Below the pieces are notes generated by a model, which ran no database searches, was not told the origin of the DNA, and saw only the letters and a list, made by a program, of their open reading frames with translations. Both the position numbers and the translations under genes were made by a program. From positions 682,001 to 746,000 of the forward strand of contig NZ_JAUFPZ010000002.1 of the NCBI RefSeq assembly GCF_030409505.1: 64,000 nt of DNA, written 5' to 3'. The DNA is from Zunongwangia endophytica. Lineage in GTDB: Bacteria > Bacteroidota > Bacteroidia > Flavobacteriales > Flavobacteriaceae. Positions within the stretch are counted from its first letter, which is position 1. Every line of letters begins with the position of its first letter. Positions 1-64,000 of this stretch are shown here, piece by piece.

Positions 1-1464
1 CAAATTTCAGTGAGAGGTGGCGGTGGTAGCGTGGTTTATGGTACTGGTGCCATTGGAGGAAGTGTTCATCTAAATAATAGCTTATCTTTCAAAAAACAAC
101 AGCAAAATCATCTATTATTACGATACGGAAGTTTCAATACGCTGGATGCTCGTTATAATTTAAAGCTTGCCAGCGAAAAATGGAGTCTCAATTTAGCGAT
201 TTCCAGAAATAGCAGCGATAACGATTATGAGTATCCCGATGATCGAGGCAAAAACTTAAATGGAGAATTCTACAATACTTCAGCAAATGTAGCGCTGGGC
301 TATCGCTTTGATTCTAAAAATAGTTTAAAGCTTGTAAGTGAGGTCTATGATGGCGAACGTCATTTTTCAATAATTCGTCCTTCAGAAAATCGAACGAAAT
401 ATATAGATCGTTCTTATCGCAATTTGCTGCAATGGAATAGCGAATTCTCGAAATTTACGCAGGTTACTCGATTGGCGTTTATTGAAGAAAAATATAAGTA
501 TTTCGGAAATATAAAGAGCGAAAATTTCACCTTCGGAAATGCCCAATCTTATATTGCTAAATACGATTTAGGCTATGAAGTTTCTAACGATTTATTGCTG
601 AATGCCGTGATTCAGAATACTTATACGGAAGGGGAAGGCAGCAGCATCGAAAAAAATGAGCGAAACATTTTTTCAGCAGCATTTTTAATGAAACACGCGT
701 TGACTGAAAAAATTCAGTATGAAATAGGTATAAGAAAAGAATCTACTAATAATTATGATAGTCCGCTTTTGTATTCTTTTGGAGCTGATTATAAGATTAG
801 CGATTTCTACACCTTAAAATTTAATGGATCTCGAAACTTTAGGATTCCGACCTACAATGATCTTTACTGGGCGTCTTCCGGAAATCCAGATCTACATCCA
901 GAAACTTCAGACCAGGCAGAAATCGGCAATATTTTCAGTATTAAAAATATCGAATTTGGATTAACATTTTTCTACAATCAGGTAGAAGACATGATACGCT
1001 GGTTGCCGGGAGAAGGCGGAGTTTGGCGACCTATCAACGAAGATGAAGTACGTCTTTATGGTATCGAATCTTATGTAAATTGGCACAAAAAGCTTTCTAA
1101 AAACCAAGTGTTGCATGCTAATCTGAATTATGCGTATAACGTATCAGAAAATTCTGAAAATAATCGACAGTTGATGTATGTGCCATTTCACAAGTTGAAT
1201 GGAAACATAACCTACCAAATTAATCGATTTACGCCATCGCTTCAGTTTTTATATAACGGAAAGGTTTTTACAAGATCTGACCATAGTGATGAACTCGAGG
1301 GGTATTTTTTAACCAACCTCGGACTTTCTTACGCGATTGATAAAAGGCAGAATTGGCAGTTAGGCGGGAAAATAAATAACATTTTTAATACCGAATATCA
1401 AAATGTAGAGAGCCGGTGGATGCCGGGAATCAATTTTAATATATATCTAAATTTTAAATTTTAA
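1..1464 (+). CDS. TonB-dependent outer-membrane receptor, BtuB-like (5' truncated)
   Basis: The reading frame is open from base 1, so the start and the signal peptide lie upstream of the window. The visible protein begins inside the plug domain: the sequence VYGTGAIGGSVHLNN matches the conserved end of TonB-receptor plugs. The rest is alternating aromatic/polar strands of a 22-strand barrel, ending in NIYLNFKF with the C-terminal Phe typical of outer-membrane proteins. The late motif FNTEYQNVESRWMPG is like the end of BtuB/FepA-type receptors rather than SusC. A beta-propeller lipoprotein follows after 10 bp, the arrangement seen for cobalamin uptake (BtuB-BtuG) in Bacteroidota, so vitamin B12 or a similar corrinoid is the likely substrate. 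That substrate is inferred from context only; any cobalamin riboswitch would be outside the window. Confidence 0.85.
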   Translation, partial: QISVRGGGGSVVYGTGAIGGSVHLNNSLSFKKQQQNHLLLRYGSFNTLDARYNLKLASEKWSLNLAISRNSSDNDYEYPDDRGKNLNGEFYNTSANVALGYRFDSKNSLKLVSEVYDGERHFSIIRPSENRTKYIDRSYRNLLQWNSEFSKFTQVTRLAFIEEKYKYFGNIKSENFTFGNAQSYIAKYDLGYEVSNDLLLNAVIQNTYTEGEGSSIEKNERNIFSAAFLMKHALTEKIQYEIGIRKESTNNYDSPLLYSFGADYKISDFYTLKFNGSRNFRIPTYNDLYWASSGNPDLHPETSDQAEIGNIFSIKNIEFGLTFFYNQVEDMIRWLPGEGGVWRPINEDEVRLYGIESYVNWHKKLSKNQVLHANLNYAYNVSENSENNRQLMYVPFHKLNGNITYQINRFTPSLQFLYNGKVFTRSDHSDELEGYFLTNLGLSYAIDKRQNWQLGGKINNIFNTEYQNVESRWMPGINFNIYLNFKF

Positions 1465-1474
1465 TAGTTAACCA

Positions 1475-2551
1475 ATGAAAATGAACAAATTTTTAGCACT
1501 TGGAGCCATTGCTGGTTCTTTATTTTTTAGCTCTTGTAGCAGCGATGATGATTTTATTATCGACAGCGGTAATGGTAATGAAGAGCCTGTGGAAGAACCT
1601 GAAGAACCAGAAATTCTCCCTTATGAAGATGGTGTAATAGTTTTAAACGAAGGAAATATGGCTGCAGGATCTGTATCTTTTTTACATGAAGACTTAACTA
1701 CCGTAGAAAATAATGTTTTTGAAACAGTAAATTCTGATAAGGAGTTAGGTGGTTATTTACAGTCCATTTTTTTTTATGAGGATTTAGCCTACATTATTTC
1801 TAACGGCAGCAATCTAATTACTGTAGTAGATCGTAAGACTTTTGAATATAAGGGAGTTGTTGATAGTGGTTTAAATATTCCTTACTATGGAGTTGCTTAT
1901 AATGGAAAAGCTTATGTTTCTAACCTTGCAGGTTTTGATACCGGAGATGATGATTTTATTGCGGTAATCGATCTGGAGACATTAGAAGTAGAAGAAACAA
2001 TTATAGCAGGAACTTATCTTGATGAAGTTGAGGAAGAAAATGGACTTATTTATCTACAGGGATCTTCTTTTGGTAATGGAAATTCAATTCATGTTTTTGA
2101 TCCAGCCACTAATTCTATAAGCAATACATTTACTACGAATGGGGGTTTAAATTCTTTTGAAATTGAAGATAATCGTCTTTATGCTTTATCAAAAACTGAA
2201 CTTCAGGTATTTGATTTGGTTACTAATGAAGAAATCAGAACTATAAATTTCCCAGAAGAAATTACAAGTGCTCAAAATCTAGTGATTGAAGATGATACGA
2301 TTTATTTTACAGCGGTCGGGGCCGTTTATTCGATGGCAAAGGATGCAACGGATTTGCCTGAGACTAGTTTGTTTAGTTTAGATGGAGTAACAACACTATA
2401 CGGATTTGATGTAGAAGACGATATGATCTGGACTGGAGATGCAATAGATTACGTTTCAGCAGGTGTTGTGAGATTATATACTTTATCTGGAGATAAGAAG
2501 TATGAATTTACAGTTGGGTTATTGCCAAACAGCTTCTATTTTAACGATTAA
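1475..2551 (+). CDS. Surface beta-propeller lipoprotein (DUF5074/YncE-like, possible BtuG-type)
   Basis: 358 residues. It has a lipoprotein signal peptide (SLFFSSCSSDDD, lipid Cys near residue 21) followed by an Asp/Glu-rich segment that is typical of Bacteroidota lipoproteins exported to the cell surface. The remainder consists of repeated blade-like units with patterns such as ITVVDRKTFEYKGVVDSG and IHVFDPATNSI, as in YVTN/YncE seven-bladed propellers. It is 10 bp downstream of a BtuB-like receptor gene and is surely co-transcribed. In Bacteroides, a propeller lipoprotein of this kind (BtuG) captures cobalamin and caps BtuB. I infer an analogous substrate-capture role here. Alternative: a generic propeller partner of another TonB receptor. 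Confidence 0.75.
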   Translation: MKMNKFLALGAIAGSLFFSSCSSDDDFIIDSGNGNEEPVEEPEEPEILPYEDGVIVLNEGNMAAGSVSFLHEDLTTVENNVFETVNSDKELGGYLQSIFFYEDLAYIISNGSNLITVVDRKTFEYKGVVDSGLNIPYYGVAYNGKAYVSNLAGFDTGDDDFIAVIDLETLEVEETIIAGTYLDEVEEENGLIYLQGSSFGNGNSIHVFDPATNSISNTFTTNGGLNSFEIEDNRLYALSKTELQVFDLVTNEEIRTINFPEEITSAQNLVIEDDTIYFTAVGAVYSMAKDATDLPETSLFSLDGVTTLYGFDVEDDMIWTGDAIDYVSAGVVRLYTLSGDKKYEFTVGLLPNSFYFND

Positions 2552-2670
2552 CCTTTTTTGTACCCAATATTTAGAAAACTTTAATAATCTGTATAGAATT
2601 ATAATAAAAAGTTTTCGTTTTTAAATGGAATCTTAATAGTGAAAGCTAAAAGAGATTCTAATACCTATGA

Positions 2671-2695
2671 AAAAGCCCCGCATTACGGGGCTTTT
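2671..2695. terminator. Bidirectional intrinsic terminator
   Basis: A perfect 10-bp stem, AAAAGCCCCG / CGGGGCTTTT, with a 5-nt loop. It lies between the convergent propeller lipoprotein and S41 protease genes and has a T-run on both strands. Confidence 0.85.
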
Positions 2696-2723
2696 ATTAT
2701 TATAAGGGAAAGCTATCAGCTAA

Positions 2724-4184
2724 TTAATTGTTGATTCTGATACCCGGAACTTTATCGATATACATTCTTTTGTAATCAGGTTTTGAAGCACCGCGCTCTT
2801 TAAATTCCTGATAATTTATTTTCATTTTTTTAGCTGCAAAAGATTGCGCTTGTGAATTTCCAGTAATCTTGGCAATGGCTGCGGCTAAAAGCGGCTCAGA
2901 TGGATCGCCTAGAATACCAAAATTATCTAGTTCTTCAGCGATTTGTACATCTGGATCTATACCAGTATATGGAACCACAATATCATTTGCATTTACAGAT
3001 TCGTAAACTAAAGGTTGTATCGCATATGTATGATTAGGACTTGCATTTTGTCTTGAAAAATCTTCTGAATCATACAAAGTTACCGAAGCTTGCGATTTTC
3101 CAGTAGTTCTAGCGCCTATAGTTACAACATTTATGTATGGTTTTAATCCGTTAATTACTAATTCGCTCGCAGAAGCTGTGCTAGAAGTTCCTATAACATA
3201 GAGATTAGCTAAATTCAATTTATTGATGGCCACATTATCATCAATATTATCTGTAAAATAATCAAACAGGCGATCTGGATTGGTAGCTAAAAAGTAATTC
3301 TGATAACTGTCGTTCCATTGTTGCTTTGCAAAAATTTCACCGGTATTAGAACCTGTGATCATACTTGCTAAACGAGTCGCCGAGCTAACGCGACCACCGC
3401 CATTGTATCTTAAATCTAAAACTAGGTCGTCAATATTCTCCGATTTAAAATAAGCAAAAGCATCATTAAGTTCAGCATCAAAATCGGCAACAAAACTATT
3501 GTACATTAGATAGCCAATTTTCTTACCATCTACTTCTAGAACATCCTGAATCAGTATAGGATTTTCTGTAATTTCGGTAGTAGCAATGGTCACTTCTTCT
3601 CCGGTGTTTGATACTTCATTATCATTTATTTCTGCTATGGTAAATGTCACCGAAGGGCTTGATAGTAAAGAAGTATAATTATCCACATTTAAGGATTCTC
3701 CATTAACTTCAGTAAAAAGATCACCTCTTGCTATGGCAGTACCTTCTGCATTACTTCCGGGAATGATGTATCTTACGACACCAAAGAGATTATTGGAGTT
3801 TGAAAAGCGATACAATATATAATCAACTCCTGTAGTTTGCGAAATGCCACTAAAACTATTTTCTAACTCAATATAATCATCAGTAAGAAAACTAAATCTA
3901 TCTAATGGAATTGTAAGACTATCAAATAGTGCTTCTGGACTTGCGATGCTTCTTAAGTAATCTTCGTAGTCATCATTGTTGTCGAAATAATTATCTGCTA
4001 ATTCGGGTATACCAGATTTGTAAAGGTAAATTTCATTCATCCCGCGATAAATAAAGTCTCTTATTTCGACATTTTCAGGATTTGTAACTACATCGTCATC
4101 TATACTATCGTCCATATCATCAGAACAGGAGGTAAATAAAATACTACAAAGTAATGATGATAGAAATAAGCTTCTTATTTTCAT
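2724..4184 (-). CDS. S41 family C-terminal processing peptidase, lipoprotein
   Basis: 486 residues. The N-terminus is a lipoprotein signal (SILFTSCSDDMDD, Cys20) with an acidic stretch after the Cys. A PDZ-like region lies around residues 110-200 (GVVRYIIPGSNAEGTAIARGD, here a degenerate PDZ ligand groove) and the S41 core around 220-410. DLVLDLRYNGGG (about 252-264) is the family's hallmark. The catalytic dyad is visible as Ser in STASASE (about 338) and Lys in TTGKSQ (about 363). It should cleave C-terminal tails of periplasmic or surface proteins. It is divergent from an ECF sigma operon; a 126-bp intergenic region carries both promoters. Substrate unknown. Confidence 0.88.
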   Translation of the reverse strand: MKIRSLFLSSLLCSILFTSCSDDMDDSIDDDVVTNPENVEIRDFIYRGMNEIYLYKSGIPELADNYFDNNDDYEDYLRSIASPEALFDSLTIPLDRFSFLTDDYIELENSFSGISQTTGVDYILYRFSNSNNLFGVVRYIIPGSNAEGTAIARGDLFTEVNGESLNVDNYTSLLSSPSVTFTIAEINDNEVSNTGEEVTIATTEITENPILIQDVLEVDGKKIGYLMYNSFVADFDAELNDAFAYFKSENIDDLVLDLRYNGGGRVSSATRLASMITGSNTGEIFAKQQWNDSYQNYFLATNPDRLFDYFTDNIDDNVAINKLNLANLYVIGTSSTASASELVINGLKPYINVVTIGARTTGKSQASVTLYDSEDFSRQNASPNHTYAIQPLVYESVNANDIVVPYTGIDPDVQIAEELDNFGILGDPSEPLLAAAIAKITGNSQAQSFAAKKMKINYQEFKERGASKPDYKRMYIDKVPGIRINN

Positions 4185-4245
4185 ATATGTTTTTTAAGTA
4201 GGTAAAGTACTAAAATACTTTAAATTAATGTAAATAAATTTTTTT

Positions 4246-4272
4246 TGTAACAAAATAAATAGTTGTCCGTCG
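4246..4272 (+). promoter_or_regulatory. Putative ECF-sigma promoter (autoregulation)
   Basis: TGTAAC at 4246-4251 and CGTC at 4268-4271 are separated by 16 nt. This matches the -35 'AAC' / -10 'CGTC' pattern common to many ECF sigma promoters, and it lies 40 bp before the ECF sigma gene. It suggests that the operon is transcribed by its own sigma factor. This is pattern recognition only. Confidence 0.5.
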
Positions 4273-4310
4273 TAAGTATGAAGGGGTAGTTAAAACCAAC
4301 CATCAACCCA

Positions 4311-4820
4311 ATGAAAGAACGAAACTTTTTAAATATCATAAACCCTTTTAAGGATAAAATTTATCGTTTGGCCCTAAGATTGCTTACATCAAAGGAGGCA
4401 GCCCAGGATGCAACTCAGGATGTTATCATTAAATTATGGAACCAACACGATAAAATTAATGATTATGCGAATGTAGAAGCGTTTGCTATGACGGTCACCA
4501 AGAATTATTGTTATGATCAATTAAAGCTTAAGCAAAACAATAATCTTAGGATAGTACATACCAATTATGATAATAAAGAAATCTCTGGGCAAAGACAACT
4601 TGAACTTAAAGATGAAATGCAATGGATCGATGAAATTTTGAAAACCTTACCTGAGCAACAACAAGTAATCTTCCAGCTTAGAGATGTCGAGCAATATGAG
4701 TTTGAAGAGATTTGTAAAATTATGAAAATGAAAAATACAGCGGTAAGAGTAGCTCTTTCTCGCGCAAGAAAAAAAATAAAAGAAAGTCTTATAAAAAAAC
4801 ATAGCTATGGAATTGGATAG
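4311..4820 (+). CDS. ECF-type RNA polymerase sigma factor
   Basis: 169 residues, normal for an ECF (sigma-70 family group 4) factor. Region 2 is visible near residues 10-75 (FKDKIYRLALRLL, then AAQDATQDVIIKLW, the -10 recognition/core-binding helix). Region 4 is around 105-160 (LPEQQQVIFQLRD, EFEEICKIM, VALSRARKKIKE), a helix-turn-helix for the -35 element. No long extracytoplasmic extension. The stop overlaps the next gene by 14 bp, indicating translational coupling with an anti-sigma-like protein, then two DUF4252 proteins. The set is a common flavobacterial operon. The inducing signal is unknown. Confidence 0.93.
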   Translation: MKERNFLNIINPFKDKIYRLALRLLTSKEAAQDATQDVIIKLWNQHDKINDYANVEAFAMTVTKNYCYDQLKLKQNNNLRIVHTNYDNKEISGQRQLELKDEMQWIDEILKTLPEQQQVIFQLRDVEQYEFEEICKIMKMKNTAVRVALSRARKKIKESLIKKHSYGIG

Positions 4821-5268
4821 AATAGACGTACTCTTAAAAAAGTATGATGCAGCAGAAACGACCTTAGTTGAAGAAAAAGTGCTTCAGGATTATTTTGATA
4901 GTGCAGAGGTGGCAGAGCGCCATAAGCCTTATCAAATCATGTTTAGTTTTTCAGCATTGAGCAGAAAGGAAACTTCAGAAGTTACTCCCAACTTAAAAGC
5001 CAAAAAGCCAAAATCTAAATTGAAACCACAATCTTGGATGTATGCAGCAGCAATGATCGCTTTAATTTTCAGCATATTTTTCTTTCAGAATCAAAATTCT
5101 GACTTAGACTCAGAAAATCTAGGGCAGTTAACTGAAGAAGAAATGACGTATCAAAAAACAAAACAAACCCTACAAATGATTTCAAAATTAATGAATGAAG
5201 GTAAAGAAGATTTAAAATATTTAAAAGAGTTCAGTAATCCAACACAAAAAATAATCAGCAACAAATAA
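4807..5268 (+). CDS. Putative anti-sigma factor (single-pass membrane protein)
   Basis: 153 residues. A cytoplasmic N-terminal part (about 1-75) is followed by one transmembrane helix (about 78-94, WMYAAAMIALIFSIFFF) and a short periplasmic helical tail. It starts inside the last codons of the ECF sigma gene (14-bp overlap), the usual position of the cognate anti-sigma factor. I see no clear zinc-binding anti-sigma motif, so the role rests on position and topology. It would tether the sigma factor until an envelope signal releases it. Confidence 0.65.
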   Translation: MELDRIDVLLKKYDAAETTLVEEKVLQDYFDSAEVAERHKPYQIMFSFSALSRKETSEVTPNLKAKKPKSKLKPQSWMYAAAMIALIFSIFFFQNQNSDLDSENLGQLTEEEMTYQKTKQTLQMISKLMNEGKEDLKYLKEFSNPTQKIISNK

Positions 5269-5278
5269 CTCCAGAAAA

Positions 5279-5809
5279 ATGAAAAAAGTAATAATGATAA
5301 TAGCCATAATGGTGGCTCCGTTTTTGGCGCAATCACAAGACTTTGCCAAGTATGAAAACATGAAAGACGTCGATGCAATGGTAATGACCAGCAAGATGTT
5401 TAAGATGTTATCTAAGGTAGATTTAAGCAAAGGTGATCCCGAAGCTAAAAAGTATATGGATATGATCGAAAATCTTAGCGAAATAAGATTGTACAAATCA
5501 AATTCAACTTCTATTCGCAACCAAATGTCGAAAGATTTTGACAGCTACCTTAGTACAGGCTCATTGGACGAATTAATGCGGATTAAAGAATCTGGAAAAA
5601 ACATCAAATTCTATTCAAAATCAGATGGGAAGAACGATGATATCGTAAAAGAACTTTTGATGTTTATGGACGGAGATGAAGACGGAGAGCCAATTTCAGT
5701 AATTTTAAGAATTACTGGTAAAATCGATATTACTCAGTTATCAAAATTAACTTCCGATCTTAATGTTCCCGGTGCCGATCAATTGAAAAACGCAAAGTCT
5801 AAAAACTAA
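5279..5809 (+). CDS. DUF4252 domain-containing exported protein
   Basis: 176 residues, with a signal peptide (MKKVIMIIAIMVAPFLAQSQ, likely cut after Ala-Gln-Ser). The mature part has the DUF4252 look: an N-terminal helical segment (VDAMVMTSKMFKMLSKVD), then EIRLYKSN and a strand-rich second half ending GKIDITQLSKL. It lies 10 bp after the anti-sigma-like gene and 11 bp before a second DUF4252 gene. Function of the family is unknown; here it is part of an ECF-controlled envelope operon. Confidence 0.8.
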   Translation: MKKVIMIIAIMVAPFLAQSQDFAKYENMKDVDAMVMTSKMFKMLSKVDLSKGDPEAKKYMDMIENLSEIRLYKSNSTSIRNQMSKDFDSYLSTGSLDELMRIKESGKNIKFYSKSDGKNDDIVKELLMFMDGDEDGEPISVILRITGKIDITQLSKLTSDLNVPGADQLKNAKSKN

Positions 5810-5820
5810 AACAAAAAATT

Positions 5821-6447
5821 ATGAAAATCATCAAAACCATCAGTTTTATCGCTATAAGTCTTTTAATGTTGGCGTGTAACAACGAGAAAACATTACAAAA
5901 ATACTACGTAGAAAATCAGGAAGATAGTAAGTTTATCGCTATTGATATTCCTACCAGTCTTTTTGCAAAAGCCGATAATTTGGACCAGGATCAACGAGCA
6001 ACTTTAGAAAGTGTTCGTAAGATCAACGTACTTGCTTATCCTTTAAATGACGAGAATGATACTTTTGATACTGAAAAGACTGAGCTAGAAGAGATTCTTA
6101 GCAATGATCAATATCAATTGCTTATGAAATACGGAAGTAACGAAAGAAAAGGAGCACTATACTTTACAGGAGAAGAAGATGCAATAGATGAAATCGTAGC
6201 ATTTGGTTACGATAATGAACGCGGAATGGGAGTTGCAAGAATCTTAGGAAAGGATATGAACCCACAAAAAATCATTGATCTTGTAAACTCTCTGGATGCC
6301 GAAGATGTAAATATGGAAGGATTAAAAGGTCTGGCTAGTATGATGGGGAAACATTCTGATAATGTAAAAATTACGAAAGATTCAACAAAAGTAGAATCCG
6401 GTATTTCGATCGATGTAGAAGTAGATACATTAGCTACAGAAAATTAG
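5821..6447 (+). CDS. DUF4252 domain-containing lipoprotein
   Basis: 208 residues. A lipoprotein signal is present (ISLLMLACNNEK, lipid Cys near 19), followed by two DUF4252-like halves with INVLAYPLN and GARIL-type strands. It is a paralogue of the preceding gene (the same NLDxxD... IDLVNSL ending) but is lipidated where the first is periplasmic. The pair may act together. Last gene of the operon, followed by a strong terminator. Function unknown. Confidence 0.75.
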   Translation: MKIIKTISFIAISLLMLACNNEKTLQKYYVENQEDSKFIAIDIPTSLFAKADNLDQDQRATLESVRKINVLAYPLNDENDTFDTEKTELEEILSNDQYQLLMKYGSNERKGALYFTGEEDAIDEIVAFGYDNERGMGVARILGKDMNPQKIIDLVNSLDAEDVNMEGLKGLASMMGKHSDNVKITKDSTKVESGISIDVEVDTLATEN

Positions 6448-6470
6448 TTTACTGTTTAAATTTAGTTGAA

Positions 6471-6502
6471 GAAAGAGGGAATGCACTTGCATTCCCTCTT
6501 TC
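6471..6502. terminator. Strong intrinsic terminator
   Basis: 15-bp perfect inverted repeat: GAAAGAGGGAATGCA / TGCATTCCCTCTTTC with a CT loop, followed by TATTTTA. It separates the convergent DUF4252 operon and XRE gene. Confidence 0.85.
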
Positions 6503-6510
6503 TATTTTAG

Positions 6511-7158
6511 CTATTTAATAAAGTTGATTTTTATAAAAGATCTTAATTTTTCTTTGGAGTGAATTTTAAATGTATTGATTAATATTAGAAATACATTTAA
6601 AAGAATGATTCCACCCCAAATGTAATTAGTATTGATATCCAGGCTTGAATCGTAAGAATCAAACTCCAAGAGTTGCATTAGAGGAGATAATAATATTTTG
6701 AATAGTATATTATTAATAAAAAAGTAAGCCAAAAATGCAAAAATAGTCCAGGTAAGCTGAATATTAATAATTGTTTTAGAAAGCGCATCGATTCCTTCGA
6801 TCTGATCTTTCTTCCAAACCCACATGATAGAAGGTATAAAACAACTCAAAATTAAAACGACCGGTAATGTAGTGCCAAACCAAAAAACAAAAATCAGCGA
6901 AGATAGCGCCGAAAGATTTAAAGCTTTAAGGTATTGCAAATCGCTAAGGGACTTCGTGTTTTTAGAAAGTTTTTCAATAGGAATTTTTAAAGCTTCAGCC
7001 ACTTTTTTAAGAGAATCTGCATTTGACATACTATCATTATTTTCCATACGCTGAATAGTACGAATACTTAATCCTGAATGTTCAGCGAGTGCTTCCTGAG
7101 AAAAGCCTTTTTGGATTCTGAAATTTTTAATACGGCTTGATAAATTTTGATTTTCCAT
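6511..7158 (-). CDS. XRE-family HTH regulator with C-terminal membrane segments
   Basis: 215 residues. Residues 8-63 form an HTH_3 domain (IKNFRIQKGFSQEALAEHSG, then SIRTIQRMEN). From about residue 75 on there are four hydrophobic segments (LKALNLSALSSLIFVFWFG..., VVLILSCFIPSIMWVW, IQLTWTIFAFLAYFF, YIWGGIILLNVFLILIN). The fusion of a DNA-binding head with a small membrane domain is a known Bacteroidota arrangement, thought to sense membrane state, but the signal is not known. A phased array of GTCA repeats lies just upstream (7215-7292) and may be its operator. Confidence 0.85.
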   Translation of the reverse strand: MENQNLSSRIKNFRIQKGFSQEALAEHSGLSIRTIQRMENNDSMSNADSLKKVAEALKIPIEKLSKNTKSLSDLQYLKALNLSALSSLIFVFWFGTTLPVVLILSCFIPSIMWVWKKDQIEGIDALSKTIINIQLTWTIFAFLAYFFINNILFKILLSPLMQLLEFDSYDSSLDINTNYIWGGIILLNVFLILINTFKIHSKEKLRSFIKINFIK

Positions 7159-7214
7159 AATTGCTCGATTTTGATTGATTAAAAATTAACTCGATCATGA
7201 ATAAAAATTTACCA

Positions 7215-7292
7215 GTCAAAATCACGAAACCGCTGGTCATTTTCACGACAACTTACTGTCAACCTTACGTAATCATTATGACAAATAGTTTA
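7215..7292. promoter_or_regulatory. Array of four phased GTCA-type repeats
   Basis: GTCAAAATCACGA (7215), GTCATTTTCACGA (7236), GTCAACCTTACGT (7258) and a weaker GACAAATAGTTTA (7280). The starts are 21, 22 and 22 bp apart, two helical turns, so the copies lie on one DNA face. They sit 57 bp upstream of the XRE gene start. Likely an operator; LytTR-type regulators also use repeats with this spacing. Confidence 0.5.
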
Positions 7293-7390
7293 TGCTTAAT
7301 TAGTTTACAGTTTATATTTGTTGTTTTAGCGTCGTTTTTTTTTAGTTTAAATACTGATGGTTGAATAAAAATAAAGCCATTTGTGATATC

Positions 7391-9262
7391 TTATTCCAAA
7401 ATCAAATTTCGGTTTTTAGAGTACTTCACAGAATATTCCAGATTGAATTTTATTTCCTGGGATGGATCGAGATTAAATTCCCATTTAATTTCACCATTTT
7501 CTTCATTCAGTTTTGCATTTGATAATTGCTCGGTTTCAACTGAAATATCTTCAGTAGTAGAAACAGGAATTTGGTCTAAAACAATCATATTTATAGATTC
7601 GTTCTTGTTATTTTTTACTGAAATTTCCCATTCTTTGATCTTTTCTCTCTTGCTTCCTATAAACTGCTTTTCGGTATAATCGTTTATTTTTTCTCTTTTA
7701 ACTGAAACTTTCTTGTCTGTTCCCAGTGAAACCTCCAGAGTATCGGTTATATATCGTACATCCATTAGTGATTTCCCAATATAAGTGCCTTCAAAAAAGA
7801 TATTCGCTTCTCCCTCCAGAAGATTATATTTTTCCCAATCAGTAATATTAGCTATTAGAAATGCTTCTTTTTTTATCTTCGGAACTGCGTAATATTGATA
7901 TTTAGCCGGTAACTCGTAAGCCGTCATTTCTACCACATAGTTCTTATTATCAGACTTGATGGTATATGGTGTTTCGATTTCAAAATCTACAGTGGTTTGA
8001 TTTTCTGTCTGAACGCTTGGTATGGGTAAACTTTTCTTTTTATCTCTTGATTCTATAGAAACACCATTGGCTCTTCCAACAAGCGCTTCTGCAGTGCTCT
8101 TATTTTTTCCGCCATATCCCACAACAACAACTTCTTCTAAAGCATTAGTGTCTTCTTGTAAAACCACATCAATTTTATTTCGATTTGCTCGTCGAACCTG
8201 GTTTTTAAAGCCCACAAAAGAGAACTCCAAATTACTTTCCTGGTCTGGAATCGTGATCGAATAGTGACCATCAAAATCTGTAACGGTACCAATCGTAGTT
8301 CCCGCAACTATTACGTTTACTCCTGGTAACGCTTCACCTTGTGGATCAATAACTTTGCCTTCTACAGTATTATTGTTAAGATTATAGGAGGGAGGCAATG
8401 TATTGTAATCTAAATAATAGGTTTGTAACTTAGGAGCCATGCCCGAATTAGATGGATTAGCTGAAGAAAATTTTAACTTTACGTTATCCCAATCGATTTT
8501 GGTGTCTTGTTTTATGTTTGCTTTATAGGCAAGTGTAATGGGCTCATTAATATTTATAGCTCTAATATCGTAAGAAGGAAACCATCCTGCATTCCCTACA
8601 ATATAGTTTAATTCGACAGGAAAAGAAGTGCTTTGTTTTGCATCTATTTTTACCAATATTTCGCCATTAGGATAATCTTTTTTACTATTAATGCTTGTAA
8701 TCTGTCTTTCAAGTTTTGTTCTTTCAACCGTAAGTTCTTCAATAGTTCTTTTTCTTTTAAGCTCATTCAGCATCAGCTCGGTGAGCTTTTTTCCGTAGAA
8801 ATCTGCAGTCTGTTGCAGGTTGGCAACATTTACCTGTTCGTTTTTTCCAACTACATTTTTGTTTTCTTTCAGAAAGGCAATTTCTTCCTGAATTACGGTT
8901 AAATATGTTCTTTCAACTTCTATTTTTTGGACGATCGCTTCAAGTTTAGCTTCTAGAGTTTTTAATTCTGAAGATTTTTCCAATTCATTTAAATAATCTT
9001 GTTGATGATTTACAGCGAGAACTGTTATGTTTCCTTCGGCTTTTACCTGAAGACTTTTTCCATCGATAAACGGCGATAAATCGGTAAATTTTAAAACTGT
9101 AATTCCACTATTTACAGAAACATTCTTTTTTCTGGTGATCTGGGCACCATCTAGAAATACAGTGACTTCGCTAACCTCTGTTGCTATTTCTTTTTCATTA
9201 ATTGTTTGTGCACAAAATACTGATGTGGTTAAAACTGCTAAAAGTAGAATTATTTTTCTCAT
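7391..9262 (-). CDS. DUF4139 (mucoidy inhibitor MuiA-like) protein with inserted CarboxypepD_reg-like domain
   Basis: 623 residues with a signal peptide (MRKIILLLAVLTTSVFCAQT). Residues 25-125 fit DUF4140 (VTVFLDGAQITRKKNV), with a coiled coil at about 90-195. DUF4139 covers about 210 to the end (GNAGWFPSYDIRA, NITDWEKYNLLEGEANIFFEGTYIGKS, and the C-terminal strand region). DUF4139 is interrupted at about 299-370 by a CarboxypepD_reg-like beta-sandwich (EGKVIDPQGEALPGVNV, GTVTDFDGHYSI, FSFVGFKNQ), followed by EEVVVVGYGG at 376-385, the signature that leads into the plug of SusC proteins. No plug or barrel follows. The role of the family is unknown in this phylum. Single gene, with a 231-bp gap before its neighbour. 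Confidence 0.85.
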   Translation of the reverse strand: MRKIILLLAVLTTSVFCAQTINEKEIATEVSEVTVFLDGAQITRKKNVSVNSGITVLKFTDLSPFIDGKSLQVKAEGNITVLAVNHQQDYLNELEKSSELKTLEAKLEAIVQKIEVERTYLTVIQEEIAFLKENKNVVGKNEQVNVANLQQTADFYGKKLTELMLNELKRKRTIEELTVERTKLERQITSINSKKDYPNGEILVKIDAKQSTSFPVELNYIVGNAGWFPSYDIRAININEPITLAYKANIKQDTKIDWDNVKLKFSSANPSNSGMAPKLQTYYLDYNTLPPSYNLNNNTVEGKVIDPQGEALPGVNVIVAGTTIGTVTDFDGHYSITIPDQESNLEFSFVGFKNQVRRANRNKIDVVLQEDTNALEEVVVVGYGGKNKSTAEALVGRANGVSIESRDKKKSLPIPSVQTENQTTVDFEIETPYTIKSDNKNYVVEMTAYELPAKYQYYAVPKIKKEAFLIANITDWEKYNLLEGEANIFFEGTYIGKSLMDVRYITDTLEVSLGTDKKVSVKREKINDYTEKQFIGSKREKIKEWEISVKNNKNESINMIVLDQIPVSTTEDISVETEQLSNAKLNEENGEIKWEFNLDPSQEIKFNLEYSVKYSKNRNLILE

Positions 9263-9430
9263 AGTTAAGAGCCGATTATTCGTCCAAAATTAGATTTGAA
9301 AGAAAGATAATGAAAAAAACATCATACTAACTCTTGAAGATAAAATAGAATTTCTTAAAATATTTTAAACGAGTTGATGCTGCTGAAGTGCTGTTTTTTA
9401 ACGTCGGATTATTCATTTTAAAGCATAAAA

Positions 9431-9460
9431 AAAATCGGCTAGAAAATACCAGCCGATTTT
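9431..9460. terminator. Intrinsic terminator
   Basis: Stem AAAATCGGCT / AGCCGATTTT with a 10-nt loop, directly after the minus-strand peptidase gene; A/T-runs flank it on both sides. Confidence 0.8.
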
Positions 9461-9478
9461 ATATAATATTGATAGTTA

Positions 9479-11308
9479 TTAAATAGCCTTTTTGATTGCA
9501 TCTTCACCGCCAACAACAGGGATACTAATCGAAGTTCCGTCTAAATCTACAGTAAGTTCGGTGCCTGGTTCTGGGTGTAACGTAAAGTTCTTATCGCTAG
9601 AAAAAATCATTAAACCTATTTGCTGTCCTTTTGGAATGATTTGATCGTCTGGAATTAAATCGAAATTCAGTTCGTAGAATTTACCTGGTTTTAAAGGTTC
9701 ACTTTCGCTAATCGATTTATAATTTTGTGGATCTGCCCAACCGCGTGTAATAATATTATCGGTTATTTTAGAATTTCGACCTTCTGTCCATGGTAAAGAA
9801 AGCATCCAAACCGAGAGATTGGCTGCAGGTTTACTACTCGCTAATTTTATTTTTAAAGTTGAAATTCCTGAAAGATGAAGATCTTCTTTTAACGTAGGTG
9901 TCACAAAAAGCAATCGATGATCGGTATATTCAGCTTGCGCTAATGCTTCCCCAGAAAAAGAATAGTTATCAACTAAGGTTTCTTTGCCTTGTTTTTTATG
10001 TTTCTCTATTGATAAACCACCAGTTTTAGGAGCACCTTTAGTTAGGTACAAAGTTACCTCTTTTGCATCAGGATTTGGATAATTGGCATAGGGAGTTGGA
10101 TTTTGTCGATCGTCATGTTCTCTCACAATCCAAGCTTTTGGATCGTTTTCGACTTCATTTTCAATTCCGAATAAAAAATGCGTAAACCATTTATTCATCA
10201 TACTTATTGGCGGTGGTCCACCATGCCCGTTTTGGTGATAATAAATTTGCGTTGGTAAGCCCATTTCTTCCGCTTTTTTATAAATACGGTAACTATGTTC
10301 AGGCATCACATTCCAGTCGTTGAAACCGTGAGACATCAGTAGTGCAGCTTGCATTGGCTCCATGTCGTTTAAATAATCACGCCCGGCCCAAAAATCATTA
10401 AAATCTCCTGTAACTCGATCCAGATTATTTCTCATCTCATTATCACGAATCGTCTTATTGCTGTAGGCTCTTTTAGATTCGTCTCCACTATGGATAAAAT
10501 CGTAAAGCACATCGATGTCTTCGCCTAGATAACCGCCTGGAGATCGAACTAAACCATTAGAACGATAATAGTGATAATATGATGTGTTTGGAGCTACGGG
10601 GATTATCGCTTCTAAACCATCAACTCCGGTTGTAGCAGCGGCAAGTGGAATGGTACCGTTGTAAGAAGTCCCCGTCATCCCCACTTTTCCGGTAGACCAG
10701 TAGGCTTTAACTTCTTCGTTTCCGGTGCGTTCGGTATATCCTTTTGCGCGACCATTTAACCAATCGATTACGGCTTTTGGAGCTAAAGATTCGTTGTCGC
10801 CTCCTACGGTTGGAGAACCATCAGATAATCCAGTTCCGGGAGAAGAAGAATGTACGACGATATACCCTCGTGGTAACCAGGTTTTAATTTGTGAGTTCGA
10901 AATAATTGGGCGTTCACCTCGTTTTTCAACTTCAGGATGTACGCGTTCTTTAGGTTGTTCACCAAGTTCGTGATTTACATCCCAAAAAATACCTTCAGCA
11001 AAACCAGCGGTACCAGCGTAATAAGGGCTAGATTCATAGATTATAGGAAGTTTTAGATCCTGTGTGTCGGTTTGTTCTGGCCGGGTAACATCAACATGCA
11101 TACGATCAGGTTTGCCATCGCCATCAGAGTCGAATTCGGTTTCTACCCAAAGGTCATGGCGTATCCATTTAGATTCATCTTCAAATTCAGGAACAATTTG
11201 AGCTTCGCCATCTTTAAAAATAGGGGAGACTTTTGCTTTTTCTTGGGCAAGCATCACATTCATGATAAAGCATGCGATCCAGAAAAGTGTGTTTTTTCTT
11301 TTAATCAT
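9479..11308 (-). CDS. Secreted Xaa-Pro dipeptidyl-peptidase (S15 / CocE-NonD family)
   Basis: 609 residues. An N-terminal signal peptide (FWIACFIMNVMLAQ) places it in the periplasm or outside. The alpha/beta hydrolase core contains the nucleophile in GMTGTSYNG (Ser about 215), the Asp in SHGFNDWNV (about 331) and the His in YHQNGHGG (about 362). The C-terminal third is the jelly-roll PepX_C domain (LSGISTLKIKLASSKPAANL). It would release X-Pro dipeptides from proline-rich peptides. The WLPRGYIVVHSSSPGTGLSDG segment favours PepX over cocaine/glutaryl acylases. An unrelated MFS permease lies upstream on the same strand, 117 bp away, not obviously in the same operon. Confidence 0.9.
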   Translation of the reverse strand: MIKRKNTLFWIACFIMNVMLAQEKAKVSPIFKDGEAQIVPEFEDESKWIRHDLWVETEFDSDGDGKPDRMHVDVTRPEQTDTQDLKLPIIYESSPYYAGTAGFAEGIFWDVNHELGEQPKERVHPEVEKRGERPIISNSQIKTWLPRGYIVVHSSSPGTGLSDGSPTVGGDNESLAPKAVIDWLNGRAKGYTERTGNEEVKAYWSTGKVGMTGTSYNGTIPLAAATTGVDGLEAIIPVAPNTSYYHYYRSNGLVRSPGGYLGEDIDVLYDFIHSGDESKRAYSNKTIRDNEMRNNLDRVTGDFNDFWAGRDYLNDMEPMQAALLMSHGFNDWNVMPEHSYRIYKKAEEMGLPTQIYYHQNGHGGPPPISMMNKWFTHFLFGIENEVENDPKAWIVREHDDRQNPTPYANYPNPDAKEVTLYLTKGAPKTGGLSIEKHKKQGKETLVDNYSFSGEALAQAEYTDHRLLFVTPTLKEDLHLSGISTLKIKLASSKPAANLSVWMLSLPWTEGRNSKITDNIITRGWADPQNYKSISESEPLKPGKFYELNFDLIPDDQIIPKGQQIGLMIFSSDKNFTLHPEPGTELTVDLDGTSISIPVVGGEDAIKKAI

Positions 11309-11425
11309 TTTAAAATGTTAATGAGGTTTTGAGATTAAAATTTCAGATTTCGATAAATATAAGCATTTCAGCTTATTTCTATTTTCTGAATTTAGTTGAA
11401 ACTATTGATAATTTTTTCCGAAGAA

Positions 11426-12619
11426 TCAAATTCTATTAATTCGCTGCGAATTAAAAACGACAATACACAAAATAATACTTAGTATTAAAAGTATATGGGA
11501 AACTGAAAAGTCATGATCAATTAAAAATCCAACTATTAAAGGTCCAAGAGCAGTACTAATCACCATAAACATGGTAAAAATACTTCGGATGGCACCAAGG
11601 TTTTCAGTTCCATAAACTTCAGCAATAATAGCCGTTTTTACCGTTCCTGAAATTCCCGTGGTAATTCCCGCCAAAATAAGAAAAGCAAGTGCACCGATAA
11701 TACTATCCATAAAAGCAAATGGTAAAAGACCAATATTAAGTGGAATTAGATAAAATCTGAATAGTTTTTTAGCGGTGTACTTATCAACCCAAACGCCACC
11801 AAATAATGAAAAAACAAGCCGAGTTATGGCATAAGCCGTAAAAAATGAAGCGTACAGCGTTGCTGACCATTCTTTTTGTTCGACAAAAATATATTGATAG
11901 AAGAACACTGCTGTGTTGATAAAGCTCACCGCGAATACCGCCGGCATTAGTATGCCGAATTTTTTATTGAAGATGATTTCTTTGTAATTATTGACTAGTT
12001 TCTTGGTGGTATTTCCTTTTATAGAAATCAGCTTATCATCAAAATGCTTAAGATTGGTGAATTTCAGTTTAACCAGGTATAAAAGTAGCAAAGCACCACT
12101 ACCAATCGCTGCAACTCTCCAATTGTAAAAAGCGATGATTGTAGTAATTAAAATAGGAAGGATAGCTTCGCCAATCGAAAATCCCAGCGAAGAAAAACTA
12201 AGCGCTTTTCCACGATTTTTATCAAATATTTTAGAGATTAATGTCATGCTAATATGCGTAAGCAAACCCTGCCCAAATAATCTTAGCATGATTATGGCGA
12301 TAATTAATGGAATAAAATAATAACTAAAACCTAGTAAAATGGTAGCAATGGCGAGGCCCGTAATACTAAAAGCGGTTACCGTTTTAGCCGGCTTATGGTC
12401 TACGGTGTGACCAACAGTTAACATGATTATCGATGCCGTAACGGTACAACCGGCGTAAATAGCACCAAATGTACCTTCAGAAATAGAAAAGGCTTTTATA
12501 ATTTCCGGCACGTATAGTGAAATAAGAAACGTTTGTCCAAAACTGGATAAAAAAGTAAGAATCCAGCCGAAACTAAGTTTTCTAAAATTAGTGATGATAA
12601 ATTTGTAAAAATCCTTCAA
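11426..12619 (-). CDS. MFS transporter
   Basis: About 398 residues from a TTG codon at 12619. The frame can be read back to TTG at 12724 (432 residues) or GTG at 12634. The extra N-terminus is AT-rich, and a TATATTTG -7 element at about 12635-12642 sits inside it, so a shorter start is preferred. Twelve hydrophobic segments begin with FGWILTFLSSFGQTFLISLYVP. The loop 2-3 motif GHTVDHKPAKTV fits the MFS signature G-x-x-x-D-x-x-G/R. The second half repeats it (GGVWVDKYTAKKLF). Substrate cannot be told; the protein resembles sugar- or nitrate-type permeases only loosely. Confidence 0.8.
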   Translation of the reverse strand: MKDFYKFIITNFRKLSFGWILTFLSSFGQTFLISLYVPEIIKAFSISEGTFGAIYAGCTVTASIIMLTVGHTVDHKPAKTVTAFSITGLAIATILLGFSYYFIPLIIAIIMLRLFGQGLLTHISMTLISKIFDKNRGKALSFSSLGFSIGEAILPILITTIIAFYNWRVAAIGSGALLLLYLVKLKFTNLKHFDDKLISIKGNTTKKLVNNYKEIIFNKKFGILMPAVFAVSFINTAVFFYQYIFVEQKEWSATLYASFFTAYAITRLVFSLFGGVWVDKYTAKKLFRFYLIPLNIGLLPFAFMDSIIGALAFLILAGITTGISGTVKTAIIAEVYGTENLGAIRSIFTMFMVISTALGPLIVGFLIDHDFSVSHILLILSIILCIVVFNSQRINRI

Positions 12620-12787
12620 ATGCAGCGTTTTCACAAATATAAGATTTAGAATATTCGAAATATATCTCAGTGTAATTTTATTTAATTTCACACTAATAAA
12701 TAGGAGAATTAGGTGTAAAACCAATAAATCCCATAGGGTATTGTGAAAGCTTTGGATTAATCATTCGACTATTGCAATCATTATCCC

Positions 12788-12795
12788 TATTTTTG
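12788..12795 (+). promoter_or_regulatory. Putative -7 promoter element before cysE
   Basis: TATTTTTG fits the Bacteroidota -7 consensus TAnnTTTG, 22 bp before the cysE start. The -33 TTTG partner is not clear at the usual spacing. Confidence 0.45.
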
Positions 12796-12817
12796 GATTT
12801 AAATAGCAAGACAAGGA

Positions 12818-13612
12818 ATGAATCTGGAGACAGTAATCAAAGAAATAAAAAACCATAAAAAATTACCTAATCTTAAATTCGAGATTAAGGAAAAAACGGA
12901 AGCTTTTACCAAGCATTTATTTTATACGTTGTTTGATGAAGATACCGAGGTTGAAGAAAATCTGAAGACATTAGAAAAGGAATTTGAAGCATTAGCCGAT
13001 CTTGTTTGCTGGAAGCCAAACACACCTTGCCGAAATATTTGGACAGAATATATTGAAAAATTACCCGAGATTCTTCAAAAATTAAATGCAGATGCCCGTG
13101 CTATTGCCGAGAATGATCCCGCAGCAAATTCAGTAGAAGAAGTTTGTCTTTCTTACCCTGGTTTTTTTGCTATTGCCATTTATAGATTAAGTCACGAATT
13201 TTACAAATTTGGTCTGCCATTAGTGCCACGTCTAATGACCGAGTGTGCACACAATCTTACCGGTACCGATATTAATCCCGGTGCGATAATCGGCGTCCCG
13301 TTTTTTATAGATCATGCAACAGGTGTGGTTATAGGTGAAACTGCGGTTATTAAGGATAACGTAAAGGTTTATCAAGGAGTAACGCTTGGAGCTTTGTATG
13401 TAGATCGAAATCTTCGCAAAGTAAAGCGACATCCCACGATAGAAGATAACGTCACTATTTATGCGAATGCCACTATTCTTGGCGGTGAAACAGTAATTGG
13501 CGCGAACAGCGTTATTGGTGGGAATGTGTGGTTAACAAAATCTGTTCCTGCAAATTCTATGGTTTCGCATACACCACAAATTAATATTAAAAATACAGCT
13601 CAAAATGAGTAA
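12818..13612 (+). CDS. cysE: Serine O-acetyltransferase
   Basis: 264 residues. It makes O-acetylserine from serine and acetyl-CoA, the first step of cysteine synthesis in the cytoplasm. An N-terminal helical domain (about 1-150) is followed by hexapeptide repeats forming a left-handed beta-helix (about 155-250). Catalytic His/Asp lie in [12 protein letters not shown]. The C-terminus lacks the usual long tail ending in Ile that binds CysK in enterobacteria, although it ends [10 protein letters not shown]. Its 3' end overlaps cysM by 8 bp, so the two are translated together. Confidence 0.92.
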
Positions 13613-14492
13613 ATCGATATTCCGATTAATAGGAAATACGCCATTAGTAGAAGCCAGAACGCTGGTTAAAAATCCGAACGTTAAGTTATATTTTAAGTTA
13701 GAAGGACAAAATCCCGGCGGAAGTGTTAAAGATCGAGCAGCTTATAATATGATTAAAAGTGCTTTAGATCGTGGCGATATAGATGAAAAAACAAAGCTAA
13801 TTGAAGCTACTAGCGGGAACACCGGTATTGCTTTAGCGATGATAGCTTCGATGTTTAAGCTGAAAATTGAACTGGTAATGCCTGAAAATGCTACAAAAGA
13901 ACGTGTGCAAACCATGCGAGCTTACGGAGCGAAAGTAACTTTAACCAATGCTGAAGAAGGAATAGAAGGAAGTAGAGACTATGCTGAAGCTAAGGTCGAA
14001 AACGAAGGTTATTTTATGTTTAATCAGTTTAGTAATGAGGATAACTGGAAAGCGCATTATAAAACTACCGGTCCCGAAGTTTGGGAAGATACCGATCATA
14101 AAGTGACTCATTTTGTTTCTAGTATGGGAACTACAGGAACCATAATGGGAACCTCCACTTTTTTAAAGGAGAAAAATAAGGCTATTCAAATTGTAGGTGT
14201 GCAGCCTACAGATAATTCTAGTATTCCAGGAATAAGAAAATGGCCAGAAGCCTACCTTCCGAAGATATTTAATGCTGAAAAAGTAGATCAGGTGATTGAG
14301 GTTAGCGAAAAAGAAGCTCGCGAAATGACGAAACGACTAGCGGAAGAAGAAGGAATTTTTGCCGGTATGAGTAGTGGAGGAGCAACGGCAGCAGCCCTAA
14401 AATTGTGTGATACATTAGAAGAAGGCATAGTGGTAAGCATCATTTGCGACCGTGGTGATCGATATTTATCTTCAGATTTATTTGAAAATTAA
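13605..14492 (+). CDS. cysM: Cysteine synthase B (O-acetylserine sulfhydrylase)
   Basis: 295 residues, a type II PLP enzyme. The PLP lysine is in GGSVKDRAA (Lys42), the phosphate/substrate loop is TSGNTG (about 68-73), and [10 protein letters not shown] is the second phosphate-binding loop. The shorter length and the [18 protein letters not shown] segment match CysM rather than CysK. It converts O-acetylserine plus sulfide (or thiosulfate) to cysteine, using the product of the upstream cysE. Overlaps cysE by 8 bp. Confidence 0.92.
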
Positions 14493-14553
14493 TTAATTAC
14501 GGCTTTAATGTTGATTTCTGCTCAGATAATTTCTATAAACCTGAAAAATGCGC

Positions 14554-14561
14554 TATTTTTG
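14554..14561 (+). promoter_or_regulatory. Putative -7 promoter element before helicase gene
   Basis: TATTTTTG matches TAnnTTTG. Transcription would begin near 14567, which argues for the ATG at 14588 as start rather than the upstream TTG. Confidence 0.5.
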
Positions 14562-14587
14562 CAAAATTGCAGATTAAAACAGGGTTT

Positions 14588-16102
14588 ATGGAAGTTTCAG
14601 ATTTAGGAATTAGCGAAAAGAAGGTAGACAAACAATTATACGGTTATCAGCAGAACGATATCGATAAGATCTTTGGTGTTATAGAAGAAAATCCAGAGCA
14701 TTATAATCTTTTGTATCAATTGCCTACCGGTGGAGGAAAAACGGTAATCTTCTCTGAAATGGTACGAGAATATATTCAGCGTACCGAAAAGAAAGTATTA
14801 ATTCTAACGCACCGTATCGAGCTTTGTAAGCAGACGAACAAGATGCTTTCCGATTTTGGTGTTAAGAATAAAATTATAAACAGTAAGGTTAAAGAACTAC
14901 CAGATCAACATGACTATATGTGTTTTGTTGCCATGGTAGAAACTTTAAATAACCGTCTTCACGATGATAAATTAGACCTTGAAGATATTGGGATGGTTAT
15001 TATTGATGAAGCGCATTACAATAGTTTTAGAAAATTATTTAAGTTTTTTGAAAAGTGCTTTATCCTTGGTGTAACTGCAACGCCACTTAGCTCGAATATT
15101 AAATTACCAATGAAGGATAATTACCGCGAATTGATCGTTGGTGATTCTATTACTTCTTTGATTGAAAAAGGCTTCCTGGCTAGAGCTAATATTTATAGCT
15201 ATAACGTAGGTTTATCTGCTTTAAAAGTAGGGATGAACGGTGATTACACCGTAAAATCTTCCGAAGAACTGTATACGAATATGTCGATGCAGGAAAAGCT
15301 TTTAAATGCTTATTTGGAGCGTTCTAAAGGAAAGAAAACCTTAATTTTTAATAATGGTATTAATACTTCTATAGAAGTTTACTACACATTTAAGCAAGCG
15401 GGTTATAATGTTCGGCATTTAGATAATACGACAAGCAAGCAGGATCGGAAGGAAATTCTAAAATGGTTTAAACATACACCAGATGCGATTGTAACTTCAG
15501 TAAGTATTTTAACTACAGGATTTGATGAGCCTACGGTAGATACCATTATACTGAATCGTGCTACCAAATCGCTTACTTTATACTTCCAGATGATTGGTCG
15601 GGGATCTCGTGTACTTCCTGGTAAGAAAGAATTTACAGTAATCGATCTTGGTAATAATATGGCTCGTTTTGGCCATTGGAGTTCACCAATCGATTGGAGA
15701 CAAATTTTCCGTTCGCCAGATTTTTATTTTGAAAATCTACTTAGCGACGAGGAAATTGAACGTGAGTTTAAATACGAAATGCCCGCAGAATTAAGAGAGC
15801 AATTTTCAAAATCAGAAAGTGTAGATTTTGACGTAGAAGCGGCTTATGACGATGTGATTAAACGTGGATTGAAATCGAAATCGGTTTTAGAGTGGTCTAT
15901 GGAGCAACACGTAAAAATGTGTGTTGAAAATAGCGAAGATGTATTTGATGCACGAATTTTGGCTAAAGAATTAAAAGCTGATATATCTTCAAGAATCAAA
16001 CAGTACTCGTATTGCATTTCTAAAAGTACCAAGAATTATCGTGACTGGTTAGAAGAAGATTATTCTAGAAAGCTAAGAATGGCGATCAATAAAGAATTCT
16101 AA
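14588..16102 (+). CDS. DEAD/DEAH-box (SF2) helicase
   Basis: 504 residues from ATG 14588 (an upstream in-frame TTG at 14567 lies where transcription probably starts). Motif I is LPTGGGKTVIF, motif II is IIDEAHYN, motif III/SAT-like is GVTATP, and motif VI is QMIGRGSRV. RecA1 and RecA2 are followed by an uncharacterised C-terminal part (about 350-504). The family (SSL2/RAD25-like, type I restriction R-subunit-like helicases) acts on DNA or RNA. It stands alone here with no methylase or nuclease beside it, so a stand-alone housekeeping or repair helicase is likely. Specific role unknown. Confidence 0.88.
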   Translation: MEVSDLGISEKKVDKQLYGYQQNDIDKIFGVIEENPEHYNLLYQLPTGGGKTVIFSEMVREYIQRTEKKVLILTHRIELCKQTNKMLSDFGVKNKIINSKVKELPDQHDYMCFVAMVETLNNRLHDDKLDLEDIGMVIIDEAHYNSFRKLFKFFEKCFILGVTATPLSSNIKLPMKDNYRELIVGDSITSLIEKGFLARANIYSYNVGLSALKVGMNGDYTVKSSEELYTNMSMQEKLLNAYLERSKGKKTLIFNNGINTSIEVYYTFKQAGYNVRHLDNTTSKQDRKEILKWFKHTPDAIVTSVSILTTGFDEPTVDTIILNRATKSLTLYFQMIGRGSRVLPGKKEFTVIDLGNNMARFGHWSSPIDWRQIFRSPDFYFENLLSDEEIEREFKYEMPAELREQFSKSESVDFDVEAAYDDVIKRGLKSKSVLEWSMEQHVKMCVENSEDVFDARILAKELKADISSRIKQYSYCISKSTKNYRDWLEEDYSRKLRMAINKEF

Positions 16103-16110
16103 CTTGATTA

Positions 16111-16152
16111 AAAAAAGAAAACCTCTTGTGAAAGCATGAGGTTTTCTTTTTT
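16111..16152. terminator. Bidirectional terminator
   Basis: 15-bp arms AAAAAAGAAAACCTC / GAGGTTTTCTTTTTT around a 12-nt loop, between the convergent helicase gene and the 16164-16919 gene. Confidence 0.8.
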
Positions 16153-16163
16153 AGACTAATACT

Positions 16164-16919
16164 TTATTTATTTTCTTCGGAAATACGTTGCTCGTGAAAT
16201 TCTTTTGCAGCTCGATGGAGTATATCTATAAAATCTAATTTCCTATTTTCCTGTAACACCGCTGAGGTATAATTTTTCGTTGCCAAATAATCTATAAAAA
16301 GATAATGCTGATGCTCCGGGATATTAAGGTCTGCGCTTAAAAATTCAGCATTAAATAAATTATCGGTTTCAAAAAGTTGATAATAATCCTGCGGTTTTAA
16401 AACTGTTTCTTTTTCAGCAGTAACTTTTGTTTTTCCGTTTTTCTTAGATAACAGGCCTATAATTAATCGAGGTATTTCTAATAGATTTCCGTTACTGGGA
16501 CGATAATCCAATGGATTGTTTTTAATACTGTATTGTATTCCTGCATTAAGTTCTTCATCTAATTGATCTGGATCGGTTTTAAAACTTTTTCCACTATTTA
16601 TCTTTACTTCATCCAAAGTATTAAAGTTAAGTTCTACAACAACGTTCTTGTTGAAATCGGTTTCTTTTACGACAAATGTATACCTATTATAAGCAATGGA
16701 ATTAAACAGAATGCTGTCGCCAACTTTAGCTGAGATCTCAAAAAATCCTTTCTCGTTTGTTTCCGTATAAAATCCCTGATTTTGATTCTTTATCTTGAAA
16801 TTTGAAACGATACCTTCACTATCATATAAATAACCACTAACTTTTTGAGCATTGGCGCTTAAATAGAAAACACCGAATACTACTAATAATAATGTTTTTA
16901 TAGGTTGAATGGTTGGCAT
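16164..16919 (-). CDS. CarboxypepD_reg-like domain exported protein
   Basis: 251 residues with a signal peptide (LLLVVFGVFYLSANAQ). Residues 26-100 look like the CarboxypepD_reg/peptidase-associated beta-sandwich (VSGYLYDSEGIVSNFKIKN, FYTETNEKGFFEISAKVGD, ILFNSIAYNR). It is followed by a variable helical tail rich in Lys/Asn. A second protein of the same build occurs at 61092-61856. The domain is often the N-terminus of TonB receptors or DUF5686 proteins; here it is free-standing. Function unknown. A start codon is well defined by the signal peptide. Confidence 0.75.
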   Translation of the reverse strand: MPTIQPIKTLLLVVFGVFYLSANAQKVSGYLYDSEGIVSNFKIKNQNQGFYTETNEKGFFEISAKVGDSILFNSIAYNRYTFVVKETDFNKNVVVELNFNTLDEVKINSGKSFKTDPDQLDEELNAGIQYSIKNNPLDYRPSNGNLLEIPRLIIGLLSKKNGKTKVTAEKETVLKPQDYYQLFETDNLFNAEFLSADLNIPEHQHYLFIDYLATKNYTSAVLQENRKLDFIDILHRAAKEFHEQRISEENK

Positions 16920-17082
16920 AGTAAAAAATAATTCAGATAAAGAATAATTGAAATTTGATAAAAGGAATTAATTCAGATTCCATAGACTGCATTAAAAATT
17001 AGATCATAAAGGAGAGATTAATAACTGAATTGTATAACGCCGATTTCAATTTGTTTATTGCTGAACGAGATGTATGAAAATG

Positions 17083-17114
17083 AAAACAGCAAAACCATGA
17101 AGTTTTGCTGTTTT
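17083..17114. terminator. Terminator hairpin
   Basis: Inverted repeat AAAACAGCAAAAC / GTTTTGCTGTTTT with a 6-nt centre, just after the end of the minus-strand 102-residue gene. Confidence 0.75.
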
Positions 17115-17135
17115 GTATGAATTTCAAGAATTATT

Positions 17136-17444
17136 CTAAATCTCTTTATCTGAATTTGGATGTTCCCTGTCTTTCTGATAATCAGGTTTCGCACCACGCT
17201 TATTGAACTGTCTATTTTCTTCATCGGGAATGTCGCTACCGTCGCTGCTTATATCTGCTTCTTGTCTTTCAGGGATGTCTAGATCCTTTGCTGCAAAATC
17301 ATTATTCGTTTGAGTATGATCTAGTGCTGCATCTTGCCCTTTATTCATGCTTCTTCCTTTTTCGTTTAAGGCTTGCTGATCGTCTTTAGTAACTTCAGGA
17401 TTGTACGGTAAGTCCTGATCTTTTTTTTCCTTATTTGAGCTCAT
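17136..17444 (-). CDS. Small highly charged hydrophilic protein
   Basis: 102 residues from ATG 17444 (a TTG five codons upstream is also possible). Composition is dominated by Asp, Glu, Lys, Asn and Gln, with no hydrophobic segment or signal peptide. Segments such as AALDHTQTNNDFAAKDLDIP and EENRQFNKRGAKPD suggest an intrinsically disordered protein; similar small soluble proteins in this phylum are stress-linked, which I only infer. Flanked by terminators on both sides, so a single-gene unit. Confidence 0.55.
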   Translation of the reverse strand: MSSNKEKKDQDLPYNPEVTKDDQQALNEKGRSMNKGQDAALDHTQTNNDFAAKDLDIPERQEADISSDGSDIPDEENRQFNKRGAKPDYQKDREHPNSDKEI

Positions 17445-17532
17445 AATTTTTATTTTCAAGATAAAAAAATAGAGGTATAATGTTCAAAAATCAAACTTAA
17501 GCTTGATTTAAAAAACTCTTAAAACAAGGCAT

Positions 17533-17566
17533 AAAAAAAGCGGAACGTTTAGGTTCCGCTTTTTTT
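17533..17566. terminator. Terminator
   Basis: Stem GCGGAAC / GTTCCGC with A- and T-runs on the two sides (17533-17566), directly after the minus-strand OmpA gene. Confidence 0.85.
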
Positions 17567-17585
17567 ATTTTATTCATTTCACTTT

Positions 17586-18425
17586 TTAAATTTCGCCTTC
17601 AGAATCTAACATTGCGAAGAATTTATCAAGATTTGGTATCACTACGATTCTTGTTCTTCTATTTTTAGACATGTTTTCTTTAGAAGTATTTTCTACTAAA
17701 GGGGAGTAGCTACTTCTACCGGCAGCGATAAGTTTAGAACCATCTACATTATATTTATCCTGTAATTGTCTAACTACGGCTGTTGCTCTACGTACACTTA
17801 GATCCCAGTTGTCTTCTAACCAAGAATCTTCTACCATTGTACGATCATCGGTATGACCTTCTACCATTACTTCCATAGCTGGTTCGCTATTAATTACTTC
17901 AGCAAGTTTTTTAAGTAGTGGTTGCGCATCTCTTGATAATCTGTAACTACCACTTCTAAATAGCAATTTATCGGAAACATTGATCATTACTACCGTTTTA
18001 TCTACCGTGATATCTATATCGTCGCCATCTTTACCTTCAGTGATTTGGCTTTTTAAATTGTAAGAAATGGCAGCATTAATCGAATCTTCAATGGTCTCTA
18101 CACCTTCTAACTGAGAAGCATCCATTTTTGCAATGGTTTTTCTCATTTGATCTTTAGTATTGTTAGACATTGCCGTTACATCGTTCAATTCTAATTTTTC
18201 GTCATTAGAAGAACGTAAGGAATTAATTTTAGCGTTATAATCTGCAACGCGTTCTTCTATAGCGGCATATTTATCTTCAATTTCTTCTTTTTCAACACGA
18301 GTTTTTTGCAAAGTGCTTCTAGTATCGTTTAGTTCTCCTTCTAAAGAGACATACTTTTTTTTAGAAACACAAGAGGCTAAAAGAGCCGTTGAAAAAATTG
18401 ATACTGCTAAAGTCTTTCTCATCAT
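17586..18425 (-). CDS. OmpA-family peptidoglycan-binding lipoprotein
   Basis: 279 residues. Lipoprotein signal (STALLASCVSKKKY, Cys about 19), then a coiled coil (about 28-90: DTRSTLQKTRVEKEEIEDKY). The C-terminal OmpA domain is at about 145-270, with VEGHTDDRTM and AGRSSYSPLVENTSKENMSKNRRT, the residues that bind diaminopimelate in peptidoglycan. It would tie the outer membrane to the wall. The second Met (18422) is an equally good start. It is divergent from tamB across a 420-bp region with several repeats. A MotB-like role is not supported, since there is a lipid anchor and no transmembrane helix. Confidence 0.9.
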   Translation of the reverse strand: MMRKTLAVSIFSTALLASCVSKKKYVSLEGELNDTRSTLQKTRVEKEEIEDKYAAIEERVADYNAKINSLRSSNDEKLELNDVTAMSNNTKDQMRKTIAKMDASQLEGVETIEDSINAAISYNLKSQITEGKDGDDIDITVDKTVVMINVSDKLLFRSGSYRLSRDAQPLLKKLAEVINSEPAMEVMVEGHTDDRTMVEDSWLEDNWDLSVRRATAVVRQLQDKYNVDGSKLIAAGRSSYSPLVENTSKENMSKNRRTRIVVIPNLDKFFAMLDSEGEI

Positions 18426-18507
18426 TTTTAAATTTTTAGTGGTTATAGTTTAATAAAAGCGTCGTTGCAAAACGATTTCGGTTATTAAAACAACTTAGAT
18501 TTTTAAG

Positions 18508-18532
18508 AAATATGCCTGTTTTTAGCATATTT
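18508..18532. promoter_or_regulatory. Inverted repeat in OmpA-TamB divergent region
   Basis: AAATATGC / GCATATTT with a 9-nt spacer. Together with the 11-bp direct repeats at 18577-18598 (AAAATTCATCC, AAAATTCATCT) and a second palindrome at 18718-18735 it occupies the 420-bp gene-free region. Candidate operator or small-RNA hairpin. Confidence 0.35.
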
Positions 18533-18717
18533 AACGTCCTATTAAACTTTTTTCACAATTGGCGAGAGATAGGTCAAAAATTCATCCAAAATTCATCTAA
18601 AATCGATTACTATGATTTAAATAGCTGTTATTCAGTAAATAGTACGACATTTAAAAATGAATTGAATAAAGGCTATTTTGAGTGCATTTGAAAAAGTGTT
18701 GAATTTTTCTAAGCTAT

Positions 18718-18735
18718 TGTGGAATAAATTCCACA
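18718..18735. promoter_or_regulatory. Palindrome upstream of tamB
   Basis: TGTGGAAT-AA-ATTCCACA: 8-bp perfect arms with a 2-nt centre, about 110 bp upstream of the tamB start. Length and symmetry fit a homodimeric repressor site. The cognate regulator is not visible. Confidence 0.4.
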
Positions 18736-18845
18736 GTTTCGTATTTTTAATTTTAACAGAAGATTATAAGAATATCGGCAGGAATATGCCTTCTTAGTAT
18801 TTAATTGCAGTCGGAATTTCCACAACTACATAAGACATCCTACAT

Positions 18846-21800
18846 TTGAGTAAGAAGTATCCAAAACTTAAAAAAGCACTAAGAATTACCGCAAAGATCT
18901 TAGCGGGTATACTTATATTCCTTATTCTGCTTATTTTATTTATCCGGAGTCCCTGGGGCCAAAATATCATTGTAAATAAGGTAGTTTCTACTATCGAGGA
19001 TAAAACAAATACCGAGGTGAATATCGATCGTTTATTTATCACTTTTGGTGGCGCTGTTAGTTTGGAAGGTTTATATCTTGAGGATGAAAAAGGAGATACT
19101 CTAGTTTATGCTCACAATTTAGAAGCAAATATTCCTATTTGGCCAATTATAAAAGGAGGAGCGTTTGGTTTAAATGAGTTAGACCTTAAAGGACTTAAGG
19201 CGAACATTTATAGAAAAGATAGTCTTAAAGGATTTAACTACCAATTTCTGATGGATGCTTTCGCTTCTTCAGATTCTACCAGCACACAGCAACAACAGCA
19301 AAAAGATACCACGTCGTCTCCTATGGAAATTAGTATAGGTGATGTAAACCTTAAAAACATCATTGTGAATTATAATGATGAGGTTACCGGAATGGATGCT
19401 GAAGTTAAACTGGGAGAGTTGAAGGTTTCTATGCGTAAAACAGACCTTCAGATTATGCAATTTGCAGTGGCAGATGCATTGCTTAAAAATACGATGGTAG
19501 TTTATAAACAAACCAAACCTTTACCACCAAGCGAAGATTCTGGCGGACCATTACCGGTTGTAGAAGTCGATCAGCTTCGTTTAAATAATGTAAATGCAAA
19601 ATATCAATCTGATCCCGATGGCATGCTTGCCGATATTCATATTCCAGAATTTTTAGCTGAAATGCCTAAAATGGACTTAGGGAATTACGAAATTCAGCTA
19701 AATACCATTCAACTTAAAAAGGCGAATGCGCTTTTGAGAATGCAAACGAAAACTGCCCAATCTGAAGATCAGGATACTACGCAAACAGATACTGCTGGAT
19801 TTACCTGGCCCGTTTGGAAAGTAGAGATTAAAAATATTGACCTTGCGAAAAATAATATCGCTTACATTGTAGATAGCGCTAAGATCGAGCAGGGAACCTT
19901 CAATGCGAACGCACTAAAATTCAGAAATTTTAATCTGAAAACAGGAAATCTATTATTAGCAGATCGGCAGGTAAATGCAGATATTGATAATATTACTTTC
20001 AGTGAAGGTTCAGGATTAGATTTGAGGGATTTTTCTACTGAAATTGCAATGGATAATTCTTCATTAAATGTGAAGAATCTAATTGTAGCTTTAAATAATA
20101 ATGAAATTCAGGGAGCAGCGAATTTGTCTTACAATTCTATAGAATCTTTAATGGACAATCCAGAAGCTGTTAAGATGGAAGCTAATCTTTCAGAAATTCA
20201 ATTAGATATAAATGAAGTTTTTAGATTCCAGCCAGTGCTTAAAGAAAATCAATACGTAAAAGCTTTAAGTCGCAAACTTGTTATGGGTAGCATTAGCGCA
20301 AAGGGAACGCTTGCTAACATCCAAATACCTTCAGCAAATATTAACTGGGGAAGCCAAACTTCTCTTGTGCTAAACGGGCAGATCAAAAACGCAACAGATC
20401 CCGATCGTATCTATTTCAATATTCCAAGGTTCAGAGTACAGTCTAATAAAAAAGATTTGAATTACTTTTTGGATGAAAAACAATTAGGTGTTTCCTTACC
20501 TAAAAACATTAGCCTGAACGGAAGTCTAGCGGGAACTCCAGATGATATTGAAGCCGATGCTACATTAAAATCGAGTTTAGGTGCTGTTGTTGCAAAAGGT
20601 AACTTCCAAAATACAGAGGAAATAGCTTTTGCTGCCGATGTAGAAATTGATAGTCTTGGTCTTGGAGAACTGCTTAAAAATCCTGCTTTAGGAAAGCTGA
20701 ATCTTACTTTGAAAGCAAAGGGTAGCGGTAGTTCTATGAATACGCTAGATGCCCAATTAGAAACGAATATAAGTAGCTTTACTTATAATGATTATCCAAT
20801 CAAAGATCTGAAAATTACAGGTGATATTAAAGATGGCCGTGGCGATGTAAAAAGTTCTTATAAAGACGATAATTTAAACGGAGATCTTGTCGCAAATGTG
20901 ATATTAGATTCCGTTTCGCCAGAAGTTAAACTGGATCTAGATCTGGATGGAGCAGATCTCGCAGAACTTGGCATCGCTAATAGAAATATAAGAACTGGTT
21001 TTAAACTTAATGGATCCTTCAAAGGAAATTCTAAAGAATTTGATGCTTCCGCAGAAATAAATGACGGTGTTGCTGTTTACGATAGCCATACCTATTTATT
21101 AGGAAATCTAAACTTATCGGCTCATGTTCGTCCAGATTCTACTTCAGTTAAGGTAGATAATAAAATGTTAGACTTAGATCTTCGGTCTAATGCTAGTCCT
21201 GCAGACTTTAGTAATGCGTTGCGCCGTCATTATCAAAATTATTTAACTGAAGAGGACAATACGGATACGGTAGAGAAACCTGTGAATTTACACCTGAAAG
21301 GGAAAATTTCCCAGGCGCCTATTCTTAATGAAGTTTTTCTAGTGAATTTAGAAGAACTCGATACAATAACCATAGATGTCGATTTTAATGAGAAAAAGCA
21401 TCAATTAAATGCTGACGTTCAGTTGCCTTTCATTAAATATTATGGGGCGTTGGTTGATAGCCTTGGAATATCTGTAAAATCGGATAGAGAGGATATGGAT
21501 TTCAAATTCGGATTTAATTCTTTAAGTGTTGGCCCACTTGCGATTAAAAAAACACAGCTAAATGCCAACCTAGAAACCAGGGTACTTTTAATGAATTTCA
21601 ATTCTGTTTATGATAGTGATACCCTTGTGAATGTCTTTTCAAGATTATCGAAAAGTGAAGATACTTTTAAGTACACAGTGAGTAGCGAAGATTTAATTCT
21701 GAATAAAAACTCCTGGAATATTTCAGAAAACAATGCGCTGCTTTACGACGGCAAAACTATAGAATTTGAGGATTTCAAAATTTCAAGAAGCGACCAGTCG

Positions 21801-23855
21801 GTAGAGTTAGTAAATGAAGAAAACGAAAGAAATTTAGAGAATATCACAATGCTTTTTAATAACTATAAATTAGCGGCATTGCTTAACTTTTTAAATCCTG
21901 AAGTGAAACTGGCAAAAGGAAATATGAATGGGAAATTCGCCTTAGTAGAACCTTTTGGTAAAACCGGAATTTTAGCCGATCTAAATATAGATCAGCTGGA
22001 ATCGATGGGTGTTGATCTTGGGAAATTGTCATTACGCGGAATCGCCATTGGTGCAGAAAAATATAAGTTTGACCTGGGGATGAAGGAAGGCGCTATAGAT
22101 ATGGATCTTACTGGAAACTATACCGCTGCAGATACTACCGCCAGTCTAGATATGAACTTAGATCTTAATAAAGTTGAGATGAGCGCTGTGACTGGTTTTT
22201 CTTTCGGAACCCTGGAAGATGGCAAAGGATCATTTTCAGGAAATGTAAAATTAGGAGGTACAGTAGTGACTCCAGAATATCAGGGAGAGCTTAATTTCAA
22301 TGAGGCTCAATTTACCGTTTCGATGCTAAATGCTCCATTTATTTTCAAAAATGAAAAACTGGAATTAGACAATGAAGGAGTATATTTCAATAGCTTCGAA
22401 ATAGGAGATACTAAAGGAAATTCATTCGCGGTTGATGGTACTTTAGGAACGGAAAGCTTAATAAATCCAACTTTCGATCTGAGTTTTAAAGCAGAGGGTT
22501 TCAATATTCTTAATTCTACTGAAGAAGATAACGACTTATTTTACGGTACTGCCAGTTTCGATGCAGACGCTACTTTAACCGGAGACCTTACTTTGCCTAA
22601 ACTAGAGCTAGATCTAGAAATTGGAGATAATACAGATGTTACTTACGTAATTCCAGAAACCGAGATGCAAATGCAGAGCCGTGACGGAATTGTGAATTTT
22701 GTGAATAAGGAAAACCCCGATGATATTCTTACGCAAAGTGAAGAAGAATCTTATGTTTTTAGTGGATATGATATTGACGCGCATTTAAAAATAGATGATA
22801 GTGCGGTAATTAATGTTGTTTTGAATGAGCAAACAAATGATAATTTGCAAATTCAGGGAGAAGGTGATTTGCAATTCGGTATTTCTCCAAATGGTAGAAC
22901 GACGCTTACCGGTAAGTACACGATAAACAAGGGGCATTACAAAATGAGTCTTTACAGCCTTGTAAACAGAAGATTTGAGATTGCAAACGGAAGTTCCATT
23001 AGCTGGAGTGGTGATCCTATGGATGCTACTTTAGATGCCAGAGCGGTTTATGATATAGAAACTTCAGCTTATGCGTTAATGGCGACTAATATATCCAATA
23101 GTAGCGGTAGGGATAAGCAGCAATTTAGACAAGAGTTACCCTTTAAAGTATACCTAAATGTAGATGGCGAAATTATGCAACCTCAGCTAACTTTTGGTTT
23201 AGATATGCCTAAAGATTCACAGGGAGCGATAGGCGGGCAGGTATATAGTAGAGTTCAGCAAATAAATACACAGGAAAATCAGCTAAACAAGCAGGTTTTT
23301 AGCCTATTGGTTTTAAATCGTTTTTATCCAGATGCAGGTACCGATGGTAGTAACGGAGGAACAATGGCAATGGCTAGAGATAATATTAGCCAGGCATTAT
23401 CAGATCAGCTTAACATGTTCTCAGAAAAATTGTTAGGAGATACTGGAGTGCAGCTTAATTTTGGTGTAGATAGTTATACCGATTATCAGGGAGAAAGTCC
23501 AGATCAGCGTACAGATTTAAATGTAAATGCCCAGAAGAAATTGTTTGACGATCGCTTGATAGTAAGTGTAGGTAGCCAGGTAAATTTAGAAGGAAGTAAT
23601 ACAGGAAGAGAAGAAACTAATCCTTTAATTGGGAATGTTAGTTTGGAGTATCTAATTACTGAAGATGGTCGATTCCGAGTAAGAGGTTTCCGAAGAAATC
23701 AATATGAAAATGTAATCGATGGTCAACTTATCGTAAGTGGTCTCGCGCTAATATTTACCCGAGAATTTAACTATTATAACGAATTGTGGAAGAATCTTCT
23801 TAAAAGCGAGGAGCAAGAAGAACAACCGGCCAACAAAGAAGAGGAAGAAGAATGA
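18846..23855 (+). CDS. tamB: Translocation and assembly module protein TamB
   Basis: 1669 residues. The start is TTG: no ATG or GTG is available before the membrane anchor, and an in-frame TAA lies just upstream. One inner-membrane helix (about 18-35) is followed by an AsmA-like region and long runs of beta-strand repeats that build the hydrophobic periplasmic groove. The C-terminal DUF490/TamB domain is at about 1290-1640 (GNTTLTGKYTINKGHYKMSL-like segment, LGDTGVQLNFGVDSY). It is thought to carry phospholipids or help barrel-protein insertion between membranes. tamL follows with a 4-bp overlap (ATGA), so the pair is translated together. Confidence 0.9.
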   Translation: MSKKYPKLKKALRITAKILAGILIFLILLILFIRSPWGQNIIVNKVVSTIEDKTNTEVNIDRLFITFGGAVSLEGLYLEDEKGDTLVYAHNLEANIPIWPIIKGGAFGLNELDLKGLKANIYRKDSLKGFNYQFLMDAFASSDSTSTQQQQQKDTTSSPMEISIGDVNLKNIIVNYNDEVTGMDAEVKLGELKVSMRKTDLQIMQFAVADALLKNTMVVYKQTKPLPPSEDSGGPLPVVEVDQLRLNNVNAKYQSDPDGMLADIHIPEFLAEMPKMDLGNYEIQLNTIQLKKANALLRMQTKTAQSEDQDTTQTDTAGFTWPVWKVEIKNIDLAKNNIAYIVDSAKIEQGTFNANALKFRNFNLKTGNLLLADRQVNADIDNITFSEGSGLDLRDFSTEIAMDNSSLNVKNLIVALNNNEIQGAANLSYNSIESLMDNPEAVKMEANLSEIQLDINEVFRFQPVLKENQYVKALSRKLVMGSISAKGTLANIQIPSANINWGSQTSLVLNGQIKNATDPDRIYFNIPRFRVQSNKKDLNYFLDEKQLGVSLPKNISLNGSLAGTPDDIEADATLKSSLGAVVAKGNFQNTEEIAFAADVEIDSLGLGELLKNPALGKLNLTLKAKGSGSSMNTLDAQLETNISSFTYNDYPIKDLKITGDIKDGRGDVKSSYKDDNLNGDLVANVILDSVSPEVKLDLDLDGADLAELGIANRNIRTGFKLNGSFKGNSKEFDASAEINDGVAVYDSHTYLLGNLNLSAHVRPDSTSVKVDNKMLDLDLRSNASPADFSNALRRHYQNYLTEEDNTDTVEKPVNLHLKGKISQAPILNEVFLVNLEELDTITIDVDFNEKKHQLNADVQLPFIKYYGALVDSLGISVKSDREDMDFKFGFNSLSVGPLAIKKTQLNANLETRVLLMNFNSVYDSDTLVNVFSRLSKSEDTFKYTVSSEDLILNKNSWNISENNALLYDGKTIEFEDFKISRSDQSVELVNEENERNLENITMLFNNYKLAALLNFLNPEVKLAKGNMNGKFALVEPFGKTGILADLNIDQLESMGVDLGKLSLRGIAIGAEKYKFDLGMKEGAIDMDLTGNYTAADTTASLDMNLDLNKVEMSAVTGFSFGTLEDGKGSFSGNVKLGGTVVTPEYQGELNFNEAQFTVSMLNAPFIFKNEKLELDNEGVYFNSFEIGDTKGNSFAVDGTLGTESLINPTFDLSFKAEGFNILNSTEEDNDLFYGTASFDADATLTGDLTLPKLELDLEIGDNTDVTYVIPETEMQMQSRDGIVNFVNKENPDDILTQSEEESYVFSGYDIDAHLKIDDSAVINVVLNEQTNDNLQIQGEGDLQFGISPNGRTTLTGKYTINKGHYKMSLYSLVNRRFEIANGSSISWSGDPMDATLDARAVYDIETSAYALMATNISNSSGRDKQQFRQELPFKVYLNVDGEIMQPQLTFGLDMPKDSQGAIGGQVYSRVQQINTQENQLNKQVFSLLVLNRFYPDAGTDGSNGGTMAMARDNISQALSDQLNMFSEKLLGDTGVQLNFGVDSYTDYQGESPDQRTDLNVNAQKKLFDDRLIVSVGSQVNLEGSNTGREETNPLIGNVSLEYLITEDGRFRVRGFRRNQYENVIDGQLIVSGLALIFTREFNYYNELWKNLLKSEEQEEQPANKEEEEE

Positions 23856-26173
23856 GAATCAGGAATTACAGTGTTATTATTATAGTCGTTTTGGTATTTG
23901 TAAATGCCTGTAGTGTCGATAAATATATTCCTGAAGACGAATACCTTTATCGCGGTGCAGATATTACCATCAAACCGGATACTACCGGAATCGATGATCT
24001 AAAAAATGTAAAGACAGAGCTTAAAAATGTTTTAGTTCCTAAACCAAACACTAAGTTTTTAGGAAAATATCCGGGTTTGTACTTTCATTACAAAGCGCAG
24101 CGCGAAAAGCCAGGAATTATAAATAAATTTCTGAATAAAAAGATAGGAGAAGAACCCGTTTATTTAAGTGATGTTGAAGTCGGCAATACACAGGATCTAA
24201 TTTTAAATCGTCTTGAAAATCGTGGATTCTTTTATAGCAGGGTTAGTGCAGATGTGAATACAAATGATGAAGAGAAGACCGGCACCGCGGCTTACGATGT
24301 AAGTGTAACAACCCCTTACAAAATGGAGTCTTATCAATTAGTAGCCGATAGTTTGTTGCTTTATCAGGATATGAAACCATTAGTAGACGAAAGCAAATTT
24401 TTTGAAGAAATGCGTTTCGATCTTGCAAAAATGAAGCAGGAGCGCGAGCGTCTTGATGTGGGATTAAAGGAAAAAGGATATTATAACTTTAACTCTGGTT
24501 TTTTAATTTTTGAAGCCGATACAAATCAATACGATAATAAACGTTTCGATCTTTATTTGAAAATAAAAAAAGACGTTCCTAACAAAGCGATAATTCCGTA
24601 TAAAATTTCCAAAGTAAATATCTATCCAAATAACACTTTAGAGAGTGATTCTATCGTTAAAGATAGTATTCGTTTTAACGAAAAAACCTACGTTCAGGAT
24701 AGAGATAGTATTTTCTTTTTGCCTAAACGTTTAGATCCTTTTGTACTTATAGATGAAGGTGATTTTTATGATCCCAAAGTATCTAAAGCGACTAGTCGTC
24801 GCTTAGGATCAATAGGAGCTTACAAATTTATAAATATAGATTATCAGGAAATAGATACGCTTGCAACCGATAGTCTCGGAATTCTTGAAGCTAATATTTA
24901 TTTGTCTCCGTTAAATAAGCGTGCCATTAGAGCAGAATTGCAAGCAGTGACAAAATCAAATAATTTTGCCGGCCCAAGTCTGGCAGTTTCTTTAACCAAT
25001 CGTAATTTATTTAAAGGAGGTGAGATTATAAATATTCAGGGAAGATTTGGATACGAAGTACAAATAGCCAGCGGAAATAACACAGGCTTAAACAGTATTC
25101 AGTTAGGTTTGGGGAGTGATTTAATTTTTCCTAGACTTTTGTTTCCTTGGTCTCCCAGAGAAAACTTTTTTAAATATGAAATTCCTAAAACTAAAGTTAG
25201 TTTAAATGTTGATTACCTTAAGAGAAGTCAGCTTTTTGCCTTGGGATCGGCCTCTGCAAGCTTCGGTTATATCTGGAATGCCAATAGATATATAACTCAT
25301 AGTTTCGATCCAATTTCGATTAACTATGTCGATCTTATAAATACCACTCCAGAGTTTGAAGCTGTTTTAGATAATAATCCTTATTTAGAAAGCAGTTTTA
25401 CTCAACAGTTTATTGCAGGATCAATTTATAATTTCACTTATAATGGGATGGTAGATCAACAAGATACACATCAGGTTTTTGTGAATACTACTTTAGATTT
25501 AGCAGGAAATGTGCTGGATCTTTTAAGTGGAAATTCTGATGAAGATCCACAAACAGTTTTCAATCTGGAATATGCACAATATGCCAAGCTAGATGTAGAT
25601 TTAAGATATCATTTCAATTTTGGCGAAGGAAGCAAGATTGCCACAAGAGTATTTGCGGGCTACGGAATGCCTTATGGAAACTCTGATATTATGCCATTTA
25701 CAAAGCAATATTTTTCTGGAGGGCCATATAGTGTTAGAGCATTTAGAACTCGGCAGTTAGGTCCTGGGACTTACAATCCAAGTAATGAGGAAGAAGAGAA
25801 CGGTGCAGAAGAAGATCCTGACGTTATAGATACCGATTATTTTGATCGAGCAGGTAATATTCGATTGGAAGCTAATATCGAATATCGTTTTCCATTAATT
25901 CCACCTTACGTAAACGGTGCTGTCTTTGCAGATGCCGGTAATGTATGGACATCCAAAAGCGATGATAACTTACCGGGTGGTCGTTTTAGTTCTAATTTTG
26001 CAAACGAATTAGGAATCGGTACAGGAGTTGGTGTTCGTGTAGATATCCAGGGTTTTGTAATTCGTTTTGATCTTGCTGCTCCAATGCATGATCCTTCATT
26101 AGAAGAAGGCCAACGCTGGACATACGATCTTGGAAGTCCGGTATTTAATTTTGCTATTGGATATCCATTTTAG
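23852..26173 (+). CDS. tamL: Lipidated TamA homologue (BamA/Omp85 family), TamL
   Basis: 773 residues. Unlike proteobacterial TamA it has a lipoprotein signal (LVFVNACSVDKYIPEDE, Cys20), as described for TamL in Bacteroidetes. POTRA-type repeats cover about 30-380 and the 16-strand Omp85 barrel about 400-773. The lid-lock motif region FSGGPYSVRAFRTRQLGPG (about 628-646) is the Omp85 VRGF-like signature, and the C-terminus ends in FNFAIGYPF with a terminal Phe. An acidic insert NEEEENGAEEDPD lies within the barrel. It is the outer-membrane partner of the upstream tamB. Confidence 0.9.
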   Translation: MRIRNYSVIIIVVLVFVNACSVDKYIPEDEYLYRGADITIKPDTTGIDDLKNVKTELKNVLVPKPNTKFLGKYPGLYFHYKAQREKPGIINKFLNKKIGEEPVYLSDVEVGNTQDLILNRLENRGFFYSRVSADVNTNDEEKTGTAAYDVSVTTPYKMESYQLVADSLLLYQDMKPLVDESKFFEEMRFDLAKMKQERERLDVGLKEKGYYNFNSGFLIFEADTNQYDNKRFDLYLKIKKDVPNKAIIPYKISKVNIYPNNTLESDSIVKDSIRFNEKTYVQDRDSIFFLPKRLDPFVLIDEGDFYDPKVSKATSRRLGSIGAYKFINIDYQEIDTLATDSLGILEANIYLSPLNKRAIRAELQAVTKSNNFAGPSLAVSLTNRNLFKGGEIINIQGRFGYEVQIASGNNTGLNSIQLGLGSDLIFPRLLFPWSPRENFFKYEIPKTKVSLNVDYLKRSQLFALGSASASFGYIWNANRYITHSFDPISINYVDLINTTPEFEAVLDNNPYLESSFTQQFIAGSIYNFTYNGMVDQQDTHQVFVNTTLDLAGNVLDLLSGNSDEDPQTVFNLEYAQYAKLDVDLRYHFNFGEGSKIATRVFAGYGMPYGNSDIMPFTKQYFSGGPYSVRAFRTRQLGPGTYNPSNEEEENGAEEDPDVIDTDYFDRAGNIRLEANIEYRFPLIPPYVNGAVFADAGNVWTSKSDDNLPGGRFSSNFANELGIGTGVGVRVDIQGFVIRFDLAAPMHDPSLEEGQRWTYDLGSPVFNFAIGYPF

Positions 26174-26180
26174 TCAAAAA

Positions 26181-26840
26181 CTAGTGTTGTTTCTTATTTC
26201 CGAAGCAAAGATCACCGGCGTCTCCAAGTCCTGGAACAATATATCCGCGACTATCTAATTCTTTATCGATAGCAGCAATCCATAAATGAGTATGTGGAGG
26301 AAATTCGTCATCTAGAAGTTTTAAACCTTCTTCGGCTCCAATTACGGCGACAAGATGAATTTCCTTAGGAGTTCCCATTTCTTTTAGCGCATGCATCACA
26401 TTTACAAAAGATCGACCTGTGGCTAACATTGGGTCTGCAAGCACCAAAGTTTTGCCTTCGATTGAAGGAGAAGCCAAGTATTCGACTTTAATTTCAAATT
26501 CTTTATCATCATTAGGATGATGACGATAGGCGGAGATAAAGGAGTTTTCAGCATCATCAAAATAATTAAGAATACCGGTGTGTAATGGTAATCCTGCTCT
26601 TAAAATCGAGCAAATTACAATTTCGTCCTTTGGTACAGAAACTTTAGAAATCCCAAGCGGACTAGTAATTTCTTCCGAAGAATAATTTAGTTTTTTACTT
26701 AATTCATAACTCAATATTTCACCCAATCGCTCAATATTTCTACGGAAGCGCATACGGTCATTTTGTATGCTAGTATCACGAAGTTGGGCAATAAACTTAT
26801 TAGCAATAGAGTTATTATTGAGTAAATGATGAACGTGCAT
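26181..26840 (-). CDS. upp: Uracil phosphoribosyltransferase
   Basis: 219 residues. It salvages uracil with PRPP to UMP in the cytoplasm. The PRPP-binding motif is LADPMLATGRSFVNVM (about 135-150), and the C-terminal uracil-binding segment is GYIVPGLGDAGDLCFG. Convergent with tamL, 7 bp apart. Its promoter region has GTTTGTATATTTATG, near to the -7 consensus. Single-gene unit. Confidence 0.95.
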   Translation of the reverse strand: MHVHHLLNNNSIANKFIAQLRDTSIQNDRMRFRRNIERLGEILSYELSKKLNYSSEEITSPLGISKVSVPKDEIVICSILRAGLPLHTGILNYFDDAENSFISAYRHHPNDDKEFEIKVEYLASPSIEGKTLVLADPMLATGRSFVNVMHALKEMGTPKEIHLVAVIGAEEGLKLLDDEFPPHTHLWIAAIDKELDSRGYIVPGLGDAGDLCFGNKKQH

Positions 26841-27021
26841 CGCTATATTTTTTAGTAGTTAGGTGCATAAATATACAAACTAATCAATAGCCATTCAATA
26901 TTAATAGGGCATATACATCGATAACATTTTCTCAATACAAGGAACTTATTGAAGTTCAATTAAAATGCTTAATTTTGGTTAGATTTTTGAGTGTATTCTT
27001 TTTAGATAATTCAATGAAATA

Positions 27022-27642
27022 ATGAAAAATATATCTTTAACGCTATTATTTTTAATCTTAGCAACAAACTTGAGTCAGGCTCAGGTTGAAATTCCTCGTA
27101 CCACCAATACCGGAGGAACTTTAAAATCTACCTCTACGGGAAGCAACAATATTTTTATGCCAAGGATTGAAGAGGAGACCGAGAATATCTTCATGAAAAA
27201 GGAGCAGCCGAAAGTAAATATGCGAATAGAAGATAATGGTCTTTTAACAGAAGGTGATCGCGTAGCAGAAGAATGGAAAAAGGATAAAGAAGCTAAAGCG
27301 GAATACAGAAACGATCAATATCTGGGTGATGTAAAGACAGAAGGGAAGTTCATAGAGCTTTATTGTCGCGATCATCAATATGTTGATGGCGATCGAGTGA
27401 AAATTACGGTTAATGGCGAAGTGATCTATAAGAACTTCTTGTTAACCGGAGGATTTAAGCCCATCTTGGTTACTTTGCAAAGCGGTTTTAATACCATAGA
27501 ATTTGAAGCTTTAAATCAAGGAACTTCCGGTCCAAATACAGCTCAGCTAAAAGTATTTGGTGAAGATGGCAAGCAATTAGTAGGGCAGGAGTGGAATCTC
27601 TTAACCGGAGCCAAAGCCAGTTTAATGGTAATCAAACAATAA
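27022..27642 (+). CDS. Conserved exported protein of unknown function
   Basis: 206 residues with a signal peptide (LTLLFLILATNLSQAQ). The mature part is a polar region (about 20-95) and then a beta-sandwich-like module (KFIELYCRDHQYVDGDRVKITVNGEVI, FNTIEFEALNQGTSGPNTAQL). This recalls small carbohydrate/fold modules often seen in flavobacterial secreted proteins, but I do not recognise a named family. No T9SS C-terminal sorting domain. Single gene. Confidence 0.6.
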   Translation: MKNISLTLLFLILATNLSQAQVEIPRTTNTGGTLKSTSTGSNNIFMPRIEEETENIFMKKEQPKVNMRIEDNGLLTEGDRVAEEWKKDKEAKAEYRNDQYLGDVKTEGKFIELYCRDHQYVDGDRVKITVNGEVIYKNFLLTGGFKPILVTLQSGFNTIEFEALNQGTSGPNTAQLKVFGEDGKQLVGQEWNLLTGAKASLMVIKQ

Positions 27643-27791
27643 AAAAATAATCTTAGAATAACGATAATCTATCTTTACAGGTCGATTTTTTTATTTTCCA
27701 TAAATTATAACAGGATTTTAGCATTGAAAATGTTAAATGCTTTTTAGTTTTATATTGTTTAAAAATAATCTATTTCTTTAAACTCAATTTT

Positions 27792-29320
27792 ATGCGCGAA
27801 GCCATACGTTTTACACTAATCGTAGCTGTAATAGTAGGATTAATTATTTGTACAATTTTATGGCCGGCATGGGGTTTTTCGATTCTCGGAGTGGTGCTTT
27901 TTGGTATAGGTTTGTATGATATCTTTCAGAAGGAGCATACCATTTTAAGAAACTTTCCATTATTGGGGCATATGCGTTATTTATTAGAATTAATTAGCCC
28001 TGAAATTCACCAATACTTTATAGAAAATGATACTGATGGAAAACCAATCGATCGTAATCATAGAAGTTACATTTATCAACGTGCAAAATTAGAGAAAGAA
28101 ACGCATCCTTTTGGAACACAACTTAATGTAGAAGAAGAGAACTTTAAATGGATGCAGCATAGTATTTATCCATCTAAAGTTAAGGAAGATTACCCAAGAG
28201 TAGTTATTGGAGGACCAAGTTGTAAGCAAGCATACTCCTGTTCGTTATTTAATATTTCAGCAATGAGCTATGGTTCGCTAAGCAAAAATGCTATTGAAGC
28301 GCTTAATAAAGGAGCAAAGGCAGGAAACTTTTTTCATGACACCGGGGAAGGCGGAATTTCAGATTACCATAGAAATGGCGGAGATTTGGTTTGGGAAATA
28401 GGAACAGGATATTTTGGTTGCCGTGCTGATGATGGAAATTTTGATCCTAAGCAATTTGAAGAAAAAGCCAACTGGCCAGAAGTGAAAATGATTGAAATCA
28501 AGATTTCTCAGGGAGCAAAACCCGGGCATGGTGGCGTTTTACCGGCTTCAAAAAATAATAAAGAAATTGCTGAAATTAGAGGAGTAGAACCGCATACAGA
28601 TGTATTATCTCCTCCAGGACATTCTGCTTTTAGTGACGCAGAAACTTTACTGAAATTTGTAAAACAGCTACGCGATTTATCGAATGGAAAACCAGTTGGT
28701 TTTAAATTAAGTATCGGCTCTAAAGATGAATTTCTGGAGATTTGCGAAAAAATGGTAGAAACAGGCATAAAACCAGACTTTATAACCGTAGATGGTGCTG
28801 AAGGGGAACCGGAGCCGCACCAATAGATTTCTCTAATTATGTGGGAATGCCTTGGGAGAAAGCCTTAATATTCGTGATCGATGTTCTTAACGGTTACGAT
28901 CTAAAAAAAGATATTAGTGTAATTACCGCAACTAAAATCATTACCGCTTTTGATATTTTTAAAGCTTTAAGTATCGGTGCAGATGTTTGTAACTCGGCAA
29001 GAGGTATGATGCTCGCTTTGGGTTGTATACAGGCATTAAGATGTGATTCTAATAAATGCCCAACAGGTGTCGCTACAAATAATACTAGATTAATGAATGG
29101 TTTAGTTGTCGAAGATAAATGGAAACGTGTTAAGAATTATCAAGAACAAACCTTAGATGATTTTCTAGAGTTATTTGCTGCAGCCGGGTGTACTGATCTT
29201 TCAGAATTAAACCGAAATCTAATTAATAAAAAGATCAATGATGAGATAAAACCTTACTCGGTATTTTATCCTTCAGTAGCTGCGGGATCTTATTTAAAAG
29301 AAGAACAGATCGCTCCTTAA
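27792..29320 (+). pseudogene. FMN-binding glutamate synthase family protein, frameshifted
   Basis: The intact protein would have about 509 residues. The first frame (27792-28826) gives two N-terminal transmembrane helices and most of the FMN-binding TIM barrel (ISAMSYGSLSKNAIEALNKG, HDTGEGGISDYH, GAKPGHGGVLPASKN). The frame then breaks at a run of four Gs, 28803-28806, after TVDGAEG: adding one G restores GGTGAAPIDFSNYVG and joins the second frame, which ends at 29320 with the conserved Cys cluster (LGCIQALRCDSNKCPTG). So one G is missing, or lost in sequencing. Coupled membrane helices and a glutamate-synthase-like barrel make the family related to archaeal-type GltB but of uncertain reaction. 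The universal stress gene follows 18 bp later. Confidence 0.85.
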
Positions 29321-29338
29321 TTCTTAAAATATCGTATT

Positions 29339-29797
29339 ATGAAAAAAGTTTTGATTGCGTTGGATTATCATCCAAATTCAGAAGTTGTCGCTACAACAGG
29401 TTATGATCTTGCAAAGAAGATGAAAGCTGAAGTTTGTCTTCTTCATGTATTAGCAGAAGTTTCTCATTACGGAGTCAATTATTCTGAATTTCTAGGTTAT
29501 CCCGGATATCAGAATATGGGTTTCGATTTAGGAGTTACAACCCAATTGCAAGAAATGGCAGAGGATTATCTTAAAACTGCGAAAAAGCAATTTAACGATG
29601 ATAATGTTAGTACTGCGTTAGAAATTGGAGACAGCGCTTACGGTATTCTGAAGAAGGCTGAAGAATGGGGCGCCGATCTTATCGTAATGGGGACACATAG
29701 CCATTCTACGATCGAGAAAGTATTAGTTGGCACTGTGGCATCAAAGGTTTTAGAAAAAACTAATGTGCCAGTTTATATGATTCCTATCAAAAAATAA
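29339..29797 (+). CDS. Universal stress protein (UspA family)
   Basis: 152 residues, a single Usp domain. The N-terminal strand is KKVLIALDYHPNSE, and the C-terminal nucleotide-binding pattern is MGTHSHSTIEKVLVGTVASKVL (G-x2-x-x-G-x-(S) type), so an ATP-binding Usp is likely. It lies 18 bp after the frameshifted FMN glutamate synthase and is probably in the same operon. Function: stress resistance, mechanism uncertain. Confidence 0.88.
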   Translation: MKKVLIALDYHPNSEVVATTGYDLAKKMKAEVCLLHVLAEVSHYGVNYSEFLGYPGYQNMGFDLGVTTQLQEMAEDYLKTAKKQFNDDNVSTALEIGDSAYGILKKAEEWGADLIVMGTHSHSTIEKVLVGTVASKVLEKTNVPVYMIPIKK

Positions 29798-29800
29798 AAA

Positions 29801-29825
29801 ATCTGGAGACTAATAGGTCTCCAGA
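29801..29825. terminator. Bidirectional terminator
   Basis: Perfect 10-bp stem ATCTGGAGAC / GTCTCCAGAT with a 5-nt loop, between the convergent genes; it overlaps the 3' codons of the minus-strand gene (stop at 29810-29812). Confidence 0.75.
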
Positions 29826-30271
29826 TCTTTAATATTAGATACTTTATTAATCGTATATTTAATTTCGTCTAATTGGCCGTTTAAGGCTATTAAAACATCG
29901 TCACTAAAGTCGAATTTCGCAATAGCTCGCTCGTATTCTTCAGCACTTTCCTGTTCTCCTCTTAAGCACTCTTCTAATATTGCTTCATCTTTATTATCCA
30001 CAAAAATAGTTCTTATATCCATCCAGGTGCGCTCTAAGGTTCCTTGAAATGTACCATAAGAAGAAGGAACTTCATCTAATTGGTAAAGCTCACGCTCTAA
30101 TTCTTTTGCGAATCGAGCACGCTGACTTGCCTGTGTTAAAATGAAATCTTTTAAAAGATCACTTTCCGCTTCCTCTATACCATCTTTGTAAACCTCTCCT
30201 GCATCGTGATTTTTCTCCAAAAGTTCTTTTAGGGCGTTAGCTATACTTTTGGGATCTTTTATTTTTACCAT
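29810..30271 (-). CDS. PA2169-type four-helix-bundle protein (DUF2383)
   Basis: 153 residues from ATG 30271; a TTG seven codons upstream is possible but less likely. Strongly helical (ANALKELLEKNHDAGEVYKDG, LKDFILTQASQRARFAKELERE), matching the ferritin-like four-helix-bundle family. Metal-binding residues are not fully present (Glu/His pairs are sparse), so no ferritin function is claimed. Such proteins are often stress-linked. Its 3' end lies in the shared terminator. Confidence 0.75.
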   Translation of the reverse strand: MVKIKDPKSIANALKELLEKNHDAGEVYKDGIEEAESDLLKDFILTQASQRARFAKELERELYQLDEVPSSYGTFQGTLERTWMDIRTIFVDNKDEAILEECLRGEQESAEEYERAIAKFDFSDDVLIALNGQLDEIKYTINKVSNIKDLETY

Positions 30272-30383
30272 AGACAATTTTCTACATTTCAAACAAAATT
30301 AGGGTAAGACTAGGGATTAGTGTCTTAATTATTTTTAAATTCACTTCGATTTAGCGTATCGTGTTAATTTTTCTAAATAGCAA

Positions 30384-30926
30384 ATGGGAACAAGTATAGC
30401 AATTTTAAAAGGTATTAATGTTGGTGGCCACAAAAAAATTAAAATGGCAGAGCTTAGAGATTTGCTAAGCGAAGAAGGTTTACTGGAGAATATTAAAACC
30501 TATATCCAAAGTGGGAATATTATTTTTAATTCTTCGGAATACAATACTGCTACTTTAGAACATTTTATTCAGAAAAAAATAAAGGCTCACTACGGTTTTG
30601 AAGTGCAAACTATCGTGATTTCTGCTAAGAACTTACAGTATATTATTAATGAAAATCCTTTTTCAGAAATTGATATTAAGCGTTTACATTGTTGTTTTTT
30701 TAAATCAGAACCTATAATTCAAAATCGCCAAAAGCTTGAAATTTTTGATGCTTCGCCAGATCAATTTAAGACAGCAAAAGACTGCGTTTATATTTGCTGC
30801 GCTACAGAACGGTATAGCCAAGCCCGTATAAATAATAGCGTTGCAGAAAAGATTCTGAAAATAAATTGTACGACCAGAAATTGGAAAACCTGTTTGAAGC
30901 TAATAGAAATAGCAGACGCTTTATGA
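30384..30926 (+). CDS. DUF1697 family protein
   Basis: 180 residues. The N-terminus SIAILKGINVGGHKKIKMAEL and SYIQSGNIIF-type strand (here TYIQSGNIIFNSS) are hallmarks of DUF1697; the C-terminus TTRNWKTCLKL is the conserved 'RNWnT' end. Function of the family is unknown. Its end overlaps the convergent gene by 6 bp. Confidence 0.88.
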   Translation: MGTSIAILKGINVGGHKKIKMAELRDLLSEEGLLENIKTYIQSGNIIFNSSEYNTATLEHFIQKKIKAHYGFEVQTIVISAKNLQYIINENPFSEIDIKRLHCCFFKSEPIIQNRQKLEIFDASPDQFKTAKDCVYICCATERYSQARINNSVAEKILKINCTTRNWKTCLKLIEIADAL

Positions 30927-31514
30927 TCGCTGTAATTGTAGGTCAAATTCTATAATTCCGGCATCAATTTCTGCTTTGTAAAGTATTCCATTTTTATAAT
31001 GAAATATACTTTCTCTACCTTTTTCATTCTCTTTAGCATAAGAATGTTCGCCAATTTTTTTTAAGCTATGAAAAACGCCAGTTTCCTCACTGTAAACGGT
31101 AATTTTTCCTATGGGTTCTTCAAAAATGAGCTGTACACAACAATATGAAACGGGATTATTTATGTTTTTTTCCCAATCTCCCGATTCGTAAAAGTTATAA
31201 CCCTTATTGGCTTTTAGCGTTTTTGTTTTGGTTCGTTCTTTTCCGTTTAAATAAATTTCAACATCAGATTTTTGAAATTGAGCTTCTTCAAAAACGACAT
31301 CAAAAGTATAATTAACGCTTATCTTAGCTAAAATGCGAGTCTCTATATTTGTTTTAGTAATATATTGAGTTCGATCTCCCTTGGTTTCTTTTAAAGCACT
31401 TAATTCACCTATTTTATCATCTCTGTGAATTACTGAAAAAGTATATTTTTCTGTCTGAGCGTAACAATTTAGTTGAAGCAATAAAACCGTAATAAGCGTA
31501 TAAAGCGATTTCAT
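30921..31514 (-). CDS. DUF6134-like exported protein
   Basis: 197 residues with a signal peptide (MKSLYTLITVLLLQLNCYAQ). The mature part is beta-rich (YTFSVIHRDDKIGELSALKE, ETRILAKISVNYTFDVVFEE, ending KAEIDAGIIEFDLQL), like flavobacterial DUF6134 proteins, which have a lipocalin-like barrel look. Function unknown. Converges on the DUF1697 gene with a 6-bp overlap; 46 bp upstream is the regulator gene, on the same strand. Confidence 0.7.
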   Translation of the reverse strand: MKSLYTLITVLLLQLNCYAQTEKYTFSVIHRDDKIGELSALKETKGDRTQYITKTNIETRILAKISVNYTFDVVFEEAQFQKSDVEIYLNGKERTKTKTLKANKGYNFYESGDWEKNINNPVSYCCVQLIFEEPIGKITVYSEETGVFHSLKKIGEHSYAKENEKGRESIFHYKNGILYKAEIDAGIIEFDLQLQRS

Positions 31515-31559
31515 GACATTAGGTTTTAGTAATCTAAAATACTTAAAAATTAATAACTT

Positions 31560-32318
31560 TTATTTAAAATTTTCTTTCAGTTTCATGAATTCCTGTTCTA
31601 GGTAACTCAATTTTTGTTCGATCTCAACATTATGATTTTCAGGAATGCGTTTTAAGAAGCAATATTTTACATACCACATCTCTTTTATATCTTTAAGTTG
31701 AATTTTAATATCGTCGATATTCTTATTAGTTGCTCTCAAAGTTATATGTTCTTCAGCATGATAAAATTTTCGGAGAAGCAATTTATCGTGCACCATAATA
31801 AGAACAAAATTACCATTGGCTATTTTCGTGTAACTTTCTTGTTCTATTTTTTCACCTATAACCACATCTTTAGGACAATATCCTTTATCATTATTGGTCA
31901 TTTCTAGATTAGAAATAATATAACCTCTTAATTTTTTTTCTGAATTAATTGGTAAATGAAGTTTGGGTAAATCTTCAATAAAATGAGGTTTATCGTAATA
32001 TTGTAGATAATCAGCTTCACTTTTAGCGGTTACACAGGGAATTTTAGTGAATTTCTCCTTATGGAATGTACCATGAAAAGCAAGATCGTCTTTAAACTTC
32101 AATAATTTATTTACAGTTAATTCGCTCGTAAGCAAATCATCTATAGAAATACTAAAATGCTTAGCAATTCTAATAATAGTTTCTATCCTTGGTTCGCTTC
32201 TTTCTTCCTCGTAAGCCCCCAATGTACCACGTTTTAGATCAAAAAGTTCAGCAAAAGCCTGCTGACTTAACTTCTTCACGTTTCTTATTTTCCTAATATT
32301 TTTACCGAAATATGACAT
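31560..32318 (-). CDS. XRE/S24-like transcriptional regulator, probably protease-dead
   Basis: 252 residues. N-terminal HTH_3 (about 4-60: IRNVKKLSQQAFAELFDLKR, TLGAYEEERSEP). The C-terminal part (about 130-220) has the LexA/S24 peptidase beta-fold pattern (CPKDVVIGEKI, GNFVLIMVHDKLLLRKF, ITLRATN). The catalytic Ser site (normally GDSM) reads NLEM at 137-140, and the lysine site (normally VKR) reads LLLRKF, so the autocleavage dyad appears lost. It is divergent from the membrane-stress operon, with TTAGC/GCTAA repeats between, and is the natural candidate regulator of that operon. It probably senses a ligand, not RecA. The tail (230-252) is helical and coiled. Confidence 0.82.
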   Translation of the reverse strand: MSYFGKNIRKIRNVKKLSQQAFAELFDLKRGTLGAYEEERSEPRIETIIRIAKHFSISIDDLLTSELTVNKLLKFKDDLAFHGTFHKEKFTKIPCVTAKSEADYLQYYDKPHFIEDLPKLHLPINSEKKLRGYIISNLEMTNNDKGYCPKDVVIGEKIEQESYTKIANGNFVLIMVHDKLLLRKFYHAEEHITLRATNKNIDDIKIQLKDIKEMWYVKYCFLKRIPENHNVEIEQKLSYLEQEFMKLKENFK

Positions 32319-32323
32319 ATTTT

Positions 32324-32460
32324 GCTAAAATTATTTGCAATATTGAAATTTAGTAGTATCTTTATCTAACAATATTAGCTAATACTTTTGATAATTACTA
32401 ATTTACTTGGTGTTTTCTTGGTTTTCAAATATGATCCAAGATTTTGCTAAAGTGATTAGC
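32324..32460. promoter_or_regulatory. TTAGC/GCTAA repeat control region with putative promoter
   Basis: GCTAAAA at 32324 next to the regulator start, the palindrome ATTAGCTAAT at 32374-32383, and GCTAAAGTGATTAGC at 32446-32460 (inverted repeat GCTAA-5-TTAGC). A TACTTTTG at 32383-32390 matches TAnnTTTG and abuts the second palindrome. The layout suggests autoregulation by the divergent HTH protein and repression or activation of the operon. Confidence 0.55.
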
Positions 32461-32492
32461 GTGAATTTTATAAACTAAAACTTAATCAACCA

Positions 32493-32540
32493 ATGATCAC
32501 ATTACTAATTACTACCGTGATAGTGTTAATATTACCTTAA
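32493..32540 (+). CDS. Candidate 15-residue hydrophobic leader peptide
   Basis: MITLLITTVIVLILP, ending TAA at 32538-32540. It lies in the roughly 200-nt leader between the putative promoter and the YbjN-like gene. It is preceded by 'taatcaaccaATG', the same style of start context used by real genes in this window. The all-hydrophobic sequence suits a small membrane protein or a leader peptide that couples translation to regulation. No independent proof. Confidence 0.35.
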   Translation: MITLLITTVIVLILP

Positions 32541-32603
32541 AATACCATAGATTTTCGTATTATTATACCGTAATAGTTAACACCAATCAAAAATACTGTC
32601 TAG

Positions 32604-32999
32604 ATGAAAAATCACTTTCAGATTACCAAGAATTTTCTTTTGGAACTGAACTTCGATATCGAATTCGAAAATGAAATCGAAGGGATATTGATGATCCAAA
32701 AAGAAAGTTTTGGGATTAAAAACCTAATTCTGGGTGTTGCGCCGCCTATTTTAATTATGGAGCAGTTTTTATTCAGAATTAATAACCAGTCAGAAAAGAT
32801 CTATCGAAGTCTTTTACAAAAGAACCGCGATATCATCCATGGAGCATTCGTAGTAGACGATTCAGGAGAAAAAGTAATCTTTAGAGATACACTTCAGATC
32901 GAAAACTTAGATCTTAACGAATTGGAAGGATCATTAAACTCACTTAGTTTATTAATGAGTGAGTATTCAGACAAAATAATAGAATTTTCAAAATATTAA
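32604..32999 (+). CDS. YbjN / type III chaperone-like small protein
   Basis: 131 residues, alpha/beta, no signal peptide. The pattern FLLELNFDIEFENEIEGILMIQKES, then a central hydrophobic strand, and DTLQIENLDLNELEGSLNSL fits YbjN proteins, whose fold is that of the CesT/Tir type III secretion chaperones. Bacteroidota homologues are often labelled 'molecular chaperone Tir', but no type III system is present here. It leads the operon, 11 bp before pspA, so a chaperone or adaptor role for PspA or the ATPase is inferred. Confidence 0.65.
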   Translation: MKNHFQITKNFLLELNFDIEFENEIEGILMIQKESFGIKNLILGVAPPILIMEQFLFRINNQSEKIYRSLLQKNRDIIHGAFVVDDSGEKVIFRDTLQIENLDLNELEGSLNSLSLLMSEYSDKIIEFSKY

Positions 33000-33010
33000 A
33001 CCTCAGCGTT

Positions 33011-33724
33011 ATGAACATTTTTAAGCGATTATTTAAAATAGGAGAAGCCGAAGCAAATTCAGCTATCGATAATATGGAAGATCCCATTAAACTTACCGAA
33101 CAGGGAATTCGAGATCTTAAGCAGGATTTAGATAAAAATCTGGAAGCTTTAGCTCAGGTAAAAGCCTTAGCAATTAGAGCGAAAAACGACCAAGATGAAT
33201 ATCTGGATAAAAAAGAAGATTATCACAATAAAGCTATTCTTATTCTGAAGAAAGGCGAACGAGGAGAAATGGATAAAACAGAGTCTGATCGTCTGGCAAG
33301 AGAAGCTTTAGTGAAAAAGGAGGAAGCTCAAAAACACGTAGAACGCTCTGAAGAAGAAGCTAAAAAGTTCAACGAAAATGTAGCGCAGTTAGAACGAAAT
33401 ATTCAAACCATTAAATCGAATATTAGTAACTGGGAAAACGAACTTAAAACGCTTAAAGCACGTGTAAAAGTGAGTAATGCAACAAAGAGCCTTAACAAGC
33501 AGATGGCAGAAATAGATAGTAGTAGCACAGTCTCTATGTTAGAACGTATGAAAGAGAAAGTTGCGCAAGAGGAAGCTTTGGCAGAAGCTTATGGAGACAT
33601 CGCAGGTGCTTCTAAATCTATTGATGATGAGTTAGAAAAAGCGGCCAGCTCTACAGAAGCTAAAGCCGAAGATGATCTTAGTAAATTGAAAGATCAACTG
33701 GGTTTAAATGAAGATAAAAAATAA
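33011..33724 (+). CDS. pspA: PspA/IM30 (Vipp1) family protein
   Basis: 237 residues. N-terminal amphipathic helix (MNIFKRLFKIGEAEANSAID), then the long antiparallel coiled-coil hairpin, with IDNMEDPIKLTEQGIRDLKQDL near the start. These are the marks of PspA/IM30, bacterial relatives of ESCRT-III that polymerise on damaged membranes. It sits between the YbjN-like gene and an OB-fold membrane protein, with 11- and 5-bp gaps, so it is tightly co-transcribed. No PspF, PspB or PspC nearby, so the control differs from the enterobacterial phage-shock system. Confidence 0.92.
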   Translation: MNIFKRLFKIGEAEANSAIDNMEDPIKLTEQGIRDLKQDLDKNLEALAQVKALAIRAKNDQDEYLDKKEDYHNKAILILKKGERGEMDKTESDRLAREALVKKEEAQKHVERSEEEAKKFNENVAQLERNIQTIKSNISNWENELKTLKARVKVSNATKSLNKQMAEIDSSSTVSMLERMKEKVAQEEALAEAYGDIAGASKSIDDELEKAASSTEAKAEDDLSKLKDQLGLNEDKK

Positions 33725-33729
33725 CGAAA

Positions 33730-34434
33730 TTGACCAACTTAACCGACATATTATTTTCTGAGGTAAATATTACCTTAAGTATTCTTTGTATTCTTCTAAT
33801 AGTGTATTGGGTATTAACCATGGTTAGCGGAATCGAATTTGAATACGATATGGATATAGATATCGATGCCGATTTGGATGTCGATATTTCTACCGAAGGT
33901 TCGAATATGGAATTTCAGGATGTATCGAATGCCGAGCTGAATAAAGAAAGCGTAGTTGGTAAGCGTATCCAGCCTTTAAAATGGTGGCAAATCTTATTGA
34001 TTTACTTCAACTTCGTTGGTTTGCCTTTCATGTTTACATTTACCTGTTTTGTTTTTATTTGGTGGTTTACCACAGCATTAACTACAACACTCACCTTTAC
34101 CTATGATAATTTTATAGGTTTTGCCATAATGATAGCTGGTTTTTTTACCTCGCTGTTTGTCACGAAGATCTTCACGACGCCTTTTAAAGGCTTTTTTAAG
34201 AATCTAAACAAGGACGGTGATAAAGCTATTGATTATGTGGGTAGACAGGGAGTATTGCTTTCTACCATAGCAGGAGATAGAATGGGAAATGCCGAGATTT
34301 ATGTGAATGGAGATTCACACTCTATTTATGTAAAATCACTGGACGGGAATCAACTTAATTATCAGGATAAAATTTTAATCATCAAACAATCGGCTGATAA
34401 AAATTACTTCTTAGTACAATCTTATAACGACTAA
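33730..34434 (+). CDS. YqiJ-like OB-fold membrane protein
   Basis: 234 residues from a TTG codon (no nearer ATG). An N-terminal helix (ITLSILCILLIVYWVLTMVS), an acidic stretch (DMDIDIDADLDVDIS), two further helices (WQILLIYFNFVGLPFMFTFTCF, NFIGFAIMIAGFFTSLFV), then an OB-fold at about 180-234 (GRQGVLLSTIAGDRMGNAEI, NYQDKILIIKQ). This is the build of E. coli YqiJ, an NfeD-like partner usually encoded before the flotillin YqiK. It would anchor and shape flotillin microdomains in the inner membrane. 5 bp from pspA, 16 bp from the flotillin gene. Confidence 0.75.
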   Translation: MTNLTDILFSEVNITLSILCILLIVYWVLTMVSGIEFEYDMDIDIDADLDVDISTEGSNMEFQDVSNAELNKESVVGKRIQPLKWWQILLIYFNFVGLPFMFTFTCFVFIWWFTTALTTTLTFTYDNFIGFAIMIAGFFTSLFVTKIFTTPFKGFFKNLNKDGDKAIDYVGRQGVLLSTIAGDRMGNAEIYVNGDSHSIYVKSLDGNQLNYQDKILIIKQSADKNYFLVQSYND

Positions 34435-34450
34435 TCTTACTTATTAAAAA

Positions 34451-36529
34451 ATGAATCAAATCTTACCAATTATCGGAATTGGATTAGGGGGAATACTGTT
34501 CCTAATCGTCATTTACTTCGCAATAATTGCGATGTTTTACAAAAAAGTACCGCAAGGTCGTGCGATCGTTCGTACTGGTTTTGGCGGAACCAAAGTAGCC
34601 ACAGACAAGGGACTTTATGTAGTTCCCGTTTTCCATAAAGTGGAAGTAATGGATATTTCTGTAAAGAAAATCCAAATTGAAAGAATGGAGCACGAAGGTT
34701 TAATTTGCCGCGACAATATGCGTGCAGATATTAAAGTAGCCTTTTTTGTTCGGGTGAATAATGATATCTCTTTTATTAAACGAGTAGCGCAAACCATTGG
34801 GGTGGATCGTGCATCGAGAATCGAAACTTTAGAAGACCTTTTTGAAGCTAAATTTTCTGAAGCCTTAAAAACTGTGGGTAAAAAGTTCGATTTTATCGAA
34901 TTATATGAAGCACGTCGCGAATTTAGAGACGAAATTGTAAATATTATTGGGACAGACCTCAATGGATATACTTTAGAAGATTGTGCGATCGACTTTCTAG
35001 AACAAACGCCAATTACACATCTTAAGCCAGACAATATTCTGGATGCTGAAGGGATTAAAAAGATTACTGAACTTACCGCAGTTCAGAATATGAAAGCGAA
35101 TCTTATTAAGCGAGATGAGCAAAAAACTATAAGAAAACAAGATGTTGAAGCTAGAGAAGCTATTCTTGAATTAGATAAACAATTAGCTGAAAAAGAAGAA
35201 GCACAAAAACGTGAAATCGCAAATATTAAAGCGAGAGAACACGCAGAAATTAGCAAAGTTTCTGAAGAAGAACGCCTAAAATCTGAATCAGCTAGAATTG
35301 CTACGGAAGAAAAAGTAAAAGTAGCTGAAGAAAATATGAACCGTCAAATCATCGTGGCGGCGAAAAACAAAGAACGAACAGATGCGGTAGAAAGCGAACG
35401 AGTTGAAAAAGATCGTATGCTTGAAGCTACTGAGAGAGAACGTATCGTTACCCTTGCTCAAATCGAGAAGGAAAAAGTGCTTGAAGTAGAGAAGAAAAAC
35501 ATCCAGGATGTTATTCGAGATCGCGTAATGTTAGAAAAAGGTGTGGTAGAAGAGCAGGAAAATATGAAAGATATCCAGGCTTTTAAAACTGCAGATCGTG
35601 ATAAAAAAGTAAAGGTTACTATTGCTGAAGCGAGTGCTCAGGAATCGCTAATTAAAACTATTAAAGCCGCAGAAGCGCAAAAAGAAGCTGCTAAGCAAAA
35701 AGCAGAAGAAATTAATATTGAAGCGCAAGCACATAAAGAAGCAAGCGAAAAAGAAGCTGAAGCTAGAAAAACAATAGCAGAAGCTAAAGCAAAAGAAGAA
35801 GCTACATTAGGATTGTCTGAAGCTGAAGTAATGCATGCCAAAGCAGATGCTAACGAAAGACAAGGACTTATGGAAGCGCTTATCATCGAGAAAAAAGCCA
35901 AAGCAGAAGCTGCCGGAATGGAAGCCAAATCTGAAGCGAGTAGAAAAGAAGGGAAAGCTGCTGCAGATGTGATTCGAGACAAAGCTCTTGCCGACGCTGC
36001 GGGTATCGAAGAAAAAGCTGCTGCAATGAAGAAACTTGACGGTGTTGGTAAAGAACACGAAGAATTCAAGTTAAAATTAGATAAAGAATTGCAAGTAGAT
36101 TTGGCACATATCAATATTCAAAAAGATATTGCCGATGCACAAGCACATGTAATTAGTGATGCGCTTAAGGCGGCTAAAATCGATATTGTTGGTGGAGAAA
36201 CCATGTTCTTCGATCAGATTATTGGTCAGATTACCAGAGGTAAAGGATTCGATAGATTAGTACAGAACAGTTCTAATATTCAGGATTTAAAGGATTCAAT
36301 ATTAGGAAGCGATGATATTAAAGGAAATTTACTAACTAAAGTGCGTGAGTTTTCAGAGAAATACGGAATTTCTTCCGAAGATATCAAAAACCTTACGATC
36401 GCGAATTTGATTATGGAACTAAAAGGTCGCTCAAACGACCAAAATGAGCAAACTATGTTGGGCAATTTATTCAATCTTGCTAAAGGTTTAGGATTGTCAG
36501 ATCAGCGCGTTTCAACCTTAAAGGTTTAG
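34451..36529 (+). CDS. Flotillin (SPFH/Band 7) protein, YqiK-like
   Basis: 692 residues. One N-terminal membrane helix (IGIGLGGILFLIVIYFAIIAMFY), SPFH/Band 7 domain (about 30-200: GRAIVRTGFGGTKVATDKGLYVVPV), and a very long Ala/Glu/Lys coiled coil (about 220-560) typical of flotillins. The C-terminal 130 residues carry a second domain. It forms large oligomeric rings in functional membrane microdomains. With the YqiJ-like gene 16 bp upstream, it reproduces the yqiJ-yqiK pair, here placed after pspA. A long antisense open frame inside is only a shadow of the coiled-coil composition. Confidence 0.9.
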   Translation: MNQILPIIGIGLGGILFLIVIYFAIIAMFYKKVPQGRAIVRTGFGGTKVATDKGLYVVPVFHKVEVMDISVKKIQIERMEHEGLICRDNMRADIKVAFFVRVNNDISFIKRVAQTIGVDRASRIETLEDLFEAKFSEALKTVGKKFDFIELYEARREFRDEIVNIIGTDLNGYTLEDCAIDFLEQTPITHLKPDNILDAEGIKKITELTAVQNMKANLIKRDEQKTIRKQDVEAREAILELDKQLAEKEEAQKREIANIKAREHAEISKVSEEERLKSESARIATEEKVKVAEENMNRQIIVAAKNKERTDAVESERVEKDRMLEATERERIVTLAQIEKEKVLEVEKKNIQDVIRDRVMLEKGVVEEQENMKDIQAFKTADRDKKVKVTIAEASAQESLIKTIKAAEAQKEAAKQKAEEINIEAQAHKEASEKEAEARKTIAEAKAKEEATLGLSEAEVMHAKADANERQGLMEALIIEKKAKAEAAGMEAKSEASRKEGKAAADVIRDKALADAAGIEEKAAAMKKLDGVGKEHEEFKLKLDKELQVDLAHINIQKDIADAQAHVISDALKAAKIDIVGGETMFFDQIIGQITRGKGFDRLVQNSSNIQDLKDSILGSDDIKGNLLTKVREFSEKYGISSEDIKNLTIANLIMELKGRSNDQNEQTMLGNLFNLAKGLGLSDQRVSTLKV

Positions 36530-36550
36530 TCAATTTAAAAACAATTAGGA

Positions 36551-36583
36551 CGTCACCCTGAACTTGTTTCAGGGTCTCATCCT
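36551..36583. repeat. REP-like intergenic repeat unit
   Basis: The 145-bp gap before the ATPase gene contains CGTCACCCTGAACTTGTTTC at 36551-36570, with the inverted repeat CCCTGAA / TTCAGGG (36556-36562, 36568-36574), and then GGTCTCATCC. I recognise this kind of sequence as a dispersed repeat in marine Flavobacteriaceae genomes. It lies inside the operon, so it may affect transcript processing. Confidence 0.5.
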
Positions 36584-36674
36584 GTTGTTAATACAAAAGT
36601 TTCGGATCTATGCCCTGAATAGGAATAGAATCGAAATGACTAGAGAATGAATCCAACCCTTACCACAAAACCTA

Positions 36675-39600
36675 ATGAATACTAACGAAGAAAATTCTGT
36701 ACAAAAAGATGCTTTAGATGGTGGCACTTACGAGATTATCCGTAAGCGACTCCATACTCATAAATCCGATTTACAGGAACGTCTTAATACTTTAAATGAA
36801 GCCCGAAAAACGGTTTTTGGTTCGCTCGAAACACAGTTAATTGCCAATAATCGAATTAGTACTGAGAATAATTGCGTTGCCAGAGATATTATTTCACTAG
36901 GAAATACCTGTATTTTTGGTTACAATGTACATTTTGGATTACGAACAGAAATCACACTTTCTGATGTTTTTAGTGTTTATGAATTTCAGGATAATAATTT
37001 TGAAGCAGTTTCTTTAACTATTTTAGACGATGAAACCTTTAAAACAGATTTTGCGAATCTTTATAAGTATTATAGAAATACAATTTTCACCAAGTTTGCC
37101 AGAGTAGGGAATTACCTGCATATGGTTTTTCAGCTAAGTGATAGCGTAACCGATATTAAGACCTTTAAATGGCTTATTAGTGAGGATACCTTAACCTATA
37201 TCGATAATCGTAGCGAGCACGAATTTAAGTATCCAAAACAACATCAATTTAACTGGCAGGAGGCTACGCGCGATATGCAGCGATATGGGGAACATTCACA
37301 CGTAGCGATTTTAGATAAAGTTTTTGTAGAAACCATTGGTGGCGATCTAACTATTAAAATTGAAGATAATACAGACGACGGAAAAGGAATTTATTCTGAA
37401 CCTGTAGACTATAAAGATCAAACATTAGATGATGGCCAGATTCGTTTTGCTGATTTAGGGAATTTGATTGCGTTAGAAATTAAGCCGTTTCAGGAAGAAG
37501 CACGCTATTTTGTGTACAATCATAAAATACAGGAAGTACAAAAAATTGATTCTATAAAAGAAACTGCAGTATTATTACCGGACGATCAGGGAATTATTTT
37601 TCCGAATGGTTATTATTTGCAAACCGGAGAATTTCATTTATTTTCTAACGAAGTTCAGGAGTTAAAATATCAGGGAACGATGAGTTCTTCAAATGGGGAA
37701 GATTTTCTGTATATTTTTTATTCACCAAAAAAAGGAACGTATTTGTTGATGGATTATAACATGATCGATCAGCAAATAAATACGCCAATTGTTTGTGGCG
37801 GGTTTACTATTTTACCCAATGGCGAACTATGCTATTTTAAAGCCGACGACGAGCAAACCAAACATCATATGATTCAGATTTGGCAAACCCCTTATCTGGA
37901 AGGTGATATTATGCCGTCTGAACATCAGGATTCGATGTTGTATAAAATTGGCAATAAAGATATTGTAAAAGCAATGGCCGAGGCTAATGAGCTGCTTACC
38001 TTGCTTAGCAAAGAAGATAATTATGATGGTTTATACGCCGATATTGCTAAATCATCTAAAAATATTCTAGATGCTTTCTATTGGTTAAACGAGAAAGAAA
38101 CGGCTGTTTTAAGCGAGCCGTTAAAAGAAATTAATACCGCTGCAAATGCGGCTATCGATGAATTTCAGAAAGTAATTCAGTTAAAGAAAAATGCTGAAAA
38201 ACAGACCACGGAAATTCAGCAAAAAGCGCAGGAACTTTTCAGTAAAATAAAAAGTACTTCGTTTAAAAACATCGATGAATTTGTCGAATTACTCTCACAA
38301 CTTAGAGCATTACGAGGCGAGGTTATTGGTTTGTATGAAATTCGATATGTCGACGAAGAATTTATTAAATCGCTGGAAGCTGAAATTGCCGAGCAAACGA
38401 CAAAAATTTCAAGACGCTGCGTAGAATTTTTGCTGAATGATAAAGCTTTAGCGCCGTATCATGATAAGGTTGAAGAAAAGAAGCAACAACTAGAGAAAAT
38501 TAGTAAAGTAGTTGAAGCCAAAAAGCTAGAAGAAGCAGTCAATCAAATTGCACTCGATTTAGAAATGCTAATCGATATTGTATCGAATTTAGAGATTGAA
38601 GATACCTCGCATTCCACTAAAATTATCGATAATATTTCGCTGATTTTTGCAACTATCAATCAGCTTAAAGCTGCAATTAAAAACAAGAAAAAATCACTTG
38701 GAAGCAAGGAAGCTCAAGCCGATTTTGCTGCGCAGTTAAAACTTATCGATCAGAGTATTATAAACTATTTGGATATTGCTTCTACACCAGAAAAATGTGA
38801 CGAATTTCAAACAAAAGTCAGTATTCAGCTTGAAGAATTAGAAGGCAAATTTGCCGATTTTGAAGAATTTATTGCTGAAATTCTAGAGAAACGAGAAGAA
38901 GTTTATAATGCTTTTGAGAGTAAGAAAAGTGCGATTACCGAAAAACGAAATAAAAAAGCAATCGCGCTGCAAACAGCTTCCGATAGAATTTTAAAAAGTG
39001 TTGGTAAAAAAGCCGAAAGTTTAAAATCGGTTTCTGAAATCAACGGGTATTACGCTTCAGATCTAATGGTCAATAAGCTCCGCGATATTGTGGAGCAGTT
39101 GCGCGAACTGGACGATAGCGGTAATGCAGAAGAAATTGAAACTTCCCTAAAAACAAGTAGAGAAGATGCGTTACGAAAGCTAAAAGATAAGCAGGATCTT
39201 TACGAAGATGGCGAGAATATTTTAAAACTTGGAAATCATAAATTTGGAGTTAATCGTCAAGATCTGGATTTAAGTATCGTTTTTAAAGAGGGGACGCTAT
39301 TTTATCATTTAAGCGGAACCGATTTTTATCAGGAATTAAAAAATGAAATTCTAAATAATAGTCGAGAATATTGGGATCAGGAATTTATTTCTGAAAACGA
39401 TTCGGTGTATCGAGCATCATTTTTAGCTTTCAAAATTTACAAAAATCAGCATTTTGAAGATCTTTCTGTATTGAATGAAGAAGACTTGCTGAAGTTAATT
39501 CAAGAAGAAAGCAGTAGTAATTATTCCGAAGGATACATAAAAGGCGTTCATGATCTGGATGCTGCTAAAATTCTACACATTTTAGTTCAGAAACATCAAG

Positions 39601-41543
39601 ATTTAGGGATTTTAAAATACAGATCTGAAATTCGTGCTTTTGCCAGATATTTTTGGAATCAATTAGATACCGATGCTAAAAAAGTTTACAATAATTCCAT
39701 TAAAGCGTCAGGCCAGGTTTTAAAATATTTCCCGAATACAAAAGAATATGATTTTTTGATTCAGGAATTAGAGCAGGTAATAAGCGAATTTGGGCAAAAT
39801 ACAGGATTATTTTCTGCGGAAGTAAGCCTAGAAACTGCACAATATTTATTTGAAGAATTACAAAGTGACGATAAGTTTGTAATTAGTGGGTTTGCAAAAA
39901 AACTTGCAGATGATTTTCAGCAAATGCTGAAGAAAGAGAAAGCCGAATCTCAGTTTAAAAATAGCGTTGAAAGTTTACATTCTTATTCAGCAAAAATAAG
40001 ATTGGTAAAACAATGGCTTCAGGCATTTGCAAAAGCAAAATCGGTAGAAAATCAGACAAATTATATCGATGAGGCGGTATGTTGTGTTTTATTTCCGCAG
40101 CAAAGTCCAGAAGTGAATCATATCGATTCTTCTGTAGTAATTTCAGGATTAAAAGGAGATCATAAGAATATCGAAAATGGGCAATTTCAGTTCAATTTTC
40201 ATGAATTCACGCAAAAACTTCAATTGTATTTTAATTTTAGTGTTCCCGCATTTCAAGCTTTCAGAAAAGCAAGACATCAGGTAACTGAAGATCTGAAAGA
40301 ACAATTGAAATTAGACGAATTTAAGCCGAGAGTTTTAACGTCTTTTGTTCGGAATAAATTAATCGATCAGGTATATTTTCCGCTTTTTGGAGAAAATTTA
40401 GCGAAACAATTAGGAAGTGTAGGGGAGAACCGCCGAACCGATCGTATGGGAATGCTGTTATTAGTATCGCCACCGGGTTATGGTAAAACCACTTTGATGG
40501 AATATATCGCTAACCGCTTAGGATTGGTTTTTATGAAGATAAACGGCCCTGCAATTGGTCACGATATTACTTCGGTAGATCCAGAAGCTGCAACCAACTC
40601 AGCTTCCAGAGAAGAATTAAAAAAGCTGAATCTTGCTTTTGAAATGGGGAATAATGTGATGTTGTATTTAGACGATATTCAGCATTGTAACCCTGAATTT
40701 TTACAGAAGTTTATTTCTTTGGCCGATGGAACCCGAAAAATCGAGGGAATTTTCAACGGAAAACCGAAAACCTATGATTTACGCGGAAAGAAATTTTGCG
40801 TGATTATGGCTGGGAATCCGTATACCGAAAGCGGAGAGAAATTCAGGATTCCCGATATGCTTTCTAACCGTGCCGATATTTATAATCTGGGAGATATTAT
40901 TGGGGACACAGAGACTTTATTTAAATTGAGTTTACTAGAAAACTCACTCACCTCTAATCCTGTGTTGCATCAGCTAAGTTCGCGTAATTTCGAAGATGTT
41001 TATACTTTGATTAATCGTGTAGAAAATAATTCGGATGTCGGAGAATTAAAAGGAAACCATACACAACAGGAAATTAGCGATTATAAATCGGTTTTAGAAA
41101 AAGTGCTTAGTATTCGGAATATCGTTTTAAAAGTCAACGCCAATTATATTAAATCGGCAGGAATGGAAGATGAATATCGTACGGAACCTGCGTTTAAGCT
41201 TCAGGGATCGTATCGAGATATGAATAAATTGGTCTCGAAAGTAGTCCCGATTATGAATGAAAAAGAACTAAATAGTTTATTATTATCTCATTATGAAAAC
41301 GAATCGCAAACGCTAACAGCCGCTGCTGAAGCAAATTTGCTGAAATTTAAAGAGCTTCGAGGAAGTATTTCTGAAGAAGAACAAAAACGCTGGACTGCGA
41401 TTAAAGCAACTTTTCTGAAGAACAATAAGCTGAAAGGTTTTGGAAACAAAAATGAAATGGCACAAGTGCTATCGCAAATGATGGCGTTTAGCGAAAATCT
41501 TGAAGGTATTAGAGATGTGCTGCAACGCGGACTCGAGAAGTAA
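36675..41543 (+). CDS. Giant coiled-coil AAA+ ATPase ('DNA repair ATPase'-type)
   Basis: 1622 residues. The N-terminal 430 residues are a beta-rich region of unknown type. Coiled-coil segments lie at about 480-850 (many Glu/Lys/Leu heptads). The AAA+ module is near the C-terminus: Walker A VSPPGYGKTT (about 1264-1273), Walker B MLYLDDIQHC (about 1328-1337), and a sensor/arginine stretch AGNPYTESGEKFRIPD and LSNRADIY (about 1375-1400), so it is active-site complete. RefSeq-style names call such proteins 'DNA repair ATPase', but nothing here supports DNA repair. It closes the pspA-yqiJ-flotillin series, which suggests remodelling of membrane-bound PspA or flotillin assemblies, as Vps4 does for ESCRT-III. 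That is inference. Confidence 0.8.
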   Translation: MNTNEENSVQKDALDGGTYEIIRKRLHTHKSDLQERLNTLNEARKTVFGSLETQLIANNRISTENNCVARDIISLGNTCIFGYNVHFGLRTEITLSDVFSVYEFQDNNFEAVSLTILDDETFKTDFANLYKYYRNTIFTKFARVGNYLHMVFQLSDSVTDIKTFKWLISEDTLTYIDNRSEHEFKYPKQHQFNWQEATRDMQRYGEHSHVAILDKVFVETIGGDLTIKIEDNTDDGKGIYSEPVDYKDQTLDDGQIRFADLGNLIALEIKPFQEEARYFVYNHKIQEVQKIDSIKETAVLLPDDQGIIFPNGYYLQTGEFHLFSNEVQELKYQGTMSSSNGEDFLYIFYSPKKGTYLLMDYNMIDQQINTPIVCGGFTILPNGELCYFKADDEQTKHHMIQIWQTPYLEGDIMPSEHQDSMLYKIGNKDIVKAMAEANELLTLLSKEDNYDGLYADIAKSSKNILDAFYWLNEKETAVLSEPLKEINTAANAAIDEFQKVIQLKKNAEKQTTEIQQKAQELFSKIKSTSFKNIDEFVELLSQLRALRGEVIGLYEIRYVDEEFIKSLEAEIAEQTTKISRRCVEFLLNDKALAPYHDKVEEKKQQLEKISKVVEAKKLEEAVNQIALDLEMLIDIVSNLEIEDTSHSTKIIDNISLIFATINQLKAAIKNKKKSLGSKEAQADFAAQLKLIDQSIINYLDIASTPEKCDEFQTKVSIQLEELEGKFADFEEFIAEILEKREEVYNAFESKKSAITEKRNKKAIALQTASDRILKSVGKKAESLKSVSEINGYYASDLMVNKLRDIVEQLRELDDSGNAEEIETSLKTSREDALRKLKDKQDLYEDGENILKLGNHKFGVNRQDLDLSIVFKEGTLFYHLSGTDFYQELKNEILNNSREYWDQEFISENDSVYRASFLAFKIYKNQHFEDLSVLNEEDLLKLIQEESSSNYSEGYIKGVHDLDAAKILHILVQKHQDLGILKYRSEIRAFARYFWNQLDTDAKKVYNNSIKASGQVLKYFPNTKEYDFLIQELEQVISEFGQNTGLFSAEVSLETAQYLFEELQSDDKFVISGFAKKLADDFQQMLKKEKAESQFKNSVESLHSYSAKIRLVKQWLQAFAKAKSVENQTNYIDEAVCCVLFPQQSPEVNHIDSSVVISGLKGDHKNIENGQFQFNFHEFTQKLQLYFNFSVPAFQAFRKARHQVTEDLKEQLKLDEFKPRVLTSFVRNKLIDQVYFPLFGENLAKQLGSVGENRRTDRMGMLLLVSPPGYGKTTLMEYIANRLGLVFMKINGPAIGHDITSVDPEAATNSASREELKKLNLAFEMGNNVMLYLDDIQHCNPEFLQKFISLADGTRKIEGIFNGKPKTYDLRGKKFCVIMAGNPYTESGEKFRIPDMLSNRADIYNLGDIIGDTETLFKLSLLENSLTSNPVLHQLSSRNFEDVYTLINRVENNSDVGELKGNHTQQEISDYKSVLEKVLSIRNIVLKVNANYIKSAGMEDEYRTEPAFKLQGSYRDMNKLVSKVVPIMNEKELNSLLLSHYENESQTLTAAAEANLLKFKELRGSISEEEQKRWTAIKATFLKNNKLKGFGNKNEMAQVLSQMMAFSENLEGIRDVLQRGLEK

Positions 41544-41653
41544 ATTGCTCCGGATCAAGCCCGCAGAAAATTTTAGCAGAACACTTTTAAACTTTAAAAA
41601 TTTATCTGCAAGACAAGTCTCGGGTATTTCCCCACTTTTAATAAAAACTTTTT

Positions 41654-41686
41654 AAAGCTGCTCTTAAGGGCAGCTTTGATTTTTTA
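41654..41686 (+). terminator. Terminator after the ATPase gene
   Basis: AAAGCTGC / GCAGCTTT stem (8 bp, 41654-41661 and 41670-41677) with T-run. It ends the membrane-stress unit. The 259-bp gap before the next sigma gene holds nothing else I can name. Confidence 0.7.
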
Positions 41687-41802
41687 CCAACTCTTTCTCT
41701 TTTGAAGATTATAACACCTTACATTATTAAGTTAATAGTTTCTTAACAAATTCTAAATTTATAAGCTATCTACTACTCTTAATTTTAAAAAAAATAATAA
41801 GA

Positions 41803-42381
41803 GTGGTTTCAAAACAAATAGATCAAGAAAATGATGTTCAGCTTTTAGCACTTATAAAAAAGAACAACCAATTAGCTTTTAATAGGTTATATAATAAATA
41901 TTGGAAAAGATTATTTATATATACCGCTAATATATTAAATGATAAAGAATTGGCTCAAGATGTTTTACATGATGTTTTTTCTACATTATGGATTAAAAAA
42001 GATGAGTTAGAAATTGAGTCTTTAGAGAAATATTTATTTGTAGCAGCAAAAAATAAATCGATATCTCAATTTCGAAAAGTGAAATTTACAGAATTAGATC
42101 TTTCTATAATAGAAAAGCTTTCTCTAAAACCCGAAATTGAAACTAATCTTGATTTTATAGATTTAAAAACGGTTCTAAACGAAGTTACCCAAAGTTTGCC
42201 TGCTCGTTGTAGAGAAATATTTTATATGAGTAAGTATAACTATTATTCAAATCAAGAAATCGCTCAGCATTTTAATATCTCACAAAGAACAGTAGAGAAT
42301 CAACTTTATTTGGCATTAAAACATATTAAACATTCTCTAAAACAACTAATACTTCTTCTTTTAATATTTTCTACCCGTTAA
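41803..42381 (+). CDS. FecI-like ECF sigma factor
   Basis: 192 residues from GTG 41803. Region 2 (NNQLAFNRLYNKYWKRLFIY, AQDVLHDVFSTLWIKKDE) and region 4 (LPARCREIFYMSKYNYYSNQEIAQHFNIS, SQRTVENQLYLAL). Region 4's HTH (SNQEIAQHFNISQRTVENQL) is typical of sigma factors that control SusCD loci in Bacteroidota. The FecR gene follows at 101 bp, then SusC with an STN domain, giving a trans-envelope signalling set. Confidence 0.92.
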   Translation: MVSKQIDQENDVQLLALIKKNNQLAFNRLYNKYWKRLFIYTANILNDKELAQDVLHDVFSTLWIKKDELEIESLEKYLFVAAKNKSISQFRKVKFTELDLSIIEKLSLKPEIETNLDFIDLKTVLNEVTQSLPARCREIFYMSKYNYYSNQEIAQHFNISQRTVENQLYLALKHIKHSLKQLILLLLIFSTR

Positions 42382-42482
42382 GTTAGGCACAGGTTTCTTA
42401 ATCATTAATGCTTTGTTAAGAGTGCTTTTTTTGCAAATTTCTCATGTGAGTATTTTGGTTTCTATGCGTCCTTCTATTGTAA

Positions 42483-43619
42483 ATGCAACTCATGACGAAA
42501 AAACAGTTTTTAGCATTAGCCGATAAATTTGAACAAGGATTATGTTCAGAAAAGGAAGAGGTATTATTATATAAGTTTTGTGAACAAGCTCAGTTTAAAA
42601 GTATTGTAACAAGTTGGGATCTCTCGGAGGAATCAAAAATTAGAATTCAACTGCTCAAAAAAATTCAGCAGACCATTAAAATAGAGCAACAGAATCGGCA
42701 TAGGTTCAGGTGGAAACATATTAGAAACTTAGCTGGAATTTTAGTGTTTTTAGGTGTTTGTGGTTACATTTATTTTCAACAAAGTAATTCTATTTCACAA
42801 GCTATACCTGAGGATGCAATTACTCTTCAGCTAGAAGATGGTTCTCTTCAAATCATCAACGAAAAAGATAGCAGTTCAATTAGTAATAAAGCAGGAAAAG
42901 TGATTGGGCGGCATGAAGGTACACGTATGTTGTATATGGATACAAGTAAAACCACAAGAATAGTTTATAATACGCTAAGAGTTCCTTACGGTAAAAAATT
43001 TGAAATAGAACTATCAGATGGTACTGTAGCCTATCTTAATTCAGGTACTTCTATTAAATATCCTTCTAGATTTCTAGCAAATACAAATAGAGAGATTTAC
43101 ATAACGGGAGAAGCTTTTCTTGCTGTAGCTAAAGATTCGTCACGACCATTTATTGTAAATACAGACCAATTAGAAGTGAAAGTGTTAGGAACTAAATTCA
43201 ATGTTTTTGCTTATCCAGAGGATGAAGTTTCAGCAGTAACTTTAGTAGAAGGGGCAGTTAGTCTTCAAACTGCTAAAAATACTAGTAAAAATAAAACGGT
43301 AGCTTATTTAAAGCCTGGTTTTAGAGGAAGTTTATCTAAAACTGAAAATGAAATTACAACAGAACAAGTTAATACGACTATGTATACTTCTTGGAGAGAT
43401 GGGAAATTAGTTTTTCGGAATATGATCTTCAAGAATATTATAAAAAAATTAGAGCGGCATTATAACGTGAAAATCAATAATAAAAATGAAGAATTAGCTG
43501 GAAAAAAATTCAATATGAATTTTGGAAATGAATCTTTAGAAGGAGTTTTAGATGGCCTAAAAGCTAACTACGGAATACAATATGCTAAAGATTATTCGGG
43601 AAATATCACAATACAATAA
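42483..43619 (+). CDS. FecR-family anti-sigma/sigma regulator
   Basis: 378 residues (a second ATG four codons in is equally possible). Cytoplasmic N-terminal domain (about 1-75), one membrane helix (about 80-98, HIRNLAGILVFLGVCGYIYFQ), and a periplasmic FecR domain (about 165-270: VPYGKKFEIELSDGTVAYLNSGTSIKYPS), ending in a DUF4974 part (GNESLEGVLDGLKANYGIQY) that mimics an STN domain. It would pass the substrate-loaded state of the SusC receptor to the FecI-like sigma factor. Confidence 0.92.
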   Translation: MQLMTKKQFLALADKFEQGLCSEKEEVLLYKFCEQAQFKSIVTSWDLSEESKIRIQLLKKIQQTIKIEQQNRHRFRWKHIRNLAGILVFLGVCGYIYFQQSNSISQAIPEDAITLQLEDGSLQIINEKDSSSISNKAGKVIGRHEGTRMLYMDTSKTTRIVYNTLRVPYGKKFEIELSDGTVAYLNSGTSIKYPSRFLANTNREIYITGEAFLAVAKDSSRPFIVNTDQLEVKVLGTKFNVFAYPEDEVSAVTLVEGAVSLQTAKNTSKNKTVAYLKPGFRGSLSKTENEITTEQVNTTMYTSWRDGKLVFRNMIFKNIIKKLERHYNVKINNKNEELAGKKFNMNFGNESLEGVLDGLKANYGIQYAKDYSGNITIQ

Positions 43620-43677
43620 CTAAAACCAAAAAGCCAATGACATAGTTATACCAGTTAAGAAATTATCAGTTAAAAAA

Positions 43678-43705
43678 ATCGGAAAATGCGGTAACATTTC
43701 CCGAT
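43678..43705 (+). promoter_or_regulatory. Hairpin between fecR and susC
   Basis: ATCGGAAAATG / CATTTCCCGAT, an 11-bp stem with one mismatch and a 6-nt loop, 53 bp before the SusC start. No T-run follows. It may protect the abundant susCD transcript or act as an attenuator. Confidence 0.4.
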
Positions 43706-43757
43706 TAGTTCAAAATGATTATTTAAAAATAAACATATCAAATAACAATATAAAATT

Positions 43758-46700
43758 ATGAAAAAACTTCCTAATTCAGGTAAGGAGGATATCACTTTAT
43801 TTAAACTTGACTTGAAAATGAAATTAAGTATAGTGTTAATGTTTGTCACTTTTTTTACCCTTAGTGCCAATGAAAGCTATTCTCAGAAAACAAAAATCAA
43901 CCTTAATTATAACAATATTTCTTTTGGAAAACTTATCGATGAGATTGAGAGTACTACAGAATTTCAGTTTGTGTATAAGCTTGAAGATGTAGACCTATCG
44001 CAAATAATTTCTGTAGATGCTAAAAATAAAAAGATAGCAGAAATCTTAGAGAATATTCTTGCAGAAACGAAAACCAGTTTTAATATAGATGACCGTCAAG
44101 TTTATTTAATTAAACGAGAAAATATTGGAACGAATCAAAGTGAACAATCAGGAAATTTAAATTCAGACTTTCAAGAAGTTATTCAAGGAATTGTTGTCGA
44201 TACCCATGGAGTGCCACTTGCAGGAGCTAGTATCAGAGAACAAAATACTGAGAATGGTGTATTTTCAGATTTTGATGGAAAATTCGCTATTAACATCAGT
44301 AATGCTAATATGAAGTTAGTTGTTTCTTATGTAGGTTTTAAATCTAAAGAAATAACAGTTGGTGACTCCTCCAACATAGAAGTTATTTTGGAAGAAAGCA
44401 CAGAGGGTTTAGATGAAATTCTCATTGTAGGATATGGTTCTCAGAAAAAAAGTGACGTGACAGGATCAGTTTCTTCTTTACCAAAAGAAAGACTAGAAAT
44501 GGTTCCTAATGTAAATATTGCGCAAGCCATACAAGGAGCCGTTCCAGGAATGATGATTCAAAATACTAGTGCAGGAGCAGCTCCTAACCAAAGTTTAATG
44601 ATTAGAGGGCGTAACTCAATTAAAGCGAGTAATCAGCCATTAATTGTTTTGGATGGTATTCCTTATAATGGAAATATTAATGATATTAATCCTAATGATG
44701 TAGCCTCTATAGATGTGTTAAAAGATGCATCTGCAAGTGCCATTTATGGATCTAGAGGAGCAAATGGAGTTATATTAGTTACCACAAAAAGAGGTAAGAG
44801 TGGTGAATTGAGCATAGCATATGATGGATATTATTCTATTCAGGATTATATTAATCTTCCTGATGTTATGGATGGCGCTGAATTTTATGATTTTAAAATG
44901 ACCAGAGCTCCTGAAATGATGACAGCTGAAGAACGCGAAATTTATGAATCTGGTAATTGGGAAAATTGGTACGATTTACTTTTAAGACAAGGAAATGCAC
45001 AACAACATAATATCTCTGTTTCTGGAGGAAGTGAAAAAACTACTTTTTATGTAGCCGGTAGTCTTTTAGATGTTAAAGGACTATCCATAAATGATAAATT
45101 TGTACGTTTTAATAATAGAATTAATATAGATACCGATATTAAAGATTGGTTAACTATAGGTTCTAAGAGTCAATTTTCTTATAGTGACCAAAGTGGAGTG
45201 GTGCCTGGATGGGATCAAGCTTATAGCATGAATCCTTTAACTAAAGCTTTTGATGAAGATGGAGCTATTACCATTTATCCTTGGGAGGGAAACACAACTT
45301 ATGCCAATCCTCTTCAGCAAACATTGTATGATAATACAGATAAGGCGTATCAAGTTATAACAAATAATTATGTAGATATTGATATTCCATTTATAAAGGG
45401 CCTAAATTATAGATTGAATACTGGTTTTAATTTTAGCTTTTCAGATTATTCAGAATACAGAGGAAGAGATACTAAAACTGGTTTAGATGCAAGAGGTGAG
45501 TCTATTACTAAAGATTCAAAGTCTAGCAAATCGGTTATAGAAAACATTTTAAACTATAATAGGAGCTTTGGTGTACATAAAATAAAAGCTACAGCTTTGT
45601 ATAGTTTTGAAGAGAATGAAACTAATTTCAAGGGATTAGAAGCCAGTGGCTTTCCTAATGATTTTAGAGGTTCCTATGCAGCTTCACAGGCAGAATCCAT
45701 AATTCCTTCTTTAGGAAAAACCAATACAAAGTTAATCTCTCAAATGCTACGCGTAAATTATTCTTACGATAGCCGTTATCTCCTAACATTAACTGGAAGA
45801 AGAGATGGCTACTCAGGCTTTGGAGCTAATACAAAATGGGGACTTTTCCCTTCTGTTGCTTTAGGTTGGAATATTAATAGAGAGAATTTCTTTGCTGCGA
45901 ATACTATTTTTAATTCCTTAAAATTAAGGGTTTCTTATGGAAAAAATGGAAATCAAGCAGTTGGTGCTTATGAAACATTATCCAGACTTGAAGAGTACAA
46001 TATGGTCGATAATAAAGTTACACAGCCTGGCTATAGACCTAGCGTTTTGGGACAAGATGATTTAGGTTGGGAGTCTTCTTCAACATTAAACGTAGGATTA
46101 GATTTTGGACTTTTGAAGAATAGACTTCAAGGTACAATTAACCTTTACAAAACCCGTACAAAAGATTTATTATTAGATCGAACTATATCTCCTGTACATG
46201 GTATAGGTTCTACTGTGCAAAATATTGGAGAAACAGAGAACCAGGGGATTGAATTTACTTTAAATAGTACTAATATTTCTACCAATAATTTTTCTTGGTC
46301 TACTTCTGCAAATTTTTCATTTATAAAGAATGAAATTGTTTCTCTTTATGGTATTTCTGATGAAAATGGACAACCAGTTAATGATTTAGCTAATGCATGG
46401 TTTGTAGGAAAACCCATCAATGTAATCTATGACCATAAGCGTATAGGAACTTGGCAACTGAATGAAGCTGAAGAAGCCGCAGAATGGGGGTCTCAACCCG
46501 GTTTTGTGAAATTTGAAGATGTAAATAATGATGGTGTTTTAGATGATAAAGACCGACAAATTTTAGGAAATAAAGACCCTGATTTTTTATGGGGATTGAG
46601 TAATATTTTTACCTATAAAGATTTTGGCCTATCGGTTTTTATTCATGGTGTTCACGGTTTATATAAAGCAAATCCTTTAATGACAGACGACACTACTGGA

Positions 46701-47033
46701 GAAGTACGCTCAAATACAATTACGAAAAATTGGTGGATCCCAGATAACCCTACTAACGAATGGGTGAAAAATGATTTTGATGCTGAAATTATGGGAGGCA
46801 TATCTGCTAAAGGAAAGTACTACGAAGATGCAAGTTATGTAAGATTAAAAGATGTTACACTTTTCTACAATTTACCAAACGATTTAATTGAAGGATTAAG
46901 TTCACGTGTTTACCTAACAGGCCGTAATCTTTTAACTGTAACCAATTATAGCGGTTTAGATCCAGAAATTAATAATCAAAAAGGCGTTCCCATGCAGCAA
47001 GAGTTAGTGATTGGCTTAAACTTAAAATTCTAA
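43758..47033 (+). CDS. SusC/RagA-family TonB-linked receptor with STN domain
   Basis: 1091 residues. Signal peptide inside an N-terminal extension (FFTLSANESYSQ). STN domain at about 45-120 (ISFGKLIDEIESTTEFQFVY, DVDLSQIISVDAKNKKIAEIL), then CarboxypepD_reg-like domain (about 138-210: VDTHGVPLAGASI), the SusC-specific LDEILIVGYGSQKK (about 218-231) and plug (GRNSIKASNQPLIVLDGIPYNG, AIYGSRGANGVILVTTKRG). The barrel runs to the C-terminal KF. The STN marks it as a signalling receptor that works with the upstream FecR and sigma genes. Its lid is SusD, 4 bp downstream. Confidence 0.94.
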   Translation: MKKLPNSGKEDITLFKLDLKMKLSIVLMFVTFFTLSANESYSQKTKINLNYNNISFGKLIDEIESTTEFQFVYKLEDVDLSQIISVDAKNKKIAEILENILAETKTSFNIDDRQVYLIKRENIGTNQSEQSGNLNSDFQEVIQGIVVDTHGVPLAGASIREQNTENGVFSDFDGKFAINISNANMKLVVSYVGFKSKEITVGDSSNIEVILEESTEGLDEILIVGYGSQKKSDVTGSVSSLPKERLEMVPNVNIAQAIQGAVPGMMIQNTSAGAAPNQSLMIRGRNSIKASNQPLIVLDGIPYNGNINDINPNDVASIDVLKDASASAIYGSRGANGVILVTTKRGKSGELSIAYDGYYSIQDYINLPDVMDGAEFYDFKMTRAPEMMTAEEREIYESGNWENWYDLLLRQGNAQQHNISVSGGSEKTTFYVAGSLLDVKGLSINDKFVRFNNRINIDTDIKDWLTIGSKSQFSYSDQSGVVPGWDQAYSMNPLTKAFDEDGAITIYPWEGNTTYANPLQQTLYDNTDKAYQVITNNYVDIDIPFIKGLNYRLNTGFNFSFSDYSEYRGRDTKTGLDARGESITKDSKSSKSVIENILNYNRSFGVHKIKATALYSFEENETNFKGLEASGFPNDFRGSYAASQAESIIPSLGKTNTKLISQMLRVNYSYDSRYLLTLTGRRDGYSGFGANTKWGLFPSVALGWNINRENFFAANTIFNSLKLRVSYGKNGNQAVGAYETLSRLEEYNMVDNKVTQPGYRPSVLGQDDLGWESSSTLNVGLDFGLLKNRLQGTINLYKTRTKDLLLDRTISPVHGIGSTVQNIGETENQGIEFTLNSTNISTNNFSWSTSANFSFIKNEIVSLYGISDENGQPVNDLANAWFVGKPINVIYDHKRIGTWQLNEAEEAAEWGSQPGFVKFEDVNNDGVLDDKDRQILGNKDPDFLWGLSNIFTYKDFGLSVFIHGVHGLYKANPLMTDDTTGEVRSNTITKNWWIPDNPTNEWVKNDFDAEIMGGISAKGKYYEDASYVRLKDVTLFYNLPNDLIEGLSSRVYLTGRNLLTVTNYSGLDPEINNQKGVPMQQELVIGLNLKF

Positions 47034-47037
47034 AATC

Positions 47038-48702
47038 ATGAAAAATTCAAAAAAAATAATAACAATTTCAGTTCACTATTATCTCATTTTATTTATCAGT
47101 TTAAGCTTGAGTAGTTGCAGCGACGATATTTTAGATGAGGATCCTCCTCACTTAATTACTACTGGTACGCTTTATACTAGCTTAGATGGTTTTGAAGCTG
47201 GTTTAAATGGTATTTATGCTACCGTTAGAGATGAAAGAAACGAGGAGTCTATGTCGCTAGCATTTAAAGGAGGTACAGATAACTTAGTTACTAATCATAA
47301 ATCTAGCGATGGCCTAAATTTTATTTGGCAACATTGGGGAGATGCTAATAATGCCATGGTTAATGATTATGCAATCGAGTTTAAACGATTATATAGTATA
47401 ATAAATTCAGCAAATAGTATTATTAATCAAGCTGAAGATAAAAAGGATATTGATTGGAAAGATGATGGTAATAAGAATAGAGTTATAGCACATGCTAAAG
47501 CAATGAGAGCTTGGGCCTATAGAAATCTAACTTATGGCTGGGGAGACGTTCCTATTAATTTAGAAGAATCTAAAGGATCGAATATTAAAACGGATTGGGA
47601 AAGAACTCCTGTAAAGACTGTAAGAAAACAGATTATTTCAGATTTTTTGTATGCAGAAAAATATATAGAAAAGCGTCCTGCTTTAAATGGAAGAATTACT
47701 AAAGGTGCTGTTCAGCATTATTTATCAGAAATGTACCTTACCTTAAAAAAACCTGATAGTGCTTTGTATTGGGCTAATAAGGTAATAGAATCACCAGAAT
47801 ATTCATTAATTACAGAGCGTTACGGTGTAAACAAGGATAAGCCAGGAGTACCTTTTATGGATATGTTTTACGAAGGAAATGAAAATTGGACCCAAGGAAA
47901 TACAGAGGCCTTATGGGTATGGCAATATGCAATTAACACAATAGGCGGAGGAAGTAGCCGAATCAGAAGAGGTCATGTAAGTAGGTATAGCGATTGGGTA
48001 ATAGACGGTGTTCGTGCATTTAAAAATACTTATGAAAGAGGAGGAAGAGGAAGAGCAAGACAGTCTTTAACAAAATGGGCTTTAGATCTTTATGAGCCAA
48101 ATGACGATCGAGGCTCGCAATTTGCGATCAGAAAATACTTTATTTTAAACGATGCAGCAGCAAATGCTCCTTACCCTGCAGATGAATTACCACCAGGATA
48201 TGCTTACGGAGATACCATTTATTTAAATTGGGAGCAAGATATAACACCAGATAATGTGGCGGTTAAAAATTGGCCTTTTTCTCGAAAAGTACAAGGAACA
48301 GATCCTAATGATGTATCTACAAGTAGTCAATATAACGATCAGATTTGTTTAAGATTAGCAAACACTTATTTGCTTAAAGCTGAAGCAGAATATTTATTAG
48401 ATAAACCCGGAGATGCAGCTGCAACTATAAATGCATTGCGTAGAAGAGCTCATGCTTCAGAAATTACAGTAGCAGATTTGAGTATAGATTTCATTCTTGA
48501 TGAGCGTTCGCGAGAACTAGTTTTAGAAGAAGATAGAAGGTGGACACTTTTGCGTACCGATAAATTGTTAGAAAGAACTAAAGCTCATAATAAAAATGGT
48601 GGACAGTTTATTAGTAAAAGAGATCTTTTATACCCTATACCTCAGGTTGTAATCGATGCAAATATTACAAAAAAAATGCAGCAAAATCCAGGTTTTGAAT
48701 AA
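47038..48702 (+). CDS. SusD/RagB-family substrate-binding lipoprotein
   Basis: 554 residues. Lipoprotein signal (FISLSLSSCSDDI, Cys about 27). The TPR-like helical fold of SusD is visible: SAMRAWAYRNLTYGWGDVPI-type segment (here AKAMRAWAYRNLTYGWG), AEYLLDKPGDAAATINALRRRA and the final FILDERSRELVLEEDRRWTL, LYPIPQ. It closes over the SusC barrel and picks the ligand. 4 bp after susC. The ligand class is not predictable from sequence; the downstream phosphatase suggests a phosphorylated nutrient. Confidence 0.93.
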   Translation: MKNSKKIITISVHYYLILFISLSLSSCSDDILDEDPPHLITTGTLYTSLDGFEAGLNGIYATVRDERNEESMSLAFKGGTDNLVTNHKSSDGLNFIWQHWGDANNAMVNDYAIEFKRLYSIINSANSIINQAEDKKDIDWKDDGNKNRVIAHAKAMRAWAYRNLTYGWGDVPINLEESKGSNIKTDWERTPVKTVRKQIISDFLYAEKYIEKRPALNGRITKGAVQHYLSEMYLTLKKPDSALYWANKVIESPEYSLITERYGVNKDKPGVPFMDMFYEGNENWTQGNTEALWVWQYAINTIGGGSSRIRRGHVSRYSDWVIDGVRAFKNTYERGGRGRARQSLTKWALDLYEPNDDRGSQFAIRKYFILNDAAANAPYPADELPPGYAYGDTIYLNWEQDITPDNVAVKNWPFSRKVQGTDPNDVSTSSQYNDQICLRLANTYLLKAEAEYLLDKPGDAAATINALRRRAHASEITVADLSIDFILDERSRELVLEEDRRWTLLRTDKLLERTKAHNKNGGQFISKRDLLYPIPQVVIDANITKKMQQNPGFE

Positions 48703-48756
48703 GGTTTTAAAACCTAAAATTAGTTATAATCAACATTTTATAGAAAATCAACATTT

Positions 48757-50403
48757 ATGTATAGTTTTAAATATTTGCTAAAAAAATATAGTTATAGTTT
48801 TTACTTTTTGTTTCTGATTAGCTTTCATATATCGGCTCAAAACAAGAATGAAAAGCCTAAACTAGTTGTAGGTATAGTAGTAGATCAAATGCGCGAAGAA
48901 TACCTATATCGGTATTATGATAAATTTCAAGATAATGGCTTTAAGCTATTGATGAAAGAAGGTTTTATGGCCAAAAATACGCATTATAATTATGTACCTA
49001 CCAAAACAGCACCGGGGCATGCTTCTATTTATACAGGTACAACTCCTCGATATCACGGAATTATATCTAATTCTTGGTACCATAGAGAAACTAAAAGAGT
49101 TATGGGAAATGTAGAAGACGAAAGCTTTGAAACCGTGGGAACACTAACTCCAAAAACTGGGAAATCTCCTTACCAATTAATAGGGACAAATATTACGGAT
49201 GAGTTAAAAATTTCGTCTCAAGGAAAATCTAAAGTAATTAGTATTTCTTTAAAAGATCGTGGAGCTATTTTACCCGGAGGGCATTTGGCGGATGGGGCGT
49301 ATTGGTATGATCATGAATCCGGTCATTTTATAACTAGTACCTATTATGCGAAAGAACTTCCTACTTGGGTACAAGATTATAATGCATTAAATAAACCAGA
49401 TTCTTTATTAAAATTAGGGTGGGAGACTCTTTTACCTATAGCTTCTTATTCAGAAAGTAATGGCGATATGCATTCATATGAAAAGGGGTTTCCAGGAATA
49501 AAAAGACCAACTTTTCCTTACGATTTTAAAAAGCTTCCTAAAGAGAAGAGGTATGAATTATTAACAAGAACTCCATATGGTAATACTATCGTAAGAGAAT
49601 TAGCGGAAGCTGCTCTAAAAAATGAAAATATGGGTCAATCTTCTCAAACCGATTTCTTAGCAATAAGTTTTTCTAGTACCGATGCGGTTGGACATAAATT
49701 TGGCCCACAATCGGTTGAAATAGAAGATGTTTATTTAAGATTAGATAATGAGATTGCTGCGTTAATTCATTCACTAGATCAACAAGTAGGTAGAAAAAAC
49801 TATACACTATTTTTAACCGCAGATCATGGAGGTGCAGATACGCCGCAATATCTAAATGAAACAAAAATACCAACTGAGTTAAGCACAGATGTTTCTGAAA
49901 AATTAGAAGCAAAGTTGTTGGAAAGTTATGGAAAACTTCAGCTTATCGAGAGCTATAAAGATCAACAGATTTACTTAAATCGAGATGTCTTATTAAAAAA
50001 TAATTTAAATCTTAAAAAAATTTCAAATGAAATTAGGGATTATCTATATACTATTCCAGGAGTGGCACAAGTATATACCGCAGATGATTTAAGACGTTTA
50101 AACTATACTGATAAAATAGGATCTATGGTTCAATTGGGATATCATAATACGCGCTCTGGTGATATTGCTGTGGTTTATAATCCTATATCTTGGTCTGGAA
50201 CTATGGAATTTGGAACTACACATGGTTCTCCTTATAATTACGATACTCATGTCCCTTTATTATGGTTTGGCGGTACTATAAAAAAAGGAGAAACAGTTAA
50301 ACGGCTAAATATAACAGCTATAGCGCCAACTCTTGCAGAGGTGTTACATATTAAATTTCCTAGTGCTTGTATAGGCAATCCAATAATTGAACTTTTTAAT
50401 TAA
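48757..50403 (+). CDS. pafA: PafA-type alkaline phosphatase (phosphomonoesterase)
   Basis: 548 residues with a signal peptide (FLFLISFHISAQ). Alkaline phosphatase superfamily. The Thr nucleophile is in PTKTAPGHASIYTG (Thr about 84), Asn in GIISNSWYHR (about 105), and the Lys/Arg pair in SLKDRGAILPGGH (about 166/168). The spacing fits the active site of PafA from Elizabethkingia/Flavobacteria (Thr79, Asn100, Lys162, Arg164). Metal ligands are visible in FSSTDAVGHKFGP and TADHGG. PafA enzymes are calcium-independent periplasmic phosphomonoesterases, often not repressed by phosphate. It is 54 bp after susD, probably in the same operon, so it would strip phosphate from the substrate brought in by SusCD. 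Confidence 0.88.
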   Translation: MYSFKYLLKKYSYSFYFLFLISFHISAQNKNEKPKLVVGIVVDQMREEYLYRYYDKFQDNGFKLLMKEGFMAKNTHYNYVPTKTAPGHASIYTGTTPRYHGIISNSWYHRETKRVMGNVEDESFETVGTLTPKTGKSPYQLIGTNITDELKISSQGKSKVISISLKDRGAILPGGHLADGAYWYDHESGHFITSTYYAKELPTWVQDYNALNKPDSLLKLGWETLLPIASYSESNGDMHSYEKGFPGIKRPTFPYDFKKLPKEKRYELLTRTPYGNTIVRELAEAALKNENMGQSSQTDFLAISFSSTDAVGHKFGPQSVEIEDVYLRLDNEIAALIHSLDQQVGRKNYTLFLTADHGGADTPQYLNETKIPTELSTDVSEKLEAKLLESYGKLQLIESYKDQQIYLNRDVLLKNNLNLKKISNEIRDYLYTIPGVAQVYTADDLRRLNYTDKIGSMVQLGYHNTRSGDIAVVYNPISWSGTMEFGTTHGSPYNYDTHVPLLWFGGTIKKGETVKRLNITAIAPTLAEVLHIKFPSACIGNPIIELFN

Positions 50404-50485
50404 GAAAACTAATCATGATTTTTAATATAAAATAATTGTTTTTAAAGCTCCTTAAGGTGTAGAAAACTTTATGGAATTTGAATCT

Positions 50486-50522
50486 TAGAGGAATTGAAAT
50501 TAATCGAATTTCAATTCCTCTA
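50486..50522. terminator. Strong hairpin after the pafA operon
   Basis: Perfect 16-bp stem TAGAGGAATTGAAATT / AATTTCAATTCCTCTA with a 5-nt loop, 82 bp after pafA. T-rich flank on the + strand is only moderate. It also covers the 3' end of the possible relic at 50500-50691. Confidence 0.6.
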
Positions 50523-50691
50523 AAATCTTATCTTTCTTGCTGATAATACTAGAATCAGCTTTTCTTTGTACGTTCTTCTGCTGTAAAATAATAATTGTAT
50601 TTGGATCCGACGGATCCAGTTCATTATAGCTACCTATAAGGATGATTTCGAAAAAAATTGTATAAGCCTCAATTTTGGCTATGAATTTTAG
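50500..50691 (-). pseudogene. Possible remnant of a minus-strand gene
   Basis: A 63-codon open stretch ends at TAA 50500-50502 and is bounded by a TAG at 50692-50694. No ATG lies in it. Its translation has protein-like texture, e.g. GSYNELDPSDPNTIIILQQK and ADSSIISKKDKILEELKFD. It may be the C-terminal piece of a lost gene. No family recognised; chance is possible. The rest of the 521-bp gap (50404-50924) shows no gene. Confidence 0.3.
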
Positions 50692-50856
50692 CTATTGTTT
50701 TATTCAAAAACCTGTTATAGTGTAGGTTACCTACAAATACTCCATTAAACCTTTAAAAATTCTTATGGAAATTACTGATGGAAAATATCAAAAACGTTTT
50801 TAAACGAGTTTTTGGGTAGGTTATCGTAAAGTTTTATTTACGCTAATTATTCATTT

Positions 50857-50864
50857 TATCTTTG
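50857..50864 (+). promoter_or_regulatory. Putative -7 promoter element
   Basis: TATCTTTG fits TAnnTTTG, 61 bp upstream of the YadA-head-like gene start. No clear -33 partner. Confidence 0.4.
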
Positions 50865-50924
50865 AGCCGTTATAAATAAAAATTACACCCTAAATCGTTT
50901 ATAACTGTCTAACATAAGAATACA

Positions 50925-52667
50925 ATGAAGAAATTTTACCCTGTTCAAAACAACTTATCATTATCGGTTTTTTTGATATTTATTTTTTCGATTTTCACAA
51001 ATACATCTGCAATTGCTCAGGTAGGTATAGGAACTTCAAAACCTCATCCATCAGCTATTCTTGATATTCATAGTGAAACCGCTGGAGTTTTGTTACCTCA
51101 AGTTTCTTTACAAGATTTGAGAGATCAGAATACTATTAATAAACCGGCAGAAGGATTATTGATATATAATAAACATAAAGATAATCAGAAACATTTAAAT
51201 AACAGTTTCTACATCTGGGATGGCGAGAAATGGGATAAAATCCAATCGCAGCGTGATGCAGATGAAATAAATAAAAGAATAGATAGCTTGAAATCCTCGG
51301 TTGGTGATGGATCTGGTGGTGGTTGGCAGTTATATGGTAATAATTTATCTGGTGATGAATATATTGGTGCTAAGAATGAAAAGCCAATAAGATTCAAGAT
51401 CAATAACATTCAAGAAGCAGAATTCGGTATTAAAGATCGCATTTCCATAGGACGGAATGCAGAATCTAATAAAGAGCGTTCATTTGCATACGGTTACGGA
51501 TCAAAAAGTAATGGTAATGATTCTTATGCTTATGGTAGAGAAGGAAAGACTTCCGGAGAACGTGCATATGCTTTTGGTTACCAGGCTTCTTCTAGTGGTA
51601 ATGACTCTTATTCTTTTGGTAATGAAGCAATGACTTCTGGAGAACGTACATATGCTTTTGGATATAAAGCTTCTTCTAGTAGTAAAGACGCCTATTCTTT
51701 TGGAAGAGAGGCGATGTCTTCTGGAGATAACTCGATAGCAATAGGATATCAATCTAAAAGTTCTGGCAAAGACTCTTACGCAATTGGAAGAAATTCAACA
51801 TCATCTGGCATAGGTTCTTTTGCTATAGGAGAAAATTCTTCTTCTGAAGCTCAAAAATCTATAGCTATTGGATATGGAGCTAAAGCCACTAAAGATTATA
51901 CTTTAATTTTAGGAAACGATCAATATATTGGTAATTCTGATGCTACCCGAGTTGGAATAGGTACAAGTAATCCTACTGAAAGATTGGAAGTTCATGGAGG
52001 ATTTAAATTAGTTGATGAAACCCAAGGAGAAGGAAAAGTTTTAATTTCAGATAAATATGGTAAGGCTAGCTGGAAGAACGAATTGAATGTAAGTAAAGTT
52101 TCTACCTCTAATTTGGGATTGAAAGATGGAAGCCAAGGAGAAGGAAAAGTTTTAACCTCTGATGCAAATGGTAATGCTAGCTGGAAGGATTTAAACTCGG
52201 GAAGTTCAGGTAAAGTATATGCAGATTTATATAATAACGGTTTAGCTAGACTTAATAATACAGGGGAAGCATCTATTATAGAATTTGATAAAACATCACT
52301 TTCTAAAAATGTCCAAGTATCTAACCAAGGTATCATAGTTCAAAAAAGTGGTATCTTTAAAGTCAATGCAACAATTACAGTAAATACAGAGGGTGATGAT
52401 GCGGAAGATACAGTTTATGAATTTTATTTTACAAAAGAGGGAAATAAGATTGCGCGTTCTTCAGTATACATTACAATCGATAGTGCAATTGATAACAATG
52501 AGAAATATACAGTAACTTTAAATAAACTAATAAAGTTAGAACAATGGGAACAAGTAGCTGTGTACGGTAGACAAGTGAATGTTGGTGGTCATGATAGAGA
52601 TGCTTCGAAACTTTCATTAGTAAACAACGCTTGTTCTTTTACTTTAGAGAAGATAGATGAAATCTAA
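50925..52667 (+). CDS. Exported YadA-head-repeat protein with C1q-like C-terminus
   Basis: 580 residues. Signal peptide (FIFSIFTNTSAIAQ), then the VGIGTSKPHPSAILDI segment found in many Bacteroidota surface proteins, a helical stretch (105-125), and about ten tandem 14-residue repeats (186-330) of the YadA head type, consensus S-x-A-x-G-x-x-a-x-s-G-x-x (e.g. SYAYGREGKTSGERAYAFGY). A second VGIGTSNPTERLEV unit, two QGEGKVL..D..G.ASWK units (366-421) and a C-terminal jelly-roll-like domain (about 430-577: GIIVQKSGIFKVNATITV, VAVYGRQVNV), as in C1q/TNF-like trimeric heads. No YadA membrane anchor and no T9SS sorting domain. Likely a trimeric secreted or surface adhesin; export route unclear. Confidence 0.75.
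   Translation: MKKFYPVQNNLSLSVFLIFIFSIFTNTSAIAQVGIGTSKPHPSAILDIHSETAGVLLPQVSLQDLRDQNTINKPAEGLLIYNKHKDNQKHLNNSFYIWDGEKWDKIQSQRDADEINKRIDSLKSSVGDGSGGGWQLYGNNLSGDEYIGAKNEKPIRFKINNIQEAEFGIKDRISIGRNAESNKERSFAYGYGSKSNGNDSYAYGREGKTSGERAYAFGYQASSSGNDSYSFGNEAMTSGERTYAFGYKASSSSKDAYSFGREAMSSGDNSIAIGYQSKSSGKDSYAIGRNSTSSGIGSFAIGENSSSEAQKSIAIGYGAKATKDYTLILGNDQYIGNSDATRVGIGTSNPTERLEVHGGFKLVDETQGEGKVLISDKYGKASWKNELNVSKVSTSNLGLKDGSQGEGKVLTSDANGNASWKDLNSGSSGKVYADLYNNGLARLNNTGEASIIEFDKTSLSKNVQVSNQGIIVQKSGIFKVNATITVNTEGDDAEDTVYEFYFTKEGNKIARSSVYITIDSAIDNNEKYTVTLNKLIKLEQWEQVAVYGRQVNVGGHDRDASKLSLVNNACSFTLEKIDEI
51480..51914 (+). repeat. Tandem ~42-bp coding repeats (YadA head)
   Basis: About ten diverged copies of a 14-codon unit within the 580-residue protein. 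They are coding repeats of a beta-roll and not a CRISPR. Confidence 0.7.
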
Positions 52668-52690
52668 ATTCTTACAATTATAACAAGTTT

Positions 52691-52726
52691 AAAAAGCTCA
52701 TTTCTATCAAGATTTGAGCTTTTTTA
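52691..52726 (+). terminator. Terminator
   Basis: AAAAAGCTCA / TGAGCTTTTTT with a 14-nt loop, 23 bp after the YadA-head-like gene and T-rich after it. Confidence 0.8.
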
Positions 52727-52824
52727 TTTTGTATCTAATATATTAGAATAGAGTCTTTACTTAATGTATTGTGCTTTTCATTTTTGAAAGTATCTTAGCA
52801 TAAAATAATTCATTTCTTTTAAAT

Positions 52825-53841
52825 ATGCGGCATATTCTTATCACAGGAGGAGCAGGTTTTATTGGTTCAAATTTTATAATTTATTTTTTAAAAAATAATC
52901 CTAAGAGTAATATTATTAATCTTGACGCTCTTACGTATGCCGGTAGTCTTGAAAATTTGAAAGAAATTGAATCTCATCCACGTCATATTTTTATTGAAGG
53001 AGATATTTGCGATAGAGAACTTATCGAAAATTTATTTAGAAAATATGATATTAAGGATGTGATTCATCTCGCAGCGGAGTCTCATGTCGATAACAGCATA
53101 TCTAATCCCGATGCTTTTATGCAGACGAATATTATGGGGACATTCAATTTAATCGATGTTGCTAAGAAATATTGGATGGAAGCTCCCGGAATTTATAAAT
53201 CAAACTATAAAAATGCAAGATTTCATCATGTATCTACAGATGAGGTTTATGGAACCTTAGGTGAGAAAGGATTGTTTCATGAAAATACTACTTATGCGCC
53301 TAATAGTCCTTATAGCGCTTCTAAAGCGTCTTCAGATTTTATAGTAAGAAGTTATCATCATACTTACGGAATGAACGTGGTAACCACTAATTGTTCCAAC
53401 AATTATGGTCCTAAACAACACGACGAAAAACTTATTCCTGTAATAATTAGAAAGGCATTGGCTGGCGAAGAAATTCCTATTTATGGTAACGGAAAGAACA
53501 TACGAGATTGGCTTTACGTTTTAGATCATTGTAAAGGGATAGAGCTGGCATTTAAGAAAGGTATTTCTGGAGAAACTTATAATATCGGCGGAAGAAATGA
53601 ACGCACCAATATCTACATCGCAGAAAAAATATGTGAAATTTTGGATAATAAAATGCCTTCTTCATCTAAGAAAAGCTATACCGAACAAATTAGCTATGTA
53701 ACCGATAGAGCCGGGCATGACTATCGTTATGCAATAGATGCCACAAAAATTGAAACGGAGCTTGGTTGGAAAGCAAGTGAAAATTTTGAAAGCGGAATTG
53801 AGCTCACTGTAGAATGGTACCTTAAAAAATATGCTTATTAA
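52825..53841 (+). CDS. rfbB: dTDP-glucose 4,6-dehydratase
   Basis: 338 residues. Extended SDR enzyme: NAD-binding GGAGFIGSN (7-15), catalytic Tyr/Lys in SPYSASKASSD, STDEVYG for the active-site Thr/Asp/Glu. It turns dTDP-glucose into dTDP-4-keto-6-deoxyglucose. First of the rfbBACD cluster (dTDP-L-rhamnose for surface polysaccharide), 45 bp before rfbA. Confidence 0.95.
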   Translation: MRHILITGGAGFIGSNFIIYFLKNNPKSNIINLDALTYAGSLENLKEIESHPRHIFIEGDICDRELIENLFRKYDIKDVIHLAAESHVDNSISNPDAFMQTNIMGTFNLIDVAKKYWMEAPGIYKSNYKNARFHHVSTDEVYGTLGEKGLFHENTTYAPNSPYSASKASSDFIVRSYHHTYGMNVVTTNCSNNYGPKQHDEKLIPVIIRKALAGEEIPIYGNGKNIRDWLYVLDHCKGIELAFKKGISGETYNIGGRNERTNIYIAEKICEILDNKMPSSSKKSYTEQISYVTDRAGHDYRYAIDATKIETELGWKASENFESGIELTVEWYLKKYAY

Positions 53842-53886
53842 GTGGCTTTTATTTAAATTGCCGATTATGCGATATACATTTTAAGA

Positions 53887-54744
53887 ATGAAAGGAATAAT
53901 TCTAGCCGGAGGATCAGGAACAAGATTGCATCCCTGTACTATAGCAGTAAGTAAGCAATTGATGCCTATTTATGATAAGCCTATGATCTATTATCCATTA
54001 TCGACATTAATGGAAGCAGGGATTCGTGAGATCTTAATAATAAGCACGCCAAATGATTTGCCCTTATTTCAAAAGTTACTTGGCAACGGTGAAAAATACG
54101 GGTGTAGATTTGAGTATGCGGTTCAGGAAGAACCAAATGGGTTAGCGGAAGCGTTTATAATTGGAGAAGAGTTTATAGGCAAGGATAAAGTAGCTTTAAT
54201 TCTAGGTGATAATATTTTTTACGGATCAGGTTTAGCTAAATTACTTCAAGCAAATAACGATCCTGATGGTGGAATTATTTATGCATATCATGTTACCGAT
54301 CCTCAGCGATATGGGGTGGTAGAATTTGATGATGATCAAAAAGCGATTTCTATAGAAGAAAAACCTCTAGAACCTAAATCGAATTTCGCCGTTCCTGGCA
54401 TTTATTTTTATGATAATCACGTTATCGAAATAGCAAAGAATATAAAGCCTAGCGATCGAGGTGAGCTTGAAATTACAGATATAAATAAAGAATACCTAAA
54501 GCAGAAAAAACTAAATGTAAGTATTCTAGATCGTGGTACGGCATGGCTGGATACCGGTACATTTCATTCACTAATGCAGGCTTCTCAGTTTGTACAGGTT
54601 ATTGAAGAGCGTCAGGGTTTAAAAATTGGTGCCATAGAAGCTTCAGCATTTAAAATGGGATATATTACAAAAGCACAATTTGTTGAATTAACAGAACCAT
54701 TTCTTAAAAGTGGTTATAGTGAAAATCTTTTAAAAAGCATTTAA
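53887..54744 (+). CDS. rfbA: Glucose-1-phosphate thymidylyltransferase
   Basis: 285 residues. Nucleotidyltransferase with [11 protein letters not shown] (8-18), the dTTP/G1P loop; [16 protein letters not shown] and [11 protein letters not shown] (metal-binding Asp). Makes dTDP-glucose, the substrate of rfbB. Stop and rfbC start overlap (TAATG), so they are translationally coupled. Confidence 0.96.
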
Positions 54745-55307
54745 TGGTTGTAAAAGAAACCTATATAGAAGGTTGTTTTGAAATTACACCAAAAATTATC
54801 CAAGATAAACGGGGCTATTTCTTTGAAAGCTTCAACAAGAAAAAATTTCAAAATAAAACGGGGCTGGAAATAGATTTTGTACAAGACAATCAATCCTTTT
54901 CAGAAAAAGGTGTTTTGCGCGGCCTACATCTTCAGAAGGGGGAAGATTCTCAGGCAAAACTAGTTTCAGTTTCTAAAGGAAAAGTACTTGATGTGGTCGT
55001 TGATGTTAGACCTAATAGCAACACTTTTGGAGCTATCTTTTCTATAGTTCTTTCCGAAGAAAATAAAAAACAACTATTTGTGCCGCGCGGTTGTGCCCAT
55101 GGATTTGTGGTCCTTAGTGAAACCGCTCTTTTTTACTATAAATGCGATAATTTTTACAATAAAGAAGCGGAAACTGGTATTATCTATAATGATCCAAAGC
55201 TGAATATAAATTGGCAATTAGAGGATGATGAGCTTATAATTTCTGAAAAAGATAAAGTATTACCAAGCTTTACTGAATTTATGGAACAGCAAAAAACGAC
55301 TACGTAA
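54744..55307 (+). CDS. rfbC: dTDP-4-dehydrorhamnose 3,5-epimerase
   Basis: 187 residues, RmlC cupin. DNQSFSEKGVLRGLHLQ carries the Arg/His active-site stretch, and VPRGCAHGFVVLS the second. Epimerises dTDP-4-keto-6-deoxyglucose at C3 and C5. One-base overlap with rfbA; rfbD begins 5 bp later. Confidence 0.95.
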   Translation: MVVKETYIEGCFEITPKIIQDKRGYFFESFNKKKFQNKTGLEIDFVQDNQSFSEKGVLRGLHLQKGEDSQAKLVSVSKGKVLDVVVDVRPNSNTFGAIFSIVLSEENKKQLFVPRGCAHGFVVLSETALFYYKCDNFYNKEAETGIIYNDPKLNINWQLEDDELIISEKDKVLPSFTEFMEQQKTTT

Positions 55308-55312
55308 TCGGT

Positions 55313-56167
55313 ATGGTAAGTATTTTGGTAACAGGCGCAAGTGGCCAGTTAGGGCAGAGTATAAAAAAAATAAGTCCGCGATTTCCTGAATTTCATTTTC
55401 ATTTTAAAGATTCTTCGGAGCTAAATATTGGTGATAAAAAAGCTCTTAAAACCGCTTTTGAAAATCAAAAAATAGATTATTGTATAAACTGCGCAGCTTA
55501 TACGCAAGTAGATAAGGCAGAATCTGATAAAGAAAAGGCCAATTTGATCAATAATGAGGCAATTTCAATTTTGAGTGAATTATGTCAGGAATTTAAAGTT
55601 ACTTTAATTCATATTTCCACAGACTTTGTATTTGAAGGCACAAAAAATATTCCTTATACTGAAAGCGATCAAACTAATCCTCAGAGTATTTACGGGAAAA
55701 CTAAGCTAGCTGGAGAAAAAGCTATTCATCAAAATTTAGAGCAGTATTTTATTTTTCGAACGTCTTGGCTGTATTCAGAATTTGGTCATAATTTCATGAA
55801 ATCTATGCTGAAATACGGTCAGGAAAAAAAACAGCTTTCTGTAGTTTACGATCAGGTAGGGACCCCAACGTACGCAGTAGATTTAGCGGAATTTATATTG
55901 AAAATAATAAGTTCTAAATCTAACCAATATGGGATTTATAATTATAGCAATGAAGGTATCGCAAGTTGGTATGATTTTGCGTTCAACATTTTTAGAATTT
56001 CAGGAATCAAGATCGATTTAAAACCAATAAAATCTGAAGAATATCTAACTCCCGCCAAACGCCCATCTTATAGCGTACTCGATAAGACCAAAGCAAAAAC
56101 AATTTTTCAAGTTGAGATTCCACATTGGCAGGATTCTCTTGCTAAAGCTTTGCAAGAATTAAACTAA
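55313..56167 (+). CDS. rfbD: dTDP-4-dehydrorhamnose reductase
   Basis: 284 residues. SDR: TGASGQLGQSI near the N-terminus, YGKTKLAGEKA with the Tyr-x3-Lys dyad, STDFVFEG. Uses NAD(P)H to finish dTDP-L-rhamnose. Closes the operon before a terminator. Only the sugar-nucleotide genes are here; glycosyltransferases lie elsewhere. Confidence 0.95.
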   Translation: MVSILVTGASGQLGQSIKKISPRFPEFHFHFKDSSELNIGDKKALKTAFENQKIDYCINCAAYTQVDKAESDKEKANLINNEAISILSELCQEFKVTLIHISTDFVFEGTKNIPYTESDQTNPQSIYGKTKLAGEKAIHQNLEQYFIFRTSWLYSEFGHNFMKSMLKYGQEKKQLSVVYDQVGTPTYAVDLAEFILKIISSKSNQYGIYNYSNEGIASWYDFAFNIFRISGIKIDLKPIKSEEYLTPAKRPSYSVLDKTKAKTIFQVEIPHWQDSLAKALQELN

Positions 56168-56195
56168 GAGTTTTTCATGCTCAGGTTAAAGACAT

Positions 56196-56229
56196 AAAAA
56201 AAACGCTTCATTTACGAAGCGCTTTTTTA
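56196..56229. terminator. Bidirectional terminator
   Basis: CGCTTC / GAAGCG stem (56204-56209, 56216-56221) flanked by A- and T-runs, between the convergent rfbD and BI-1 genes. Confidence 0.85.
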
Positions 56230-56246
56230 TTGAATATTGATGATTT

Positions 56247-56981
56247 CTATTTTCTGTTTCCAAAAATACGAAGTAGAAATAAAAACATATTTATAAAATC
56301 AAGATACAATCTAATTGCCCCCATAAGAGCAAGATTGTGACCGATATCAGAATCTTCCATACCTGCGCGATACATTCTTTTAATCTTTTGTGTATCATAG
56401 GCTGTTAGACCTACAAAGATAAGAACTCCTGCATAAGTGATTACCCAGTATAGTATTTCACTAAAAAAGAAAATATTCACGATCGAGGCGATAATAATAC
56501 CTATCAAAGCCATAAAGCAAAGATTACCGATACTTGTAAGATCTCTTTTGGTAAAATAACCGTAAGCACTCATTGCACCGAAAGTTCCTGCTGTTACAAA
56601 AAATGTTGTAGCAATAGAGGCCGAGGTAAATACCAATAAAATGAAAGATAAAGTTATTCCATTTAAGACCGAATACAGAATAAATAAGGCAGTTGCAGTT
56701 GTGGTCGAGAGCTTTTGAATATTAGAACCTATATATCCTACCAAAATAACTTCACCTATCAATAAACCGTAAAAGACAAGTTTGTTAGAGAAAATTAAGT
56801 TCATTAATTGTTCGCTACTGGCTGCAAAAAAAGCAGTAACTCCTGTAATTAGTAATGCTAAAGCCATCCAGTTAAACACCTTATTAATGTAAGCTGCCTG
56901 GCCTTGTTTCAATTGAGAATCAGAGTAAGTTGCCTGATCTTCAGAATGAATAGTACTTGTGATTTGAGAATCTGAACTCAT
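56247..56981 (-). CDS. Bax inhibitor-1 / YccA family membrane protein
   Basis: 244 residues with seven hydrophobic helices (AYINKVFNWMALALLITGVTAF, LVFYGLLIGEVILVGYIG, TATALFILYSVLNGITLSF...). Conserved TAYDTQKIKRMY near the C-terminus and LYLDFINMFLFLLRIFGNRK at the end are family marks. Bacterial BI-1 members act as pH-sensitive Ca2+ channels or FtsH modulators; role here unknown. Confidence 0.92.
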   Translation of the reverse strand: MSSDSQITSTIHSEDQATYSDSQLKQGQAAYINKVFNWMALALLITGVTAFFAASSEQLMNLIFSNKLVFYGLLIGEVILVGYIGSNIQKLSTTTATALFILYSVLNGITLSFILLVFTSASIATTFFVTAGTFGAMSAYGYFTKRDLTSIGNLCFMALIGIIIASIVNIFFFSEILYWVITYAGVLIFVGLTAYDTQKIKRMYRAGMEDSDIGHNLALMGAIRLYLDFINMFLFLLRIFGNRK

Positions 56982-57089
56982 AAATTAATAGTAAATTTTA
57001 TTTAAAATTATGGAATTTGACTAGACGAAATTGAAATTTCAAATCTAGTTTCTATTCCTATTTTTCTTTTATTTAAATTGAACTTAAGA

Positions 57090-58427
57090 TTATATTCCGG
57101 TATAATTTTGCGGAGTAATTTTCTTAAGTTCTTCTTTTATATGCGCGTCAACCTCTAGAGTTTCAATAAAATTAGCAATGCTTGTTTTGTTGATTTTCTC
57201 ATTGGTTCTCGTAAGCCCTTTTAATGTTTCGTAAGGATTTTTAAAACCTTCACGTCTCAAAATAGTTTGTATGGCTTCAGCAACAACTGCCCAATTTGCT
57301 TCAAGATCGGCATTAAGCTTTTCTTCATTCAGCAATAATTTATTCAAACCTTTTAAAGTGGATTTAAAACCTATAATCGTATGACCTATAGGAACTCCAA
57401 TATTTCTTAAAACCGTGCTGTCCGTAAGATCTCGTTGTAATCTACTAACCGGTAATTTAGAAGATAAATGTTCGAAAAGTGCATTTGCAATTCCTAAATT
57501 CCCTTCACTATTTTCAAAATCTATAGGGTTTACTTTATGCGGCATCGCAGAACTTCCTATTTCTCCCGCTTTGATTTTTTGCTTAAAATAATCCATAGAA
57601 ACATAGGTCCAGATATCTTTATCCAGATCTAGTAGAATCGTATTGATACGTTTTAAAGCATCGAAAATAGCGGCCATATGGTCGTAATGTTCAATTTGCG
57701 TAGTAGGGAACGAGTGCTTTAAAGACAAGGTGTTTTCAACAAAACCAGTTCCGAACTTTTTCCAGTCAATATCAGGATAGGCAACAAAATGTGCATTATA
57801 ATTTCCGGTAGCACCACCAAACTTGGCGGCGTGGCTACAAGCTTCTAAAAGTTGTTTTTGCTCTTTTATACGAACGGTAAACACTTCAATTTCTTTACCA
57901 AGACGCGTAGGCGATGCCGGTTGACCGTGAGTACGAGCAAGAAGTGGAATATCTTTCCAATCGTTTCCTAGAGATTTCAATTTCTTCAGGATTTCATCTA
58001 ATTCTGGGATATAAACTTCCTCGATAGCATCCTTCAAAGAAAGCGGTACCGCAGTATTGTTTATGTCCTGAGATGTAAGTCCAAAATGGATAAATTCCTT
58101 TGAGTTTTCTAAACCTAATTTTTCAAATTCTTCTTTCAGAAAATATTCTACAGCCTTTACATCATGATTGGTCGTTTTCTCAATTTCTTTGATAGCTTGA
58201 GCATCGTGAGAAGCAAAATTCTCGTACAAAGCTCTAAGTTCAGGAAAAATTGATTCATCTACGTCTTTTAACTGCGGAAGCGGTAATTTGCAAAGCGCAA
58301 TAAAATATTCAACTTCTACTTTTACACGATACTTTATAAGCGCCTCTTCACTGAAATAAGCCGACAGAGACTTAGTTTTAGAGTGATATCTTCCATCTAT
58401 AGGAGAAATTGCGTTTAGCGATGTCAT
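57090..58427 (-). CDS. purB: Adenylosuccinate lyase
   Basis: 445 residues. Signature GEIGSSAMPHKVNPIDFENSE carries the flexible loop Ser; THGQPASPTRLGKE and HFGLTSQDINN are active-site segments. Catalyses two steps of purine synthesis: SAICAR to AICAR and adenylosuccinate to AMP. The segment before the start contains TATCTTTAC, close to a -7 element. Downstream of a pseudogene and a sirtuin gene on the same strand. Confidence 0.96.
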   Translation of the reverse strand: MTSLNAISPIDGRYHSKTKSLSAYFSEEALIKYRVKVEVEYFIALCKLPLPQLKDVDESIFPELRALYENFASHDAQAIKEIEKTTNHDVKAVEYFLKEEFEKLGLENSKEFIHFGLTSQDINNTAVPLSLKDAIEEVYIPELDEILKKLKSLGNDWKDIPLLARTHGQPASPTRLGKEIEVFTVRIKEQKQLLEACSHAAKFGGATGNYNAHFVAYPDIDWKKFGTGFVENTLSLKHSFPTTQIEHYDHMAAIFDALKRINTILLDLDKDIWTYVSMDYFKQKIKAGEIGSSAMPHKVNPIDFENSEGNLGIANALFEHLSSKLPVSRLQRDLTDSTVLRNIGVPIGHTIIGFKSTLKGLNKLLLNEEKLNADLEANWAVVAEAIQTILRREGFKNPYETLKGLTRTNEKINKTSIANFIETLEVDAHIKEELKKITPQNYTGI

Positions 58428-58486
58428 TTTCTGAATTTAAAAAGTTAAAGTGTAAAGATAGCGCTTCAAAATTATCTGTGAAGCGA

Positions 58487-59020
58487 CTATTTTAATTTCT
58501 TTAAAATTTTTACGCCACAAGATTTGAAACCAGCTGAGCCTTGATGTAAGTGTTGCTTCAGATAGGCATTTAGTTCGGGATGAATCCAATCATTTTTGAA
58601 ACCTAATAAGAACAAAGCTTGCATCGCAAAAATCTATGTGACGGTTTTACTATTGCCTGGTAACCAATCGAAAGATACTTCGCTTGCGATTTCTAAATAT
58701 TGCTGCGGAAGTGAGAAATTGTTATTCAAATACTGAAATTCGAAAATTTTGAAGAGTAAATTTGAAGCATATCGTTTTTCGGTAGCAGTGTTAATTTTGG
58801 TAGAAATTGCAATAATTTCTTCGGAAAACTTTAAAACTTCAGTTAAATAATTCCTTCCATAAAATTCTAATGAGGCAATTCATTTGGAACGATATTTATT
58901 CGAATATTGAATTATTTCAATTAATTGAAACAGTAAATTATCATCCGCAATCTTCTTGCTTCAAGCTGATCGGCTCTCAACACCTAGCGTCATGTATTCA
59001 AGATCAGCTTTAATATTCAT
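58487..59020 (-). pseudogene. Decayed HEAT-like gene with three in-frame stop codons
   Basis: One continuous 178-codon frame from ATG 59018-59020 to TAG 58487-58489, interrupted by TGA at 58961-58963, TGA at 58880-58882 and TAG at 58634-58636, with no frameshift. Each is one C-to-T change from CGA, CGA and CAG. Between them the translation is a normal helical protein, e.g. YLTEVLKFSEEIIAISTKIN, ATEKRYASNLLFKIFEFQYL and ALFLLGFKNDWIHPELNAYL. The ATG overlaps the sirtuin's TGA by 4 bp (ATGA), showing that the gene was once translationally coupled. I recall related small proteins next to purB in other flavobacteria, often mislabelled adenylosuccinate lyase. Recent loss of function is the simplest reading. 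Confidence 0.75.
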
Positions 59021-59706
59021 CGATTAAATTTTTCTCGAAGTTCTTTTGCCAGCTTCGGTACACCGGTCACGGCTTTTTCGGCTAAAATAGAGAGGTAATT
59101 ATTTTCGCTAATATTGGGTTTAGGATCGATAAAATACATAGGTGTTTTTGGTGGAGCAAAATCTACAAGTCCCGCGGCTGGATAAACCTGCATCGAAGTT
59201 CCGACGATTGCAATAATGTCGGCATTGGAAACTTTTTGTATCGCTTTTTCCATCATTGGTACCGCCTCTCCAAACCATACCACATGCGGTCGTAACTGAA
59301 AATTATGTTCGCAAAAATCACCAATATTAAGATCTTGTTTCCAATCTAGTAAGAGGTCTTCATCAAAAGTGCTTCGAACTTTCAGTAATTCACCATGAAG
59401 ATGCAAAACATTAGAACTGCCGGCCCTTTCATGCAAGTCATCAATATTCTGTGTAATAACTTCAACATTAAAATCATTTTCTAATTCGGCCAGTACAAGA
59501 TGCGCTTTATTTGGTTGAACGCTTAATAATTGTCTTCTTCGCTTATTGTAAAAATCAAGAACCAATTCTTTATTTTTTTTCCAACCCATGGGCGACGCTA
59601 CTTGCATTACATCGTGGCCTTCCCAAAGACCGTCTTCATCTCTAAAGGTTTTAATACCGCTCTCGGCGCTAATTCCTGCTCCTGTAAGTACAACTAGGTT
59701 TTTCAT
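59017..59706 (-). CDS. cobB: Sir2-family NAD-dependent protein deacylase
   Basis: 229 residues from ATG 59706; the frame extends to 59778 but the upstream part does not look like a protein. NAD-binding GAGISAESGIKTFRDEDGLW, NIDDLHERAGS, catalytic His in LHGE, and the class III Y-x2-R (FYNKRRRQ), which in CobB/SIRT5 favours succinyl/malonyl-lysine. The zinc-binding Cys pairs are missing (only one Cys in DFCEHN). Stop overlaps the start of the following pseudogene. Deacylates lysines of cytoplasmic proteins. Confidence 0.88.
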   Translation of the reverse strand: MKNLVVLTGAGISAESGIKTFRDEDGLWEGHDVMQVASPMGWKKNKELVLDFYNKRRRQLLSVQPNKAHLVLAELENDFNVEVITQNIDDLHERAGSSNVLHLHGELLKVRSTFDEDLLLDWKQDLNIGDFCEHNFQLRPHVVWFGEAVPMMEKAIQKVSNADIIAIVGTSMQVYPAAGLVDFAPPKTPMYFIDPKPNISENNYLSILAEKAVTGVPKLAKELREKFNR

Positions 59707-59861
59707 AGAATAAAAGTATAAAAAACTAATCAAATTTGATGTTTTGAAATCTTGTGGAGTTGTAAAATGTGTAAACAATTGAAGCGTAGTTATTTGCTGT
59801 TGATGTAAAAGAAAAGCTACTTTTAAGTATTTAAGACATTCTTTTATAAGCTCAAATTTTA

Positions 59862-59869
59862 TATTTTTG
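59862..59869 (+). promoter_or_regulatory. Putative -7 promoter element before trmH-like gene
   Basis: TATTTTTG matches TAnnTTTG and ends 5 bp before the ATG at 59875, which implies a leaderless or nearly leaderless transcript. Confidence 0.45.
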
Positions 59870-59874
59870 AAACG

Positions 59875-60528
59875 ATGGAAGACCCGGCATTACTTACGTA
59901 TTTAGAAAATTTTCTTACCGATCGTAGAAAATCGCTTATTAATAAAGTGATAGCGCAACGAACTAATCATATTACGGTTGCTACCCAAGATGTTTTCCAG
60001 CTACATAATACCAGTGCGGTAATTCGAAGTTGTGATGTTTTTGGGATACAAAATGCACATGTGATCGAAGAAAAGTTCCCTAAACGCATTGACCGAGAAA
60101 TCGCTATGGGAGCACAAAAATGGGTGACCATTAATCGGCATTCTTCAGCACAAGAATGTATTTCTAATCTTCGTGCGAACGATTATCAAATTGTTGCTAC
60201 TAGTCCGCATAGTGATTCTTTACATCTTCAAGATTTCGATATTAGTAAAAAATCAGCTTTGTTTTTTGGAACCGAGCGTCATGGTTTGTCTGACGAGATT
60301 TTAGCGGAAGCCGACTGTACTTTGAAAATCCCAATGTATGGTTTTACTGAAAGTTTAAATATCTCGGTTTCAGCAGCGATCATACTGCAAACTTTGGCTG
60401 AAAGAATGAGAGCGGAAGGTGTTTCATGGGAATTAACAGAGGAAGAGAAAAGCGCTCTAAAGTTAGAATGGCTTAAAAATAACTTGAAAAATAGTACGGA
60501 GCTTATTTCTCATTTTTATTCAAAATAA
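59875..60528 (+). CDS. trmH: TrmH-family tRNA/rRNA 2'-O-methyltransferase
   Basis: 217 residues. SPOUT fold: an N-terminal helical part, then TVATQDVFQLHNTSAVIRSCDVFG (motif 1), FFGTERHGLSDEIL (motif 2) and IPMYGFTESLNISVSAAIIL (motif 3, the knot that binds AdoMet). Length fits TrmH, which methylates G18 of tRNA; the target is inferred. Divergent from the sirtuin gene. Confidence 0.88.
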   Translation: MEDPALLTYLENFLTDRRKSLINKVIAQRTNHITVATQDVFQLHNTSAVIRSCDVFGIQNAHVIEEKFPKRIDREIAMGAQKWVTINRHSSAQECISNLRANDYQIVATSPHSDSLHLQDFDISKKSALFFGTERHGLSDEILAEADCTLKIPMYGFTESLNISVSAAIILQTLAERMRAEGVSWELTEEEKSALKLEWLKNNLKNSTELISHFYSK

Positions 60529-60560
60529 GTGTTAAATTTAACAAATATTAAAAAATAAGA

Positions 60561-61088
60561 ATGACCCTTTTTTTCTACGTAGCCATTGCGCTGATTACTT
60601 TCGTGGCCTTTCTTCATGCTTGGTCTAAAAAAGATTACGATGTAAGTAGAACGATTGTTATTAACCGACCAAAATCTGATGTTTACGCATTTACACGACG
60701 TTTAAAAAATCAAACACTTTGGAATTCATGGTACCTTAAAGCCAATAGTCCACAGATTAAATTTAAAGAAGCCGACGGAAAATTAGGTGCTATTAGTTAC
60801 TGGAAGGGAAATGATAGGATAGGAGAAGGCACACAAAAAATTACTAAAATTAAGCCCGGCAAAGTTTTAGAAACTAAAATTTTGCTAGTAAAACCTACAA
60901 ATGCGATTGCGCTAGCTTATTTTGCCACCAAAGAAATTCAGCCAGAAAGAACTAAAATGGTATTTGGAGTACGGGGATATTTGAGTTTTCCCTTTACGGT
61001 AATTTCAATATTCTATAGTATGGAAAATCGCTTAGGTAAAGAATTTGAAGAAAGTCTACAAAATCTGAAAAGAGAATTAGAAAAATAA
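60561..61088 (+). CDS. SRPBCC (START-like) family protein with N-terminal membrane helix
   Basis: 175 residues. N-terminal hydrophobic helix (LFFYVAIALITFVAFLHAW) and the polyketide-cyclase-type fold (ISRTIVINRPKSDVYAFTRR-like start, QTLWNSWYLKANS). It resembles YndB/AHSA1-type lipid or small-molecule binders. Function unknown. 32 bp after trmH and convergent with the next gene. Confidence 0.8.
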   Translation: MTLFFYVAIALITFVAFLHAWSKKDYDVSRTIVINRPKSDVYAFTRRLKNQTLWNSWYLKANSPQIKFKEADGKLGAISYWKGNDRIGEGTQKITKIKPGKVLETKILLVKPTNAIALAYFATKEIQPERTKMVFGVRGYLSFPFTVISIFYSMENRLGKEFEESLQNLKRELEK

Positions 61089-61091
61089 ATT

Positions 61092-61856
61092 CTAATTTTT
61101 ATTTCGCTGTAGCAATTTATATTCTTCCCAACAACCACTTATTGCATCTAGAATCTGTAAATCTGTAGCGGTTCTTACGAAATCTTCAGAGTAACTACAT
61201 CTGCTTAAAACTTCTTCGATTTCTCCTCTGCTCATTTGCAGCATTGCAGTGAGCGTTTCACGGTTGTATTTAGACCCCAGAAGCTCACGGATGCTTTCAT
61301 CATCCTTCATTTTTCTAAGTTTCCGCATTTGTCGCTCCTTTCGGCTAAATAGGTTATTTAACGCATCTGCAGGATTAAAAATGGAGCCTATTACTTTATT
61401 AAATGCACTTGGAGATGAATCTCCGGCCTCATATCCACTATTAAGGCCGGAAATACTATATCTCTTATTTTCGTAAATTGGAATGTTCTTAGCATCGATC
61501 TCTAGATATCCTGTAAGTTTTACGTCACTTACAGTAACTTCTTCTAAAGCAATACCTACTTCAGTCATTTTTACTTTTACGTTACCGTATTTCAACCAGT
61601 CGTTTGTAACTCTAACTTTAATTGATTTAAAACCGATATAAGTAAAATATAAAGTATCATTTACAGTTGCTGCGATCTCAAAAGATCCATTTTCATCAGA
61701 GATATTACCTTTTACCTGGTTTAAGTTCACAACATGAACATTTTCCAAAGCTACATCATTAGCGGCGTTCATAACCGTTCCTGAAATAACATCTTGAGCA
61801 CTTGCAATTTGACAAGTGAATAAAACTGTAAATAATAAAGTAACTAAATGCTTCAT
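61092..61856 (-). CDS. CarboxypepD_reg-like domain exported protein
   Basis: 254 residues. Signal peptide (LLFTVLFTCQIASAQ), CarboxypepD_reg-like domain about 22-110 (ISGTVMNAANDVALENVHVV, GNISDENGSFEIAATVND, YFTYIGFKSIKVRV), then EEVTVSDVKLTGYLEIDAKN and a helical tail (LLGSKYNRETLTAMLQMS). It is a paralogue in build to 16164-16919, but with little identity. Function unknown. Confidence 0.75.
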   Translation of the reverse strand: MKHLVTLLFTVLFTCQIASAQDVISGTVMNAANDVALENVHVVNLNQVKGNISDENGSFEIAATVNDTLYFTYIGFKSIKVRVTNDWLKYGNVKVKMTEVGIALEEVTVSDVKLTGYLEIDAKNIPIYENKRYSISGLNSGYEAGDSSPSAFNKVIGSIFNPADALNNLFSRKERQMRKLRKMKDDESIRELLGSKYNRETLTAMLQMSRGEIEEVLSRCSYSEDFVRTATDLQILDAISGCWEEYKLLQRNKN

Positions 61857-61900
61857 AGAAATTGACGCTTAAAATATGAAAATCATTATAAAAAATGATG

Positions 61901-61917
61901 CCAAATCTAAAATTTGG
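61901..61917. terminator. Weak terminator hairpin
   Basis: CCAAAT / ATTTGG stem with 5-nt loop and T-runs on both sides; it follows the minus-strand helicase and precedes the 61856 gene. Confidence 0.5.
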
Positions 61918-61922
61918 TTTTT

Positions 61923-63719
61923 TTATTTTTTAGATTTTCTTCTTTTAATTGAACTTTCTATATTATTTCCACGACTTCCTGATCGTTTGCTTTTCTTTCC
62001 TTTAAAACCAGAATCTTTAGAGTCATTCGATCTTGATCTGCCTTTTCCGCCAGATTTAAAATCTCCTTTACCAAAGCCACCGCCACCGCGACCTTTACGT
62101 CCACGACCGCCTTTACCGCCGCCACTGTTAGAGTTTTTGGTAACTTCAACGTTTACTCTTCTTCCCTGATATTCAAAATCGCTAAATGCGTTAATTACTT
62201 TATCAGTTTCAGAGTTTTCAGTATTAAAGAACGAGAAGCTGTCTTTAACATCTACTTTAAATACACCATCTTTTCCTAATTGTAATGCGTCTTTAAGGAA
62301 ATCCTTAAGGCTCATCCAATCAAATCCATCTTTCTTACCAACATTCATAAAATATCGGGTAGAGTTAGGATCCAGATTTGCATTAGAACCACCACTAACT
62401 GGAGCAAGATCATTTGCTTTTTTGTAGTAATTTGAGAATCTGGTAAATTCTACTGAAAAGAATTTTTTGATAAGTTCTTCTTTTGTAAAGTCTTCAAGAA
62501 CTTTGTTGATATTAGGAAGATATTCTTCAATATCATGGTTTATCTCTGTGCTCTTAATATCGTTGGCCAGGTGTAAAAGCTGAACTTTACAAATATCTTT
62601 ACCTTCTGGTAGTTGTTTCTCTTCGAACGATTGTTTTATAATACGTTCGATGCTCTTAATTTTTCTAAGCTCACTTTTAGAAACAATAACTATAGAAGTT
62701 CCTGATTTACCAGCACGGCCTGTACGTCCACTACGGTGAGTGTAAGTTTCAACTTCATCTGGAAGCTGGTAATTTATAACGTGGGTAATATCGTCTACGT
62801 CAATTCCACGAGCTGCAACATCTGTAGCAACTAGCATCTGGATTTGGCGCGTTCTAAAAGATTTCATTACCAAATCACGTTGATTCTGACTTAAATCTCC
62901 GTGTAAAGCTGCAGCGCTATAACCATCTTCGATTAATCGCTCTGCTACTTTTTGAGTATCACGTTTTGTACGACAAAAAATTACAGAAAAAATTTCTGGA
63001 TTAGCATCAGCCAATCTTTTAAGTGCCGCGTAACGATCTCTGGCATTTACCAGGTAAAATTCGTGCGATACATTAGTTGCTCCCATATTTTTGCTACCAA
63101 CGGTAACTTCGATAGGAGAACGCATAAATTTCTTTGCAATTGTAGCTACTTCTTTAGGCATTGTTGCCGAGAATAACCACGTATTTTTTTCTTTTGGAGT
63201 ATGGGATAGGATAGCAGTTATATCTTCATAGAATCCCATGTTTAGCATCTCATCTGCTTCATCTAAAACGCAATATTCGATTTTAGAAATATCGGTAAGT
63301 TTACGTCTAATCATATCCTGCATTCTCCCAGGAGTTGCAACGATGATTTGGGCTCCGCGCTCTATTTGCCTCGCCTGGTCTGTAATACTAGCACCTCCGT
63401 AAACGGCTACTGGATGTAGCGAGGGCTCGTATTTTGAATAATTTTTTAATTCGTTTGTAATTTGCAAGCATAACTCTCTGGTAGGAGATAAAATTAAGGC
63501 TTGTGTGTGCTTTGACTTCGGATTAATTTTCTGAATCAAAGGGAAACCAAAAGCTGCCGTCTTTCCTGTCCCGGTCTGGGCTAAGGCAACCATATCGGTC
63601 TCTTCGTCTAATAAAATGGGGATGGTTTTTTCCTGTACTTCACTTGGACTTTCAAAGCCCATGTCTTCAATTGCTTTTAAAAGAGAGGAATTTAAACCTA
63701 ATTCTTGGAATTTATTCAT
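61923..63719 (-). CDS. DEAD-box RNA helicase with DbpA domain and RG-rich tail
   Basis: 598 residues. Q motif at the start, motif I AQTGTGKTAAF, motif II VLDEADEML, motif III SAT, motif VI HRSGRTGRAGKSG. A DbpA-type RNA-binding domain lies near 480-570 (FFNTENSETDKVINAF, EYQGRRVNVEVTKNSN), followed by a Gly/Lys/Arg-rich tail (GGGKGGRGRKGRGGGGFG) for RNA contact. Acts in ribosome assembly or cold-shock RNA unwinding. A TACATTTG -7 element at 63739-63746 on the minus strand lies 20 bp before the start. Confidence 0.95.
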   Translation of the reverse strand: MNKFQELGLNSSLLKAIEDMGFESPSEVQEKTIPILLDEETDMVALAQTGTGKTAAFGFPLIQKINPKSKHTQALILSPTRELCLQITNELKNYSKYEPSLHPVAVYGGASITDQARQIERGAQIIVATPGRMQDMIRRKLTDISKIEYCVLDEADEMLNMGFYEDITAILSHTPKEKNTWLFSATMPKEVATIAKKFMRSPIEVTVGSKNMGATNVSHEFYLVNARDRYAALKRLADANPEIFSVIFCRTKRDTQKVAERLIEDGYSAAALHGDLSQNQRDLVMKSFRTRQIQMLVATDVAARGIDVDDITHVINYQLPDEVETYTHRSGRTGRAGKSGTSIVIVSKSELRKIKSIERIIKQSFEEKQLPEGKDICKVQLLHLANDIKSTEINHDIEEYLPNINKVLEDFTKEELIKKFFSVEFTRFSNYYKKANDLAPVSGGSNANLDPNSTRYFMNVGKKDGFDWMSLKDFLKDALQLGKDGVFKVDVKDSFSFFNTENSETDKVINAFSDFEYQGRRVNVEVTKNSNSGGGKGGRGRKGRGGGGFGKGDFKSGGKGRSRSNDSKDSGFKGKKSKRSGSRGNNIESSIKRRKSKK

Positions 63720-63738
63720 TATAAAATTTAATAAGCTG

Positions 63739-63746
63739 CAAATGTA
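63739..63746 (-). promoter_or_regulatory. Putative -7 promoter element of the DEAD-box helicase
   Basis: Read on the minus strand the sequence is TACATTTG (TAnnTTTG), flanked by the inverted repeat ATAAGCTG / CAGCTTAT. Confidence 0.45.
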
Positions 63747-63791
63747 CGTATTAGTTTACAGCTTATCACATTATTCTTTTTAATTCATGCT

Positions 63792-64000
63792 TTATTTTGA
63801 TAGGTAGTCCATTAACTCCTTAAAAGCTTTACCACGATGACCCATTTTTGCCTTTTCTTCCATCTCCATCTCGGCAAATGTGCGATCATGTCCATCGGGA
63901 ATAAAAACAGGGTCGTAGCCAAAACCTTTTGCGCCACTAGGAGCATCTGTAATGTGCCCTTTGCAAATGCCCGTAAAAAGATTCTCGTTATCCTTTAAAT
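63792..64000 (-). CDS. rdgB: XTP/dITP diphosphatase, C-terminal part
   Basis: The visible C-terminal 68 residues contain the Ham1/RdgB signature GAKGFGYDPVFIP and the ending MGHRGKAFKELMDYL. The enzyme removes non-canonical purine nucleotides (dITP, XTP). The N-terminal part lies beyond the right edge. The stop is at 63792-63794. Confidence 0.9.
   Translation of the reverse strand, partial: LKDNENLFTGICKGHITDAPSGAKGFGYDPVFIPDGHDRTFAEMEMEEKAKMGHRGKAFKELMDYLSK

Follow-up and report, generated by a model that had tools for sequence, protein, structure and literature searches.

A two-module CesT-PspA and YqiJ-flotillin-ATPase locus with a predicted operator switch in Zunongwangia endophytica

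The window is a 64,000-nucleotide stretch of the genome of Zunongwangia endophytica, a marine bacterium (contig NZ_JAUFPZ010000002.1, positions 682,001 to 746,000, forward strand). It carries a run of five genes and a divergent regulator, and all six open reading frames were confirmed within the span given in the first-pass annotation. The genes and associated features, in window positions, are as follows.

31560-32318, minus strand: divergent regulator (REG), with an HTH_3 N-terminus, a C-terminal domain of LexA/CI type that lacks the Ser-Lys dyad, and a C-terminal helix
32322-32340, no strand assigned: candidate operator O1, TTGCTAAAATTATTTGCAA, whose right arm includes the -33 TTTG
32334-32364, plus strand: candidate Bacteroidota-type promoter, TTTG-N19-TATCTTTA, directed toward the CesT gene
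32363-32381, no strand assigned: candidate operator O2, TATCTAACAATATTAGCTA, covering the tail of the -7 element and the bases just after it
32444-32462, no strand assigned: candidate operator O3, TTGCTAAAGTGATTAGCGT, within the CesT leader
32604-32999, plus strand: CesT/Tir-type chaperone CesT_Tir_1 (PF22550, 187 bits, cut-off 27)
33011-33724, plus strand: PspA/IM30, ESCRT-III superfamily (PF04012, 150 bits)
33730-34434, plus strand: YqiJ/YuaF (NfeD2-type) membrane protein with a TTG start (hhalign, PDB search)
34451-36529, plus strand: flotillin of the SPFH2/YqiK type (Pfam Band_7, 50.6 bits)
36675-41543, plus strand: DUF3686-DUF7902-AAA+ ATPase of 1622 amino acids (Pfam)
41652-41679, plus strand: terminator-like hairpin of 12 pairs with a T run, 3' of the ATPase gene

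The gaps between the CesT, PspA, YqiJ, and flotillin genes measure 11, 5, and 16 bp, as the earlier range of 5-16 bp had it, and the flotillin and ATPase genes are 145 bp apart. The protein encoded at 32604-32999 had been called YbjN-like. This identity was dropped because YbjN scored 21.2 bits, under the Pfam cut-off of 22, and the protein is a CesT_Tir_1 member. The PspA gene is the single match to PF04012 in the whole genome, and the profile of its family gave 42.0 bits to E. coli PspA and 29.5 bits to YjfJ. The YqiJ-like protein was aligned to E. coli YqiJ by hhalign with a probability of 95.4, and its sole PDB match was YuaF (2k14, E 0.029). The flotillin family profile scored E. coli YqiK at 191.6 bits, and a single-sequence search of the PDB with the flotillin gave no relative. 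The NfeD2-type gene lies immediately 5' of the flotillin gene, which is the arrangement of SPFH2-NfeD2 pairs such as yqiJ-yqiK in E. coli and yuaF-yuaG in B. subtilis. An Rfam scan of 30800-42400 returned nothing at the gathering score.

This gene set has already been described from genome comparisons in PMC11237479 (mSystems 2024), as an operon group of CesT/Tir-PspA, YqiJ/YuaF, band-7/flotillin, and large AAA+ proteins, with ANH61663.1 as an example. In that group the PspA belongs to the YjfJ family and the YqiJ/YuaF-type protein is a 3TM protein. The locus has the group's five protein families in one operon; its variants, standalone or abbreviated, are also those of the group, and the role predicted for it, in sub-membrane assembly, is similar. 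The section of that paper on the group mentions no divergent regulator, operator, or promoter; the two-module structure and the predicted switch are added here.

Co-occurrence was examined in 80 named loci, the best 80 of 568 confirmed ATPase matches, which form a non-random and Bacteroidota-leaning set found through the ATPase. Seven loci with less than 4 kb upstream of the ATPase were excluded. Among the remaining 73 (from the best 80 of 568), all six genes occur together in 45, in constant order in each (45/45), while YqiJ, flotillin, and ATPase genes occur alone in 24. The YqiJ and flotillin genes precede the giant AAA+ gene in 72 of these 73 ATPase-found loci (best 80 of 568), whereas no ATPase gene lies alongside yqiJK in E. 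coli K-12. The regulator, CesT, and PspA genes were also found at 7 loci without flotillin or ATPase alongside. The locus is composed of two modules, A (regulator-CesT-PspA) and B (YqiJ-flotillin-ATPase), each of which also stands alone. In even draws of genomes, DUF3686 was found in 8 of 296 genomes of the phylum, all eight with the six-gene locus, and in 8 of 247 genomes of the class, five with pspA adjacent. The gene-neighborhood search proposed in the first-pass annotation thus found joint occurrence in 10 of 13 distinct DUF3686 genomes when both draws were pooled, one (G369) having its ATPase cut by a contig end; G320, G392, and G499 were assessed by PspA positions alone, and metagenome-assembled genomes may be missing genes. 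The ATPase also occurs with YqiJ and flotillin on a Pseudomonas plasmid, and, judging from annotation and gene order, plasmids of Streptomyces and Deinococcus carry the same set (5 of 12 ATPase-bearing plasmid records examined, 3 annotated).

Pfam divides the ATPase into an N-terminal DUF3686, a DUF7902, and one AAA domain (residues 1261-1385). The Walker A GKT, Walker B DD, sensor 1 Asn, candidate arginine finger, and candidate sensor 2 Arg are invariant in 88 of 88 ATPases. In VIA alignment of the AAA domain, the MoxR-type proteins NorQ (16.8) and CbbQ (16.4) scored best, PAN and p97 reached 12.6, and Vps4 was not among the 50 matches listed. A Foldseek search with the structure model, which spans residues 905-1622, placed RuvB first, RuvB and Lon above NorQ, and Vps4 (4d80) ninth (E 2.1e-5). 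No MIT domain was matched in the ATPase by Pfam up to E 0.1, although a divergent MIT-like domain is possible; the Pfam scan of the ATPase gave no protease domain, and no VWA domain was present among the nine window proteins scanned.

According to one explanation, the giant ATPase would take PspA polymers apart in the way that Vps4 disassembles ESCRT-III, with flotillin as a membrane platform. The gene run also encodes PspA, an ESCRT-III relative whose distances correlate with those of the ATPase (0.84), Vps4 is present in the Foldseek list, and the available text of PMC11237479 suggests a general ESCRT analogy for AAA+ associations. However, PspA adjoins the ATPase in 47 of the 73 loci and is absent beside it in 26 (best 80 of 568). 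Of the genomes with these 26 loci, 24 were searched for PspA (L140 and L157 were left out); 16 contain a PspA match elsewhere, in keeping with the Vps4 model, and 8 contain none anywhere, which argues against it. The seven module A loci without an adjoining ATPase, the closer VIA alignment to MoxR than to classical AAA proteins, and the absence of an MIT domain from the Pfam scan also disfavor this explanation, and it is considered unlikely. The earlier interpretation as a whole is partly supported. On the gene co-occurrence and the AAA-fold alignment, remodeling of an SPFH cage is favored as the putative role of the ATPase, and, given the phyletic pattern, the substrate of the DUF3686 ATPase is better sought in the flotillin/YqiJ pair than in PspA.

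The separate occurrence of modules A and B could also mean that they are independent, sharing one promoter and serving the same stress with no physical contact. The flotillin-ATPase gap is the larger one, never 50 bp or less (0/45 loci, median 160), so that separate transcription of the ATPase is possible; a promoter of the TTTG-N19 pattern was found in 0 of 45 of these gaps. Some loci have extra ORFs inserted between the modules; one from Aquimarina has a YbjQ gene there. On the other side, gene order is fixed in all 45 complete loci (best 80 of 568), and gene distances across the locus correlate at 0.75-0.93 for every pair, though shared descent alone could yield this. The loci are kin, for which neither the shuffles nor the permutations nor the Fisher test makes any correction. 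In B. subtilis, an SPFH protein joins PspA to the membrane (PMC8581546), a pairing of PspA with an SPFH protein that is likewise present here; the available excerpt of that report names no CesT, YqiJ, or giant AAA+ protein. Independence of the modules is regarded as doubtful, although it is less so than the Vps4 explanation.

Public records label the ATPase a "DNA repair ATPase", and the locus might accordingly serve DNA repair or phage defense. The LexA-fold regulator and the first rank of RuvB among the Foldseek matches agree with such a role, and knock-out of the flotillin-family SO1377 in Shewanella caused a higher mutation rate and peroxide sensitivity (PMC1468410). However, the authors of that study, in the text available, attributed the DNA damage to free iron, and in 72 of the 73 loci (best 80 of 568) YqiJ and flotillin lie 5' of the ATPase. 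Neighboring genes that would support DNA repair were not seen around the ATPase, so its immediate neighborhood lends no support to the public name. Defense was rejected because PADLOC matched the regulator alone, chiefly through its HTH part. A repair or defense function is judged highly improbable.

The regulator combines an HTH with a LexA-type C-terminal fold. It had been described as a one-off; instead, every locus in which CesT and PspA adjoin the ATPase has a divergent relative (45/45; best 80 of 568). In the even draw of the class, a divergent regulator match lies within 1.4 kb of 10 of the 11 PspA genes scoring above 110 bits. A match was missing at ten CesT-PspA loci, and phmmer found none at any of 33 PspA loci (L046-L078), so neither PspA nor the CesT-PspA pair always comes with the regulator. 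Among 22 regulators, the catalytic Lys position is Arg in 20 and the catalytic Ser position is Glu in 17, the latter read from the alignment by hand, with HMMER setting the loop a few residues away. The single Ser (L041) is paired with Arg and the single Lys (L129) with Glu, so none of the 22 has a Ser-Lys dyad, and the regulator is probably unable to cleave itself. The S24 match is absent from seven of seven other regulators scanned, long and short, all of which have the HTH, suggesting that the sensing domain is either unconserved or too diverged.

The palindrome CTAA-N5-TT[A/T]G, first spotted by eye on the same 53 gaps, occurs in the regulator-CesT gap of 49 of 53 loci (106 sites), and other spacings from 0 to 10 gave at most 8 sites each in these gaps. 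It also occurs in 9 of 9 further loci (14 sites), seven of which have no ATPase beside PspA and hence lie outside the 53-gap set, while L178 and L179 may overlap it. Shuffle tests, which used uncorrected regulator starts where the counts of 106 and 14 use corrected ones, gave 94 sites against a mean of 1.1 and a maximum of 6 (500 shuffles) for the 53 gaps, and 13 against 0.13 and a maximum of 2 for the further loci. The -33 TTTG is the right operator arm in 44 of 53 gaps. The promoter pattern is present in 47 of 53 gaps but in only 3 of the 9 further loci; in the window alone it is not above chance (15 found, 18.4 expected), and a generic sigma-70 scan was uninformative (47 found, 37.8 expected). 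In all four gaps without a canonical site, the regulator has the recognition helix Ala-Arg-[PA]-Ser-Val; by this post hoc grouping, 2 of 6 loci with that helix have canonical sites, versus 56 of 56 others. A wider regulon was rejected, as the 17-base core of O2 has no second genome match at fewer than two mismatches, and the relaxed palindrome (at most one mismatch) shows no enrichment across the genome (115 matches, 132 in the reversed control). A second exact palindrome match lies at C2:924780; the one at C2:677892 is a near match.

The regulator resembles LexA and lambda CI in its HTH, its LexA-type C-terminal fold, and tandem palindromes over a promoter; it differs from them in lacking the Ser-Lys dyad and any sign of a wider regulon. 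A divergent regulator adjoins the PspA operon in E. coli pspF-pspABC, as it does here. PspF is an AAA+ activator of the sigma54 type that PspA inhibits, whereas the regulator here is an HTH/LexA-fold protein, and PspB and PspC are absent from the operon.

Gene content, modularity, operator, promoter conservation, dyad loss, and intact ATPase motifs are computational observations. On these data we lean, as somewhat more likely than not, toward a two-module envelope-stress operon that a dedicated local repressor controls, with SPFH-cage remodeling by the AAA+ protein. The LexA/CI-shaped repressor would bind the tandem palindromes over the -33 element and start site of the operon promoter and shut the operon off; here we infer repression rather than activation. 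It would probably also curb its own expression, as O1 adjoins the regulator start codon. Repression would then be relieved by some signal, which might be how CesT/PspA stand at the membrane. CesT may keep PspA soluble or deliver it, after which PspA would coat the stressed membrane, and YqiJ and flotillin would build an SPFH cage. FtsH is a classical AAA protease, whereas for the DUF3686 ATPase the Pfam scan gave none; as a putative MoxR-like hexamer, this ATPase may act on the SPFH cage or its clients in the manner of FtsH-HflKC minus the protease. The pairing of an SPFH assembly with an AAA+ machine has a precedent in HflKC-FtsH and prohibitin-FtsH, as described in the available part of PMC2636767. 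Every protein-protein contact in this model we infer.

More tentatively, and with less confidence than in the operon model itself, it can be hypothesized that Bacteroidota possess a psp-type circuit of their own, in which a catalytically dead LexA-fold repressor governs CesT-PspA through a palindrome of roughly 19 bp that is conserved between lineages, and to which some lineages add the SPFH-cage/AAA+ machine. CesT or PspA might be the direct sensor that removes the repressor from DNA, a counterpart of PspA-PspF made of unrelated parts. Among the open-licence literature matches listed, there was no study of the inducer of PspA/flotillin systems in Bacteroidota. The predicted operator and the LexA-fold repressor without its catalytic pair provide a handle, and a reporter carrying 32319-32603 could reveal the inducing stress.

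The gene arrangement is real, and an operon of this kind has already been published. The section of PMC11237479 (2024) on the gene set describes it together with its standalone and abbreviated variants, gives it a predicted role in sub-membrane assembly and does not mention the regulator. In the relevant passages of PMC9239133 (2022), band-7 genes adjoin pspA in Bacteroidota and HTH genes generally tend to sit near pspA in some phyla; operons are defined there by same orientation, and therefore divergent regulators are left out. Passages of PMC2636767 (2009) cover NfeD-SPFH pairs and SPFH-FtsH contacts, and PMC8581546 reports that a B. subtilis SPFH protein tethers PspA to the membrane. In the open-licence PMC literature, no paper on DUF3686 was found, and no functional study of the PspA/CesT/flotillin/YqiJ/regulator set was among the matches listed. 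New here are a two-module picture, a conserved predicted repressor of LexA fold without the Ser-Lys catalytic dyad of self-cleaving repressors, and a predicted operator pattern upheld in nine further loci.

The six open reading frames are present as described in the first-pass annotation, in a genome of 4.38 Mb (G000) in which the window spans C2:682001-746000. Pfam assigned HTH_3 and Peptidase_S24 to the divergent regulator, CesT_Tir_1 to gene 2 (previously called YbjN-like), PspA_IM30 to gene 3, Band_7 to gene 5, and DUF3686, DUF7902 and AAA to the 1622-residue ATPase. The fourth gene had no Pfam match; its protein aligned to E. coli YqiJ with 95.4% alignment probability, and its profile had YuaF as sole PDB match (E 0.029). 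The flotillin family profile scored E. coli YqiK at 191.6 bits. The PspA of the locus is the only PspA match in the whole genome, and its profile scores E. coli PspA higher than YjfJ, which does not confirm the YjfJ-family label used in PMC11237479.

Co-occurrence was counted in two even draws, of 296 genomes of the phylum and 247 of the class. In the phylum draw, DUF3686 was found in 8 genomes and a PspA match in 125 (117 above cut-off). All eight DUF3686 genomes (the window locus and L039-L045) carry the order regulator-CesT-PspA-YqiJ-flotillin-ATPase with the regulator divergent. DUF3686 was likewise found in 8 genomes of the class draw, where 34 had a PspA match (29 above cut-off); PspA lies adjacent in five of the eight (G000, G012, G166, G369, G529), whereas the PspA found in G320, G392 and G499 is a weaker match and sits either on a different contig or over 2 Mb off. 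Because few genomes have DUF3686 and most of those have PspA adjacent, the six-gene unit is rare but coherent.

Regulator relatives occur in 185 of the 247 class genomes; the regulator is therefore a member of a large family and not the one-off previously supposed. In the class draw, a divergent regulator match lies within 1.4 kb of 10 of the 11 PspA genes scoring above 110 bits. The link is not universal: a regulator match is absent at 10 CesT-PspA loci (L061-L069, L180) and, by phmmer, at all 33 PspA loci L046-L078. At seven loci (L171-L177), from genomes without a DUF3686 match, regulator-CesT-PspA stands with neither flotillin nor ATPase in the sequence retrieved. The full six-gene set is present at L178 and L179, with the L178 ATPase truncated by a contig end. 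Since loci with either module alone exist, regulator-CesT-PspA and YqiJ-flotillin-ATPase are separable modules, joined at the window locus. Pairwise distances of all six proteins correlate at 0.75-0.93 in 53 complete loci (permutation maxima at most 0.28), to which shared descent contributes.

When one genome per species was searched with the ATPase alignment, 568 relatives were confirmed and the 80 best retained; the nearest named one among the 80 is from Zunongwangia pacifica (93% identity), which makes Zunongwangia the probable genus of the organism. Gene content was counted at the 73 loci that extend 4 kb or more upstream of the ATPase: 45 carry the complete six-gene set, 24 have YqiJ-flotillin-ATPase only (Planctomycetes and Saprospiraceae included), two have PspA-YqiJ-flotillin-ATPase, one has regulator-YqiJ-flotillin-ATPase and one (L127) has the ATPase with neither YqiJ nor flotillin nearby. 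The ATPase had been likened to Vps4 acting on PspA or flotillin polymers. YqiJ and flotillin are found with the ATPase at 72 of the 73 loci, PspA at 47. Of the 24 genomes searched among the 26 loci without PspA beside the ATPase, 16 have a PspA match elsewhere (15 above cut-off) and eight have none. The reading as a Vps4-like machine for PspA is the less likely one; the favoured reading is that a MoxR-like AAA+ protein may work on an SPFH cage.

Plasmids of Pseudomonas (pQBR103), Streptomyces and Deinococcus carry a hypothetical gene, an SPFH/flotillin gene and the ATPase in the same order, a second hypothetical gene standing in the SPFH/flotillin position in Deinococcus. The pQBR103 genes match the YqiJ, flotillin and ATPase profiles. 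Directly upstream of them (L162, 1-12226) is a PspA-rhomboid-DUF2491-DUF350-DUF1190-glutathionylspermidine synthase cluster; thus, a different PspA module can also join YqiJ-flotillin-ATPase. In six Aquimarina loci (L086, L089, L090, L091, L099, L111), a 104-aa ORF lies between PspA and YqiJ; the L089 copy, the only one scanned, is YbjQ_1 (131 bits).

With corrected regulator starts, the palindrome CTAA-N5-TT[AT]G occurs 106 times in the regulator-CesT gaps, spread over 49 of the 53, and other spacings from 0 to 10 give at most 8 sites each. Nine loci outside the discovery set hold 14 sites, in 9/9. With uncorrected starts, there were 94 sites in 46 gaps (shuffle mean 1.1, maximum 6 in 500 shuffles) and 13 in the nine further loci (mean 0.13, maximum 2). 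As controls, the palindrome occurred in 1 of 10 regions upstream of CesT genes without a regulator and 2 of 25 upstream of YqiJ where YqiJ-flotillin-ATPase stands alone. L157, which has the regulator and no CesT or PspA, has one site. In regulator ORFs such as those of L086, L110 and L111, the first predicted operator, O1, is seemingly translated as an N-terminal MQIKLAK (shown for L086 and L110), which means that start codons called mechanically in these ORFs lie too far upstream.

The gaps lacking the canonical palindrome (L125, L132, L145, L039) belong to regulators with the recognition helix Ala-Arg-[PA]-Ser-Val. Canonical sites occur in 2/6 loci with this helix vs 56/56 others (Fisher p 2.7e-5), and GCTCA/TGAGC-arm palindromes in 4/6 vs 3/56 (p 8.6e-4); neither value corrects for descent, and the grouping was drawn up after the exceptions were seen. 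This co-variation of site type and helix suggests that the regulator reads the palindromes. L145 and L039 have GCTCA-N5-TGAGC instead, which, with their Ala-Arg-Pro-Ser-Val helix, may represent a natural switch in specificity. A possible second target is a lone palindrome at G000:C2:677892, ~4 kb before the window, which resembles the operator almost perfectly.

TTTG-N18-21-TAnnTTT is the Bacteroidota promoter consensus. Directed at CesT, it occurs in 47 of the 53 gaps and in three of the nine further loci; with uncorrected starts, the count is 37/53 (shuffle mean 3.6, maximum 9 in 200 shuffles). It was found in none of 45 flotillin-ATPase gaps and in 2 of 45 stretches of 270 bp after the ATPase, and within the window taken alone it is not above chance. 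In 44/53 gaps, the TTTG of this pattern doubles as the right arm of a predicted operator.

Predicted regulatory elements of the window
32322-32340: O1, predicted operator, covering the -33 element
32363-32381: O2, predicted operator, beginning where the -7 element ends
41652-41679: terminator-like hairpin, the longest such hairpin in the region

The predicted placement of O1 and O2 on the promoter elements would fit repression. The locus is most simply read as one transcript, and this reading is weakest at the ATPase junction: the flotillin-ATPase gap is 145 bp in the window, with a median of 160 bp and none of 50 bp or less in 45 loci.

Elsewhere in the window, adjacent ORFs at 27792-28826 and 28841-29320 resemble a single gene, which we take to be glutamate-synthase-like, split by a frame change near 28800-28840; it looks like a pseudogene or sequence error. 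Past the hairpin, 41803-47033 holds an ECF sigma factor gene and what look on inspection like anti-sigma and TonB-dependent receptor genes, apparently a separate system.
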